A DNA stretch of 37,797 bases from a virus, in the IMG/VR virus record IMGVR_UViG_3300032562_000089, positions 1-37,797 of that record. One strand, given 5' to 3'. The notes under the pieces were generated by a model, which was not told the DNA's origin, did no database searches, and was given only the letters and a program-made list of their open reading frames with translations. A program made the translations under genes and the position numbers. The stretch's first letter is position 1; each line of letters opens with the position of its first letter. This document shows positions 1 through 37,797 of this stretch, piece after piece.

Positions 1-144
1 AGAGCGGCCCGCACTCCACGAGGGCGAAGACACCGACCTCAAAGAGCCGAAGGAATCCGATTTCGACAACTGGCTCGCCTATCAGCGTGCCCTGCAGCAA
101 TACGATTCCCGCAAGGCGTACCGCGAGGAACGCAAGCGCGAGGC
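1..144. repeat. Terminal direct repeat, left copy
   Basis: These 144 bases recur at 37654-37797 with a single difference: G at 127 is T at 37780. In the scaffold protein this changes Glu to Asp. The frame of the scaffold gene is continuous across the join. The repeat is thus the overlap of a circular or circularly permuted molecule rather than two separate loci. Confidence 0.95.
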
Positions 145-574
145 GCAGTTGCAGCAACAGGGCGCAGCCCAGCGCGAGCATGAAGACCGGATTCGGACCT
201 ACAATCGCAACCTCGATCAAGTCCGTGATCGGGTGCCCGACTTCGACCGCGTAATAGCGGACGCCCGGGAAAACCCGATATCGGACGCGGCGCAGGAATT
301 GATCCTCGAAAGCCAGAAAGGGCCTTTGCTGGCCTACTACCTGGCAAAGAACCCGGATCGCCTGGCCGAACTCAACCGAATGTCCCCGACAGCAGCGGCC
401 CGAGAAATCGGCCGGCTGGAGGCCCGCATTCGAGCCCCGACACCAAGAGCCAAGACGAACGCCAAGCCCCCGCCGAAACCGCAACGCGGATCCGGCGGAA
501 CCTCGCCAGCGAAAAACCCGGCCAACATGAGCATGGCCGAATACAACGCATGGCGCGACAAGGGCGGCGGCTGA
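1..574 (+). CDS. Scaffolding protein, C-terminal part (gene continues from 37400)
   Basis: This is the 3' part of the gene that starts at 37400 and crosses the join; codons here begin at base 2. The joined product is 275 aa. The visible part is charged and helical (coiled-coil-like KRE-rich stretch near 110-200), followed by a proline/lysine-rich basic segment and an end with motif MSMAEYNAWRDKGGG. A basic C-terminal helix that binds coat protein is typical of P22-type scaffolds. Its position between portal and coat protein is the classical scaffold position. Function is inferred from order, length and composition; I see no catalytic motif. It belongs to the late head operon read rightward. 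Confidence 0.8.
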   Translation, partial: ERPALHEGEDTDLKEPKESDFDNWLAYQRALQQYDSRKAYREERKREAQLQQQGAAQREHEDRIRTYNRNLDQVRDRVPDFDRVIADARENPISDAAQELILESQKGPLLAYYLAKNPDRLAELNRMSPTAAAREIGRLEARIRAPTPRAKTNAKPPPKPQRGSGGTSPAKNPANMSMAEYNAWRDKGGG

Positions 575-618
575 CGCCTTGGCCGGCAGCGGACTGAACA
601 TCCGCGAAAGGCCATCCA

Positions 619-1866
619 ATGACTGCCTCGAATACCCTCCTGACCCCCACGGTCATCGCCAAGGAGGCGCTTCGCCTCCTCGACAACAACCTCGTGCTCG
701 GCTCGCTCGTCAATCGGGCGTATGAGGACGAATACGCCAAGAAGGTGAACGGCTACAAGGTCGGCGCCACCGTCGAAGTGGATCGCCCCGTCCGCTACAC
801 CGTGCGAACCAACGCGACGGCGAGCCCGCAGAACTCGATCAGTTCGGCGGTCAACATCGTCGTCAACAAGGTCGCCGGCGTCGATCTCCAGTTCTCCACG
901 ACCGACCTAACGCTGAACGTCTCCCGGTTCAGCGAGAAGTACCTCAAGTCCGCGATGGTCCAGATCGCCAATCAGGTCGATATGGACATTGCCAAGCTCT
1001 ATCAACAGGTATGGAACTGGGTCGGCACGCCGGGCCAGACGATCAACTCTATCCCCGATTTCTTCCTTGCGCCGCAGCGCATGGATGAAATGGCGGTTCC
1101 GAAGGGCGAGCGGTGCGGGTTCCTGTCGCCGGCCGACAACTACGGCCTGCTTGGCAACCTGACCGGCCTGTATATGCAGGGCACCAACAAGACCGCCCTG
1201 GAAAAGGCCAAGCTGCCCGAGATGGCCGGCATCGATCTGTACGATTCGCAGAACGTGCAGACCCTGACTTGCGGAACGCGAACGGGCGGTTCTCCGGTCG
1301 CCAACGTCACCACGCAGGTCACGACCTACGCGGGCGGCGCCGCCTTCGACAACTCCCAGACCCTGAACGTCACCGGCGCGGCCCCGACCACGACCGGAAC
1401 GATCAAGGCCGGCGAGGTCTTCACGCTGGCGAGCGTCTACGCGGTCAACCCCGTCAGCAAGGCGGTCATGCCGTACTTGCAGCAGTTCACGGTGTTGGCC
1501 GATGCGACGGTCGCCGGTGACGGCACGGTGGCCCTGACGATCTCCCCGCAGATCATCTCATCGGGCGCCTACCAGACCGTCTCTGGCGTCGGCACCTCGC
1601 AGGCGCTGACCTTCATGGGCACGGCCTCGACCGGCTATTCCCAGAATATCGTGTTCCACCGTGACGCATTCGCGCTGTGCTGCGTCCCGATGGCCTTGCA
1701 CGAAGGCATGGTGAACCCCGCCCGCGAGACCTACAAGGGCCTGAGCCTTCGCGTCGTCCCGTACTATGACGGTACGAATGACTTGGGCAACTGGCGCTTG
1801 GATGTCCTCTACGGCACCAAGACGGTTTATCCCGACCTCGCCACTCGCATCTCGGGCACCGCGTAA
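619..1866 (+). CDS. Major capsid (coat) protein, P22 gp5-like
   Basis: The 415-aa product is close to the 430 aa of the P22 coat protein. Its N-terminus (MTASNTLLTPTVIAKEAL, then LLDNNLVLGSLVNRAYEDEY) is the typical start of the P22-coat family: an N-arm followed by the HK97-fold core. A serine/threonine/glycine-rich region at about residues 215-330 corresponds to the place of the inserted I-domain in P22. The gene lies directly after scaffold and is followed by a strong hairpin, fitting a highly expressed late gene. It assembles around scaffold into the procapsid shell. The ATG at 619 is preceded by GAAAGG, a usable ribosome site. Confidence 0.93.
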   Translation: MTASNTLLTPTVIAKEALRLLDNNLVLGSLVNRAYEDEYAKKVNGYKVGATVEVDRPVRYTVRTNATASPQNSISSAVNIVVNKVAGVDLQFSTTDLTLNVSRFSEKYLKSAMVQIANQVDMDIAKLYQQVWNWVGTPGQTINSIPDFFLAPQRMDEMAVPKGERCGFLSPADNYGLLGNLTGLYMQGTNKTALEKAKLPEMAGIDLYDSQNVQTLTCGTRTGGSPVANVTTQVTTYAGGAAFDNSQTLNVTGAAPTTTGTIKAGEVFTLASVYAVNPVSKAVMPYLQQFTVLADATVAGDGTVALTISPQIISSGAYQTVSGVGTSQALTFMGTASTGYSQNIVFHRDAFALCCVPMALHEGMVNPARETYKGLSLRVVPYYDGTNDLGNWRLDVLYGTKTVYPDLATRISGTA

Positions 1867-1873
1867 GCAACAG

Positions 1874-1897
1874 GGGCGCCGGGGCATCCCGGCGCCC
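1874..1897 (+). terminator. Hairpin terminator after the coat gene
   Basis: A perfect 10-bp stem (GGGCGCCGGG / CCCGGCGCCC) closes a GCAT loop and is followed by TCTCTCC. The T-tract is imperfect, so it may terminate partially and keep coat mRNA more abundant than the downstream neck genes. Confidence 0.65.
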
Positions 1898-1920
1898 TCT
1901 CTCCATTCGAGGGCACGACG

Positions 1921-2181
1921 ATGACAGCAACCATCCTCGACGGCGGCAGCGGTGGGATAAGCCTCGGCCTGTCGTCCTCCGATCTGATTTCGTTCCATAA
2001 CGCAACGCCGACGGCCCAGCGTTCGGGCGCCGCTCAGGCCGCAGTCGCTACCACGGGATCCGCTGCAAGCACTGGGACCGTGTACGGGTACACCACGGCG
2101 GCTCAGGCTGACGCCATCGTGGCATTGCTCAATGAAATTCGCGCCGCGCTGGTCGCGAAGGGCCTTATCGCGGGTGCATGA
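1921..2181 (+). CDS. Small virion protein, head-fibre/decoration-like (86 aa)
   Basis: An 86-aa protein with a glycine-rich N-terminus, a central SFHNATPTAQRSG stretch and a C-terminal helix ending NEIRAALVAKGLIAG. Proteins with the pattern xxFxxxTPxAQ ... LNxLRxxLxxLGLI are common next to coat genes in many phages and are often annotated as head-fibre or decoration proteins. No enzymatic residues are visible. It is separated from the coat gene by the hairpin and overlaps the next gene by 4 nt (ATGA), so it is co-translated with the neck genes. The role on the capsid is inferred from position and the terminal motif. Confidence 0.7.
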   Translation: MTATILDGGSGGISLGLSSSDLISFHNATPTAQRSGAAQAAVATTGSAASTGTVYGYTTAAQADAIVALLNEIRAALVAKGLIAGA

Positions 2182-2570
2182 TGAAAAGCCAAAACGATCT
2201 GATCGACCGGATTGTATCGGACCTCAACATCGCCGGCATTGGCGTTGACCTTGAGCCGGCGGTGTTGGAGGACTTGATCGGCCGCACGCAATCGCTGGCG
2301 GATGACCTCAACGCCCGGCGCATCGCCTACATTCCCGATGTCAATCAGCTCGATGACGGGGCCTTCGAATCCATCGTCATATTCATGGCGGCGATGATCG
2401 GCCCCGGCTACGGGCGCCAGGCGATCGACCCGGCAACCAAGGAGATCATGGAGAACGCGATCAAGAGCGCATGCCGGACGACGGCGCCGCGTCGGACACT
2501 CTCGACCGATCCGTTCCTGCGGCAGGGTTCGCGCCGCGTCTATTCTCCGTTCACCTTCACCAACGGCTGA
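2178..2570 (+). CDS. Head-tail adaptor, P22 gp4-like packaged-DNA stabilization protein
   Basis: The 130-aa product is mostly helical and sits between the coat/decoration genes and the gp10 homologue. That is where P22-like phages encode gp4, which binds under the portal ring to plug DNA and start tail assembly. It contains GPGYGRQAIDPATKEIMENA and a C-terminal arginine-rich extension (RTTAPRRTLSTDPFLRQGSRR) that could contact portal or DNA. P22 gp4 is 166 aa with muramidase activity; this one is shorter and I see no clear catalytic residues. ATG at 2178 overlaps the previous stop. Assignment rests on order and helical adaptor style. Confidence 0.65.
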   Translation: MMKSQNDLIDRIVSDLNIAGIGVDLEPAVLEDLIGRTQSLADDLNARRIAYIPDVNQLDDGAFESIVIFMAAMIGPGYGRQAIDPATKEIMENAIKSACRTTAPRRTLSTDPFLRQGSRRVYSPFTFTNG

Positions 2571-2571
2571 C

Positions 2572-4005
2572 ATGGCTGCTATCACCTTTCCCACGTCATC
2601 GTCGCCCGGCAAAGTCCCGCACGAGGGCGGCGGCCGGCTGGTCAATGTCTATTGGGAAGCCCTGGCGGCCAATGCGAGAGGACAGCGGGTCTGGCGCCGG
2701 GCGCCGGGGCTGGCGGCATGGTCGGCCGCGACCGGCCAGACGGGACACAGGGGCTCGATCCTGATCGGCTCCAGCCTGTTCAGCGCGTTTTCCGGCAATG
2801 CGAGCTACTTTAGCTCGGCCGGCGCAATCACAAACATCGGAACGCTGACCGGTACACGGGGCGTGTTCTGGGCGCGCAACCTGAAGGTTCCGACGCCTGA
2901 TCTGGTCGTGGTCGATCCCGACAACGGGGCGTCAATCGTCACGTCATCCAGCGTGGCGAGCTACAACGCGTCCGGCATCCTGCCGCAGCCTAATTCGGTC
3001 TGCTTCCAAGACGGGTATTTCTTCTTCACGATTGGCGACGGGCGATGCTTTGCGACCGACCTCAATGCCACGACCATGAACGCTCTGACGTTCATCACCT
3101 GCGAGGGCAAGTCCGGGAGCCTCCTGCGGGCGATCCCGTTCACCGATCTGTACCTGTTCAAGACGGATTCGATTGAGGTCTGGCACGATACCGCCGAAAC
3201 GGCGCCGGCCTTCCCGTATTCGCGATTGAAGGTCATCCCCAAGGGCCTGTTGAGCCGCTATGGCGTGTCCGGGTTCGAGGACGGATTTGCCAAGGGCATC
3301 GTGTTTGTCGGCTCGGATCGCGTCGTCTATGCCCTGAACGGGTACACGCCAGTCAAGGTTTCAACCCCGGACGTTGATCGGGCAATCGACGCATACATTG
3401 ACGGCGGCGGAAGTGCGGACGGGATCCAGATGTTCCCGTATATCGTCGGGGGGCATTCCGTCGTCGTCATGACCTCTCCGAGTTGGACGTGGTTTTTCGA
3501 CATTGACACTGTGAGTTGGTTCGAGCGGGCGAGCTATCAGGCGGTCAACTGGCGGGCGAACTTCTCCCTGTTCGCTTTCAACAAGTGGTTGGCCGGCGAC
3601 AGCGTTTCGAACACCCTCGTCCAGATCACCGAAAGCGCGCTGACGGAGGTCGGCAGTCCGCTGGCGTTCTGGGCCGAGAGCGGCCCAGTATCGGACTTCC
3701 CGCAGCGCATGGCGGTGCCAATGGCGACTTTCGACATGGCCCAGGGCGTCGGGATCGCCACGGGCGCCGATCCCATCGCGACCGATCCGACCGCTGAGAT
3801 ATCGTATTCGGACGACGGCGGCGTGAACTGGACGAACTCGCGCCTGCTCAAACTCGGGCGGCAGGGCGAGACGCGCGATCCGCTGAAACTTCCCAAGTGC
3901 GGCATGACCAAGACGATGGGGCGTCGCTGGCGCGTCGTCGTGACTGACCCGGTGAATGTGGAACTGATCGCGGCCGATCAGTTGAGCGAGGTCCGCACCG
4001 CATGA
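2572..4005 (+). CDS. Packaged-DNA stabilization protein, P22 gp10-like tail hub
   Basis: The 477-aa product matches the length of P22 gp10 (472 aa). The N-terminus (LVNVYWEALAANARGQRVWRR) and a beta-propeller-like body with repeated aromatic strands (VCFQDGYFFFTIGDGRCFA, LYLFKTDSIEVWHDT, GIVFVGSDRVVYALNGYTP) are characteristic of this family. Gp10 hexamers attach to gp4 and form the hub that carries the tailspike or fibres and the needle. It begins 1 nt after the gp4-like stop and overlaps the next small gene by 4 nt. I consider the family assignment secure from sequence pattern plus position. Confidence 0.87.
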   Translation: MAAITFPTSSSPGKVPHEGGGRLVNVYWEALAANARGQRVWRRAPGLAAWSAATGQTGHRGSILIGSSLFSAFSGNASYFSSAGAITNIGTLTGTRGVFWARNLKVPTPDLVVVDPDNGASIVTSSSVASYNASGILPQPNSVCFQDGYFFFTIGDGRCFATDLNATTMNALTFITCEGKSGSLLRAIPFTDLYLFKTDSIEVWHDTAETAPAFPYSRLKVIPKGLLSRYGVSGFEDGFAKGIVFVGSDRVVYALNGYTPVKVSTPDVDRAIDAYIDGGGSADGIQMFPYIVGGHSVVVMTSPSWTWFFDIDTVSWFERASYQAVNWRANFSLFAFNKWLAGDSVSNTLVQITESALTEVGSPLAFWAESGPVSDFPQRMAVPMATFDMAQGVGIATGADPIATDPTAEISYSDDGGVNWTNSRLLKLGRQGETRDPLKLPKCGMTKTMGRRWRVVVTDPVNVELIAADQLSEVRTA

Positions 4006-4160
4006 CCGTCGCCATCCCCAAAGCCCCGCCGATGCCGGATATCGAGCATCCCGTGGTCGATCCGCAGACCGGCAAGATGAATATCGAATGGTACAAGTTC
4101 TTTTCCCGCTACGAGCGCATATGGCGGGCATTGATCCTGGCCGCTGGCGGAACACCGTGA
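4002..4160 (+). CDS. Small conserved virion-region protein (52 aa)
   Basis: A 52-aa frame whose ATG overlaps the gp10-like stop (ATGA), ending 9 nt before the next gene. The product starts MTVAIPKAPPMPDIEHPVVD and continues TGKMNIEWYKFFSRYERIWR, ending in a short hydrophobic helix. The proline-rich head plus xMxxEWYKFF pattern recurs in small proteins next to tail-hub genes of podoviruses. Tight coupling and non-random composition support that it is translated. No function can be assigned. A tail-needle role like P22 gp26 is unlikely because that protein is a long coiled coil. Confidence 0.65.
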   Translation: MTVAIPKAPPMPDIEHPVVDPQTGKMNIEWYKFFSRYERIWRALILAAGGTP

Positions 4161-4169
4161 GGTAATACA

Positions 4170-5147
4170 ATGGGTTTGTTCGACATTTTTTCCGACGAGA
4201 ACGCGCAAGACGCCGCTGCCGCGCAGAAGGCGGGTCTGGATGCGGCCTATAACCAGGCGTCAGGCTCGCTGAATAGCGGCCTCGGCACGGCGACGAACTA
4301 CTACAACACGGCATTGAGCGGATACGCGCCGCTATCGCAGACGGCGAACCAAGGCGCGACGGCCTACGCCAACGCGATGGGCCTGAACGGCGCATCCGGC
4401 AATCAAGCCGCCATGTCGCAGTTCCAGCAGGGACCGGGCTATCAGTACCAACTCGGGCAGGGGCTCAACGCCATTGATCGTGGCGCGGCGGCGCGAGGGA
4501 CGTTGAGCAGCGGCGGCACGCTGGCGGCCGAACAGCAGTACGGGCAGAACCTCGCCAATCAGGGCTGGCAGCAAAACCTTTCGAACCTGTCCGGCTACAA
4601 CACGATGGCGCCGCAGATCGCCGGGGCGCAGGCCGGGATAAATACCAACCTCGGCAATCTCAACTATTCCAACGCCAACAGCCTCGCCAACATGGGATGG
4701 AACCAGCAGACCGGCATCGGCAACGCCAACGCCAATGCCGACCTCGCCAAGAACACCGCCAGCGCCAATATGTGGGGCGCGCTGATGGGCGGGGCTAACC
4801 TCTTGGCCGGCGGGATGGGGTTCGGTGGGTTTGGTGGCGGAAGCGCAAACACGGGCAGCGGCAGTACGGCGATGTCCCCGGGGCAAACCGGATGGTCGAA
4901 CTTCGGCACCGGTGGCACGTCCTATCCCATGTTCGCCGCTGGCGGTCGCCCCCCGGTCGGCCGCGTCAGTGTTGTGGGCGAAAAAGGCCCGGAACTGTTC
5001 GTTGCCGACCGCCCCGGAACCATCATCCCGAACAATGTCGCCCGCACGATGGGCGACTTCGGCGCCCGCAAGGCAAAGATGAAAGCGGCGGCCAAGGCCA
5101 ACGGCAAGCGGTTAGGCGAGGCATTCAGCGGAAAGAAGGCGGCCTGA
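4170..5147 (+). CDS. DNA ejection/tape-measure-like protein 1 (325 aa)
   Basis: The first of three consecutive proteins in the position of the P22 ejection proteins (gp7, gp20, gp16). It begins MGLFDIFSDENAQDAAAAQK and has a long alanine/asparagine/glutamine-rich helical body with no cysteine. Near the C-terminus is a glycine-rich turn and then the motif GEKGPELFVADRPGTIIPNN (about residues 269-288). That motif is also found at the end of many tape-measure proteins of long-tailed phages. Its presence in a podovirus ejection protein suggests a shared need to be handled or cleaved with the tail channel. The start follows GAGGTAAT. Confidence 0.72.
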   Translation: MGLFDIFSDENAQDAAAAQKAGLDAAYNQASGSLNSGLGTATNYYNTALSGYAPLSQTANQGATAYANAMGLNGASGNQAAMSQFQQGPGYQYQLGQGLNAIDRGAAARGTLSSGGTLAAEQQYGQNLANQGWQQNLSNLSGYNTMAPQIAGAQAGINTNLGNLNYSNANSLANMGWNQQTGIGNANANADLAKNTASANMWGALMGGANLLAGGMGFGGFGGGSANTGSGSTAMSPGQTGWSNFGTGGTSYPMFAAGGRPPVGRVSVVGEKGPELFVADRPGTIIPNNVARTMGDFGARKAKMKAAAKANGKRLGEAFSGKKAA

Positions 5148-5148
5148 G

Positions 5149-7152
5149 ATGTTCGAATCGAACGTCAACGCTCCGAGCGGCGTCAGCTACGCGCCGCCGG
5201 TCGTCAACTTCTCGTCTCTTGGCGAACTCCTCGATTCCTACGGGAAGGGCGTCAAGACGCGGCAGGAAACCGACCTCGCGAACAACCTCAAGAACATTCC
5301 GTCCGATCCGAACGGCGGCGTTGACTACAACAAGCTGTCGCAAATCTACATGCAGGGCGGCAATCCGAACGCGGGGGTTGCGCTCTCCAATCTCGCGCTC
5401 CAGAGGCAGAACCAGGCGCAGGCGTTGCCGCTGATCAGTGGGGCCTTTGGCGACGGGCTCCCGGGCGGAACGGCGTCGGCCGCTGGCCCGGCGGCGGCCG
5501 GCGGCGACTATTTCTCCAAGCTCGCGGCGCGCGAGAGCGCCAACAATCCGGCGGCCGTTTCGACGGCGCCCGGATCGCACGCGACCGGAACCTACCAGTT
5601 CCAGCCGGGGACGTGGACGCAAGTCGCTTCGGCAAACCCGTCGCTCGGCCTGACGCCGGAAGGCATCACCGATCCGACCCAGCAGTACAAGGCCGTCCGG
5701 GCTTTCACCGACTCCAACCGGGCCTCGCTCAAGGCGTCTGGCTTCGACCCCAACGACCAGAACGCCTATCTGGCGCACTTCCTCGGGGCTCAAGGCGCGA
5801 CCAAGTTCCTCACCGGGGCGGCGCAGAACCCCGACCAGCCGGCGGCGGCACTTGCATCGCCTGCGGCTGTGAAGGCCAACCAGTCGTTGTTCTTCGATCC
5901 GAGCGGCAAGCCTGTATCAGCGAAGGACTTCTACACAAACCTGACCAAAGACTTCGCCCCGCAGGCAGCAGCGCAGCCCCAGCAGGCGCAGGGCGGCATT
6001 CCCCCGCAGGTGCAACGCCTGATGCAGATCGGGGCCTATCTGTCCTCGCAGGGCAACCCGGCGGGTGCTGTGCTCGTTCAGGCCGGCATGGAGATGCTGC
6101 GGGAGAACAAGCCGACGTTGATCAAGACGGGGACCAGCCCGTTCACGGGCCAAATATCTCATGTTTGGGCGCGCCCAGGGGAAACTGTTGGCACGCCGGT
6201 AAGCGCCCCCGGCGGGGGCGGAACGGGCGGCGGCGGCTTATTGGCGAAGGGCGTGACGGAGCCAAATTCCGACCTCGTTGGTGATGCCTACTTGGCGCAG
6301 TTTTCGCCGGAAGTCCAAGCCGGGATCAAGAACGATCTGTCCGGCGCGGCACAGATTTCGAGCAATCCGCGCTTGCGAGCCTACGAATCCCAGGTCAAGC
6401 AATGGGCGCAGAAGTATGCCGGCGACAAGGGAATACCGTACAATGAGGCGATGTTTCCCGCCCGCCGCGCCCAATTCCTTGAGTTGCAGAAGGGTTCGTC
6501 ATCTTCGCTCGGCGGCCAGATTGCCTCCGGACAGAACAGCGCCGAGCATCTTGCAAATGCGTCCGACGCGGCTGTCAGGTTGAACAACGCCAATGCGTCA
6601 TGGGAGCCAACGATACTCGCCCATGGCATCAATTCCGTTCGCGGTCAGAGCCAGGCGCAGGCTAACGTAATCAACGAACTGGAGCGCGAGGCGAGCATAT
6701 ATGGCGGCGAGCGCACGAAGGCGCTGACCGGCAGCCCAGGCACCAATGAAGAACGCCAGGTCATGGCCGAGAAGTTCGGCGGCGGGAAACTCAGCAATCC
6801 CGAAATGGCGGGCCTCCTGCGTGGTGAACTGACGCAATTGCTAGGCGCGCTGCGGACGCAAGAGCGCAGGATTTTGCAGACAAATGGCCCTGATGTCTTG
6901 AAGCAATACCCCGTCTTCACGGACGAGACCAAGGCGCATATCCAAAGGCTAGAAGACAACATTGCTCTTCTTGAGGGCAAAGCACCAAAAGCCTCCACGC
7001 CAGGATACAAAGGCGAGCGGGGCCAAGGCGTGGCCCTCAGCCCGCCATCCATGCAGTCGGTTTTGTTCCTTCGGAGCCATCCCGACACCAAGGCCGATTT
7101 TGATGCCCGATACGGCGCCGGGGCTTCTGACATGGTGCTTGGGAAGAAATAG
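5149..7152 (+). CDS. DNA ejection protein 2 with lytic transglycosylase domain (667 aa)
   Basis: After an N-terminal helical region (about 1-115) the protein carries a transglycosylase/lysozyme-like domain. It reads YFSKLAARESANNP with candidate catalytic Glu in ARES, then TGTYQFQPGTW and NAYLAHFLGAQGATKFLTG. The remainder is helical and low-complexity. P22-like and T7-like phages carry such an enzyme in the internal virion proteins to open peptidoglycan while DNA enters. It starts 1 nt after the previous stop and ends TAG directly against the next ATG. A glycine-rich linker near residues 350-362 separates the domain half from the rest. Confidence 0.8.
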   Translation: MFESNVNAPSGVSYAPPVVNFSSLGELLDSYGKGVKTRQETDLANNLKNIPSDPNGGVDYNKLSQIYMQGGNPNAGVALSNLALQRQNQAQALPLISGAFGDGLPGGTASAAGPAAAGGDYFSKLAARESANNPAAVSTAPGSHATGTYQFQPGTWTQVASANPSLGLTPEGITDPTQQYKAVRAFTDSNRASLKASGFDPNDQNAYLAHFLGAQGATKFLTGAAQNPDQPAAALASPAAVKANQSLFFDPSGKPVSAKDFYTNLTKDFAPQAAAQPQQAQGGIPPQVQRLMQIGAYLSSQGNPAGAVLVQAGMEMLRENKPTLIKTGTSPFTGQISHVWARPGETVGTPVSAPGGGGTGGGGLLAKGVTEPNSDLVGDAYLAQFSPEVQAGIKNDLSGAAQISSNPRLRAYESQVKQWAQKYAGDKGIPYNEAMFPARRAQFLELQKGSSSSLGGQIASGQNSAEHLANASDAAVRLNNANASWEPTILAHGINSVRGQSQAQANVINELEREASIYGGERTKALTGSPGTNEERQVMAEKFGGGKLSNPEMAGLLRGELTQLLGALRTQERRILQTNGPDVLKQYPVFTDETKAHIQRLEDNIALLEGKAPKASTPGYKGERGQGVALSPPSMQSVLFLRSHPDTKADFDARYGAGASDMVLGKK

Positions 7153-9267
7153 ATGGGCAACGTTTACGACGACATAGACCCTCCCAAAGCGCCGGCAACA
7201 ACAGCGTCGGACGCTATCCCGCCAGATCAAGCAATATCCGCCCCGGCCGCCTTCGCTCATCACGCCGTTAACAGCGCCTTTGGCGGGTTTGGCGACGAAC
7301 TGACCGGGTTGGCAAACGTCTCGGAACACCCCATTGGTCACAATCCGCTTTCTGGCCTTGCCATTCTTGGCGTCAGGAAGGCCATGGATGCGCTCGGGGT
7401 TGGCGGTGGCGGTCTCTACGAGACAGCGCAGAAACGCTACCAGGAAGGCCGGGACCGCGTTCGCGAATCCCTTAAAGCGGGCGAGGAGCAGAACCCGATA
7501 GCATCGGGCGCCGGGTCTCTGACGGGCGCCATTGCTACGCTCCCGCTTATGCCGGAAATGTCCATCCTCAATGTGCCAAAGGTTGCCGGTGCGACGCTCG
7601 TCGGAAAGACCGGAAACCTGCTGGCTCGATCCGGAGCCAAGGCCGCCAACTCGGCGGCGGCTGGCGGGGCCTTTGGTGCCGTACAGGGTGCCGGCGAGGG
7701 CGAAGGGATCCAAGACACGGCCGAGAAGGCATTGACCGGAGCAGCCATCGGCGGCGTGACCGGTGGCGTAGCATCTCCGGTGCTCGATGCTCTTGGGACG
7801 GTAGGGCAGGGCGTCGTAAACAAGGTTCGGGCGCTCAACAACCCGGTACAGGAAGGCGAGCGGCGGGTGGCGGCGGCCTTCGGTGCCGACTATCCGACCC
7901 GGCCAAATATGATCGACAAGGCGGCCGACGTGATCGAGGCGGGGCAGCGCGAGGGTCAACCGCTCGTGCTGGCCGATACCGGCGGCGATGTCGTCCGGTC
8001 GCTTGCGCGGTCAGCGGCCGACACGTCTCCCGATGCAAAGCAGGCTCTTAACGTCGCGACCGGCCCCCGGTTCCAGGACCAAGGCGAGCGACTGTCAAAG
8101 GAAATTCAGGGGATTGTCGGAGGAAATCCGGATTCGACGGTTGGTCGCGAACAGTTGGTTCAGGAAGCGCGCCGCCTCAATGCAGGGAACTACAACAAAG
8201 CCTATGAGGCGGGAGACCGCGAGATCAAGTCCCCGGTCCTGGAGCAATTGACGAGTTCGCCCGACGTTATCAGCGCGATGCACTCTGCCGTGAACAACTG
8301 GAAGGCATGGCAGGTTGCTGACGGCTTCGGTGGGGTCAACCCCGGAGCGACCATCAAAAATGGGCTGCTGAAATTCAACGGCGGCCAGACCGGCGTTCCA
8401 GTCTACCCGAATATCCAGTTTTGGGACTACGTGGCGCGCGATCTGGCTGACAATGCCCGATCAGCCCGCGACGCCGGAAAGATGCAACTGGCGGCGAGGT
8501 ACGGCAAGCAAGAGCAGATGATCAAGGCCGAACTCGACAAGCAGGTGCCCGAGTTCCAAACGGCGCGGCGCGGGGCGGCCCAGGCGTTTGGCGCGGACGA
8601 TGCTTTGACCGCGGGAGAGGAATTTGCCACTTCGCGCATGTCCAATAGCGAGGCGCGCGACGCCATCGCAAGAATGAACCCGGCCGAGCGGGAACTGTTC
8701 ACAACCGGATTTGCATCAAATCTCCTCAAGGCGATGCGAGAAGTTCAACTAGCTGATCGCTCGACGGTGGCCAAGCGAGCGTTCCTTACTTCGCCGGCCG
8801 CTCGCGAGCGGATAGAAATGGCGCTCGGCCCGCAAGGAGCGCGGCGGCTTGAAATGCAGGTGACGCTAGAGACGCTGATGGAAAAGACCCGCGCGGCGGT
8901 CCAAGGCGGGTCACATACGGCGGAATACCTAGCGAATGCGGGGCTTGCTGGCGGCGGGTATTCCTTCGCCACTGGCGACACGGATTTTTCGCACATCGGA
9001 GCCGCTGCCATGACCGGCGCGCTCATGAAACACGGCGGGAAGATGATTGATACCCGCGTGGCACGCCGGGTAGGCGAGTTACTTTCGAGCGATGACCCCG
9101 AGGCTATCCGCCAAGCGGTCAAGATGGTTTCCAGCAGTCCCAAACTCATGGATGCAGTCCGCCGTACTGACGGGGCCATGAGCCGGTTTGCCGCCAGTAG
9201 CGCCCCGAGCATCACGGGACCATCGGCCATAGCGCAGGATCAACAGCAGGAAAGCGGCGCTCGCTAG
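7153..9267 (+). CDS. DNA ejection protein 3 (704 aa)
   Basis: The largest of the three ejection-type proteins, corresponding in order and size to P22 gp16 (609 aa). The N-terminal half contains glycine/alanine-rich hydrophobic stretches (SGAGSLTGAIATLPLMPEM, ALTGAAIGGVTGGVASPV) that could insert in the inner membrane. The C-terminal half is long amphipathic helix. Another glycine-rich stretch lies near residues 595-640. No enzymatic motif is visible. It abuts the transglycosylase protein with no gap, which fits stoichiometric co-translation, and is followed by a rho-independent terminator. The function is inferred from position, length and amphipathic character. Confidence 0.72.
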   Translation: MGNVYDDIDPPKAPATTASDAIPPDQAISAPAAFAHHAVNSAFGGFGDELTGLANVSEHPIGHNPLSGLAILGVRKAMDALGVGGGGLYETAQKRYQEGRDRVRESLKAGEEQNPIASGAGSLTGAIATLPLMPEMSILNVPKVAGATLVGKTGNLLARSGAKAANSAAAGGAFGAVQGAGEGEGIQDTAEKALTGAAIGGVTGGVASPVLDALGTVGQGVVNKVRALNNPVQEGERRVAAAFGADYPTRPNMIDKAADVIEAGQREGQPLVLADTGGDVVRSLARSAADTSPDAKQALNVATGPRFQDQGERLSKEIQGIVGGNPDSTVGREQLVQEARRLNAGNYNKAYEAGDREIKSPVLEQLTSSPDVISAMHSAVNNWKAWQVADGFGGVNPGATIKNGLLKFNGGQTGVPVYPNIQFWDYVARDLADNARSARDAGKMQLAARYGKQEQMIKAELDKQVPEFQTARRGAAQAFGADDALTAGEEFATSRMSNSEARDAIARMNPAERELFTTGFASNLLKAMREVQLADRSTVAKRAFLTSPAARERIEMALGPQGARRLEMQVTLETLMEKTRAAVQGGSHTAEYLANAGLAGGGYSFATGDTDFSHIGAAAMTGALMKHGGKMIDTRVARRVGELLSSDDPEAIRQAVKMVSSSPKLMDAVRRTDGAMSRFAASSAPSITGPSAIAQDQQQESGAR

Positions 9268-9301
9268 TTCCGGGCGCCATAGAAATATCAGCGTTAAAGC
9301 C

Positions 9302-9331
9302 AGCCGCGCCCACGTAGCGCGGCTTTTTCTT
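9302..9331 (+). terminator. Rho-independent terminator after the ejection genes
   Basis: A perfect 8-bp stem (AGCCGCGC / GCGCGGCT) with a 7-nt loop is followed by TTTTTCTT. It separates the head/ejection operon from the tail-fibre cluster. The GAGG ribosome site of the next gene lies just after the T-tract. Confidence 0.85.
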
Positions 9332-9340
9332 GAGGACAGC

Positions 9341-10312
9341 ATGGCCGGTTCAATCACCTTAAGCATGTCGCAGCAGTTCAACAGCAACGGCAAGCCGTTG
9401 ATCGGCGGCAAAGTCTACTTCTACGCCGCCAATACTACCGCGCCGCAGAACGCCTACAAAGACGTTGGTCTGACGCTTCCCCATCCCAATCCATTGCCGT
9501 TGGTTGGCGCTGGCCGCGTCCCGGAATTTTACCTCGCGGATGGAAATATCCACTTCCGGCTTGTGGATTCGACCGGCGTAGTCCAGTGGGAATCGCAGAA
9601 CGCGCTTGTGATCGGGCCGTCGTCCGGGAGCGGTGGCGGTGGAACGTCGGTCGATCCAAATGCGATTTTCATGACCGGAGATGTTCTGTGGGCGGAAGTC
9701 CAAGGCACGCGCGCCGGGTGGGTGCGTGATAACGGCCTGACGATTGGCTCTGCTGTCAGCGGCGCGGGCGAGCGCGCCAATGCGGACTGCCAGGCGCTAT
9801 TCACCTACGGCTGGACGGCAGGATGGGCCGTGGTTGGCGGCAAGGGCGCGTCGGCGGCGGCGGATTGGTCTGGCAATAAGCAGATCACGCTTCCGGACAA
9901 GCGCGGATATTCCCCCGGCGGCCTCGACGACATGGGGAACACGGCGGCCGGGCGGCTGACGAGCGTACCGTTTGCGACAGGAAATTCGACGACGGCGGGG
10001 GCGCTGTGCGGCGAATCTATCCACTTGCTCTCAAAGAGTGAGGTTCCCGCATTGTCGTTCTCTGGAACGACCGGGAACGATTCCCCCGATCACGTACACG
10101 GCGCCCCAGGGGGAGGGTCGGCGGGCTTCCTAACAAACACTGGCGGAAGCCTGACAACGCAGACCGGAGGGGGCGGCGGGAACCTGCCAAATACACTTGG
10201 TGCCAGCGTCAGGCATCAGCACTCGTTCTCCGGGACAACGACTGACGGCGGCGGCGGATCGCACAACAACACCGGCCTGCGCGTCCTCGGCACCTTCTTC
10301 CGGAAATTGTGA
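9341..10312 (+). CDS. Tail fibre with virion-binding N-terminus, collar-like domain and HxH tip
   Basis: The 323-aa protein has three parts. Residues about 1-90 (MAGSITLSMSQQFNSNGKPL, GGKVYFYAANTTAPQNAY) resemble in layout the beta-rich head-binding domain of P22-type tailspikes. Residues about 110-210 (GWVRDNGLTIGSAVSGAGER, ITLPDKRGYSPGGLDDMG) match the phage tail-collar pattern. The end contains two HxH motifs (SPDHVHG and VRHQHSFSG) among glycine-rich loops. In T4-type fibre tips, HxH histidines bind a metal along a trimer axis. It likely mediates host contact. The gene starts a new cluster after a terminator, with GAGG upstream of ATG. Confidence 0.75.
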   Translation: MAGSITLSMSQQFNSNGKPLIGGKVYFYAANTTAPQNAYKDVGLTLPHPNPLPLVGAGRVPEFYLADGNIHFRLVDSTGVVQWESQNALVIGPSSGSGGGGTSVDPNAIFMTGDVLWAEVQGTRAGWVRDNGLTIGSAVSGAGERANADCQALFTYGWTAGWAVVGGKGASAAADWSGNKQITLPDKRGYSPGGLDDMGNTAAGRLTSVPFATGNSTTAGALCGESIHLLSKSEVPALSFSGTTGNDSPDHVHGAPGGGSAGFLTNTGGSLTTQTGGGGGNLPNTLGASVRHQHSFSGTTTDGGGGSHNNTGLRVLGTFFRKL

Positions 10313-10318
10313 GGCGCG

Positions 10319-10672
10319 ATGTACTTCAACGGCACGCTTGATCCGGTCACTAATCAGGAAGATTGGTCCTACGTTATCGAGATTGACGACGCCGATACGG
10401 ATGAACCAATCGACCTTACCGGCGCCGCCATGTCGCTCAACGTCCGCGACACGCAATATCGCGCCGTCGTCATCTCCGGGTCTATCGCGGACGGGACGCT
10501 TTCCGTCATTGATACCGGTGTCGTTCAAATCCGAGTTCCATCAACGAAGATGCAAACGCTTGTCCCGACCGTCTACGACGTTGGCTTGGTCATCTCCATG
10601 AACGGGTCGGTACAGCAACTTATTGTCGGTCGCCTTCCCGTCCAAGACGGAGTTGGGGTTAACCTGCCATGA
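10319..10672 (+). CDS. Tail-fibre-cluster protein, beta-rich (117 aa)
   Basis: A 117-aa protein of alternating beta-strand pattern (WSYVIEIDDADTDEPIDLTG, AAMSLNVRDTQYRAVVISGS, VGLVISMNGSVQQLIVGRLP). The layout of a short Ig-like or baseplate-like beta domain (intended input followed by ...DLTGAxxxLxVR...) occurs in small proteins adjoining tail-fibre genes in many temperate phages. It overlaps the following large fibre by 4 nt, suggesting that the two are made together. It could be the connector that docks the fibre to the tail hub. No residue-level evidence for enzymatic activity is seen. Confidence 0.65.
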   Translation: MYFNGTLDPVTNQEDWSYVIEIDDADTDEPIDLTGAAMSLNVRDTQYRAVVISGSIADGTLSVIDTGVVQIRVPSTKMQTLVPTVYDVGLVISMNGSVQQLIVGRLPVQDGVGVNLP

Positions 10673-12933
10673 CAACTGCAAATCTCAAGCTTCGCGCGCC
10701 CGTCCCGTTCCCGGCCAATGTCGTCGGGGCTGGCGGCATCCTCGTGAGCAAGGCGAACGGTACTTGGACGATTGAGCCTGATTTCAGCCAACTTGCTACA
10801 GTCCTGCCGGCTGCCGTTACTGACCCAACGACCAAAGATGTATGGATCTGGGATCCCGTCAGTGGCGAATACAACGTCCTGACGTTGGCCGGTCTTGGGG
10901 ATGCGCTATTTCTCCTGACCTCGACCACATCGCTGGCGATTGGAACAGGATCGAAGACGTTCACGACGCAATCCGGCAAGGATATCGGCGTCGGGTCGTT
11001 CGTGATGGCCTATTCCGCGTCGGGGGCAAGCAACTTCATGCTCGGCCAGGTGACGGCCTACAGCGGAACGACGCTGACGGTTAGCGTTGTCAACACGGGG
11101 GGAGGGGGGACCAAAACCGACTGGAATATCCGCGTATCATCCCCGGCAGGTTCGCAGGGCGTGTCCTCGGGACATCCATACTTGTGGTCTACCAATACGG
11201 CGTCGTCCGATCCGACCTCCGGAACGATCAAGGCGAACAACGCCACTCTGTCGAGTGCGACCGCGCTATACATTTCCGAAACGGATAATAGCGGCAACGG
11301 CATTGCGGCGGTTATCGCGGCATGGGGGGCGTCTAGCTCAACCAACAAATCACTCGTCAAACTTTACAACCCGGTGACGCCGCAGAACTTCGCCACGTTC
11401 TACGTGACGGCGGCGGCGACCGACAACGGGACGTGGGACGCTCTCACCGCGTCGTATGTTGCCTCCGGGGGGTCGTTCTCGAATGGCGATCTGCTTTACG
11501 TCAGCGCTTCGGTCGTTGGCGACAAAGGCAGCACGGGAAACACCGGCAACACGGGACCGGGATACACGGCGACCAGCACCACATCAGTTACTACGGCCGG
11601 AAGCGGCAGCATCTCCCTGACGACGCAGGCGGGGCTTGCCTATACGGCAGGCGCTCGGGTTAGGGCTACATCCGCCGGAACATCTGAATGGATGGAGGGC
11701 ATTGTCACGTCCTACAGCGGGACGACGCTGGTCTTTACCGCCGATCTGAATAGCGGCACCGGAACCCATGCAGATTGGAATATCAATCTGTCCGGCCAGC
11801 GCGGCGCGACGGGATCGACCGGCAGCACGGGATCGACAGGATCGACCGGCGCGACGGGGGCAACAGGAATCAGCGCAGGCCTGTTCTACAACTTCGACAC
11901 TTCGACCACGATGGCGGCTCCTGCAAGCGGCGGCGTCCGGTTCAACAATGCGGCATTTGCCAGTGTCACCGCGATTGCTATCAACGTCCTATCTGGAGAC
12001 ACGGGAAACCCAGACGTTACCGCGACAATCGACACATGGGACGATTCTTCCACGACCGCGCATCGCGGCAACCTGATCGTTCGCAAGGTCACGGCTCCGC
12101 AGAACTATGCGATCTACGATATCACGTCGGCCAATACCAATAACACCGGCTGGCGGCAGATCAACGTTGCTGCCATCAGTTCCAGCGGGTCGTTCTCTGC
12201 GGCAGACCAGTTGACGGTGCAATGGGCGCGTACCGGCGATGCCGGTGCCGGCAGCGTCTCGGGCACAGCGAACCAGTTGGCATATCTGAGTGGAACTACG
12301 GCAGTCGGATCGCTCGGGGCGATGACGGACGGCCAGCTTGTAGTCGGCAAGACCGGATCGGCGCCGCAGATCGTTTCTACCTCTGGCCCGGTGGCTATTT
12401 CCAACACTGGCGTCACCTCCATCGCCAATACCTCGATCACCAATGCGATGATCGCGGCGACGACGATTGATCTCACCGCGAAAGTGACGGGCGTTCTGCC
12501 AACCGCGAACGGCGGCAGCGGGCCGTATTTTGCCGTTTCCGGCCCATCAGCGGCGCGCACCTACACGTTCCCCGACAGCAACCAGACGGTTATTACGGCG
12601 GCTGCGACCGCGACGATCAGCAAGGGCTTCACGCTGACGCCGAACGCCATCGGCACGGTGTCGAGCGGCACAACGACGCCCGACCCGACCAACGGGAATT
12701 ACCAGTATTACACGAACAACGGCGCGCACACGCTCGCGGCATATACGACGACCGATCACGCGATGGACATCCTAGTGACGAACGGAGCTAGCGCGGGCGC
12801 TATCACATTCTCCGGGTTCACGGTCGGATCTAGCACAGGTGACGCACTGACGACGACGAATACGAATAAGTTCATCCTCTCGATCCGTCGCATCAACGGC
12901 GTTTCGACATACACGATCAAGGCGCTGCAATGA
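10669..12933 (+). CDS. Collagen-like tail fibre with duplicated modules (754 aa)
   Basis: A long fibre protein. Gly-X-Thr collagen-like repeats occur at about 11517-11560 (GDKGSTGNTGNTGPG) and 11803-11871 (GATGSTGSTG...). Around them two beta modules are duplicated. Module A (...TFTTQSGKDIGVGSFVMAYS, YSGTTLTVSV, TDWNIRVS) recurs as a diverged copy at 11577-11802 (YSGTTLVFTA, ADWNINLS). Module B (about 11184-11520, PQNFATFYVTA) recurs at 11883-12243 (PQNYAIYDITS). The C-terminus is a repetitive beta segment ending in IRRINGVSTYTIKALQ. Collagen-like and beta-helical segments are typical of trimeric phage fibres. It overlaps both neighbouring genes by 4 nt. Confidence 0.82.
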   Translation: MTTANLKLRAPVPFPANVVGAGGILVSKANGTWTIEPDFSQLATVLPAAVTDPTTKDVWIWDPVSGEYNVLTLAGLGDALFLLTSTTSLAIGTGSKTFTTQSGKDIGVGSFVMAYSASGASNFMLGQVTAYSGTTLTVSVVNTGGGGTKTDWNIRVSSPAGSQGVSSGHPYLWSTNTASSDPTSGTIKANNATLSSATALYISETDNSGNGIAAVIAAWGASSSTNKSLVKLYNPVTPQNFATFYVTAAATDNGTWDALTASYVASGGSFSNGDLLYVSASVVGDKGSTGNTGNTGPGYTATSTTSVTTAGSGSISLTTQAGLAYTAGARVRATSAGTSEWMEGIVTSYSGTTLVFTADLNSGTGTHADWNINLSGQRGATGSTGSTGSTGSTGATGATGISAGLFYNFDTSTTMAAPASGGVRFNNAAFASVTAIAINVLSGDTGNPDVTATIDTWDDSSTTAHRGNLIVRKVTAPQNYAIYDITSANTNNTGWRQINVAAISSSGSFSAADQLTVQWARTGDAGAGSVSGTANQLAYLSGTTAVGSLGAMTDGQLVVGKTGSAPQIVSTSGPVAISNTGVTSIANTSITNAMIAATTIDLTAKVTGVLPTANGGSGPYFAVSGPSAARTYTFPDSNQTVITAAATATISKGFTLTPNAIGTVSSGTTTPDPTNGNYQYYTNNGAHTLAAYTTTDHAMDILVTNGASAGAITFSGFTVGSSTGDALTTTNTNKFILSIRRINGVSTYTIKALQ

Positions 12934-14222
12934 TCATCCTCCCAGAACGCAATGCGCCGCGCGGCAAGGTGCTGCTTCCGCAGCGCCCGCGCGAATGGCG
13001 AGCGCCATCGCAGCGTCGCGCCGTCTACGGCATCGAAGACCAGACACGTTGGCGGCTCACCGCACGGCTGCATGACGGCGCGATTGTGTGGCGCGGGTGG
13101 TTCGATGATCGCGAGGACGCCGATGCATTCCTGTTCGCCGTGGTCGATGGCTCTCTGCCGTATCAGCGCGAATTGTGGGATATCCCGACCGACACTTGGA
13201 TGCCGGGATGCGGCTACGGCAACGTCGGGTGGCGTCCAGACCTCGGCGAAGCGCTGTCCTATGACTTTGCCATACAGGTGTTTCTAACATCCCCCACTGG
13301 CAGCAACCAGACCTACACCGTGCCAGCGGATTGGAACAACGCCGCCAACACCATCGAGACGATAGGCGGCGGCGGTGGAGGTTCTGCCGGCAGCGGGTCA
13401 TCGTATCACGGGGGCGGCGGCGCAGGCGGGGCATATTCAAAGACCACCAACCTCGCCTTGTCGGGCACGGCAACCTACCAGATCGGCGTCCTGGGATCTG
13501 CGGGGACATCCGGCGCGGCCGGCGGGACCGGCGGCGACAGTTGGTTCAACGGGACGACGCTAGGCGGGTCTTCTGTGGGGGCGAAGGGCGCGGCCGGCGG
13601 CACGATAGGTGGGGGCAACTGGACCGTCCCTGGCGCAGATAGTGCGTCTGGTATCGGGTCAACGAAATATTCTGGCGGGGGGACCACTAACAACGCAGGC
13701 GGCGGCGCCGGCGGTGGCGGCGGCGGCGCTGGGGGACCTAATGGGATAGGCGCTGCTTGCGGCACCACCCCTGGCGGTAACAATAACGCATCTGGCGGAG
13801 GTGGGTCTGGTGGTGGAACAGCCGGTGGCAATGTAATGGCAGGTACCACTGGGACCAACGGGGGAAATAACTTTAGCGGGAGCGGAGGCGGCTCTGGTGG
13901 AGTTTCGGCAGCAGGTGGGCCGGGCTCAAACGGAGGCGGAGGCGGAGGCGCAGGCTCTGGCGCTAACGCTGGCGGCGCTGGCGGCGCTGGCGTCGAATGG
14001 GATGCTTCTCATGGTGCTGGCGGCGGTGCCGGTGGCGGCGGTGGTTCATCTGGCAGCGGCGGAGGCCTCGGCGGGACAGCGGGAAACTATGGCGGCGGCG
14101 GCGGCGGTGGTGGTTACTTCGCCGGTGTCAATGGTGGCGCTGGCGCGCAGGGCATCGTCGCGATCACCTACACTCCGCTGGTTAAAGCATCTAGCGGCAA
14201 TATGCCCATGCTTGGAATGTGA
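12930..14222 (+). CDS. Glycine-rich receptor-binding tail protein (430 aa)
   Basis: Residues 1-125 form an ordinary beta-rich domain with many Arg/Trp (WRLTARLHDGAIVWRGWFDD, ELWDIPTDTWMPGCGYGNVG). From about 13360 to 14150 the protein is a long glycine-rich region of GGGG/GAGG runs broken by Ser, Asn and Ala, starting NTIETIGGGGGG. Phage tip adhesins and 'glycine-rich domain' fibre proteins use such stretches, which can pack as polyglycine-II helices as in the T4-like S16 adhesin. It ends with a strand ...GIVAITYTPL and a short tail. Its place at the end of the fibre cluster fits the outermost receptor-binding part. The start overlaps the preceding stop. Confidence 0.75.
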   Translation: MIILPERNAPRGKVLLPQRPREWRAPSQRRAVYGIEDQTRWRLTARLHDGAIVWRGWFDDREDADAFLFAVVDGSLPYQRELWDIPTDTWMPGCGYGNVGWRPDLGEALSYDFAIQVFLTSPTGSNQTYTVPADWNNAANTIETIGGGGGGSAGSGSSYHGGGGAGGAYSKTTNLALSGTATYQIGVLGSAGTSGAAGGTGGDSWFNGTTLGGSSVGAKGAAGGTIGGGNWTVPGADSASGIGSTKYSGGGTTNNAGGGAGGGGGGAGGPNGIGAACGTTPGGNNNASGGGGSGGGTAGGNVMAGTTGTNGGNNFSGSGGGSGGVSAAGGPGSNGGGGGGAGSGANAGGAGGAGVEWDASHGAGGGAGGGGGSSGSGGGLGGTAGNYGGGGGGGGYFAGVNGGAGAQGIVAITYTPLVKASSGNMPMLGM

Positions 14223-14228
14223 GGGAAA

Positions 14229-14756
14229 ATGGAACAAATCGGATATTCGCTGATCGACGCGCAAGGCGTCGAGATTCAATCGTGGGGCAACGCTCCCGGT
14301 CAATGCGCTGGCATTCCGGATATGGTCGTCCTGCCGAACGGCGATCACGTTCATTGTCCCGCGCCCGGGACGTTGCAGGACTGGCGTCTCGTGCCGCGAG
14401 CACTGGTGACCGGCTCGCCTGCCGCCATTGTGTTCGACGGAACCCAGATCGTCGTCACCCGTCCGGCGCCGGTACCGGAAATAATCAGCGACCGACAGTT
14501 CTTCCAGCAGCTTGCGATCGAGGGGCTGATCACGCATGCGGAGGCGCTCGCCGCGGTCCGGACCGGCGACATCCCGGCGGCGATGGCGGCGTTCATCACG
14601 TCGCTGTCGTCCGATCAGCAATTCGCCGCCGAAATGCTGCTGTGCGGCGCGACACAATTCCTGCGGCATCATCCTGTGACAATCGCGCTCGGCGTTGGTC
14701 TGAGCAAGACCAGCGACGAAATGGACGCAATCTGGACTGCCGCCGCGGCGCTCTAA
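14229..14756 (+). CDS. Possible tail-fibre assembly/accessory protein (175 aa)
   Basis: A 175-aa protein. The first half is beta-rich (YSLIDAQGVEIQSWGNAPGQ, VVLPNGDHVHCPAPGTLQ) and the second half helical (SDRQFFQQLAIEGLITHAEA, then AAVRTGDIPAAMAAFITSL). The segment from DRQFFQQLA resembles small proteins found after fibre genes in Hyphomicrobiales phages, some of which are annotated as assembly factors. It begins 6 nt after the glycine-rich adhesin, with GAGGGAAA upstream, and precedes the endolysin. A chaperone or cap role for the adhesin is only a suggestion; no family is recognised with certainty. Confidence 0.6.
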   Translation: MEQIGYSLIDAQGVEIQSWGNAPGQCAGIPDMVVLPNGDHVHCPAPGTLQDWRLVPRALVTGSPAAIVFDGTQIVVTRPAPVPEIISDRQFFQQLAIEGLITHAEALAAVRTGDIPAAMAAFITSLSSDQQFAAEMLLCGATQFLRHHPVTIALGVGLSKTSDEMDAIWTAAAAL

Positions 14757-14766
14757 GAGGTCTTAG

Positions 14767-15966
14767 ATGTTCCCTGACAAAGTCACCTTTGCGCTGATCG
14801 CGGCTGCCAAGGCCAACGGGATCGAGCCGGCCGCGCTCTGCGCTCTGGTCGAGGTCGAGACCGGCGGAAAGCTTTTCGAGGCGGACGGCCGCACGCCGCA
14901 GTTCCTGTATGAGCGGCATGTGGCGTTTCGCGAGGCGGCGAAGGTGTCGGCGCCGGTGCTCGCCGCGTTCAAGTCCGCCGGCCTCGCCATCCCGCATTGG
15001 GACAAGGCGACGCAGTACCGCGACCAGCGGACCTCCGCGCAACGCCTCGATCTGATCGCGCGGGCGAGGGCGGTGCATGAGGAAACCGCCTTGCGCTCGG
15101 CGTCGTGGGGCCTCGGGCAGACCATGGGCAATCTCGCCCAGGCGCTCGGGTTCGCCTCGGCGCGGGAAATGGTCGCGCATCAGGCCGGCTCGATCGACGG
15201 CCAGATCGATTGCATGGTGCGCGAGCTGCGCCGCTCGCACCTGATCGAGCCCATGAACGCATGCGACTGGTCGCACGTCGCGCGTCTCTACAACGGGCCG
15301 GGATATGCGGCGAACCGCTACGACACGCGGCTGGCCGATGCGTTCAAGCGATGGATGCGCCGGCTCGACACGATGGCTGCCGCACCGCGCGAGGTTCCGC
15401 CCGAGCAGTCGCTATCGGTCGACGAGGTCCGCGATATCCAAGGCTGGCTGCGCGCTAACGGCTATCCGCAAGTCGGCCTGCCGGACGGCCATTGGGGCGC
15501 CAGCACCATCGGGGCCGTCTCGGCATTCCAGGCGCACGAGGGCTTGCCGGTCACCGGCCACTATGATCAGGCGACCCGGGACGCGCTCACCACCGCGGAG
15601 GCCCGGCCGGTCTTGCGCGAACGGGGCGATGCCGACGCCGGCGACTTGAAAGAAGCCGGATCGACGACGATCGAGCACGCCGACCATGTCACCGCCATGG
15701 GGAGCCTGTTGAAGTGGCTCGGGATCGGCGGCGCGGCCTCGGCCGGCGCCGACAATTCGGGCGCGCTCGACAAGGTCAAATCCGGCGTCGATCAGCTCGG
15801 CGCGCTCCGCGACCTGTTCGGCACCGTGTCGGACCTCGCCGGATGGGCGGTGGCGCATTGGTGGATCTTCGCCCTTGGCGCCGGGGTCTTCATCGCCGCC
15901 AAGGCTTCCAAGATCATCGCGGCGCGGGTCGACGATCACCGGACCGGCGTCCACGCCGGGCCATAG
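14767..15966 (+). CDS. Endolysin: N-acetylmuramidase + peptidoglycan-binding domain + membrane helix
   Basis: The 399-aa protein begins with an N-acetylmuramidase domain of the DUF3380 type (about 1-190). It has VEVETGGKLFEADG with candidate catalytic Glu29/31, FLYERHVAF, and SWGLGQTMG at 113-121. A peptidoglycan-binding domain follows (about 217-275: DEVRDIQGWLRANGY, GHWGASTIGAVSAFQ, GLPVTGHYDQATRDAL). The C-terminus has a predicted membrane helix (WAVAHWWIFALGAGVFIAA, about 359-378) and a short basic tail. It cleaves host peptidoglycan at lysis. A C-terminal membrane segment on an endolysin is unusual and might tether it or give holin-like behaviour. It leads directly into the Rz-like gene. 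Confidence 0.88.
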   Translation: MFPDKVTFALIAAAKANGIEPAALCALVEVETGGKLFEADGRTPQFLYERHVAFREAAKVSAPVLAAFKSAGLAIPHWDKATQYRDQRTSAQRLDLIARARAVHEETALRSASWGLGQTMGNLAQALGFASAREMVAHQAGSIDGQIDCMVRELRRSHLIEPMNACDWSHVARLYNGPGYAANRYDTRLADAFKRWMRRLDTMAAAPREVPPEQSLSVDEVRDIQGWLRANGYPQVGLPDGHWGASTIGAVSAFQAHEGLPVTGHYDQATRDALTTAEARPVLRERGDADAGDLKEAGSTTIEHADHVTAMGSLLKWLGIGGAASAGADNSGALDKVKSGVDQLGALRDLFGTVSDLAGWAVAHWWIFALGAGVFIAAKASKIIAARVDDHRTGVHAGP

Positions 15967-15975
15967 GGAGGGAAC

Positions 15976-16482
15976 ATGCTGAAACTTCTGTCGTGGCTTG
16001 TCCCCGGCGGCGGCGTCGTCGCGGCCGGCGCCTCGGTGTTCTCGGCGGTGGTCACGTTCTTTTCGACGCCGTTCGGCCGATGGGTCGGGATAGCGCTGAT
16101 CGGCGCCGGCCTCTATCTGGTCGGCGACGTTCACCGGGCGGTGCTCGATCGCGCCAAGTACCGGGCGGAATGGACGGCGGCCGTGAAGCAGGCCGACGAG
16201 GCGCGGGCCGCGCGGGACGCGGAAATCAAGCAACAGATAACGGCGGACGCGGAACAGCGTATCGCCGCGATTGCGCGTGAGACCGAACAACTCCAATCGA
16301 AGGTCGCCGACTATGAACGCACGCTATCGACTGCCAACGCCGGTGCTTGCCGCGCTACTGATGACGACGCTCGGCGGCTGCGCGAACTCTGGAACGCTCC
16401 CGAGCCCGCTGCGGGCGGATCCGCCGGCCGCGTGCGAGGCTATTTTACGCGAGGTCGCGCCGCCCCAGGTCAGGGCCGGTGA
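15976..16482 (+). CDS. Inner-membrane spanin, Rz-like (168 aa)
   Basis: Two hydrophobic segments lie at the N-terminus (about 4-30 and 37-56, the latter GRWVGIALIGAGLYLVGDV). They are followed by a charged coiled coil (about 65-115, AEWTAAVKQADEARAARDAE) as expected of an i-spanin. The gene fully contains the start of an Rz1-type lipoprotein in another frame, the classical Rz/Rz1 arrangement. Typical Rz proteins have one N-terminal membrane helix; the extra one is odd. A strong ribosome site GGGAGGGAAC precedes the ATG. It fuses inner and outer membranes with Rz1 at the last stage of lysis. Confidence 0.75.
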   Translation: MLKLLSWLVPGGGVVAAGASVFSAVVTFFSTPFGRWVGIALIGAGLYLVGDVHRAVLDRAKYRAEWTAAVKQADEARAARDAEIKQQITADAEQRIAAIARETEQLQSKVADYERTLSTANAGACRATDDDARRLRELWNAPEPAAGGSAGRVRGYFTRGRAAPGQGR

Positions 16483-16597
16483 CGATATCCGCGTGGTGAC
16501 GGCCAAGGGCGCCGTGACGATCCGGACGGCCAACAGCCGAATCCGGGCCGGGCGCGAGTGCGTCGCCGGCCAGCGCCAGGCCTACGGGGCTCGATAG
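16313..16597 (+). CDS. Outer-membrane spanin lipoprotein, Rz1-like (94 aa)
   Basis: A frame nested in the Rz-like gene. From the ATG at 16313 the product starts MNARYRLPTPVLAALLMTTLGGC, giving a basic start, a hydrophobic h-region and a lipobox LGGC with Cys23. The mature part has a short proline-containing stretch (TLPSPLRADPPAACE). An upstream in-frame start (16271) would give a longer N-terminus that does not fit a signal peptide. The C-terminal domain (IRVVTAKGAVTIRTANSRIR) is longer than in minimal Rz1. It extends 115 nt beyond the Rz stop and ends just before the next gene. Confidence 0.8.
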   Translation: MNARYRLPTPVLAALLMTTLGGCANSGTLPSPLRADPPAACEAILREVAPPQVRAGDDIRVVTAKGAVTIRTANSRIRAGRECVAGQRQAYGAR

Positions 16598-16599
16598 GC

Positions 16600-16983
16600 G
16601 TGTCGGCCATGCTCACCCGGGGCGAGGTCGCCTTAATCGCCGAGGAAGCCGCCGACAAGGCGGTGGCCAAGACCCTCCTGACCTTCGGAATCGACGCCGA
16701 CAACCCGATCCGGGCGCAGTCCGATTTCGCGGTTTTGCGGGAGGTCGGGCGGCTCGCCATGAACGCCGAGTTCCGCAAGGATCTTGAGCACGCCCGGAAA
16801 TGGCGGCTCGAAATGGAAGCCGAGGACGGCGCCGCCCGGGTCCTGGCCGACGCCAAGCGCCGCATGCTGGCGGCCGAACAAATCCGCGCCAAAAGCCTCC
16901 TGACGCTGGTTGGAATCGTCGTGGCGGCAGCAGCCGGCGCCCTCTGGCTCGGACTTCAAGACCTTCTCGCCCGCGGCCATTGA
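16600..16983 (+). CDS. C-terminally anchored membrane protein of the lysis cassette (127 aa)
   Basis: The frame opens 2 nt after the Rz1 stop with GTG at 16600 (alternative ATG at 16609). The product is a soluble helical region (AEEAADKAVAKTLLTFGID, then EFRKDLEHARKWRLEMEAED) followed by one C-terminal membrane helix (KSLLTLVGIVVAAAAGALWL). The lysis location makes a holin- or antiholin-like role possible, but a single C-terminal helix with a long N-terminal domain is not a classical holin. Similar proteins beside spanins occur in Hyphomicrobiales prophages without known function. The gene ends 25 nt before the secreted transglycosylase start. Confidence 0.65.
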   Translation: MSAMLTRGEVALIAEEAADKAVAKTLLTFGIDADNPIRAQSDFAVLREVGRLAMNAEFRKDLEHARKWRLEMEAEDGAARVLADAKRRMLAAEQIRAKSLLTLVGIVVAAAAGALWLGLQDLLARGH

Positions 16984-17008
16984 GCCGCTTTTTCAGAAAG
17001 GACCGACT

Positions 17009-17542
17009 ATGATTCTACAGCTTTTGGCCGCGGTCGCGTTCGCGTGCGCGCTCGCCTTCCCGGCCCTGGCGGACACGTTCAAGCCCGGGGGCGTTTCCTG
17101 TGATGCTCGGTATCCGCAGACGTGCGACGTGCGCGGCTGGCACCCCGAGCGCCGGCCGTCGGCGGGGCGCGCGGTCGACGGCGCCCTGCGCGCCATGGTG
17201 ACGGCGGCCGCCTACGCGGCCGGCGTGCCGGGGGCCCTGGCGCACGCCGTCGTGAAGGTGGAAAGCGGCTACCGGCCCGATCTTCGAGGTGCCGCCGGCG
17301 AATGGGGCCTCGGGCAGATCAAATGCCAGACCGCCCGCGGCGTCGGCTTCGCCGGTGGCTGCGGCGAGCTTGCACGGCCCGAGGTGAACTTGCGCTATTC
17401 GATGGCGTACCTGCGCCTGGCGCTCGACAAGGGCGGGCGTAGCTGCGCCGGCCTGTCGCTCTACAATCGCGGCATCGGCGGCCATCCCCGGTGCACCGCG
17501 TACGGTAGACGGGTGCTCGCCTCCGCTTCCGGCTCGGGGTGA
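17009..17542 (+). CDS. Secreted lytic transglycosylase, SLT family (177 aa)
   Basis: The chosen ATG at 17009 has AGAAAGGA at the right distance and gives a clean Sec signal peptide (MILQLLAAVAFACALAFPAL, cleavage after ALA at 21). An in-frame upstream start would destroy it. The SLT core is VVKVESGYRPDLRG with catalytic Glu85, GEWGLGQIK at 97-105 and LYNRGIGGHPRC near the end. Cysteines at 31, 39, 106, 115 and later could form disulfides in the periplasm. It cleaves glycan strands with 1,6-anhydro product formation. It is the last + gene before the terminator and the third cell-wall enzyme in this genome. Confidence 0.85.
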   Translation: MILQLLAAVAFACALAFPALADTFKPGGVSCDARYPQTCDVRGWHPERRPSAGRAVDGALRAMVTAAAYAAGVPGALAHAVVKVESGYRPDLRGAAGEWGLGQIKCQTARGVGFAGGCGELARPEVNLRYSMAYLRLALDKGGRSCAGLSLYNRGIGGHPRCTAYGRRVLASASGSG

Positions 17543-17555
17543 CATTGCGCGAGGC

Positions 17556-17563
17556 GTTTAAAC
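17556..17563. repeat. GTTTAAAC site 1 (GCGTTTAAAC)
   Basis: An 8-bp palindrome between the transglycosylase stop and the terminator, in the only non-coding context among the five copies. It sits 14 nt after the stop and beside the 3' end of the integrase gene. Confidence 0.5.
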
Positions 17564-17577
17564 ACCCCCTGAACTGC

Positions 17578-17612
17578 GAAGCCCCGGACCAATGCCGGGG
17601 CTTCGTGTTTTC
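17578..17612. terminator. Terminator between convergent lysis and integrase genes
   Basis: A perfect 10-bp stem (GAAGCCCCGG / CCGGGGCTTC) with a 7-nt loop spans 17578-17604 and is followed by GTGTTTTC on the + strand. Late transcription from the left would end here before running antisense through the integrase gene. On the - strand it lacks a strong T-run, so it mainly serves the + direction. Confidence 0.85.
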
Positions 17613-19260
17613 AGGCCCGCGCCCTGAATTCACACAAAAAATGTCGGTGGGATTGGCTGTAGCGGTCCTCCGCTACCATCAATCCCACCGATCCACGGAC
17701 ACCGTTGGGATAGGCTCGATCGCCGAACAGTGCGTTTAAACGTCCTGTTATCGATACCTCGACGCTTCCCGGCCTCGGTCCTCGATAGACCGTGACCGCC
17801 TCGACCAGATCGCGCACCGCCGCGGCGTGCTCGGTGTCGCCGGCGTCGATCCCCTTGGCCATCACGGCTTCAAGCCTCGCGATCTGCTGCTCGTATCGCT
17901 TGAGCGCGCCCGGGTGCAGGGCGACGACTTGCGGCCGCAATTCCACGGAATTTTGCTGTATTTGCTCGAGGTCGGCCTTTTCCCGGGACAGGGTCGTCGC
18001 CCGCGGTCCCAGGATCGCCGGGTCGCCGTGGCCTTTCGCGATTGCGTCGACCAGGCGCTCTATATCCCGGCCAAGCACGGCAATGCGCCGCTCGGCGCCG
18101 GCGCGTTCGGCGTCCCGCTTGCCGGCAAGCCGCTTGCGTTCGGCGTGATAGGTGCGGACCCATTCGGCCATGACCTCCGGGTGGTGCAATTCGCGCTTCA
18201 GGCCGGACAGCACGGCGCGCTCGATCGTATCGAGGTAGAACGTCGCCGGGTCCGGGCATGTGCCGCTTTCGATGTGGGCCGAGCAGCGCACGCGCGTCCG
18301 GCCGGACCTGTCGCGGCCGGCGGTCGACATGCCAGAGCCGCACGCCGAGCAGCGGAGCAGCCCCGAGAGGATGTGGCGCGCTCGCCGCTGCTGGCTCGGG
18401 TGCGTCCGGCCGCGGGCGGCTGCTCGCCGCTGCGCCGCCTCGAATAGTTCCGCCGGCACGATCGCCAGCGCCGGCACCTCGGCGGCCTGCCACGCCTCGG
18501 GCGGGTTCGATCGGCTCACGCGCTTGCCGGTGTCCGGGTCCTTGATCATCCGGACCTTGTTCCAGACCAGCCGGCCAACATAGAGCTCGTTCCGGAGGAT
18601 GCCGGAACCGCGCAAGCCATTGCCGTTGATGGTCGAGGCGTTCCACGCCTTGCCGCGGGGCGCCGGCACGCGCTCGCGGTTGAGGTGGTGGGCAATGTCC
18701 CGAGGCGTCGAGCCGGCGAGGTATTCGTCGAAAATCCGCCGGACGGTCGCGGCCTCGTCCTCGACGATGGCGAGCCGGCCGCGCTCGGCAGTCTTCGTGT
18801 AGCCGTACGCCCGGCCGCCGGCGTGCCGGCTCGATCGGATCACGCCCGACATGCCCCGGCGAACCTTCTTGGCGTTGTCCTCGCGGTAGAGTTGGCCGAC
18901 GAGCCCGCGCAGGCCGACCAGCACGGTATTCGCCGCGCCTTCATGCACGGCCAAAATCTCGATCGCGCGGAAGGTCAGCCGCTTGTGAATGCCGGCCAGG
19001 TCCTCCATGTCGCGTGACAGCCGGTCGAGGCTTTCGACGATCACGGCGTCGAAAGCGCCTTCCTTGGCGCGGTCCATCATCCGCAAGAGGCCGTCGCGGT
19101 TGACGGTCGAGGCTCCCGACCGTGCCTTATCGTCGAAGGTCTCGATGATCGCGAGGCCATTGCGCGCCGCATAGTCGCGGCAGAGCGCGATTTGATCGTC
19201 AACCGACCTCTCGTTTTGAAGGTCGGTCGAAAACCTCGCGTAGATCGCGGCTCGCCTCAT
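17611..19260 (-). CDS. Large serine recombinase (site-specific integrase)
   Basis: The 549-aa protein has the serine recombinase order. The resolvase N-terminal domain (1-140) holds AIYARFSTDLQ with nucleophile Ser11, DDKARSGAS at 43-51 and ESLDRLSRDMEDL at 76-88. The recombinase DNA-binding domain follows (about 155-265: RAYGYTKT, IFDEYLAGSTPRDIAHHLN). A zinc ribbon has Cys304, Cys307, Cys326 and Cys335, and a coiled coil lies at about 365-480. It integrates and, with an unseen directionality factor, excises the prophage. The gene is last in the leftward operon and overlaps the upstream 58-aa frame. Length fits the family (450-700 aa). A candidate attP must lie nearby but cannot be delimited from one sequence. 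Confidence 0.95.
   Translation of the reverse strand: MRRAAIYARFSTDLQNERSVDDQIALCRDYAARNGLAIIETFDDKARSGASTVNRDGLLRMMDRAKEGAFDAVIVESLDRLSRDMEDLAGIHKRLTFRAIEILAVHEGAANTVLVGLRGLVGQLYREDNAKKVRRGMSGVIRSSRHAGGRAYGYTKTAERGRLAIVEDEAATVRRIFDEYLAGSTPRDIAHHLNRERVPAPRGKAWNASTINGNGLRGSGILRNELYVGRLVWNKVRMIKDPDTGKRVSRSNPPEAWQAAEVPALAIVPAELFEAAQRRAAARGRTHPSQQRRARHILSGLLRCSACGSGMSTAGRDRSGRTRVRCSAHIESGTCPDPATFYLDTIERAVLSGLKRELHHPEVMAEWVRTYHAERKRLAGKRDAERAGAERRIAVLGRDIERLVDAIAKGHGDPAILGPRATTLSREKADLEQIQQNSVELRPQVVALHPGALKRYEQQIARLEAVMAKGIDAGDTEHAAAVRDLVEAVTVYRGPRPGSVEVSITGRLNALFGDRAYPNGVRGSVGLMVAEDRYSQSHRHFLCEFRARA
17734..17741. repeat. GTTTAAAC site 2 within a 24-bp imperfect dyad
   Basis: GTTTAAAC lies at the centre of a dyad spanning 17726-17749 in which 10 of 12 base pairs match (outer arms AACAG and CTGTT). 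It sits inside the integrase gene, 124 nt from its stop, reading RLNA with codon TTA on the coding strand. Confidence 0.55.
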
Positions 19261-19375
19261 CGGCTTCTCTTTCGTGATCCTCGCGCGCCGCCTGCCGAGC
19301 CAACGCGCGGGCCAGCCGTAGGATGGCCGGGTCCGGCGGACGTGGCAAGACGGCTATGGAGGATCGGCGGGACAT
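19199..19375 (-). CDS. Small arginine-rich protein upstream of the integrase (58 aa)
   Basis: ATG at 19375 follows the nuclease stop by 1 nt (TAGAATG), and the frame continues into the integrase gene, ending TGA at 19199. The product begins MSRRSSIAVLPRPPDPAILR, then LARALARQAAREDHEREADE, a basic amphipathic helix. Proteins with the xPPDPAxxRLARALAR pattern occur directly before serine recombinase genes in several Hyphomicrobiales prophages, from memory. Its place suggests a small DNA-binding or directionality-factor role, which is an inference. It fills what would otherwise be a 116-nt gap in an otherwise gapless operon and overlaps the integrase start by 62 nt. Confidence 0.65.
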   Translation of the reverse strand: MSRRSSIAVLPRPPDPAILRLARALARQAAREDHEREADEASRDLREVFDRPSKREVG

Positions 19376-19376
19376 T

Positions 19377-19826
19377 CTACTTGCGGCCTTCCCTCGCCTT
19401 GAGGGTCACGGCGCGCATCGCCTCGATATCCGGCGACACGCTATAAAGGTCGGCGGCGATCTTGAGCGGATCGAGCCCGAGCGCGGACCAAAATGCGGGC
19501 TCGCCGACGCGGTGCTGCGCCGCCTTGTCCTTCGTGTGGCACTTCGGGCAGAGCGGCAGCGACCAGCGATCGGCGGGCTTCGCGCCCGTTCCGGCGATCG
19601 GCTTGCCGGCGCGCGTCATACGGACGTGCGCGGCTTCGCCAGCCGGATCGCTGTCGCAGGACAGGCACGGGCAGCGGCGCACGGCGGCCAGGTGCTTTGG
19701 ATCGAGGTCGCGGCCCTTGGCGGCCTTTGCCGATCGCGCGGCATTCGGCCTCGCCGGCTTCGTCACCGGCTCGCGCGAGGCGCCCTTGAGCAGCGAGCCG
19801 AATGGGGCGATCGGGGAAATTCTCAC
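19377..19826 (-). CDS. Zinc/HNH-type nuclease, DUF968-like (149 aa)
   Basis: The middle of the 149-aa protein reads RCPCLSCDSDPAGEAAHVRM followed by DRWSLPLCPKCHTKDKAAQH. This gives paired cysteines, a central AAH and a second CxxCH with downstream His, the ligand and catalytic layout of DUF968/HNH-like nucleases in phage recombination regions. A lysine/arginine-rich N-terminus (SREPVTKPARPNAARSAK) may bind DNA. It probably cuts branched DNA or nicks during recombination. It overlaps the DUF1367 gene by 4 nt (ATGA) and is coupled to the 58-aa protein downstream. Confidence 0.75.
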   Translation of the reverse strand: MRISPIAPFGSLLKGASREPVTKPARPNAARSAKAAKGRDLDPKHLAAVRRCPCLSCDSDPAGEAAHVRMTRAGKPIAGTGAKPADRWSLPLCPKCHTKDKAAQHRVGEPAFWSALGLDPLKIAADLYSVSPDIEAMRAVTLKAREGRK

Positions 19827-20302
19827 GCGACGCGGCTCCCGATCGCATGCGGTCCATCAATCAGCAGGATCAGTTCCGCGCGCACGTCCTCGGGCGTCGT
19901 TCCGGCCGGCATCCACCGATGCGCGATCACCTTGCAGGCCTGGTCGAAAAATTCATTGAACTCGGTCTGATCCATGGCCGCGAACGACATGGAGCGCGGG
20001 ATCAGCACCGACCGCCCGGATTCGGTGTCGATGAAGTTGTCGACCAGTCCGGTTGCGATCTTGAGCGCGGTCCGGAGGTGTTCGGTCGGCACGTCGGCCA
20101 TGGTGGGCGAGTGCGTTTGAACAAACCGGATGATGTTGAACAGCGCCCGGTGGTGGCGCGGGTTGCGGCGCTGGATCACGTCGCAGCCCACGTCCCGGCC
20201 GTCCTTGATCTTGGCGAGCAATTCGCCGCCCTCGTCGTCGACAGGGAACAGCCCGACCTCTCCGGATCGGGACGCCCGTTTGCGTAGAATGACCTCGGTC
20301 AC
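19823..20302 (-). CDS. DUF1367 family protein of the recombination module (159 aa)
   Basis: The 159-aa protein contains CDVIQRRNPRHHRALFNIIR and later SMSFAAMDQTEFNEFFDQAC, the two segments that characterise the DUF1367 family. That family is found beside nin-region and RecT/Erf recombination genes of lambdoid and P22-like phages, and its biochemical role is not known. Translation starts at GTG 20302, placed 2 nt after the RecT-like stop, and the end overlaps the next gene by 4 nt. Co-translation with RecT-like and nuclease genes suggests a role in recombination-dependent replication. Confidence 0.75.
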   Translation of the reverse strand: MTEVILRKRASRSGEVGLFPVDDEGGELLAKIKDGRDVGCDVIQRRNPRHHRALFNIIRFVQTHSPTMADVPTEHLRTALKIATGLVDNFIDTESGRSVLIPRSMSFAAMDQTEFNEFFDQACKVIAHRWMPAGTTPEDVRAELILLIDGPHAIGSRVA

Positions 20303-20304
20303 GA

Positions 20305-21702
20305 TCAGCCCCCGGCGAGAATGTTGGCGGGCTCATCGTCGCCGGCCTCGTCCATGAGCCGTTGCGAGTGCTTGAGGACGATCGAGCATCCCTGTTTCCA
20401 GATCGCGAGCGGCGCGAGCTTCTTGGCCGGGACCTGAATTTTCGTCTGCACTTCGGCCAGTTCGTCGAGGGTCGCCGCACCGGACGCCGCGCCTTCCAAG
20501 TCCTTGAGCCATTGCGCGCCGTCGAATACCGGCGTGTTGATGCGCGTGCGGGCGGCGTCGAAGTGTGCCCACGCCTCGGATCGGCTCTTGGCGCTGACGC
20601 GCTCGCCGAGCGGCGCGAAAACCTCGGTCTTGGCCGTTGCCCATTCGGCCTCGGTCTTTGCGCCTTCGGCGGCCTTGCGGCATTCGGCGACCCACACAAC
20701 CTCGTCGACCGCGTCGGGCTTGTCCGCCGGCTTCACCGCCGGCGCCGTCGCCCGCTTTGTCGTCTTGGTCGTTCCGGGCTTGCCGTCGTCGCCACGAATG
20801 AGGAACGCGGGAACGCCCGACTGCTCGTCGACCTGGCTCAAGTCCCGCGCCGGCTTTGCCTTGGTCGGCTCGGGCGGCGTCGGCTCGGGAACGTCGTCGA
20901 CAGTCGCCGGGCGCTCGCCGGCTTCCTCCCAGACGACCTCGCCGGTTTCCGGGTCGACCTTTTCCGTCATGGCGGCGTCGGTCGCCGCAACGATCTTGTC
21001 CGCGGCCTCGATTTCATCGGCGGTTACGCGGTTGGTCGCCTCGGCGGCCGGCGTCGCCTGGGGGCTCGCCTCGATCTTCGCCGGCTCGGCGTTCGGCTCG
21101 GGCGGCTCGATCGCGGCCGCCGGCGTGACGTCGCGCATGTCCTCGACTTCCTCGGCGAGATACATGCCGCCGGTGACGTCCGGAAACACGTCGCGCAGGC
21201 AGAATGAGCGGGCGCGCATCTGCATCATGCGCTTTTTGTACTGTTGCCAGGGGCCGGGCTTTCCCAGGAGGCCGGCGGCCTTGGCGTCCGCCGCTGAAAA
21301 GGTCCGTTCGACTGCCTCGGCGTCGCCGACCCGCTTGACGATGCACCGGGCGATCATGTTGTCGCCCTCGCCCTCGATCACCTCCTTGATCGATTCCAGC
21401 AGGCGCGAGGCACGGACAAGCCCGAGAACGGCGTCGCCCCAAATCGCCGGGCGCCCGTTGATCACGCAAATCCGTTGCAGGGCCTGCATGGGCGGCAACC
21501 CGACCTCCAGGCCGTGCAGGATCACGACCGCGCATTTTTCCGGCGTCGACATATCCTTGGGGGCGAGCCCGGAGGCGGCGGAAAGCTCGGCGAGGCGCCA
21601 GACCTGTTCGATCGTCTGCGGCACAATCGCTGTGGGGCGCTCACCCGCGACAAGCGGACTGCGCGGACTGATGACAGCGGGGACGTTGGCGGGTGCGTTC
21701 AT
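20305..21702 (-). CDS. RecT-family single-strand annealing protein (465 aa)
   Basis: The first 230 residues form the RecT domain: QTIEQVWRLAELSAASGLAP, CAVVILHGLEVGLPPMQALQ, NGRPAIWGDAVLGLVRAS, FSAADAKAAGLLGKPGPW, QYKKRMMQMRARSFCLRDVF and YLAEEVEDM. A long alanine/proline/glutamate-rich linker follows. The C-terminal part from about 365 is helical (ECRKAAEGAKTEAEWATAKT). RecT proteins are about 270 aa, so this has an extra C-terminal region. I chose the ATG at 21702, with GGAGGTCG 7 nt upstream; the open frame extends further but into a gene in another frame. It anneals complementary ssDNA ends. No YqaJ/RecE exonuclease is seen nearby. Confidence 0.87.
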   Translation of the reverse strand: MNAPANVPAVISPRSPLVAGERPTAIVPQTIEQVWRLAELSAASGLAPKDMSTPEKCAVVILHGLEVGLPPMQALQRICVINGRPAIWGDAVLGLVRASRLLESIKEVIEGEGDNMIARCIVKRVGDAEAVERTFSAADAKAAGLLGKPGPWQQYKKRMMQMRARSFCLRDVFPDVTGGMYLAEEVEDMRDVTPAAAIEPPEPNAEPAKIEASPQATPAAEATNRVTADEIEAADKIVAATDAAMTEKVDPETGEVVWEEAGERPATVDDVPEPTPPEPTKAKPARDLSQVDEQSGVPAFLIRGDDGKPGTTKTTKRATAPAVKPADKPDAVDEVVWVAECRKAAEGAKTEAEWATAKTEVFAPLGERVSAKSRSEAWAHFDAARTRINTPVFDGAQWLKDLEGAASGAATLDELAEVQTKIQVPAKKLAPLAIWKQGCSIVLKHSQRLMDEAGDDEPANILAGG

Positions 21703-21716
21703 GGGGCGACCTCCGA

Positions 21717-22679
21717 TTATGCCGCAGCCTTGGCGGTGTTGATCTTGCAGCCGGCCGGGCAAATGCCCTGGCGGCCGGCGGCGTTGGCGAGCTGCTGGAC
21801 GAGGTCGCGGACCTTGGCGTTGTCCACGAAGTAGGCGAGGGCCTTGGGCCAGTCCTCGACGGTGGCGGTGGTGACGGTGCGGGGCGCGACCGTTGTCGTG
21901 GTGCCGGCGCGAACCTTGGGAGCGGCAACCGCCTCGGGATCGGCGCCGGCCGCGATCGCGGCGACCCGCTCGGCCTGCTGCTTCGCCTCGATCGCGACGA
22001 GGTACGGCGTCACAACGACGCGCTTTAGCCGGCCCTTGCAGTCGTCGGCGCGGTTGACCAGCGGCATCCATTTGTGCTGCACCGCGGCGGCGGCGTCCAT
22101 GTGCGGGCGCTTTTCCCGCTCGCGCAATTCGTCGGCGCGCTTTTCGAGCTTGCGGAGCCTGTCGGCGAGGTCGGCGGCGCGGTCGGCGGCGTCCTGCGTT
22201 GTCGCGGCGCCGGCTCGGATCAGGGCGTCGGCCTCGCGCGCCAGATCCTCCAACCTGTCCTTGATGCCCTCGAATGTGTCGGCCTCGGCGGCGGCGTTCT
22301 CGTCGTTGGAAAACTGGCGGGCGCGATCGAGCGCGGCGGCCTCGTTCTCGTCGGGCCACGGCTGGCCGGCGCGCACGGCGTCATACGTCGCCTTGGCGAT
22401 CGGGCGCTTGGAGGCGTAGGGCCACCGCTCGCGCGCTTGCAGATCGGGGACCATGCGGGCTGCGTCGCCAAAGCCGGACTTGCAGAACAGCTTGGCAGCA
22501 CAACCCTTGGCCTCGAATTCGGCCGGCTCGTACCAGTAGGCAACGATGCCGCGCGTGACCTCGCCCGTGGTCTTGTTCTTCGATCGCGATTCGTAAAAAC
22601 CGGCCTGTGGCTCGTCGGCATTGATTGCGCCGGCTGTCCCGCCGAGCGCGTTGCGCCACCATTCCCACATATCAACCAT
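21717..22679 (-). CDS. Unrecognised RecT-neighbour protein with coiled coil (320 aa)
   Basis: A 320-aa protein. The N-terminal part (1-100) has aromatic and cysteine-containing segments (GIVAYWYEPAEFEAKGCAAK, LFCKSGFGDAARMVPDLQAR). A charged coiled coil follows (about 125-195: DTFEGIKDRLEDLAREADAL, LADRLRKLEKRADELREREK). The C-terminal domain (about 230-320) reads TVTTATVEDWPKALAYFVDN and ends GICPAGCKINTAKAAA. In similar phages a protein of this layout stands directly upstream of RecT, where an exonuclease is normal, but I see no nuclease motif. It overlaps the 44-aa membrane protein upstream by 8 nt and ends 14 nt before the RecT-like start. Confidence 0.75.
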   Translation of the reverse strand: MVDMWEWWRNALGGTAGAINADEPQAGFYESRSKNKTTGEVTRGIVAYWYEPAEFEAKGCAAKLFCKSGFGDAARMVPDLQARERWPYASKRPIAKATYDAVRAGQPWPDENEAAALDRARQFSNDENAAAEADTFEGIKDRLEDLAREADALIRAGAATTQDAADRAADLADRLRKLEKRADELREREKRPHMDAAAAVQHKWMPLVNRADDCKGRLKRVVVTPYLVAIEAKQQAERVAAIAAGADPEAVAAPKVRAGTTTTVAPRTVTTATVEDWPKALAYFVDNAKVRDLVQQLANAAGRQGICPAGCKINTAKAAA

Positions 22680-22806
22680 TGTCCGTCTCCCTTTCTCTTG
22701 CGACCCAATGAAGCAGCCAGACGCCGCCGAAGTAGAGAGCTGCGCACACGATCACGAACGCGAACGCGCCAACGCCGATCGCGCCCGGGATCGAAAGAAT
22801 TTTCAC
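22672..22806 (-). CDS. Small membrane protein (44 aa)
   Basis: A 44-codon frame starting at GTG 22806, whose GTGA overlaps the upstream stop, and ending TGA at 22672 inside the start of the 320-aa gene. The product is MKILSIPGAIGVGAFAFVIV then CAALYFGGVWLLHWVARERE, one membrane helix with a charged C-terminus. Exact overlaps at both ends and the membrane-helix composition argue that it is real. Function is unknown; small membrane proteins in leftward early operons often act in superinfection exclusion or host membrane modulation, which is only a possibility. Confidence 0.6.
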   Translation of the reverse strand: MKILSIPGAIGVGAFAFVIVCAALYFGGVWLLHWVARERETDNG

Positions 22807-23048
22807 GCCGCGCCCTCCGGCCTGGCGGTTTCGGCGGCGAGCGCGCGGGCGACCTCGACAACGTCGTCAAACAGGGCGTCGATATCGGCGCCGCGGAAAC
22901 GATGGTCGATCAGGGTCAGAACGCACTTTTCCTCGCTCCCCAGGTCGGTCCCGCTTTCGACCAGCGCCGCCGCCATGTCGGCAATGAGCAGGCGTGTATG
23001 AGCGTCGGGCTTGAGCGGATGCAGCAGAGCGTTGAGGGCTACGGGCAT
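22803..23048 (-). CDS. Small acidic helical protein (81 aa)
   Basis: From ATG 23048, which follows the repeat-protein stop by 2 nt, the product is 81 aa: MPVALNALLHPLKPDAHTRL, then LIADMAAALVESGTDLGSEE and an acidic amphipathic end (ADIDALFDDVVEVARALAA). The much longer open frame upstream is only the antiphase reading of the nonapeptide repeats and is not a gene. The stop overlaps the GTG of the 44-aa membrane protein. No family is recognised. Helical content and a TGxDLGSEEK turn resemble small regulators, but nothing more specific can be said. Confidence 0.65.
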   Translation of the reverse strand: MPVALNALLHPLKPDAHTRLLIADMAAALVESGTDLGSEEKCVLTLIDHRFRGADIDALFDDVVEVARALAAETARPEGAA

Positions 23049-23050
23049 GG

Positions 23051-24058
23051 TCACAACTCCACCGGATTGCCGTCGCGGAGGGTGTAGAAGGTGTCCGGCT
23101 TGATGCCGTCGCGGCCGACGACGCCGGCCCAAACGGCGACGATCTTCCAATCGTCGTCGCGCTCGACAAGAAAGAGCGCGCAGCCGTCGGCGCCGCTGGC
23201 ACGACCCTGATAGCCGGTGGCCGACGCCGCGCCCCGAGGGCCGGTGGCCGACGCCGCGCCCTGATAGCCGGTGGCCGACGCCGCGCCCTGATAGCCGGTG
23301 GCCGACGCCGCGCCCTGATAGCCGGTGGCCGACGCCGCGCCCTGAGGGCCGGTGGCCGATGCCGCGCCCTGATCGCCGGTGGCCGACGCCGCGCCCTGAG
23401 GGCCGGTGGCCGACGCCGCGCCCCGAGGGCCGGTGGCCGACGCCGCGCCCCGAGGGCCGGTGGCCGACGCCGCGCCCTGAGAGCCGGTGGCCGACGCCGC
23501 GCCCTGATAGCCGGTGGCCGACGCCGCGCCCTGATAGCCGGTGGCCGACGCCGCGCCCTGAGAGCCGGTGGCCGACGCCGCGCCCTGATCGCCGGTGGCC
23601 GACGCCGCGCCCTGAGGGCCGGTGGCCGACGCCGCGCCCTGATAGCCGGTGGCCGACGCGCCTTCCTCCGAGTGCGTGCGATCCATCACCCACTTGATCG
23701 CTCGCGCGACCAGATCGGGAATTCGCAATTCGGCCTTGATGGTGATCTGGCCGGCGGCAATCTTGGTATCGCCGTCATGGCGCGACAGATCGCCGGACAA
23801 TTCGACCTCGGCGAAACGGCTGAAAGCCGGCGCGTAGTAATCGAACACGTTGAGCGGGTGTTCGCAGGCGTGGAAGCCGGACTCGCATGCCTTGACCTCG
23901 CCAGTGTGCGCGTATGTTTTTCCAACCTCGAATTGGAATCCGCGACATCGGAGGTCTTTATCGAAGCCCTTGAAGGCAACGATTGCGGGTGCCGTTTCCG
24001 GCTGCGGGGCCGGTTCCGATTTGTCCGCCTTCGGTTTCGTTCTGCTTTTCACCGCCAT
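23051..24058 (-). CDS. DUF7666-type protein with 17 nonapeptide repeats (335 aa)
   Basis: Residues about 20-135 form the conserved domain ([56 protein letters not shown]). Then 17 near-identical nonapeptides ASATGxQGA follow, and the protein closes with [20 protein letters not shown] and [20 protein letters not shown]. This layout matches the family named DUF7666, common in Hyphomicrobiales and phages; its function is unknown. The repeats would form a regular beta-solenoid-like rod. The ATG at 24058 has GGGAGA upstream; a longer in-frame start lacks this. It is in the leftward early operon, so expressed early or in lysogens rather than with virion genes. Confidence 0.8.
23205..23663 (-). repeat. 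Tandem 27-bp repeat array, 17 units
   Basis: Seventeen 27-bp units encode ASATGxQGA. The x codon is always NNT and varies among TAT (Tyr), CCT (Pro), GAT (Asp) and TCT (Ser); the next codon is CAG or, in three units, CGG. All other bases are almost invariant. The frame is maintained, and array length can vary by slippage or recombination. Confidence 0.9.
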
Positions 24059-24086
24059 GATGGTCTCCCGTGCTGGTTGGAGAAAT

Positions 24087-24344
24087 TCACTCGCCACAAA
24101 TCATCGGCCGATTGTCGGTCGGGCAGATCGGAGCGCCGGCGGCGAGCCATTTGCGGGTGGTGCGCGCGACGTAGCCGCAGGCCGGACACTCGACCTTGAG
24201 CAGGCGTCCGGCGGCCTTGCGCTCGGGCTCGATCTCGCAATTGGCGACGATTTGGCGCAGGAGCGCGGAATCGCGTTGCGACTTGCGCGGCCGGATCAAG
24301 CCGGCCTCGGCGGCGAGCGCGAGGGTGCGGGCGTGCGCGTTCAT
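24087..24344 (-). CDS. Zinc-ribbon protein, SprT C-terminal-like (85 aa)
   Basis: The 85-aa protein ends with [20 protein letters not shown] and [12 protein letters not shown], a zinc ribbon (CPxC ... CPTDNRPM) like that at the C-terminus of SprT-type proteins, but without the HExxH protease domain. The helical N-terminus ([20 protein letters not shown]) is of unknown role. It starts inside the previous gene's stop (ATGA). Stand-alone ribbons of this kind occur in early regions of Hyphomicrobiales phages. A DNA- or RNA-binding accessory role is likely but not shown. Confidence 0.72.
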
Positions 24345-24712
24345 GCCGCCCTCTGGGATTGGGTGTTGCGCAGTTCGGCGGCGAAGGCGCGGAAGGCGGC
24401 CGCCTGGACGGAGCGCGGCGGAATGTGGCCCTCGGCCAGTTCGGCGCGAAGGTCGAAATAGCGGGCGGCGCGCTCGGTCGTGGTCAGGGCGGCGGCGGCA
24501 CGTTCGGCGGTGCGGCGGTCCATGGCGGTCTTGACCACCTGCCAGACGAGGCGAAGCTGGTGGGGAAGCTCCTGGCGGAAGGTGCGGGCGAGGCCGGCGG
24601 CGGCGAAGGCGGCCAGCTCGCGGCGGGTGCGCTCGATCGCCATGGACATGATGGCGCGGCGGTCAAAGCGTCCGGTGGCCTTGGTCTGATCGGCGAGGGC
24701 CTTGAAGGACAT
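24341..24712 (-). CDS. First gene of the leftward operon, unknown helical protein (123 aa)
   Basis: A 123-aa alanine- and arginine-rich helical protein (IMSMAIERTRRELAAFAAAG, FRQELPHQLRLVWQVVKTAM, then IPPRSVQAAAFRAFAAELRN). It lies 27 nt from a well-formed promoter overlapped by an operator, so it should be the first product made from the leftward promoter and is directly controlled by the repressor. In lambda this place belongs to the antiterminator N. The basic helical character would allow an RNA-binding role, but no N-like arginine motif is clear. It overlaps the zinc-ribbon gene by 4 nt. Confidence 0.7.
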   Translation of the reverse strand: MSFKALADQTKATGRFDRRAIMSMAIERTRRELAAFAAAGLARTFRQELPHQLRLVWQVVKTAMDRRTAERAAAALTTTERAARYFDLRAELAEGHIPPRSVQAAAFRAFAAELRNTQSQRAA

Positions 24713-24738
24713 TGCCGTGCTCCCGTTTCGATAGGAGC

Positions 24739-24766
24739 ATTGTAACCAAATCGGTCACAAAGGCAA
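24739..24766 (-). promoter_or_regulatory. Leftward early promoter (PL-like)
   Basis: On the - strand TTGCCT (24766-24761) and TACAAT (24744-24739) are 16 bp apart, a good sigma70-type promoter. Predicted transcript start is about 24732, leaving a 20-nt leader before ATG 24712. Operator 24742-24758 lies across the spacer and -10, so repressor binding would block it. Confidence 0.7.
24742..24758. promoter_or_regulatory. Operator OL1-like (GTAACCaaatcGGTCAC)
   Basis: A 17-bp dyad with 5 of 6 arm pairs and a 5-bp centre. It overlaps the spacer and -10 of the leftward promoter. One of five similar sites in this 640-bp region. Confidence 0.75.
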
Positions 24767-24784
24767 TAGGGCGAGCCAAAATAA

Positions 24785-24801
24785 ATGACCGAAACGGTCA
24801 C
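24785..24801. promoter_or_regulatory. Operator OL2-like (TGACCGaaaCGGTCA)
   Basis: The best dyad of the set: 6+6 perfectly complementary bases around AAA. It lies 43 bp centre-to-centre from OL1 and upstream of the leftward promoter. Confidence 0.75.
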
Positions 24802-24816
24802 AGCGCGGAAAGCCGT

Positions 24817-24833
24817 GTGACCGCAGCGGTTTA
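24817..24833. promoter_or_regulatory. Operator OL3-like (TGACCGcagCGGTTT)
   Basis: Left arm TGACCG is intact and the right arm has CGGTT only. It lies 11 bp beyond the stop of the 41-aa membrane protein, 32 bp centre-to-centre from OL2. Confidence 0.6.
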
Positions 24834-24843
24834 GAGATTCGTT

Positions 24844-24969
24844 TCAGGGAATACGGAGGGCGATATAGACCAAAAGTCCGACCATCGCGACGAGGAACCA
24901 GAGCGCAAGGTCCGCTTTCTTCTCGATCGCGTTTAAACGCTGGATCTGGTCCCGGCCCGAATCGCCCAT
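24844..24969 (-). CDS. Small membrane protein downstream of the repressor (41 aa)
   Basis: ATG at 24969 lies 2 nt after the repressor stop (TAGCTATG); the frame ends TGA at 24844. The product is MGDSGRDQIQRLNAIEKKAD then LALWFLVAMVGLLVYIALRI, a short charged head and one membrane helix. It would be co-transcribed with the repressor from its own promoter and so expressed in lysogens. Small membrane proteins in such positions are often superinfection-exclusion factors, which is a hypothesis here. It contains one of the GTTTAAAC sites (RLNA). Confidence 0.65.
   Translation of the reverse strand: MGDSGRDQIQRLNAIEKKADLALWFLVAMVGLLVYIALRIP
24930..24937. repeat. GTTTAAAC site 3 (GCGTTTAAACGC)
   Basis: A 12-bp perfect palindrome inside the 41-aa membrane protein gene, read on the coding strand as CGT-TTA-AAC-GC, peptide RLNA. 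Confidence 0.55.
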
Positions 24970-24971
24970 AG

Positions 24972-25289
24972 CTAATGCCCCTTGGCGACCAGCCGGCGAA
25001 CGATATCGGCCGCCATGTCTTGGACGTCCTGCGCCTGGCCTTTCATGAGCGAATCGAGGCTCGGCTGGCTCGGAACGCGCCAGAGGTCGCCGGGCTCGAT
25101 TCCGAGCGCCTCAGCGTACGCGGCCTGTTTGTCCGGATTCACGCGCCGCGGCTCGCGCTCCCAACGATAGACCGATTCACGCTCGATCCCGAGCCGGCCG
25201 GCGACTTGTTCCGGCGATAGTCCGACGTACTCGCGCCATTCCTTGAGGAACAGCCGGCGGGCGACCGTTTTGTGGATGCGTGTAACCAT
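24972..25289 (-). CDS. CI-like repressor, XRE helix-turn-helix protein (105 aa)
   Basis: From ATG 25289 the protein is 105 aa with an XRE-type helix-turn-helix (about 22-60: YVGLSPEQVAGRLGIERESV, YRWEREPRRVNPDKQAAYAE). A C-terminal helix (LMKGQAQDVQDMAADIVRRL) could mediate dimerisation. An upstream start at 25325 would put coding sequence over the predicted promoter and an operator, so 25289 is preferred. A TATGAT -10 ends 6 nt before it, so the mRNA would be leaderless, as for lambda cI from PRM. Flanking operators suggest it shuts off the leftward and rightward promoters. There is no LexA-type autocleavage domain, so induction must work otherwise. Confidence 0.78.
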   Translation of the reverse strand: MVTRIHKTVARRLFLKEWREYVGLSPEQVAGRLGIERESVYRWEREPRRVNPDKQAAYAEALGIEPGDLWRVPSQPSLDSLMKGQAQDVQDMAADIVRRLVAKGH

Positions 25290-25298
25290 CTTGGTATC
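25282..25298. promoter_or_regulatory. Degenerate operator over the repressor start
   Basis: GTAACCatcttGGTATC keeps the left arm and GGT of the operator consensus. It covers the first codons of the repressor and its -10, and could give negative autoregulation. Weaker than the other five. Confidence 0.35.
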
Positions 25299-25325
25299 AT
25301 ACCCCGCGCGACGGCTTCCCGTCAT
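25296..25325 (-). promoter_or_regulatory. Repressor promoter (PRM-like)
   Basis: On the - strand TATGAT (25301-25296) with a weak ATGACG (25325-25320) 18 bp upstream. Transcription would start at about 25289, on the A of the repressor ATG. A weak -35 next to an operator at 25325-25341 is what an activator-assisted maintenance promoter looks like. Confidence 0.5.
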
Positions 25326-25341
25326 TGACCGGGGCGGTTAC
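25325..25341. promoter_or_regulatory. Operator OR-like, repressor side (TGACCGgggCGGTTA)
   Basis: TGACCG and CGGTTA flank GGG. It adjoins the -35 of the repressor promoter and lies 34 bp centre-to-centre from the operator in the rightward promoter. Confidence 0.7.
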
Positions 25342-25348
25342 AAGCCTC

Positions 25349-25377
25349 TTGACGGCCAGTGACCAAATCGGTTACAA
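25349..25377 (+). promoter_or_regulatory. Rightward regulator promoter (PR-like)
   Basis: TTGACG (25349-25354) and TTACAA (25372-25377) are 17 bp apart. The start point would be about 25384, the A of the Cro-like ATG, so this mRNA too would be leaderless. The operator at 25359-25375 fills the spacer. Confidence 0.6.
25359..25375. promoter_or_regulatory. Operator OR-like, Cro side (GTGACCaaatcGGTTAC)
   Basis: Arms GTGACC and GGTTAC pair 5 of 6 around AAATC, the same centre as OL1. It lies within the rightward promoter spacer. Confidence 0.75.
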
Positions 25378-25383
25378 GGCGGC

Positions 25384-25614
25384 ATGGCAAACGCCCATCC
25401 GCTCCGGACCTATCGTGATAGCCAGTCTCCGCGGCTCACCCAGGGAGAGCTTGCAAAGAAGCTGGGCGTGTCGCGCACGACCGTTGCCAGATGGGAAAGC
25501 GGGACGCGGCAGGTTGATCGGCAATTGGTGCGATCCGTCGCGGAGGTCACAAAACTGGCGCCGGCGACGCTGCGCCCGGACCTCGCAGAACTGTTTGAGC
25601 AGGCTGCCGCATGA
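25384..25614 (+). CDS. Cro-like helix-turn-helix regulator (76 aa)
   Basis: The 76-aa protein is almost entirely one XRE helix-turn-helix domain: LTQGELAKKLGVSRTTVARW (about 18-37), then ESGTRQVDRQLVRSVAEV. It is divergent from the repressor and separated by the operators, the classical Cro position. The predicted promoter starts transcription at the ATG itself. It would bind the same operators and favour lytic growth. It converges with the 81-aa gene on the other strand, with 5 nt between stops. Confidence 0.82.
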   Translation: MANAHPLRTYRDSQSPRLTQGELAKKLGVSRTTVARWESGTRQVDRQLVRSVAEVTKLAPATLRPDLAELFEQAAA

Positions 25615-25619
25615 GCGCG

Positions 25620-25865
25620 CTAGTTCGCCGATCGTCTGTTGGTGACCGCATCGGCGATCTGTCGCATGGCGACCTCCAGCGCATCGCGCGGCCAGACCGC
25701 GGCGAAGGTCGGCACCGGATAATCGAGGCGGACGTTTTCCACGCTGGATCCGAAGTAGAAGCGCACACAGGCGCCCAGATCCTGCGCCACAAAAAGGCGG
25801 TTGACGAAAAATTCGGGCACAATCAGCCCGTCGAAGGTGGTCGTGTCGTCCGTCGCCCGGCCCAT
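25620..25865 (-). CDS. Conserved-looking protein of unknown role (81 aa)
   Basis: The product reads GRATDDTTTFDGLIVPEFFV, NRLFVAQDLGACVRFYFGSS, then VENVRLDYPVPTFAAVWPRD and a helix. ATG at 25865 has GGTGA 5 nt upstream; GTG at 25874 is an alternative start adding three residues. The aromatic, strand-rich composition is protein-like, whereas the + strand reading here is arginine/histidine-rich. It lies on the - strand inside the otherwise rightward region and points at the Cro-like gene, so its transcription would be antisense to cro. I do not recognise a family. Confidence 0.6.
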   Translation of the reverse strand: MGRATDDTTTFDGLIVPEFFVNRLFVAQDLGACVRFYFGSSVENVRLDYPVPTFAAVWPRDALEVAMRQIADAVTNRRSAN

Positions 25866-26087
25866 GATTTTCACCGCACGCTGTCACAGAGGGTGTACCC
25901 CCATACTGACGGCTTCGTGCTGCGGTGCAAGCGGACGGCGGCGCGAAGGTTAAAAACTGGCTACTTGCGCCCGCTATCAACATTCCGGTTTTTGCTAAAT
26001 TGTTCAGGCGCTTGGAGTGTGCTAGATACAATCGGCGCGCGATATTGCGGTGCCGTTTCGGCGCTGCAACATGGGGGTAAAGTTGTA
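25866..26087. other. Gap between leftward small genes: candidate promoter and hairpin
   Basis: No protein-like frame is seen in about 220 bp, which is AT-richer than its surroundings. On the + strand TTGTTC (26000-26005) and TAGATA (26023-26028) stand 17 bp apart, a possible promoter towards the replication genes. At 26074-26094 GGGGTAA and TTACCCC form a 7-bp stem with 7-nt loop; it overlaps the stop of the interrupted frame and has no T-tract. Either could be regulatory; neither is proven. Confidence 0.3.
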
Positions 26088-26270
26088 TTACCCCGCGTCG
26101 CCGGACGCATTCCCTTCGGACACGCCCGCATCCCGTGCGCTCGCCCGCACGATTTCGGCGGCGACCAGCAGCAGAATTTCCCGCGCCGCCCGCGCCTTGT
26201 CCTGATCGCTCGCCACATCCGGCAGCGTAATGGCGACGCAAAATCGGATCTAGCATCGCGGGCCTCGCAT
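26088..26270 (-). pseudogene. Small frame interrupted by in-frame amber codon at position 7
   Basis: ATG at 26270 shares its A with the stop of the upstream gene (TGATG). The frame reads MRGPRC, then TAG (26252-26250), then 53 more codons: IRFCVAITLPDVASDQDKAR, AAREILLLVAAEIVRASARD and AGVSEGNASGDAG. The part after the amber looks like genuine protein (amphipathic helix, balanced composition). Either a nonsense mutation, translation from an internal start (GTG in LPDV), or assembly error explains it. TAG ends several other genes here, so general TAG recoding is unlikely. Confidence 0.5.
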
Positions 26271-26482
26271 CACCACCGCCACGAGCGGGCGGCCAATTCC
26301 GAACGATTTTTGTCGAACGAGTGCCGCGCCGGTCGCGCGGGAAACCTGATGACGTTGTCGACCTCGCGCCGCGCCAACGGTTCGTGGTCGATCGAGTGAA
26401 AGCCGGGAACGCAAGACCTATCCCGGCCCGGTAATTCGAGCAGTCGAGTCGCGACCTCCCCAATCGGTTGCCAGTCCTTCAT
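26270..26482 (-). CDS. Small protein divergent from the replication operon (70 aa)
   Basis: From ATG 26482 the product is MKDWQPIGEVATRLLELPGR, DRSCVPGFHSIDHEPLARRE, VDNVIRFPARPARHSFDKNR and SELAARSWRW. The sequence is protein-like and the stop overlaps the start of the interrupted frame. A longer in-frame start lies far upstream opposite the helix-turn-helix gene and is less likely. It stands back-to-back with the rightward operon. Family not recognised; a small regulator or host takeover protein is possible. Confidence 0.55.
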   Translation of the reverse strand: MKDWQPIGEVATRLLELPGRDRSCVPGFHSIDHEPLARREVDNVIRFPARPARHSFDKNRSELAARSWRW

Positions 26483-26543
26483 GGCAAGCAACATGGCAGG
26501 GGAGGTTGTCCAAGTGGGCACAAAGATTGACCGGAAACGGACA

Positions 26544-26912
26544 ATGAGCAGCGCAACCGCAGTCATGGACACCGCCAGGCGCGCCGCCAGCGCCCTGGTC
26601 GAGCGCGAGGAACGACGCACCCGCTCGCGCATGGCGGCATACGAGGCGGTCGCCGCGATGGTCGGCACCTCGGGCGCCTGGGTGCGCAAGTTCGTCAACG
26701 GCTACGCCGGGGCAAAGCCGGGTTTCGTCACCGGCTACAACATTCTGACGCTCTACGGCCGCCTGTGTGGGCGGATCGAGCGCGCCGCGGAAGACGAGCG
26801 CGCGATGGTCGTGGCGCTCAAGGGGCAGATCGATGCGGCTTTTCAAGGCGATCGTGAGTTGGTGGAAATGGCGGCGCGATCGGCGCCGGCTCGAAAGGAA
26901 GATGCGGAGTAG
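26544..26912 (+). CDS. Helix-turn-helix protein, first gene of the rightward early operon (122 aa)
   Basis: From ATG 26544 (GGAAACGG upstream) the 122-aa product has a basic helical start (TARRAASALVEREERRTRSR). A helix-turn-helix-like segment follows (AAYEAVAAMVGTSGAWVRKF about 31-50, then VNGYAGAKPGFVTGYNILTL) and an acidic tail. In-frame ATGs at 26481 and 26493 lie over the divergent gene and lack a good ribosome site. As the first gene before the DnaA-like and replication proteins it may regulate the operon or bind the origin. Similar proteins are found beside replication genes of Hyphomicrobiales phages. Confidence 0.7.
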   Translation: MSSATAVMDTARRAASALVEREERRTRSRMAAYEAVAAMVGTSGAWVRKFVNGYAGAKPGFVTGYNILTLYGRLCGRIERAAEDERAMVVALKGQIDAAFQGDRELVEMAARSAPARKEDAE

Positions 26913-26945
26913 CTGACGCGCTTCACGCGCGGGGGAAGGGGAACG

Positions 26946-27743
26946 ATGCTGATCGAGTACACCGCTCACGAATATGCGAGCGTCGCAGACATGCGACGGA
27001 ATTACGATGCAATCCGCACGCGATTCGCGAGCCCTCCGGTGCAACACGGAATCGAGCCCGAGCAGGCACCAAGCGAAACCGATCCTCCGGGGTCGGACGA
27101 AGGTCCGCCACCCGTCCCCGCGCTTGCTATCCGCGAAATCGTCGATGCCGTCTGTGTCGTCCTCGCGATGCCGCGCGACCAACTCCTGTCCGATATCACC
27201 TCGATTCGCGCGATCGACGGCCGGCGCATCGCCGCCGCCCTGATCGTCCGGCGGCTCTGCATCACGCGCCAGGTCGTCGCCGAGCACTTCGGGATTGTCG
27301 AGGGCGCGGTCTGTTCTGCCCTGACCCGCCTCGACCTGACGATGATCGCGAGGGCCATTCCGCGCAACGCCGATCTTCTCGCCACCGTGCGCGTGGTCGT
27401 CGAGGATTGGAACCTCGATCGGGGCGCGCGGCCGACGCTCACGGACATCAAGCGTGCGGTTTGCGCGGAATTCAAGGTGAGTGCGGTCGAGATAGAGTCA
27501 ATTCGCCGCGACAAGGAAATTGTCGCCGCGCGCATGGTCGCGATGGCAATCACCAAGCGCCTCACGTCTCGATCCTTTCCCTATATCGGCGAGCAATTCG
27601 GCGGCCGTGATCACACGACCGTACTGCACGCCTTCAAAAAAATGCGGCCATTCATCGCCGCCGCTGCGGCCGTCCTGCCGGATACCGCGACGGTCGACGA
27701 GTGGGCGCGAGCCGTCCGCAAGGCTTTGGAGGTCGAGGCGTGA
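26946..27743 (+). CDS. Protein with two DnaA domain IV-like segments, no AAA+ domain (265 aa)
   Basis: Residues 165-245 match DnaA domain IV: LTDIKRAVCAEFKVSAVEIE, MVAMAITKRLTSRSFPYIGE, and the DnaA signature GGRDHTTVLHAFKK at 219-232. Residues 61-130 look like a diverged second copy (IREIVDAVCVVLAMPRDQLL, RIAAALIVRRLCITRQVVAE, HFGIVEGAVCSALTRL) in which the signature is lost. There is no Walker A/B, so it cannot be a DnaA ATPase. It could bind DnaA boxes at the phage or host origin, as initiator helper or competitor. GAAGGGGAACG precedes the ATG; the end overlaps the HNH gene by 4 nt. Family assignment of the second copy is firm, of the first moderate. Confidence 0.8.
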   Translation: MLIEYTAHEYASVADMRRNYDAIRTRFASPPVQHGIEPEQAPSETDPPGSDEGPPPVPALAIREIVDAVCVVLAMPRDQLLSDITSIRAIDGRRIAAALIVRRLCITRQVVAEHFGIVEGAVCSALTRLDLTMIARAIPRNADLLATVRVVVEDWNLDRGARPTLTDIKRAVCAEFKVSAVEIESIRRDKEIVAARMVAMAITKRLTSRSFPYIGEQFGGRDHTTVLHAFKKMRPFIAAAAAVLPDTATVDEWARAVRKALEVEA

Positions 27744-28141
27744 GCGGCGATACCTGCATCATCCCGCTCGGGACGACTGGCGAATATGAGGCCGTTGTGA
27801 GCATCGAAGATTACGCCTTTCTCACGCAATGGCGCTGGAACATCAAAAAATCGACGTGGCAGTACGGCCGCAAGGTCTATGCGCGGCGAAACACCTGGGA
27901 GAACGGCCGGCGCGTGTCGATCTACATGCACAACGTCATCCTGCGGGATCGCATGGGTGCGCCGCAGCCGTCGCCGGATCACGAGGTCGATCACGCCGAC
28001 GTCGACAGCCTCAACAACACGCGCGGAAACCTGTCCTGGGCGACCAAGAGCGAGCAGAACGCCAACCAGCGCCAGCGCATCACCAAGGCTCAAACGGCCG
28101 CCTACGCGGTCGCCTCGGCCGCTGCGGAGGTGCCGTTTTGA
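27740..28141 (+). CDS. HNH endonuclease, HNH_3 type (133 aa)
   Basis: The core reads YMHNVILRDR, then DHEVDHADVDSLNNTRGNLS and WATKSEQNANQRQR, the HNH_3 pattern (H ... VDHxDxDxLNNxxxNL ... N) with His and Asn catalytic residues. The N-terminal part (ECxAVVSIEDYAFLTQWRW-like strands) is usual in phage HNH proteins of this size. Starts at GTG 27740, overlapping the previous stop; ends overlapping a TTG. It could be a homing-type nuclease or act in replication-linked nicking. Being embedded by exact 4-nt overlaps on both sides, it seems a domesticated operon member rather than a recent insertion. Confidence 0.82.
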   Translation: MSGDTCIIPLGTTGEYEAVVSIEDYAFLTQWRWNIKKSTWQYGRKVYARRNTWENGRRVSIYMHNVILRDRMGAPQPSPDHEVDHADVDSLNNTRGNLSWATKSEQNANQRQRITKAQTAAYAVASAAAEVPF

Positions 28142-28356
28142 AACTCTCACTGGCCCAACAGATCGAGGAAGTCGCCCGCGAGCTTGGTTTGCGCAAACAG
28201 GTCTATCCGCGCCTGGTCTCGACCGGGAAGATGCGCCAGTCGGTCGCCGACTATCACACGGCGCGGATGCGCGCCGCGCTTGCCACGCTCGAATGGCTGC
28301 AAAAGAACGAAGCCAGGATCAAGGCTGCGCTCGGTGAAGTCCATGAGCAAGCCTAG
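28138..28356 (+). CDS. Small helical protein (72 aa), TTG start
   Basis: TTG at 28138 overlaps the HNH stop (TTGA). The product is MKLSLAQQIEEVARELGLRK, QVYPRLVSTGKMRQSVADYH then TARMRAALATLEWLQKNEAR, three helices. The RKQVYPRLVxxGKxxxxxADYHxxRMxAALxTLEWL pattern is known from many phage early regions without a function. There is no in-frame ATG before the conserved part, supporting the rare start. It overlaps the next gene by 14 nt. Confidence 0.75.
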   Translation: MKLSLAQQIEEVARELGLRKQVYPRLVSTGKMRQSVADYHTARMRAALATLEWLQKNEARIKAALGEVHEQA

Positions 28357-28573
28357 CCTGCAAGCCCAGGCGCTCGCGGTCGAGCGCGCCTTTGTCAACC
28401 GTCGGGACTTTGCCGCCGGGCTGCGCTCGCTCGTCCTCAAGGGCAAGCGGCCGGCGGACGAGCTCGCCCGGGTCGAACAGCACTTGCACGACCTCGGGCC
28501 GGCGGTCGCCACCATGAAATGGCTGGCGCTCAACGAGGAAGTGATCCGCGCCGCGGTCGAGGGTGGCGAATGA
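28343..28573 (+). CDS. Small helical protein (76 aa)
   Basis: ATG at 28343 lies inside the previous gene and gives MSKPSLQAQALAVERAFVNR, RDFAAGLRSLVLKGKRPADE and LARVEQHLHDLGPAVATMKW, an all-helical 76-aa product. The C-terminal TMKWLxLNExxIRAAV segment resembles the TLEWLxKNEARIKAAL end of the preceding 72-aa protein, so the two small neighbours may be related by duplication or interact. The stop overlaps the methyltransferase ATG (ATGA). Function unknown. Confidence 0.7.
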   Translation: MSKPSLQAQALAVERAFVNRRDFAAGLRSLVLKGKRPADELARVEQHLHDLGPAVATMKWLALNEEVIRAAVEGGE

Positions 28574-29154
28574 AGCGGGTTTCGGCTCACTGGTGGAAGC
28601 GCGCGGACGGCGATCACTACGTCGAGCCGTCGTGGTGCAGCGCCCGGCTGTTCGACGAGGAAGAATTTATCGGCACCATTCAGGATCCGGCCTGCGGGTT
28701 CGGGACGATTGTCAAGTCGGCGGTGGCCGCCGGCCATGCGGCCTTCGGGACCGATATTGCCGACCGAGGCTTTGCCGGCCAGCGCCGGACCGGCGATTTC
28801 CTTGAGCAACGGAGCCGGGTCGCCAACGTCGTCACGAATGCGCCGTTCAACGTGGCCCGCCAATTCGCCCTGCACGCGCTCGAATTGGCGACCGGGAAAG
28901 TGGCGATGATATTCCCTACCGCGCGTTTAAACGCAGCGCATTGGATCGCCGGCACGCCACTGCGGCGGATCTGGCTGTTGTCGCCGCGCCCGTCCATGCC
29001 GCCCGGCCATGTCATCGCCTCGGGCGGAAAGGTCGGCGGCGGCAAGATGGATTTCTGCTGGCTGGTCTGGGAGCGCGGATATCGCGGCCTGCCGGACCTC
29101 GCATGGCTCTACCGGGACCCCCCCCTTGTACGGCTGTCGAAGGGTAGAGCGTGA
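28570..29154 (+). CDS. DNA N6-adenine methyltransferase-like protein (194 aa)
   Basis: The 194-aa protein has SAM-binding motif I DPACGFGTIV (39-48) and a motif-II-like acidic TDIADRG. The catalytic position has TNAPF (89-93) where the family consensus is (D/N)PP(Y/F); the first Pro is Ala. Such single-domain proteins occur in phage early regions and may protect DNA or regulate replication. The altered motif IV could lower activity or shift specificity. ATG overlaps the upstream stop. A run of eight C (29118-29125) near the 3' end is a possible slippage site. One GTTTAAAC site lies in the gene. Confidence 0.72.
   Translation: MKRVSAHWWKRADGDHYVEPSWCSARLFDEEEFIGTIQDPACGFGTIVKSAVAAGHAAFGTDIADRGFAGQRRTGDFLEQRSRVANVVTNAPFNVARQFALHALELATGKVAMIFPTARLNAAHWIAGTPLRRIWLLSPRPSMPPGHVIASGGKVGGGKMDFCWLVWERGYRGLPDLAWLYRDPPLVRLSKGRA
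28925..28932. repeat. GTTTAAAC site 4 (GCGTTTAAACGC)
   Basis: A 12-bp palindrome in the adenine methyltransferase-like gene, coding ARLNA with CGT-TTA-AAC-GC, identical over 11 bp to sites 2 and 3 on their coding strands. Confidence 0.55.
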
Positions 29155-29804
29155 TGGCGGGAACCATGCGAGTGCTGATCGCCTGCGAGTTTTCCGGGGT
29201 CGTGCGCCGCGCATTTGCTGCGCGCGGACACGACGCCTGGTCGTGCGATCTGCTTCCCTCCGAGGATCGCAGCAACAAGCACATCATTGGCGACGCGCGC
29301 AACCTGTTGAATGACGGGTGGGATCTGCTGATCGTCGCGCACCCGCCATGCACGCGGTTGTGCAAGTCGGGCCTGCGCTGGCTCCATGCGCCGCCGAAGG
29401 GCCTCACCCTCGATTCAATGTGGCGCGACCTCGACGACGCCGCAGCCTTGTTCTCGGCATTCTGGAATGCGCCGATCGAGCGGGTGGCGGTCGAGAACCC
29501 GTTGATGCACCGGCATGCGCAACAGCGCATCGTCAACTGGCGGCCTCCATCCCAGACGGTGCAGCCATGGCTGTTCGGGCACGGCGAAACCAAGGCAATC
29601 TGTCTGTGGCTGCGGAACCTGCCGGTGCTGGTACCGACGAACGTCGTCGATGGCCGTTCCGAGCGCGTGCATCGCGCTACCGGATGGGGGAGGCACGCCG
29701 CGACTCGGTGGCGCGAGCGGTCGCGATTTTTCCCCGGCATCGCCGAAGCAATGGCGGATCAGTGGGGAGATATCGGAGAGACGGCGGGAGAGGCGGTAGC
29801 ATGA
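29154..29804 (+). CDS. Cytosine DNA methyltransferase-like protein (about 216 aa)
   Basis: The product contains VLIACEFSGVVRRAFAARGH (SAM-binding start), SCDLLPSE, then VAHPPCTRLCKSGLRW with the PPC catalytic Cys, and VAVENPLMH (ENx motif). These are the landmarks of short phage proteins related to C5-cytosine methyltransferases. It is short and I see no target recognition domain, so specificity and activity are uncertain. ATG 29154 shares its A with the previous stop; GTG 29151 and ATG 29166 are alternatives, and family members often start at the latter. It overlaps the O-like gene by 4 nt. The pair of methylases suggests defence evasion or DNA marking. Confidence 0.72.
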   Translation: MAGTMRVLIACEFSGVVRRAFAARGHDAWSCDLLPSEDRSNKHIIGDARNLLNDGWDLLIVAHPPCTRLCKSGLRWLHAPPKGLTLDSMWRDLDDAAALFSAFWNAPIERVAVENPLMHRHAQQRIVNWRPPSQTVQPWLFGHGETKAICLWLRNLPVLVPTNVVDGRSERVHRATGWGRHAATRWRERSRFFPGIAEAMADQWGDIGETAGEAVA

Positions 29805-30658
29805 GCCGGTGGTGGCGAGCCTATGACGAGGCGGTCGACGATCCCAAGCTCTGCCTGCTGTCCGATCGGCAGCACCGGGCATGGTTCAATCTGTGCTGCA
29901 TCACCTCGCAGAATGGCGGCGTCCTGCCATCGATAGACGCGATAGCGTTTAAACTTAGGATGACGCCGGCGAAGGCGCAGGCGTTGATTGTCGAGCTTCG
30001 CGCCGCCGGACTGATCGACGAGGCCGGGGGTGACCTCGCGCCTCACAATTGGCGCGGTCGGCAGTTTCAGTCGGATGGATCAACCGAAAGGGTGAAACGT
30101 TTCAGGGAACAACAACGAAACGTTTCACTGGCCGTTGCTGAAACGGCCCCAGATACAGATACAGAGACAGATTCAGAACAGAAAGAAAGAGTAGGGGCGG
30201 TCGCTCCCGCGACGCGCCCGGACGTCGCCGGTGAATTTGAAAAGTTCTGGACGGAGTACCCGCACCGCGGCACGGCCGCCAACCCAAGCAAGCCGGCTTT
30301 CGAGAAATTCGGCCGGCTGCTCAAGGCTGGCGTCGATCCCGCGGCGATCATCGCCGGCGCGCGGCGGTTTTGCGAAATCGAGCGCGCGGCCGGGCGGTAC
30401 GGCACCGACAAGGTCGCCCAGGCTATCACTTGGCTAAACCAAGAGCGGTTCAACGATTACGGCGAGCCGGCGGCGGCGCCTGCTGCCGTTGGCGGTTACT
30501 ACGCCAAGGCGGAATCCGAGCAACTTCATGCATGGGACGCGCACGCCAAATCCGAGCGCGGACGCAGTTTGCCGCGCGATCGGGACGGCGGGTGGTGGGT
30601 CGAGCAGGAATGGCCGCCGGGCTACGTTCCGGGCGCCCAATTGAGCGTCGTCGCATGA
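29801..30658 (+). CDS. Replication protein, O/DnaD-like (285 aa)
   Basis: The N-terminal 95 residues form a winged-helix-like domain (RWWRAYDEAVDDPKLCLLSD, RQHRAWFNLCCITSQNGGVL, KAQALIVELRAAGLID). The middle is a low-complexity acidic linker (PDTDTETDSEQKER). The C-terminal domain (FEKFWTEYPHRGTAAN, KPAFEKFGRLLKAGVDPAAI, ITWLNQERFNDYG) matches the typical end of phage replication initiators with the W-Y-P pattern. It probably binds origin iterons within its own gene and loads the host helicase. The linker coincides with the candidate iterons at the DNA level. Flanked by 4-nt overlaps both sides. Confidence 0.78.
   Translation: MSRWWRAYDEAVDDPKLCLLSDRQHRAWFNLCCITSQNGGVLPSIDAIAFKLRMTPAKAQALIVELRAAGLIDEAGGDLAPHNWRGRQFQSDGSTERVKRFREQQRNVSLAVAETAPDTDTETDSEQKERVGAVAPATRPDVAGEFEKFWTEYPHRGTAANPSKPAFEKFGRLLKAGVDPAAIIAGARRFCEIERAAGRYGTDKVAQAITWLNQERFNDYGEPAAAPAAVGGYYAKAESEQLHAWDAHAKSERGRSLPRDRDGGWWVEQEWPPGYVPGAQLSVVA
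29947..29954. repeat. GTTTAAAC site 5 (GCGTTTAAAC)
   Basis: Located near the start of the O-like gene, 140 bp before the candidate iterons. Reads AFKL in the protein frame, a different frame from the RLNA copies. Confidence 0.5.
30091..30191. other. Candidate phage replication origin: three 23-bp iterons plus AT/purine-rich tract
   Basis: GAAACGTTTC (a 10-bp palindrome) occurs at 30094-30103 and 30117-30126, and GAAACG again at 30140-30145. Centres are exactly 23 bp apart (30098.5, 30121.5, 30144.5). Immediately downstream, 30151-30191 is a purine-rich, AT-richer tract of AGATAC/AGAGAC-like hexamers. Iterons followed by an AT-rich region within the O gene is the architecture of lambda ori, and the tract would be the melting element. 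Confidence 0.6.
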
Positions 30659-31191
30659 ACACGCCGGCGGTGGCCGATCGGGCGCAGCTCGCATGGTTCG
30701 TGGTCTGCACGAACATCAATTGCGAGGTCCGCGCCAAGGGCGGCCTGGAGGCGCTTGGTTACACCGTGTTCCTGCCGATGCAGCAGAAATGGAAGCGGCG
30801 CACGGCGAGGGGAACGCGCAAGCCGGAGCGGGTCGAGCGGCCGCTTTTCAGCCGATACCTGTTCGTCGGGCTCGGCGCCGGCCAGTGCTGGTATCCGATC
30901 CGCCGCACGGATGGCGTCGAGTCGATCCTGTGCGCCGATGGCGAGCCTCAACGAGTGCCGGACGCCGAGATAGCGCGCTTCATGGCCGCCGAGCGCACCG
31001 GTCTGTTCGATTACACCCGCGAATGTCTGTTCCGGGTTGGCGACCATGTGCATGTCGACGGCGGCCCGTTCGGCGACTTTGCCGCCGAGGTGTCGCGATC
31101 GGATGATGGTAAGCGTGTGGAAATCTTGCACAACTTCCTCGGAACGCTGCGCCGGACGCATGTCGATATCGCTCGCGTGACTCGCGCGTGA
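30655..31191 (+). CDS. NusG-like transcription antiterminator (178 aa)
   Basis: The N-terminal NGN domain (about 12-115) begins LAWFVVCTNINCEVRAKGGL and includes KPERVERPLFSRYLFVGLGA, the NusG/RfaH-type pattern. A KOW domain closes the protein: FRVGDHVHVDGGPFGDFAAE (126-145) and RVEILHNFLGTLRRTHVDIA. NusG paralogues ride on RNA polymerase and suppress termination. As the last gene of the early operon, directly before the late genes, it takes the place of lambda Q, so it may switch on late transcription through the terminators. The ATG overlaps the O-like stop by 4 nt. Recognition element (ops-like) not identified. Confidence 0.85.
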   Translation: MNTPAVADRAQLAWFVVCTNINCEVRAKGGLEALGYTVFLPMQQKWKRRTARGTRKPERVERPLFSRYLFVGLGAGQCWYPIRRTDGVESILCADGEPQRVPDAEIARFMAAERTGLFDYTRECLFRVGDHVHVDGGPFGDFAAEVSRSDDGKRVEILHNFLGTLRRTHVDIARVTRA

Positions 31192-31284
31192 TATCCGGGT
31201 GGCTACTGATTCGTTCGCCCGCCCCGGCAGAGCAAAAGCCGCCCACCTGCGGAGCTATGTCAAAATTTAGGGCTTGGGGACGCT

Positions 31285-31488
31285 ATGTCGGACGATCTGA
31301 AGTCATTCTCGGAAAAATGTCCAATGGCGGCGCGCATGTTGCGCGACCTGATGACGGCCGATCGTTTGGAAACCGTTGATTGGCCTCTGATCGACAAGAG
31401 TCTTTGTGATGTAATTTTCAAGAAAGCGCGCGCCGGTTGCGATGTTTGGCGGAACGCGGCGGAAAGCCGCTGGCCGAAAAGACAGTAA
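31285..31488 (+). CDS. Small protein of the pre-terminase region (67 aa)
   Basis: A 67-aa product, MSDDLKSFSEKCPMAARMLR, then DLMTADRLETVDWPLIDKSL and CDVIFKKARAGCDVWRNAAE. Lower GC than the surroundings. Starts at ATG 31285 with TTGGGGA upstream, 93 nt after the NusG-like gene. The family is unknown. It is followed at 5 nt by the zinc/HNH-like gene, so the two are probably co-expressed at the start of the late region. Confidence 0.55.
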   Translation: MSDDLKSFSEKCPMAARMLRDLMTADRLETVDWPLIDKSLCDVIFKKARAGCDVWRNAAESRWPKRQ

Positions 31489-31493
31489 AGGGT

Positions 31494-31700
31494 ATGCTTT
31501 ATTACGAAAAGAACCCCGGCAAGAAGGATGCGCATCTTGCGGTGAGGGGCGCAAAGGAAAATGGAACACTGATTCCTGACTGTTGTGCTCACTGCGGCAG
31601 CGATCGGAACATTCACGCACATCATGAGGACTATTCGAAGCCCTTAGACGTCGTGTGGCTTTGTGCAAGTTGCCACGGAAAAGTGACAAGGGCGGCGTAA
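31494..31700 (+). CDS. Short HNH/zinc-finger-like protein (68 aa)
   Basis: The product has CAHCGSDRNIHAHHEDYSKP followed by LDVVWLCASCHGKV. This gives CxxC, an HxHHxDY centre and CxxCH, a compact HNH-type ββα-metal site common in small phage proteins near terminase genes. ATG at 31494 is chosen because the conserved part begins soon after; a TTG at 31437 is possible. It might be the small HNH partner of terminase or a nuclease. At 68 aa it is shorter than usual HNH enzymes. The following 205 bp have no clear gene. Confidence 0.7.
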   Translation: MLYYEKNPGKKDAHLAVRGAKENGTLIPDCCAHCGSDRNIHAHHEDYSKPLDVVWLCASCHGKVTRAA

Positions 31701-31905
31701 TTTCCAGTTCTGGCGTGGTCGATCTCCCACGGCGACCGGCGGCGTCGGAGAAAAAAGGGCAGTCGGGGCGGTACCGCGCAACGGGCTTCGGTCCGTGTTC
31801 ATTGCCGCCAGTGCTCACACCGCCGGGCAATTCGCAATGACGCGGTCGTTTAGCCTGCTGGTCGAGATTGGCGCCGACGCTCCGCTGCCAACGCAAGAGG
31901 CTCGC

Positions 31906-32217
31906 ATGTCTGCTCCCGTCATCCGCGGCTTGGCCGCAACCATCCGCGCCGCCGTCGGCGACCTGACCGCGCTGGCGACGCAGGCCGCCGCCGAACTTTC
32001 GACCGAGGTTGAGGGCTTTAAGTCCGACGTGGTTGACGTTCAGGCCGTGACCGCAGACGTGAGGGCGGCCCGGGCCGAGGTCCGCGCCGCGCTCGGGCAG
32101 GGCACCAACGGAGGCCCCGCGCTCGACCCTTTGGCCTCCACGCCCGCCGCATCGGACACTCCCTCCGCACCTGGCTTTCCGGACGGCCGAGTCCTGACCC
32201 CCATTGGCGTCCGCTAG
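31906..32217 (+). CDS. Alanine-rich coiled protein (103 aa)
   Basis: From ATG 31906, preceded by AAGAGG, the product is MSAPVIRGLAATIRAAVGDL, TALATQAAAELSTEVEGFKS, a heptad-like segment (DVQAVTADVRAARAEVRAAL), and a proline-rich tail ending DGRVLTPIGVR. An in-frame ATG at 31837 has no ribosome site. The helical body with a disordered tail suggests a minor structural or tail-related protein, but nothing specific is recognised. Confidence 0.6.
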   Translation: MSAPVIRGLAATIRAAVGDLTALATQAAAELSTEVEGFKSDVVDVQAVTADVRAARAEVRAALGQGTNGGPALDPLASTPAASDTPSAPGFPDGRVLTPIGVR

Positions 32218-32223
32218 GAATCG

Positions 32224-32291
32224 GCCCGCGTCCCGCGTGAACTGCCATCGCCCAACGGTAGACCTCAGGCATCGTTCCGGGCGACGCGGGC
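32224..32291 (+). other. Structured leader upstream of the packaging genes
   Basis: GCCCGCGTC (32224-32232) and GACGCGGGC (32283-32291) are perfectly complementary over 9 bp. Inside, GAAC/GTTC (32239-32242 and 32274-32277) and GCC/GGC (32244-32246 and 32268-32270) extend the stem with internal loops. It lies in a 107-nt non-coding gap before the 68-aa gene. It could be an RNA element or a packaging-related DNA dyad. No T-tract follows, so it is not a simple terminator. Confidence 0.4.
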
Positions 32292-32324
32292 TGTAAACTT
32301 TCGACCACACCCAAGGGATTGACC

Positions 32325-32531
32325 ATGGCAACGCTCGGCTCGCTCGCCCGCAAGCAGATGGCCAAGAAAGTTTTTGGCCTCCCCGGGCAGCGCAAGTACC
32401 CAATCCCCGACGCCAGCCACGCCGCCAACGCCAAAGCGCGTGCAACGCAGCAATTCGAAAATGGCAACCTATCCGCAGCCCAGCGCGCCGAGATCGACCG
32501 CAAGGCCAATGCCAAGATGGGCCGGAAATGA
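32325..32531 (+). CDS. Small basic phage protein (68 aa)
   Basis: MATLGSLARKQMAKKVFGLP, GQRKYPIPDASHAANAKARA and TQQFENGNLSAAQRAEIDRK form a 68-aa basic, helical product. The motif FGLPxxRKYPIPDxSHAxNAKARAxQ is widespread in small proteins just upstream of terminase or structural genes in phages of many hosts; its role is unknown. The ATG at 32325 is preceded by AAGGGATT, and a TTG six bases earlier is in frame. It overlaps the next gene by 4 nt. Confidence 0.78.
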   Translation: MATLGSLARKQMAKKVFGLPGQRKYPIPDASHAANAKARATQQFENGNLSAAQRAEIDRKANAKMGRK

Positions 32532-32752
32532 GCAAGACCCCCGCCGAACTCCGGGCCTACAAGGCCATGGCTCAGGGATGGTGCGCCGACTTCGCCGGGG
32601 GCCTCATCGTCCAGCCCAGCCATATGGCCCACCTATGGGGCGCGGTATCGACCCTCGCCTCCGAACTGGCCGACCTCTCCGAACGCATGGAGACGGCCGA
32701 AAACCGACGCGTTGGTCGTCCCCCCAAGAACCGAGACGACACACACGGATAA
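32528..32752 (+). CDS. Small protein (74 aa)
   Basis: MSKTPAELRAYKAMAQGWCA, DFAGGLIVQPSHMAHLWGAV and STLASELADLSERMETAENR form a helical 74-aa product with a basic tail RRVGRPPKNRDD that resembles an AT-hook (GRPPK). The ATG overlaps the upstream stop. Given its place two genes before terminase, a DNA-binding accessory role in packaging is conceivable but not shown. Confidence 0.62.
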   Translation: MSKTPAELRAYKAMAQGWCADFAGGLIVQPSHMAHLWGAVSTLASELADLSERMETAENRRVGRPPKNRDDTHG

Positions 32753-32794
32753 CCCAAGCAGCTGGCGCTTCGGTGCCGGCCCGGAGGTGGAGTT

Positions 32795-33091
32795 ATGGCC
32801 CACGGGGGAACGCGCGCAGGCGCAGGCCGGAAATCAAAGGAAAAGCACCTAAGCCCGCGCGTAATTGACCAAATGAGGGCTAAAATCAAGTCAAGCGCCA
32901 TCATTCGGCGGCTAAGTGCTTGTGCTGTCGGGGAAATTGAAATGACAGCGCCGCAAGTCCATGCGGCGCGCATCCTTCTCGGGAAGATCCTCCCCGATCT
33001 GTCTTCCGTCACGGTGAGCGGGGATTCCGAATCTCCTCTCGTCACGCTGATTGTGCGCGAAATTGTCCGACCTCCGCATAAAGACGGCTGA
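32795..33091 (+). CDS. Terminase small subunit-like protein (98 aa)
   Basis: The 98-aa product opens MAHGGTRAGAGRKSKEKHLS, the GGxRxGAGRK signature of many small terminase subunits, then a helical DNA-binding region (VIDQMRAKIKSSAIIRRLSA, PQVHAARILLGKILPDLS). It binds the packaging site and recruits the large subunit. GGAGG precedes ATG 32795 at proper distance. The 3' end overlaps the large terminase start by 41 nt. It is shorter than P22 gp3 (162 aa). Confidence 0.82.
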   Translation: MAHGGTRAGAGRKSKEKHLSPRVIDQMRAKIKSSAIIRRLSACAVGEIEMTAPQVHAARILLGKILPDLSSVTVSGDSESPLVTLIVREIVRPPHKDG

Positions 33092-34352
33092 GGTATTCGC
33101 GCCGCTCCTCGATCCGGCCAGGTACAAGGGCGCGCACGGCGGACGCGGATCCGGCAAGTCGCACTTCTTCGGGGAGTTACTAGTCGAGGAGTGCATTCGG
33201 GTTCCTGGAACCCGGGCCGTCTGCATTCGCGAATACCAAAAGTCACTGGCTCAGTCGTCCAAGCACCTGATCGAGAGCAAGATCAAGGAAATGGGCCTTG
33301 GATCGGCGTTCGGGGTCAAGTCCGATCTGATCTCGACGCCTGGTAATGGCGTGATCCTGTTCCAGGGCATGCAGGACCACACAGCGGAGACGATCAAGAG
33401 CCTGGAAGGTTGCCGGATCGCGTGGATCGAGGAGGCGCAGACCCTCAGCGCCCGCAGCCTGACGATGCTTCGCCCGACCATCCGCCTGGACGGATCGGAG
33501 ATTTGGGCAAGCTGGAACCCGACCAGGAAGGCCGACGCGGTTGACGAGTTCTTGCGGCAGAAGCGCCCGTCCGGGGCCATCGTCGTCCCGGCCAACTGGC
33601 GCGACAACCCGTGGTTTCCGGAAGTCCTCGAACAGGAGCGCCAGGACGATCAGCGGCTTTACCCGGAGCGATACGATCACATCTGGGAAGGAGACTACGC
33701 CAAGGCATTCGAGGGCGCCTACTTCGCCCGGCAACTGTCTGAGGCGAGAGCACAGAACCGGATCGGGGTGGTTACGGCCGATCCTCTACTGCCCGTCAAA
33801 GCGTTCTTCGACCTTGGGGGCTCCGGGGCTCGTGCTGACGCCATGGCGATCTGGATATGCCAATTCGCCGGCCAGCAAATCCTGGTGTTGGATTACATCG
33901 AAGGCGTGGGGCAGGTTCTCGACTACTACGCCAACGAACTGCGGTCACGCGGATGGGGCAAAGCAGTCCTCTACCTGCCGCACGATGGCGTGGCGAGCAA
34001 CAGCGTTACCGGCAAGCGATATTGGGAGCACTGGCGCGACGCCGGGTTTGACGTAGAGCCGCCCGTTACGAACCAAGGGCAGGGCGCCGCATCGATGCGG
34101 ATTGAGGCGGTGCGCCGCATCTTCCCGCGCTGCTGGTTCAACGCGGCGACGACTGAGGCCGGGCGCGATGCGCTCGGCTACTACCACGAGCGAAAAGACG
34201 AGACGCGCAACGTGGGACTAGGCCCCGACCATGATTGGTCGTCGCATGGTTCGGACGCATTTGGCCTGATGGCGATTGTCTGGGAAGCGCCGAAGGTCAA
34301 GGTGCCGTCTCCGCGCATCCGCCCACGGGGGCAAGGCTGGGCGTATGGCTGA
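33051..34352 (+). CDS. Terminase large subunit (433 aa)
   Basis: Residues 30-37 hold Walker A GGRGSGKS, 123-130 Walker B IAWIEEAQ, and WASWNPT (152-158) the coupling motif. The nuclease domain has AFFDLGG with Asp254, LDYIEG with Asp281 and DHDWSSHGSDAFG near the C-terminus. This is the ATP-driven motor and headful nuclease of DNA packaging. No ATG is available: TTG at 33051 or 33063 must be used, overlapping the small subunit. RIKTAEVFAPLLDPARYKG before the P-loop is typical of the family, which confirms that the start lies about here. Confidence 0.93.
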   Translation: MCAKLSDLRIKTAEVFAPLLDPARYKGAHGGRGSGKSHFFGELLVEECIRVPGTRAVCIREYQKSLAQSSKHLIESKIKEMGLGSAFGVKSDLISTPGNGVILFQGMQDHTAETIKSLEGCRIAWIEEAQTLSARSLTMLRPTIRLDGSEIWASWNPTRKADAVDEFLRQKRPSGAIVVPANWRDNPWFPEVLEQERQDDQRLYPERYDHIWEGDYAKAFEGAYFARQLSEARAQNRIGVVTADPLLPVKAFFDLGGSGARADAMAIWICQFAGQQILVLDYIEGVGQVLDYYANELRSRGWGKAVLYLPHDGVASNSVTGKRYWEHWRDAGFDVEPPVTNQGQGAASMRIEAVRRIFPRCWFNAATTEAGRDALGYYHERKDETRNVGLGPDHDWSSHGSDAFGLMAIVWEAPKVKVPSPRIRPRGQGWAYG

Positions 34353-34476
34353 CCTCGAATATTGGCGGCGCAATCGCGAGCAACTTTACAAGTGGCTGGC
34401 GCGCCGCGTCCTTGAAGGCGATCACGCCGCGCAAACCGCGCTCTTTCGTGAGCCGGCAACGATCATATGGTCCTAA
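34345..34476 (+). CDS. Small protein between terminase and portal (43 aa)
   Basis: A 43-aa frame beginning at ATG 34345 inside the terminase end: MADLEYWRRNREQLYKWLAR, RVLEGDHAAQTALFREPATI. Its stop abuts the portal ATG (34477) with no gap. Basic-aromatic helical composition and exact packing favour a real gene. Role unknown; a short linker peptide in packaging or translational coupling for portal is possible. Confidence 0.6.
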   Translation: MADLEYWRRNREQLYKWLARRVLEGDHAAQTALFREPATIIWS

Positions 34477-36987
34477 ATGTCTGAGAACGAAGGCGGCCGG
34501 ATCAAGCGGGCGGCGCGGCGCGTCGGACGCTATCTGACCAAGGCGCCGTTGCCCGACAAGCCGAAGGCCGCGCCGAAGTCCATCGATGACGATTTCACGC
34601 GCGAGGCCAACGAACGCGCCATGCTGGCCTACGACCACGAGCGACAGAACATCCTCGACGCCTACGAGGATCTGGAGTTCCGGGGCGGCGATCAGTGGCC
34701 GTCCTATGCCCGGCAGGCCCGCGAGGCGCAGCGCCGGCCCCTGTTCACGTTCAACAGGATGCCGCAGTTCATCCGGCAGGTGACGGGCGATATCCGCCTG
34801 ATGCGGCCGGCGATCAAGGTCGTGCCTATCGATTCCAAAGCCTCGGATGGGATCGGCAAGATCATGACCGGCATGATCCGGTACGTGGAAAACCGGAGCG
34901 AGGCAAAATTCGCCTACGGTCGCGGCGCCGACAATCAGGTGATCTGCGGGATTGGCGCCTGGCGCGTGGCGGCGGAATATGCCGAATCCACGACGTTCAA
35001 CCAGGAGCTACGGATCGTCGCTATCAACGATCCGGTGTCGGTCCTGTTTGATCCCGACGCGATCCTGCCGACCCGCGAGGACGCGCATTGGTGCTTTGTC
35101 CCGATTGACATGAGCCGCAAGCGGTTCGAGGAGAAATGGCCCGACGTTCCGGTGTCCGAGTTCACGTCCTATGACCGGCGGTTCGGGGACTTCTGGTACG
35201 GGTCTGACTTCATCCGGATCGCTGAATACTGGGAAAAGCGCCCGATCAAGCGCACGCTGGCGCTGTTCGATGATGGGTCAGTCGTTGACCTGACGGACAA
35301 GGATCCGGAGGAGGAGGACGACGCTGAGGCCAAGGGTGCCCGGGTCGAGGAGCGCGACGGATACGAGGTCTATCGTTCCCTGATCACGCTGGCGCATGTC
35401 TTGGAGCCGGCCGAGAAGTGGCCGGGCCGATACATCCCCATCGTCCCGGTGCTTGGCGAGGAAGTATCGATCGGCCGCAAGACGCTGCGCCATGGCATCA
35501 TCCGCTTCGCCAAGGACGGCCAGCGCGCTTACAACTTCGCCCGCACGACGCAAGTCGAGGTTATGGCGCTCCAGCCAAAGGCCCCGTTCCTCGGGACACA
35601 GAAGAATTTCGAAGACAACCCGGACGATTGGGCGGCGGCGAACGAAGAAGCCTTGCCGTACCTGACCTATGTCCCCGACCAGTTGAACGGGGGCGCGCCG
35701 CCGCAGCGTCAGCCGCCGCCGATAAACTCGCCGGCCCTGTCCGAACAGGTCGCCTTGGCTGACAACGACATGAAGGCGACCACGGGCATTTACGACGCCT
35801 CGCTCGGCGCCCGGTCGAATGAGACCTCAGGCGTGGCGATCAAGGCCCGCCAGCAAGAGGGCGATGTCGGCACCGTCGCCTACGTGGAGAATTTCAACCT
35901 CGCGGTGCGCCACACCGGCCGCATCCTCGTCGATCTGATGCCGCACATCTACGACAGCGAGCGCCAAATCCAGGTGCTTGGCGAAGACGGCAAGATCGAT
36001 AGCCTGTGGATCAACAAGGCCGAGTTCTCCGGAGAATTGGGCGATGAACCGGAGGAGCCTATCGAGGTCGGCGCCGAGAAGGACGACGACGATTCGATAT
36101 CCCCGGAGGGCGTTTCGCAGCATATGCCGTCGTCGCAGGACGAAGGCAGTATCGGGTTCGGGCGCGGAGACGATGGGATTGACATTGACAACGCCCCGGT
36201 CGGGAGCGGCGGAGATCTGGAGACGGACGATGACGCCTGCAACATCGATGACGCCTCCCGGCGCATCCTCAACGACGTGACGGTCGGCGCCTACGATGTC
36301 GCGATGGAGAACGGCCCGAGCTACACGACCAAACGAGAGGCCGCGCTCGACGGCATGTCGCAGTTGATCCAGGGGGCGCCGCAAGTCGCCCCGCTGATCC
36401 TCGATCTGTACGCCAAGGCGCAGGATTGGCCGCTGGCGGACGAAATTGGCAAGCGCCTAGAAGCCGTGTTGCCGCCGCCCATTCAGGCGCTCATTGCGCG
36501 CGAGAAGATACCGCCGGGCGAGATCGGCCCGGATGGACAGCCGATGCCCGGCATGGGTCATGGCGGGCCTCCCGGGGCTCCTCCGGGCGCGCCTGGAATG
36601 CCTCCCGGTCCTCCCGGAGCCCCGCCGCCTGGAATGCCGATGCCGCCTCCTGGCCCTGGCCCTGGCGCTCCTATGCCGCCTCCGGGCGTCGTCGCATCCG
36701 ACCAGGCCAAGGCCGCCAAGGCGCAAGCCGACGTTGAAATGTCGAAGATCAATCTGGAGCTAAAGAAGCTCGATCTGGTTTCGAAGCAGCACGACGTAGC
36801 GATGCAGCACGCCGATGCGCAGGGCGGCAACCTCGCCCATAGCAAGGTCATTACCGATCTGGTCCACGAGGTCGCCTACCTGCGGGGCGCGATTGACGAG
36901 ATGCTAGAGGGCATGGGCAAGCCGCCTATTCCCCAGGAAGTGACGGCGGCCGAGCACGAGGCGCCGCAAGAGGGATTAGCTCAATGA
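34477..36987 (+). CDS. Portal protein, P22-type, with Pro/Gly-rich C-terminal extension (836 aa)
   Basis: The 836-aa product carries the P22 portal pattern: HERQNILDAYEDLEFRGGDQ, FTFNRMPQFIRQVTGDIRLM, GRGADNQVICGIGAWRVAAE and, later, LGARSNETSGVAIKARQQEG. P22 gp1 is 725 aa. An acidic stretch lies at about 530-590. A proline/glycine-rich stretch (about 690-745, GMGHGGPPGAPPGAPGMPPG and similar) precedes a final coiled coil (KINLELKKLDLVSKQHDVAM), which may form the barrel of the P22 portal. It is the dodecameric entry for DNA and nucleates the head. It starts right at the 43-aa stop and overlaps the next gene by 4 nt. Confidence 0.9.
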   Translation: MSENEGGRIKRAARRVGRYLTKAPLPDKPKAAPKSIDDDFTREANERAMLAYDHERQNILDAYEDLEFRGGDQWPSYARQAREAQRRPLFTFNRMPQFIRQVTGDIRLMRPAIKVVPIDSKASDGIGKIMTGMIRYVENRSEAKFAYGRGADNQVICGIGAWRVAAEYAESTTFNQELRIVAINDPVSVLFDPDAILPTREDAHWCFVPIDMSRKRFEEKWPDVPVSEFTSYDRRFGDFWYGSDFIRIAEYWEKRPIKRTLALFDDGSVVDLTDKDPEEEDDAEAKGARVEERDGYEVYRSLITLAHVLEPAEKWPGRYIPIVPVLGEEVSIGRKTLRHGIIRFAKDGQRAYNFARTTQVEVMALQPKAPFLGTQKNFEDNPDDWAAANEEALPYLTYVPDQLNGGAPPQRQPPPINSPALSEQVALADNDMKATTGIYDASLGARSNETSGVAIKARQQEGDVGTVAYVENFNLAVRHTGRILVDLMPHIYDSERQIQVLGEDGKIDSLWINKAEFSGELGDEPEEPIEVGAEKDDDDSISPEGVSQHMPSSQDEGSIGFGRGDDGIDIDNAPVGSGGDLETDDDACNIDDASRRILNDVTVGAYDVAMENGPSYTTKREAALDGMSQLIQGAPQVAPLILDLYAKAQDWPLADEIGKRLEAVLPPPIQALIAREKIPPGEIGPDGQPMPGMGHGGPPGAPPGAPGMPPGPPGAPPPGMPMPPPGPGPGAPMPPPGVVASDQAKAAKAQADVEMSKINLELKKLDLVSKQHDVAMQHADAQGGNLAHSKVITDLVHEVAYLRGAIDEMLEGMGKPPIPQEVTAAEHEAPQEGLAQ

Positions 36988-37316
36988 CGACACCGACGAT
37001 CCTGCTCCTGACTGCGACCATTCCCGCGAGCGGCACCGTATCGAGCGCCGTCGCGGTGAATAAGGGGCAGAAGTTCATCGGGATACAAATGCCGACCGCG
37101 TTCACGGGAACGGCTGTGACGATCAAAAACTCCGTGGACGGAACGACGTTCCAGACCGTTTACGATCCCGTCGCGGGCGCCGACCTTTCCTATAAGGCGG
37201 CGGCGAGCAAGTTCGTCAAAATCCCCCTGACCGATCAGGGGAGCTACAACAGCATCCAGATCGTTTCGAATGCCACAGAGGCGGCGGCGCGAAAGCTGAC
37301 CCTGGCATTCGTCTAG
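36984..37316 (+). CDS. Beta-rich virion-region protein (110 aa)
   Basis: A 110-aa beta-rich product (LLLTATIPASGTVSSAVAVN, KGQKFIGIQMPTAFTGTAVT, SVDGTTFQTVYDPVAGADLS, ends RKLTLAFV) without cysteines. It is translationally coupled to portal and located before scaffold, where phages often encode decoration or head-completion proteins. The pattern of a compact beta-sandwich fits a decoration protein or a lectin-like surface domain. Specific homology is not recognised. A terminator follows. Confidence 0.65.
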   Translation: MTTPTILLLTATIPASGTVSSAVAVNKGQKFIGIQMPTAFTGTAVTIKNSVDGTTFQTVYDPVAGADLSYKAAASKFVKIPLTDQGSYNSIQIVSNATEAAARKLTLAFV

Positions 37317-37363
37317 TTTCGTCTGACGCTGGCCGCATGACGTGGCCGGCGCGGCGATTGTAC

Positions 37364-37386
37364 AGGCCCCTTCGGGGGCCTTTTTC
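37364..37386 (+). terminator. UUCG-loop terminator before the scaffold gene
   Basis: AGGCCCC and GGGGCCT form a 7-bp stem closed by a C(UUCG)G tetraloop and followed by TTTTTC. A very stable hairpin; the scaffold start is 14 nt after it. Late antitermination would be needed to read through. Confidence 0.85.
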
Positions 37387-37399
37387 ATGAGGACGACCG

Positions 37400-37797
37400 A
37401 TGACGGACACCAATACGCCGGCTGAAAATCTGGCCGAAGGCGCCCCGACCCCCGAGAACGACACTGAGCCGAAAGAATACGTAACGCTCGCAGCCGATGA
37501 CGAAGACGACGGCGACGATAGCGAAGGCGAGGAAGGCTCCGAGTCTGACGCCAGCGAGGCCAGCGCGCATAAGCGCCGGTCGGGAGCGGCGAGGGCGAAA
37601 GAACGTATCCAGCGCCTTGAACGCGAACTTGCCGAAGCGCGCCAGCCTCTAACAGAGCGGCCCGCACTCCACGAGGGCGAAGACACCGACCTCAAAGAGC
37701 CGAAGGAATCCGATTTCGACAACTGGCTCGCCTATCAGCGTGCCCTGCAGCAATACGATTCCCGCAAGGCGTACCGCGATGAACGCAAGCGCGAGGC
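37400..37797 (+). CDS. Scaffolding protein, N-terminal part (continues at base 1)
   Basis: The 5' part of the scaffold gene, cut by the window end and completed at 1-574. The N-terminus is strikingly acidic (PENDTEPKEYVTLAADDEDD, DGDDSEGEEGSESDASEASA), followed by a basic/coiled region (RSGAARAKERIQRLERELAE). Acidic-start helical proteins with a basic C-terminus between portal and coat are scaffolds in P22-like phages. They leave the head before DNA packaging. GACGACCG precedes ATG 37400. The gene is just downstream of a strong terminator. Confidence 0.8.
   Translation, partial: MTDTNTPAENLAEGAPTPENDTEPKEYVTLAADDEDDGDDSEGEEGSESDASEASAHKRRSGAARAKERIQRLERELAEARQPLTERPALHEGEDTDLKEPKESDFDNWLAYQRALQQYDSRKAYRDERKRE
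37654..37797. repeat. Terminal direct repeat, right copy
   Basis: Matches 1-144 except for T at 37780 against G at 127. Confirms that both ends of the window come from the same locus. Confidence 0.95.

Follow-up and report, generated by a model that had tools for sequence, protein, structure and literature searches.

The window analyzed here is a whole viral record of 37,797 bases (IMG/VR IMGVR_UViG_3300032562_000089). Judged from its ORF content it looks like the genome of a temperate phage, because a serine-recombinase-like ORF, divergent CI-type and Cro-type regulators and a terminase are found among its ORFs:

17611-19260, minus strand: serine-recombinase-like ORF (from reading of the sequence)
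24972-25325, minus strand: CI-type repressor (HTH_31/HTH_3 domain matches)
25384-25614, plus strand: Cro-type HTH regulator, divergent from the repressor (domain match)
26481-26912, plus strand: gene for a small HTH-like protein, upstream in the operon (homolog in locus L002, E 2.4e-22)
26946-27743, plus strand: tandem DnaA-domain-IV protein, 265 aa, termed P0001 below (ORF, PF08299, profile comparison, full-length relative)
29801-30658, plus strand: O-like replication initiation protein (phrog_270, 2.5e-23)
30655-31191, plus strand: NusG-like phage antiterminator at the end of the early operon (PF02357, 2.4e-18; phrog_6386, 5.9e-27)
33051-34352: terminase

The genes run from the leftward repressor through the rightward Cro-type gene, the small HTH gene and P0001 to replication, an order resembling the lambdoid cI-cro-cII-O arrangement. 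The original prediction had placed P0001 at the head of a replication operon with an O-like initiator; the operon and its initiator are indeed present, but P0001 is the second gene, with 26481-26912 coming first. The repressor and Cro-type genes are flanked by three copies of the near-palindromic GTRACCAAATCGGTYACAA (24742-24760, 24785-24803 and 25359-25377), which from their sequence and placement are likely to be immunity operators of the repressor/Cro-like type and not DnaA boxes. The terminase closely resembles its counterpart in Bradyrhizobium phage ppBeUSDA76-2 (E 1e-197), and hence a Bradyrhizobium-like host is likely; in the same phage a homolog of the 26481-26912 product is also encoded upstream of a single-unit domain-IV gene. 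Positions 28000-37797 gave no megablast match to known phages. Elsewhere in the window, 23051-24097 (minus strand) encodes a 348-aa protein with many copies of the 9-residue repeat SATGxQGAA.

The P0001 reading frame was recovered at the coordinates first proposed, its codon-position GC (0.68/0.48/0.77) is typical of coding sequence, and a relative in another phage aligns over residues 8-265 with 35% identity. The protein can be divided as follows, all on the plus strand:

26982-27026, residues 13-27: N-terminal helix, followed by a disordered Pro-rich linker (AlphaFold2 secondary structure, with low pLDDT here; alignments)
27117-27353, residues 58-136: N unit, a degenerate DnaA domain IV (profiles, AlphaFold2, fold matches)
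27375-27410, residues 144-155: linker helix between the units (AlphaFold2 model)
27432-27674, residues 163-243: C unit, a canonical DnaA domain IV (PF08299, phmmer, invariant columns)
27693-27737, residues 250-264: C-terminal helix (AlphaFold2 model, alignments)

As had been predicted, there is no ATPase: Pfam finds no match to the AAA+ motor (domain III, PF00308) in P0001, and none to DnaA domain I, through which DnaA interacts with the helicase and with itself. In the AlphaFold2 model residues 1-57 consist of one main helix and a disordered linker, and residues 58-155 adopt a domain-IV fold instead. The order and lengths of the helices agree between the halves (N unit: 58-73, 77-82, 87-104, 108-115 and 119-135; C unit: 165-176, 180-184, 190-207, 211-217 and 223-243); the comparison is one of helices within each half, the whole model having a pTM of 0.47. 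A short Arg-rich helix like the N-terminal one of P0001 also precedes the domain in single-unit phage relatives. The C-terminal helix is likewise common to some single-unit relatives, and its Trp is invariant in all five tandem proteins known to us (P0001 and the four listed below).

The C unit is readily recognized. Residues 167-232 match Bac_DnaA_C (PF08299) with an E-value of 2.1e-25 and 88.9 bits against a cut-off of 31.5; phmmer aligns the unit with E. coli domain IV of the structure 1J1V at 3.5e-15; and the whole-protein model superimposes on 1J1V across residues 163-263 with a Z-score of 12.9. It carries both the SIRR basic loop and the GGRDHTTVLHA signature, bearing out the canonical domain IV that had been noticed at about residues 165-245. 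E. coli DnaA contacts the bases of the DnaA box through R399, P423, D433, H434, T435 and H439 (PMC7561715). All six have equivalents in the C unit (R188, P212, D222, H223, T224 and H228), and all six are kept in the C units of five out of five tandem proteins. Among relatives, the conservation of D433, H434 and T435 is partly a matter of ascertainment, as the search patterns contained these residues; none of the patterns covered R399, and its equivalent is Arg in 99 of the 108 AAA-less domain-IV units from the fetched loci.

The N unit lies much further from known sequences. Pfam gives no match for residues 1-155 of P0001, and phmmer connects residues 61-127 with the domain IV of Thermotoga maritima DnaA at a marginal E-value of 0.073. 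An HMM built from four N-halves scores domain-IV units in other phage proteins higher than any unrelated ORF. The profile of five N-halves aligns in hhalign with a profile of 67 single domain-IV units, none of them taken from a tandem protein (94.6%, E 1.4e-8), with a score of 46.0; no score above 11.2 arose when the columns were shuffled 199 times. Moreover, Pfam itself detects PF08299 in the N-half of the tandem protein from locus L008 (2.0e-6; 23.6 bits, below the family cut-off), and finds two stretches of the family each in the L008 and L088 proteins (P0009 and P0011). Folded alone with AlphaFold2, the N-half reaches a pLDDT of 95.4 and a pTM of 0.87. Among PDB entries, Foldseek places DnaA domain IV first for this model, at probability 1.00 and TM 0.62 but with an E-value of only 0.012. 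Compared with 1J1V the model gives a VIA Z of 9.7 (rmsd 4.0 over 87 residues), the next fold being TrpR at 6.1; TrpR and domain IV share the TrpR-like superfamily. One might argue that the likeness is superficial and that the N half holds a helical HTH domain of unrelated origin, given the Pfam silence on this half in P0001 itself and the fact that TFIIB/cyclin-fold and TrpR proteins also match it with Z of about 5-6. This explanation is already contradicted by a profile-profile score far above the shuffles, by the Pfam matches on the N-halves of two relatives and by the clear lead of DnaA domain IV over every other fold, and we give it next to no weight. Thus, with separate profile searches of the two halves (Pfam for the C half, profile-profile comparison for the N half) and structure prediction in agreement, the proposal of a second, diverged domain IV lacking the signature at residues 61-130 is upheld, and P0001 is confirmed as a motor-less DnaA relative built from two domain-IV units.

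The N unit has kept the fold but none of the six box-contact residues: in P0001 the aligned residues are T, Q, V, E, G and S, with a one-residue gap in the recognition-helix region making single positions uncertain there, whereas the equivalent of R407 is retained (the R in GRR). The idea that the pair reads two DnaA boxes is therefore not sustained. The GGRDHTT signature is also missing from the N units of the other four tandem proteins, and hardly any residue is strictly conserved among N units, those of the other tandem phages being 18-34% identical to that of P0001. In a phylogenetic tree the N-halves form one clade (support 0.90) with long branches, and the C units of the tandem proteins are scattered among single-unit proteins; we take this to mean that the tandem form arose once and that its C unit has been changing slowly. 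The loss of every contact residue, the near lack of strict conservation and the rarity of tandem beside single-unit forms could also mean that the N unit is a decaying, functionless duplicate and that the C unit alone matters. We regard this as quite improbable, since the fold has been kept in five phages despite such low identity, together with the reading frame, the length and the constant domain boundaries with their linker.

Four other viral contigs encode proteins that align across both halves:

L007, 1057-1884: tandem relative
L008, 3848-4678: tandem relative
L036, 2669-3457: tandem relative
L088, 2797-3615: tandem relative

L007 and L088 also encode homologs of the NusG-like antiterminator close to their tandem genes. 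Motor-less domain-IV proteins at large occur widely among viral contigs (P0001 has 417 relatives there, with DnaA-type proteins counted in), and alphaproteobacterial phages commonly carry single-unit versions, beside which the tandem forms are rare. Of the 120 distinct domain-IV units in the fetched loci, 108 lack a P-loop motif earlier in their ORF. The other 12 have one, and some of these resemble complete DnaA. One such case, on a viral contig (L113, 2053-3552, plus strand), is an apparent full-length DnaA of 500 aa with domain I, P-loop and domain IV; reduced versions of DnaA were seen at other loci (L017, L042 and, in L005, the plasmid protein P0007).

On the bacterial side, extra domain-IV copies appear from domain matches to be frequent in the family that includes Rhodopseudomonas, with at least two matches in 87 of 146 genomes, as tallied by hand. 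Exact peptide patterns for close relatives of P0001 found none in viral or genome contigs. An alignment scan of the genome contigs gave no protein spanning both units among the matches listed, and these matches fit chromosomal DnaA. When 397 genomes from the order to which Rhodopseudomonas belongs were searched with the N-unit model, no tandem protein appeared among the best 12 candidates per genome. Nor did we find a description of a tandem domain-IV protein in the open-access literature.

To locate potential target sites, we counted DnaA boxes with the consensus pattern, bearing in mind that domain IV can read sites differing from the consensus. TTATNCACA is absent from the whole window, and a single one-mismatch site lies far away at 36005, against 2.6 expected. 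Across 45 whole viral records carrying domain-IV proteins it occurs 17 times, compared with 18 for the reversed pattern, with at most two per record and none in 30 of the 45. The 595 kb surrounding 80 related genes contain 7 boxes against 3.8 expected, and these are not concentrated near the gene. The counts from the window, the 45 records and the 595 kb thus speak against DnaA boxes as phage operators or as a phage origin; accordingly, the earlier suggestions that P0001 recruits host factors to DnaA boxes of a phage origin or regulates at DnaA-box operators in the phage are both unlikely. Exact TTATCCACA is mildly in excess, accounting for 11 of the 17 matches in the 45 records, mostly within structural genes except for two at repressor 5' ends. 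In these two cases, from the tandem phage of L008 and the single-unit phage of L069, the 5' end of a CI-type repressor gene carries the perfect DnaA box GGCARGTTATCCACATG (position 1501 of L249 and L250).

The main rival to the function that we favor below makes P0001 an early regulator of transcription, positioned as CII is in lambda, with both units binding phage DNA and the N unit reading a new sequence, so that a bipartite operator would serve the repressor or early promoters. The lambdoid gene order, the N units that are still HTH-like and differ between phages, and the repressor-gene boxes of L008 and L069 speak for such a regulator. Against it, the operon in the window has no nearby DnaA box and relatives show no enrichment near the gene; the L008/L069 box overlaps a conserved peptide and is missing from the rest of the roughly nine clear repressor homologs; and the three repeats described above resemble operators of the repressor/Cro type. 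On balance such a regulator seems less likely than not. A different role, as an accessory that recognizes the phage origin or recruits helicase there in concert with the O-like initiator, would accord with the shared operon (initiator at 29801-30658) and with 25 related loci in which O-like genes neighbor the domain-IV gene. We consider it improbable, as no DnaA-box cluster or other iterated sites were seen in the early region of the window, a box is missing from 30 of the 45 phage records with such proteins, and a dedicated initiator is already present.

An intact reader without consensus sites in its own genome suggests that its sites lie in trans, most likely on the host chromosome; the counts above concern the window, the 45 viral records and the 595 kb around related genes. 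Our favored reading of the sequence, tentatively held and somewhat short of an even chance, is that P0001 is an early protein acting on host DnaA boxes, at oriC or at DnaA-controlled promoters, and that its N unit serves as an accessory interface. P0001 would be made from the early operon of a temperate alphaproteobacterial phage, and its C unit would occupy boxes on the host chromosome. Lacking the motor, box-bound P0001 would neither undergo motor-driven oligomerization nor bind ATP nor load the helicase; as it could not build an initiation complex, it would instead compete with DnaA at oriC, one of the options originally proposed, or alter DnaA-controlled transcription. Host initiation would thereby be held back or DnaA-controlled transcription altered, while the phage would replicate via its own O-like initiator. 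The N unit, having lost box reading but kept the fold, would most likely provide an additional DNA contact of other specificity, a dimerization surface or a contact with a host protein. Host-box binding, the effect on the host and the N-unit role are all points that we infer. A stronger version, which we hold with less conviction, is a phage-encoded dominant-negative DnaA, in which the C-side box reader would be combined with an N unit re-specialized to read another sequence or hold a partner, so that one small protein would either shut off host initiation or link host oriC to something else.

There is precedent for such an outcome: lambda P and the prophage protein YfdR act against DnaA at oriC (PMC4776307). 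They bind DnaA itself, whereas P0001 would bind DnaA sites; the likeness is one of proposed outcome only, namely lower DnaA activity at oriC while the phage grows, and no homology is claimed. Similarly, phiCbK-like phages carry homologs of GcrA proposed to alter the replicative state of the host (PMC3556154). Mobile elements have also used Bac_DnaA_C outside DnaA in the REP-associated transposases of subclass 2.1, for which a changed target or targeting to the replication fork was suggested by the authors (PMC6006769); there a single unit is fused to a HuH nuclease, unlike in P0001. The closest counterparts are the single-unit phage proteins (e.g., WAX24401.1 of ppBeUSDA76-2 and QIG70462.1 of Rhizobium phage RHph_N28_2), which resemble P0001 in being motor-less, in the short N-terminal helix and Pro-rich linker before the domain and in their early-region location, but have one unit only; we found no functional study of them in the open-access literature. 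Relative to the domain IV of DnaA (PF08299; 1J1V), the C unit of P0001 is alike in sequence, signature, the six contacts and predicted fold, and the N unit in fold and remote homology; P0001 differs in having two copies per chain, one of them stripped of its contact residues, with neither motor nor domain I.

DnaA is known with a single motor joined to a single DNA reader. Reader-only proteins are numerous in alphaproteobacterial phages, and in P0001 the reader has been doubled and one copy changed. The five tandem proteins offer a natural series on how domain IV changes specificity. If the intact reader acts on host sites, it would give the phage a direct route to compete at oriC and would furnish a tool for separating box occupancy from DnaA oligomerization. 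The 397-genome search with the N-unit model also returned one fusion of GcrA and domain IV, a 189-aa protein in an apparent Mu-like prophage (L371, G279:C1:2418345-2433566; L337, 1402-1971, minus strand). It joins a GcrA-like N-terminal HTH (PF07750, 1.9e-7) to a diverged DnaA domain IV (PF08299, 7.4e-11) whose recognition helix is changed, and thus combines two alphaproteobacterial cell-cycle DNA readers in a single phage protein.
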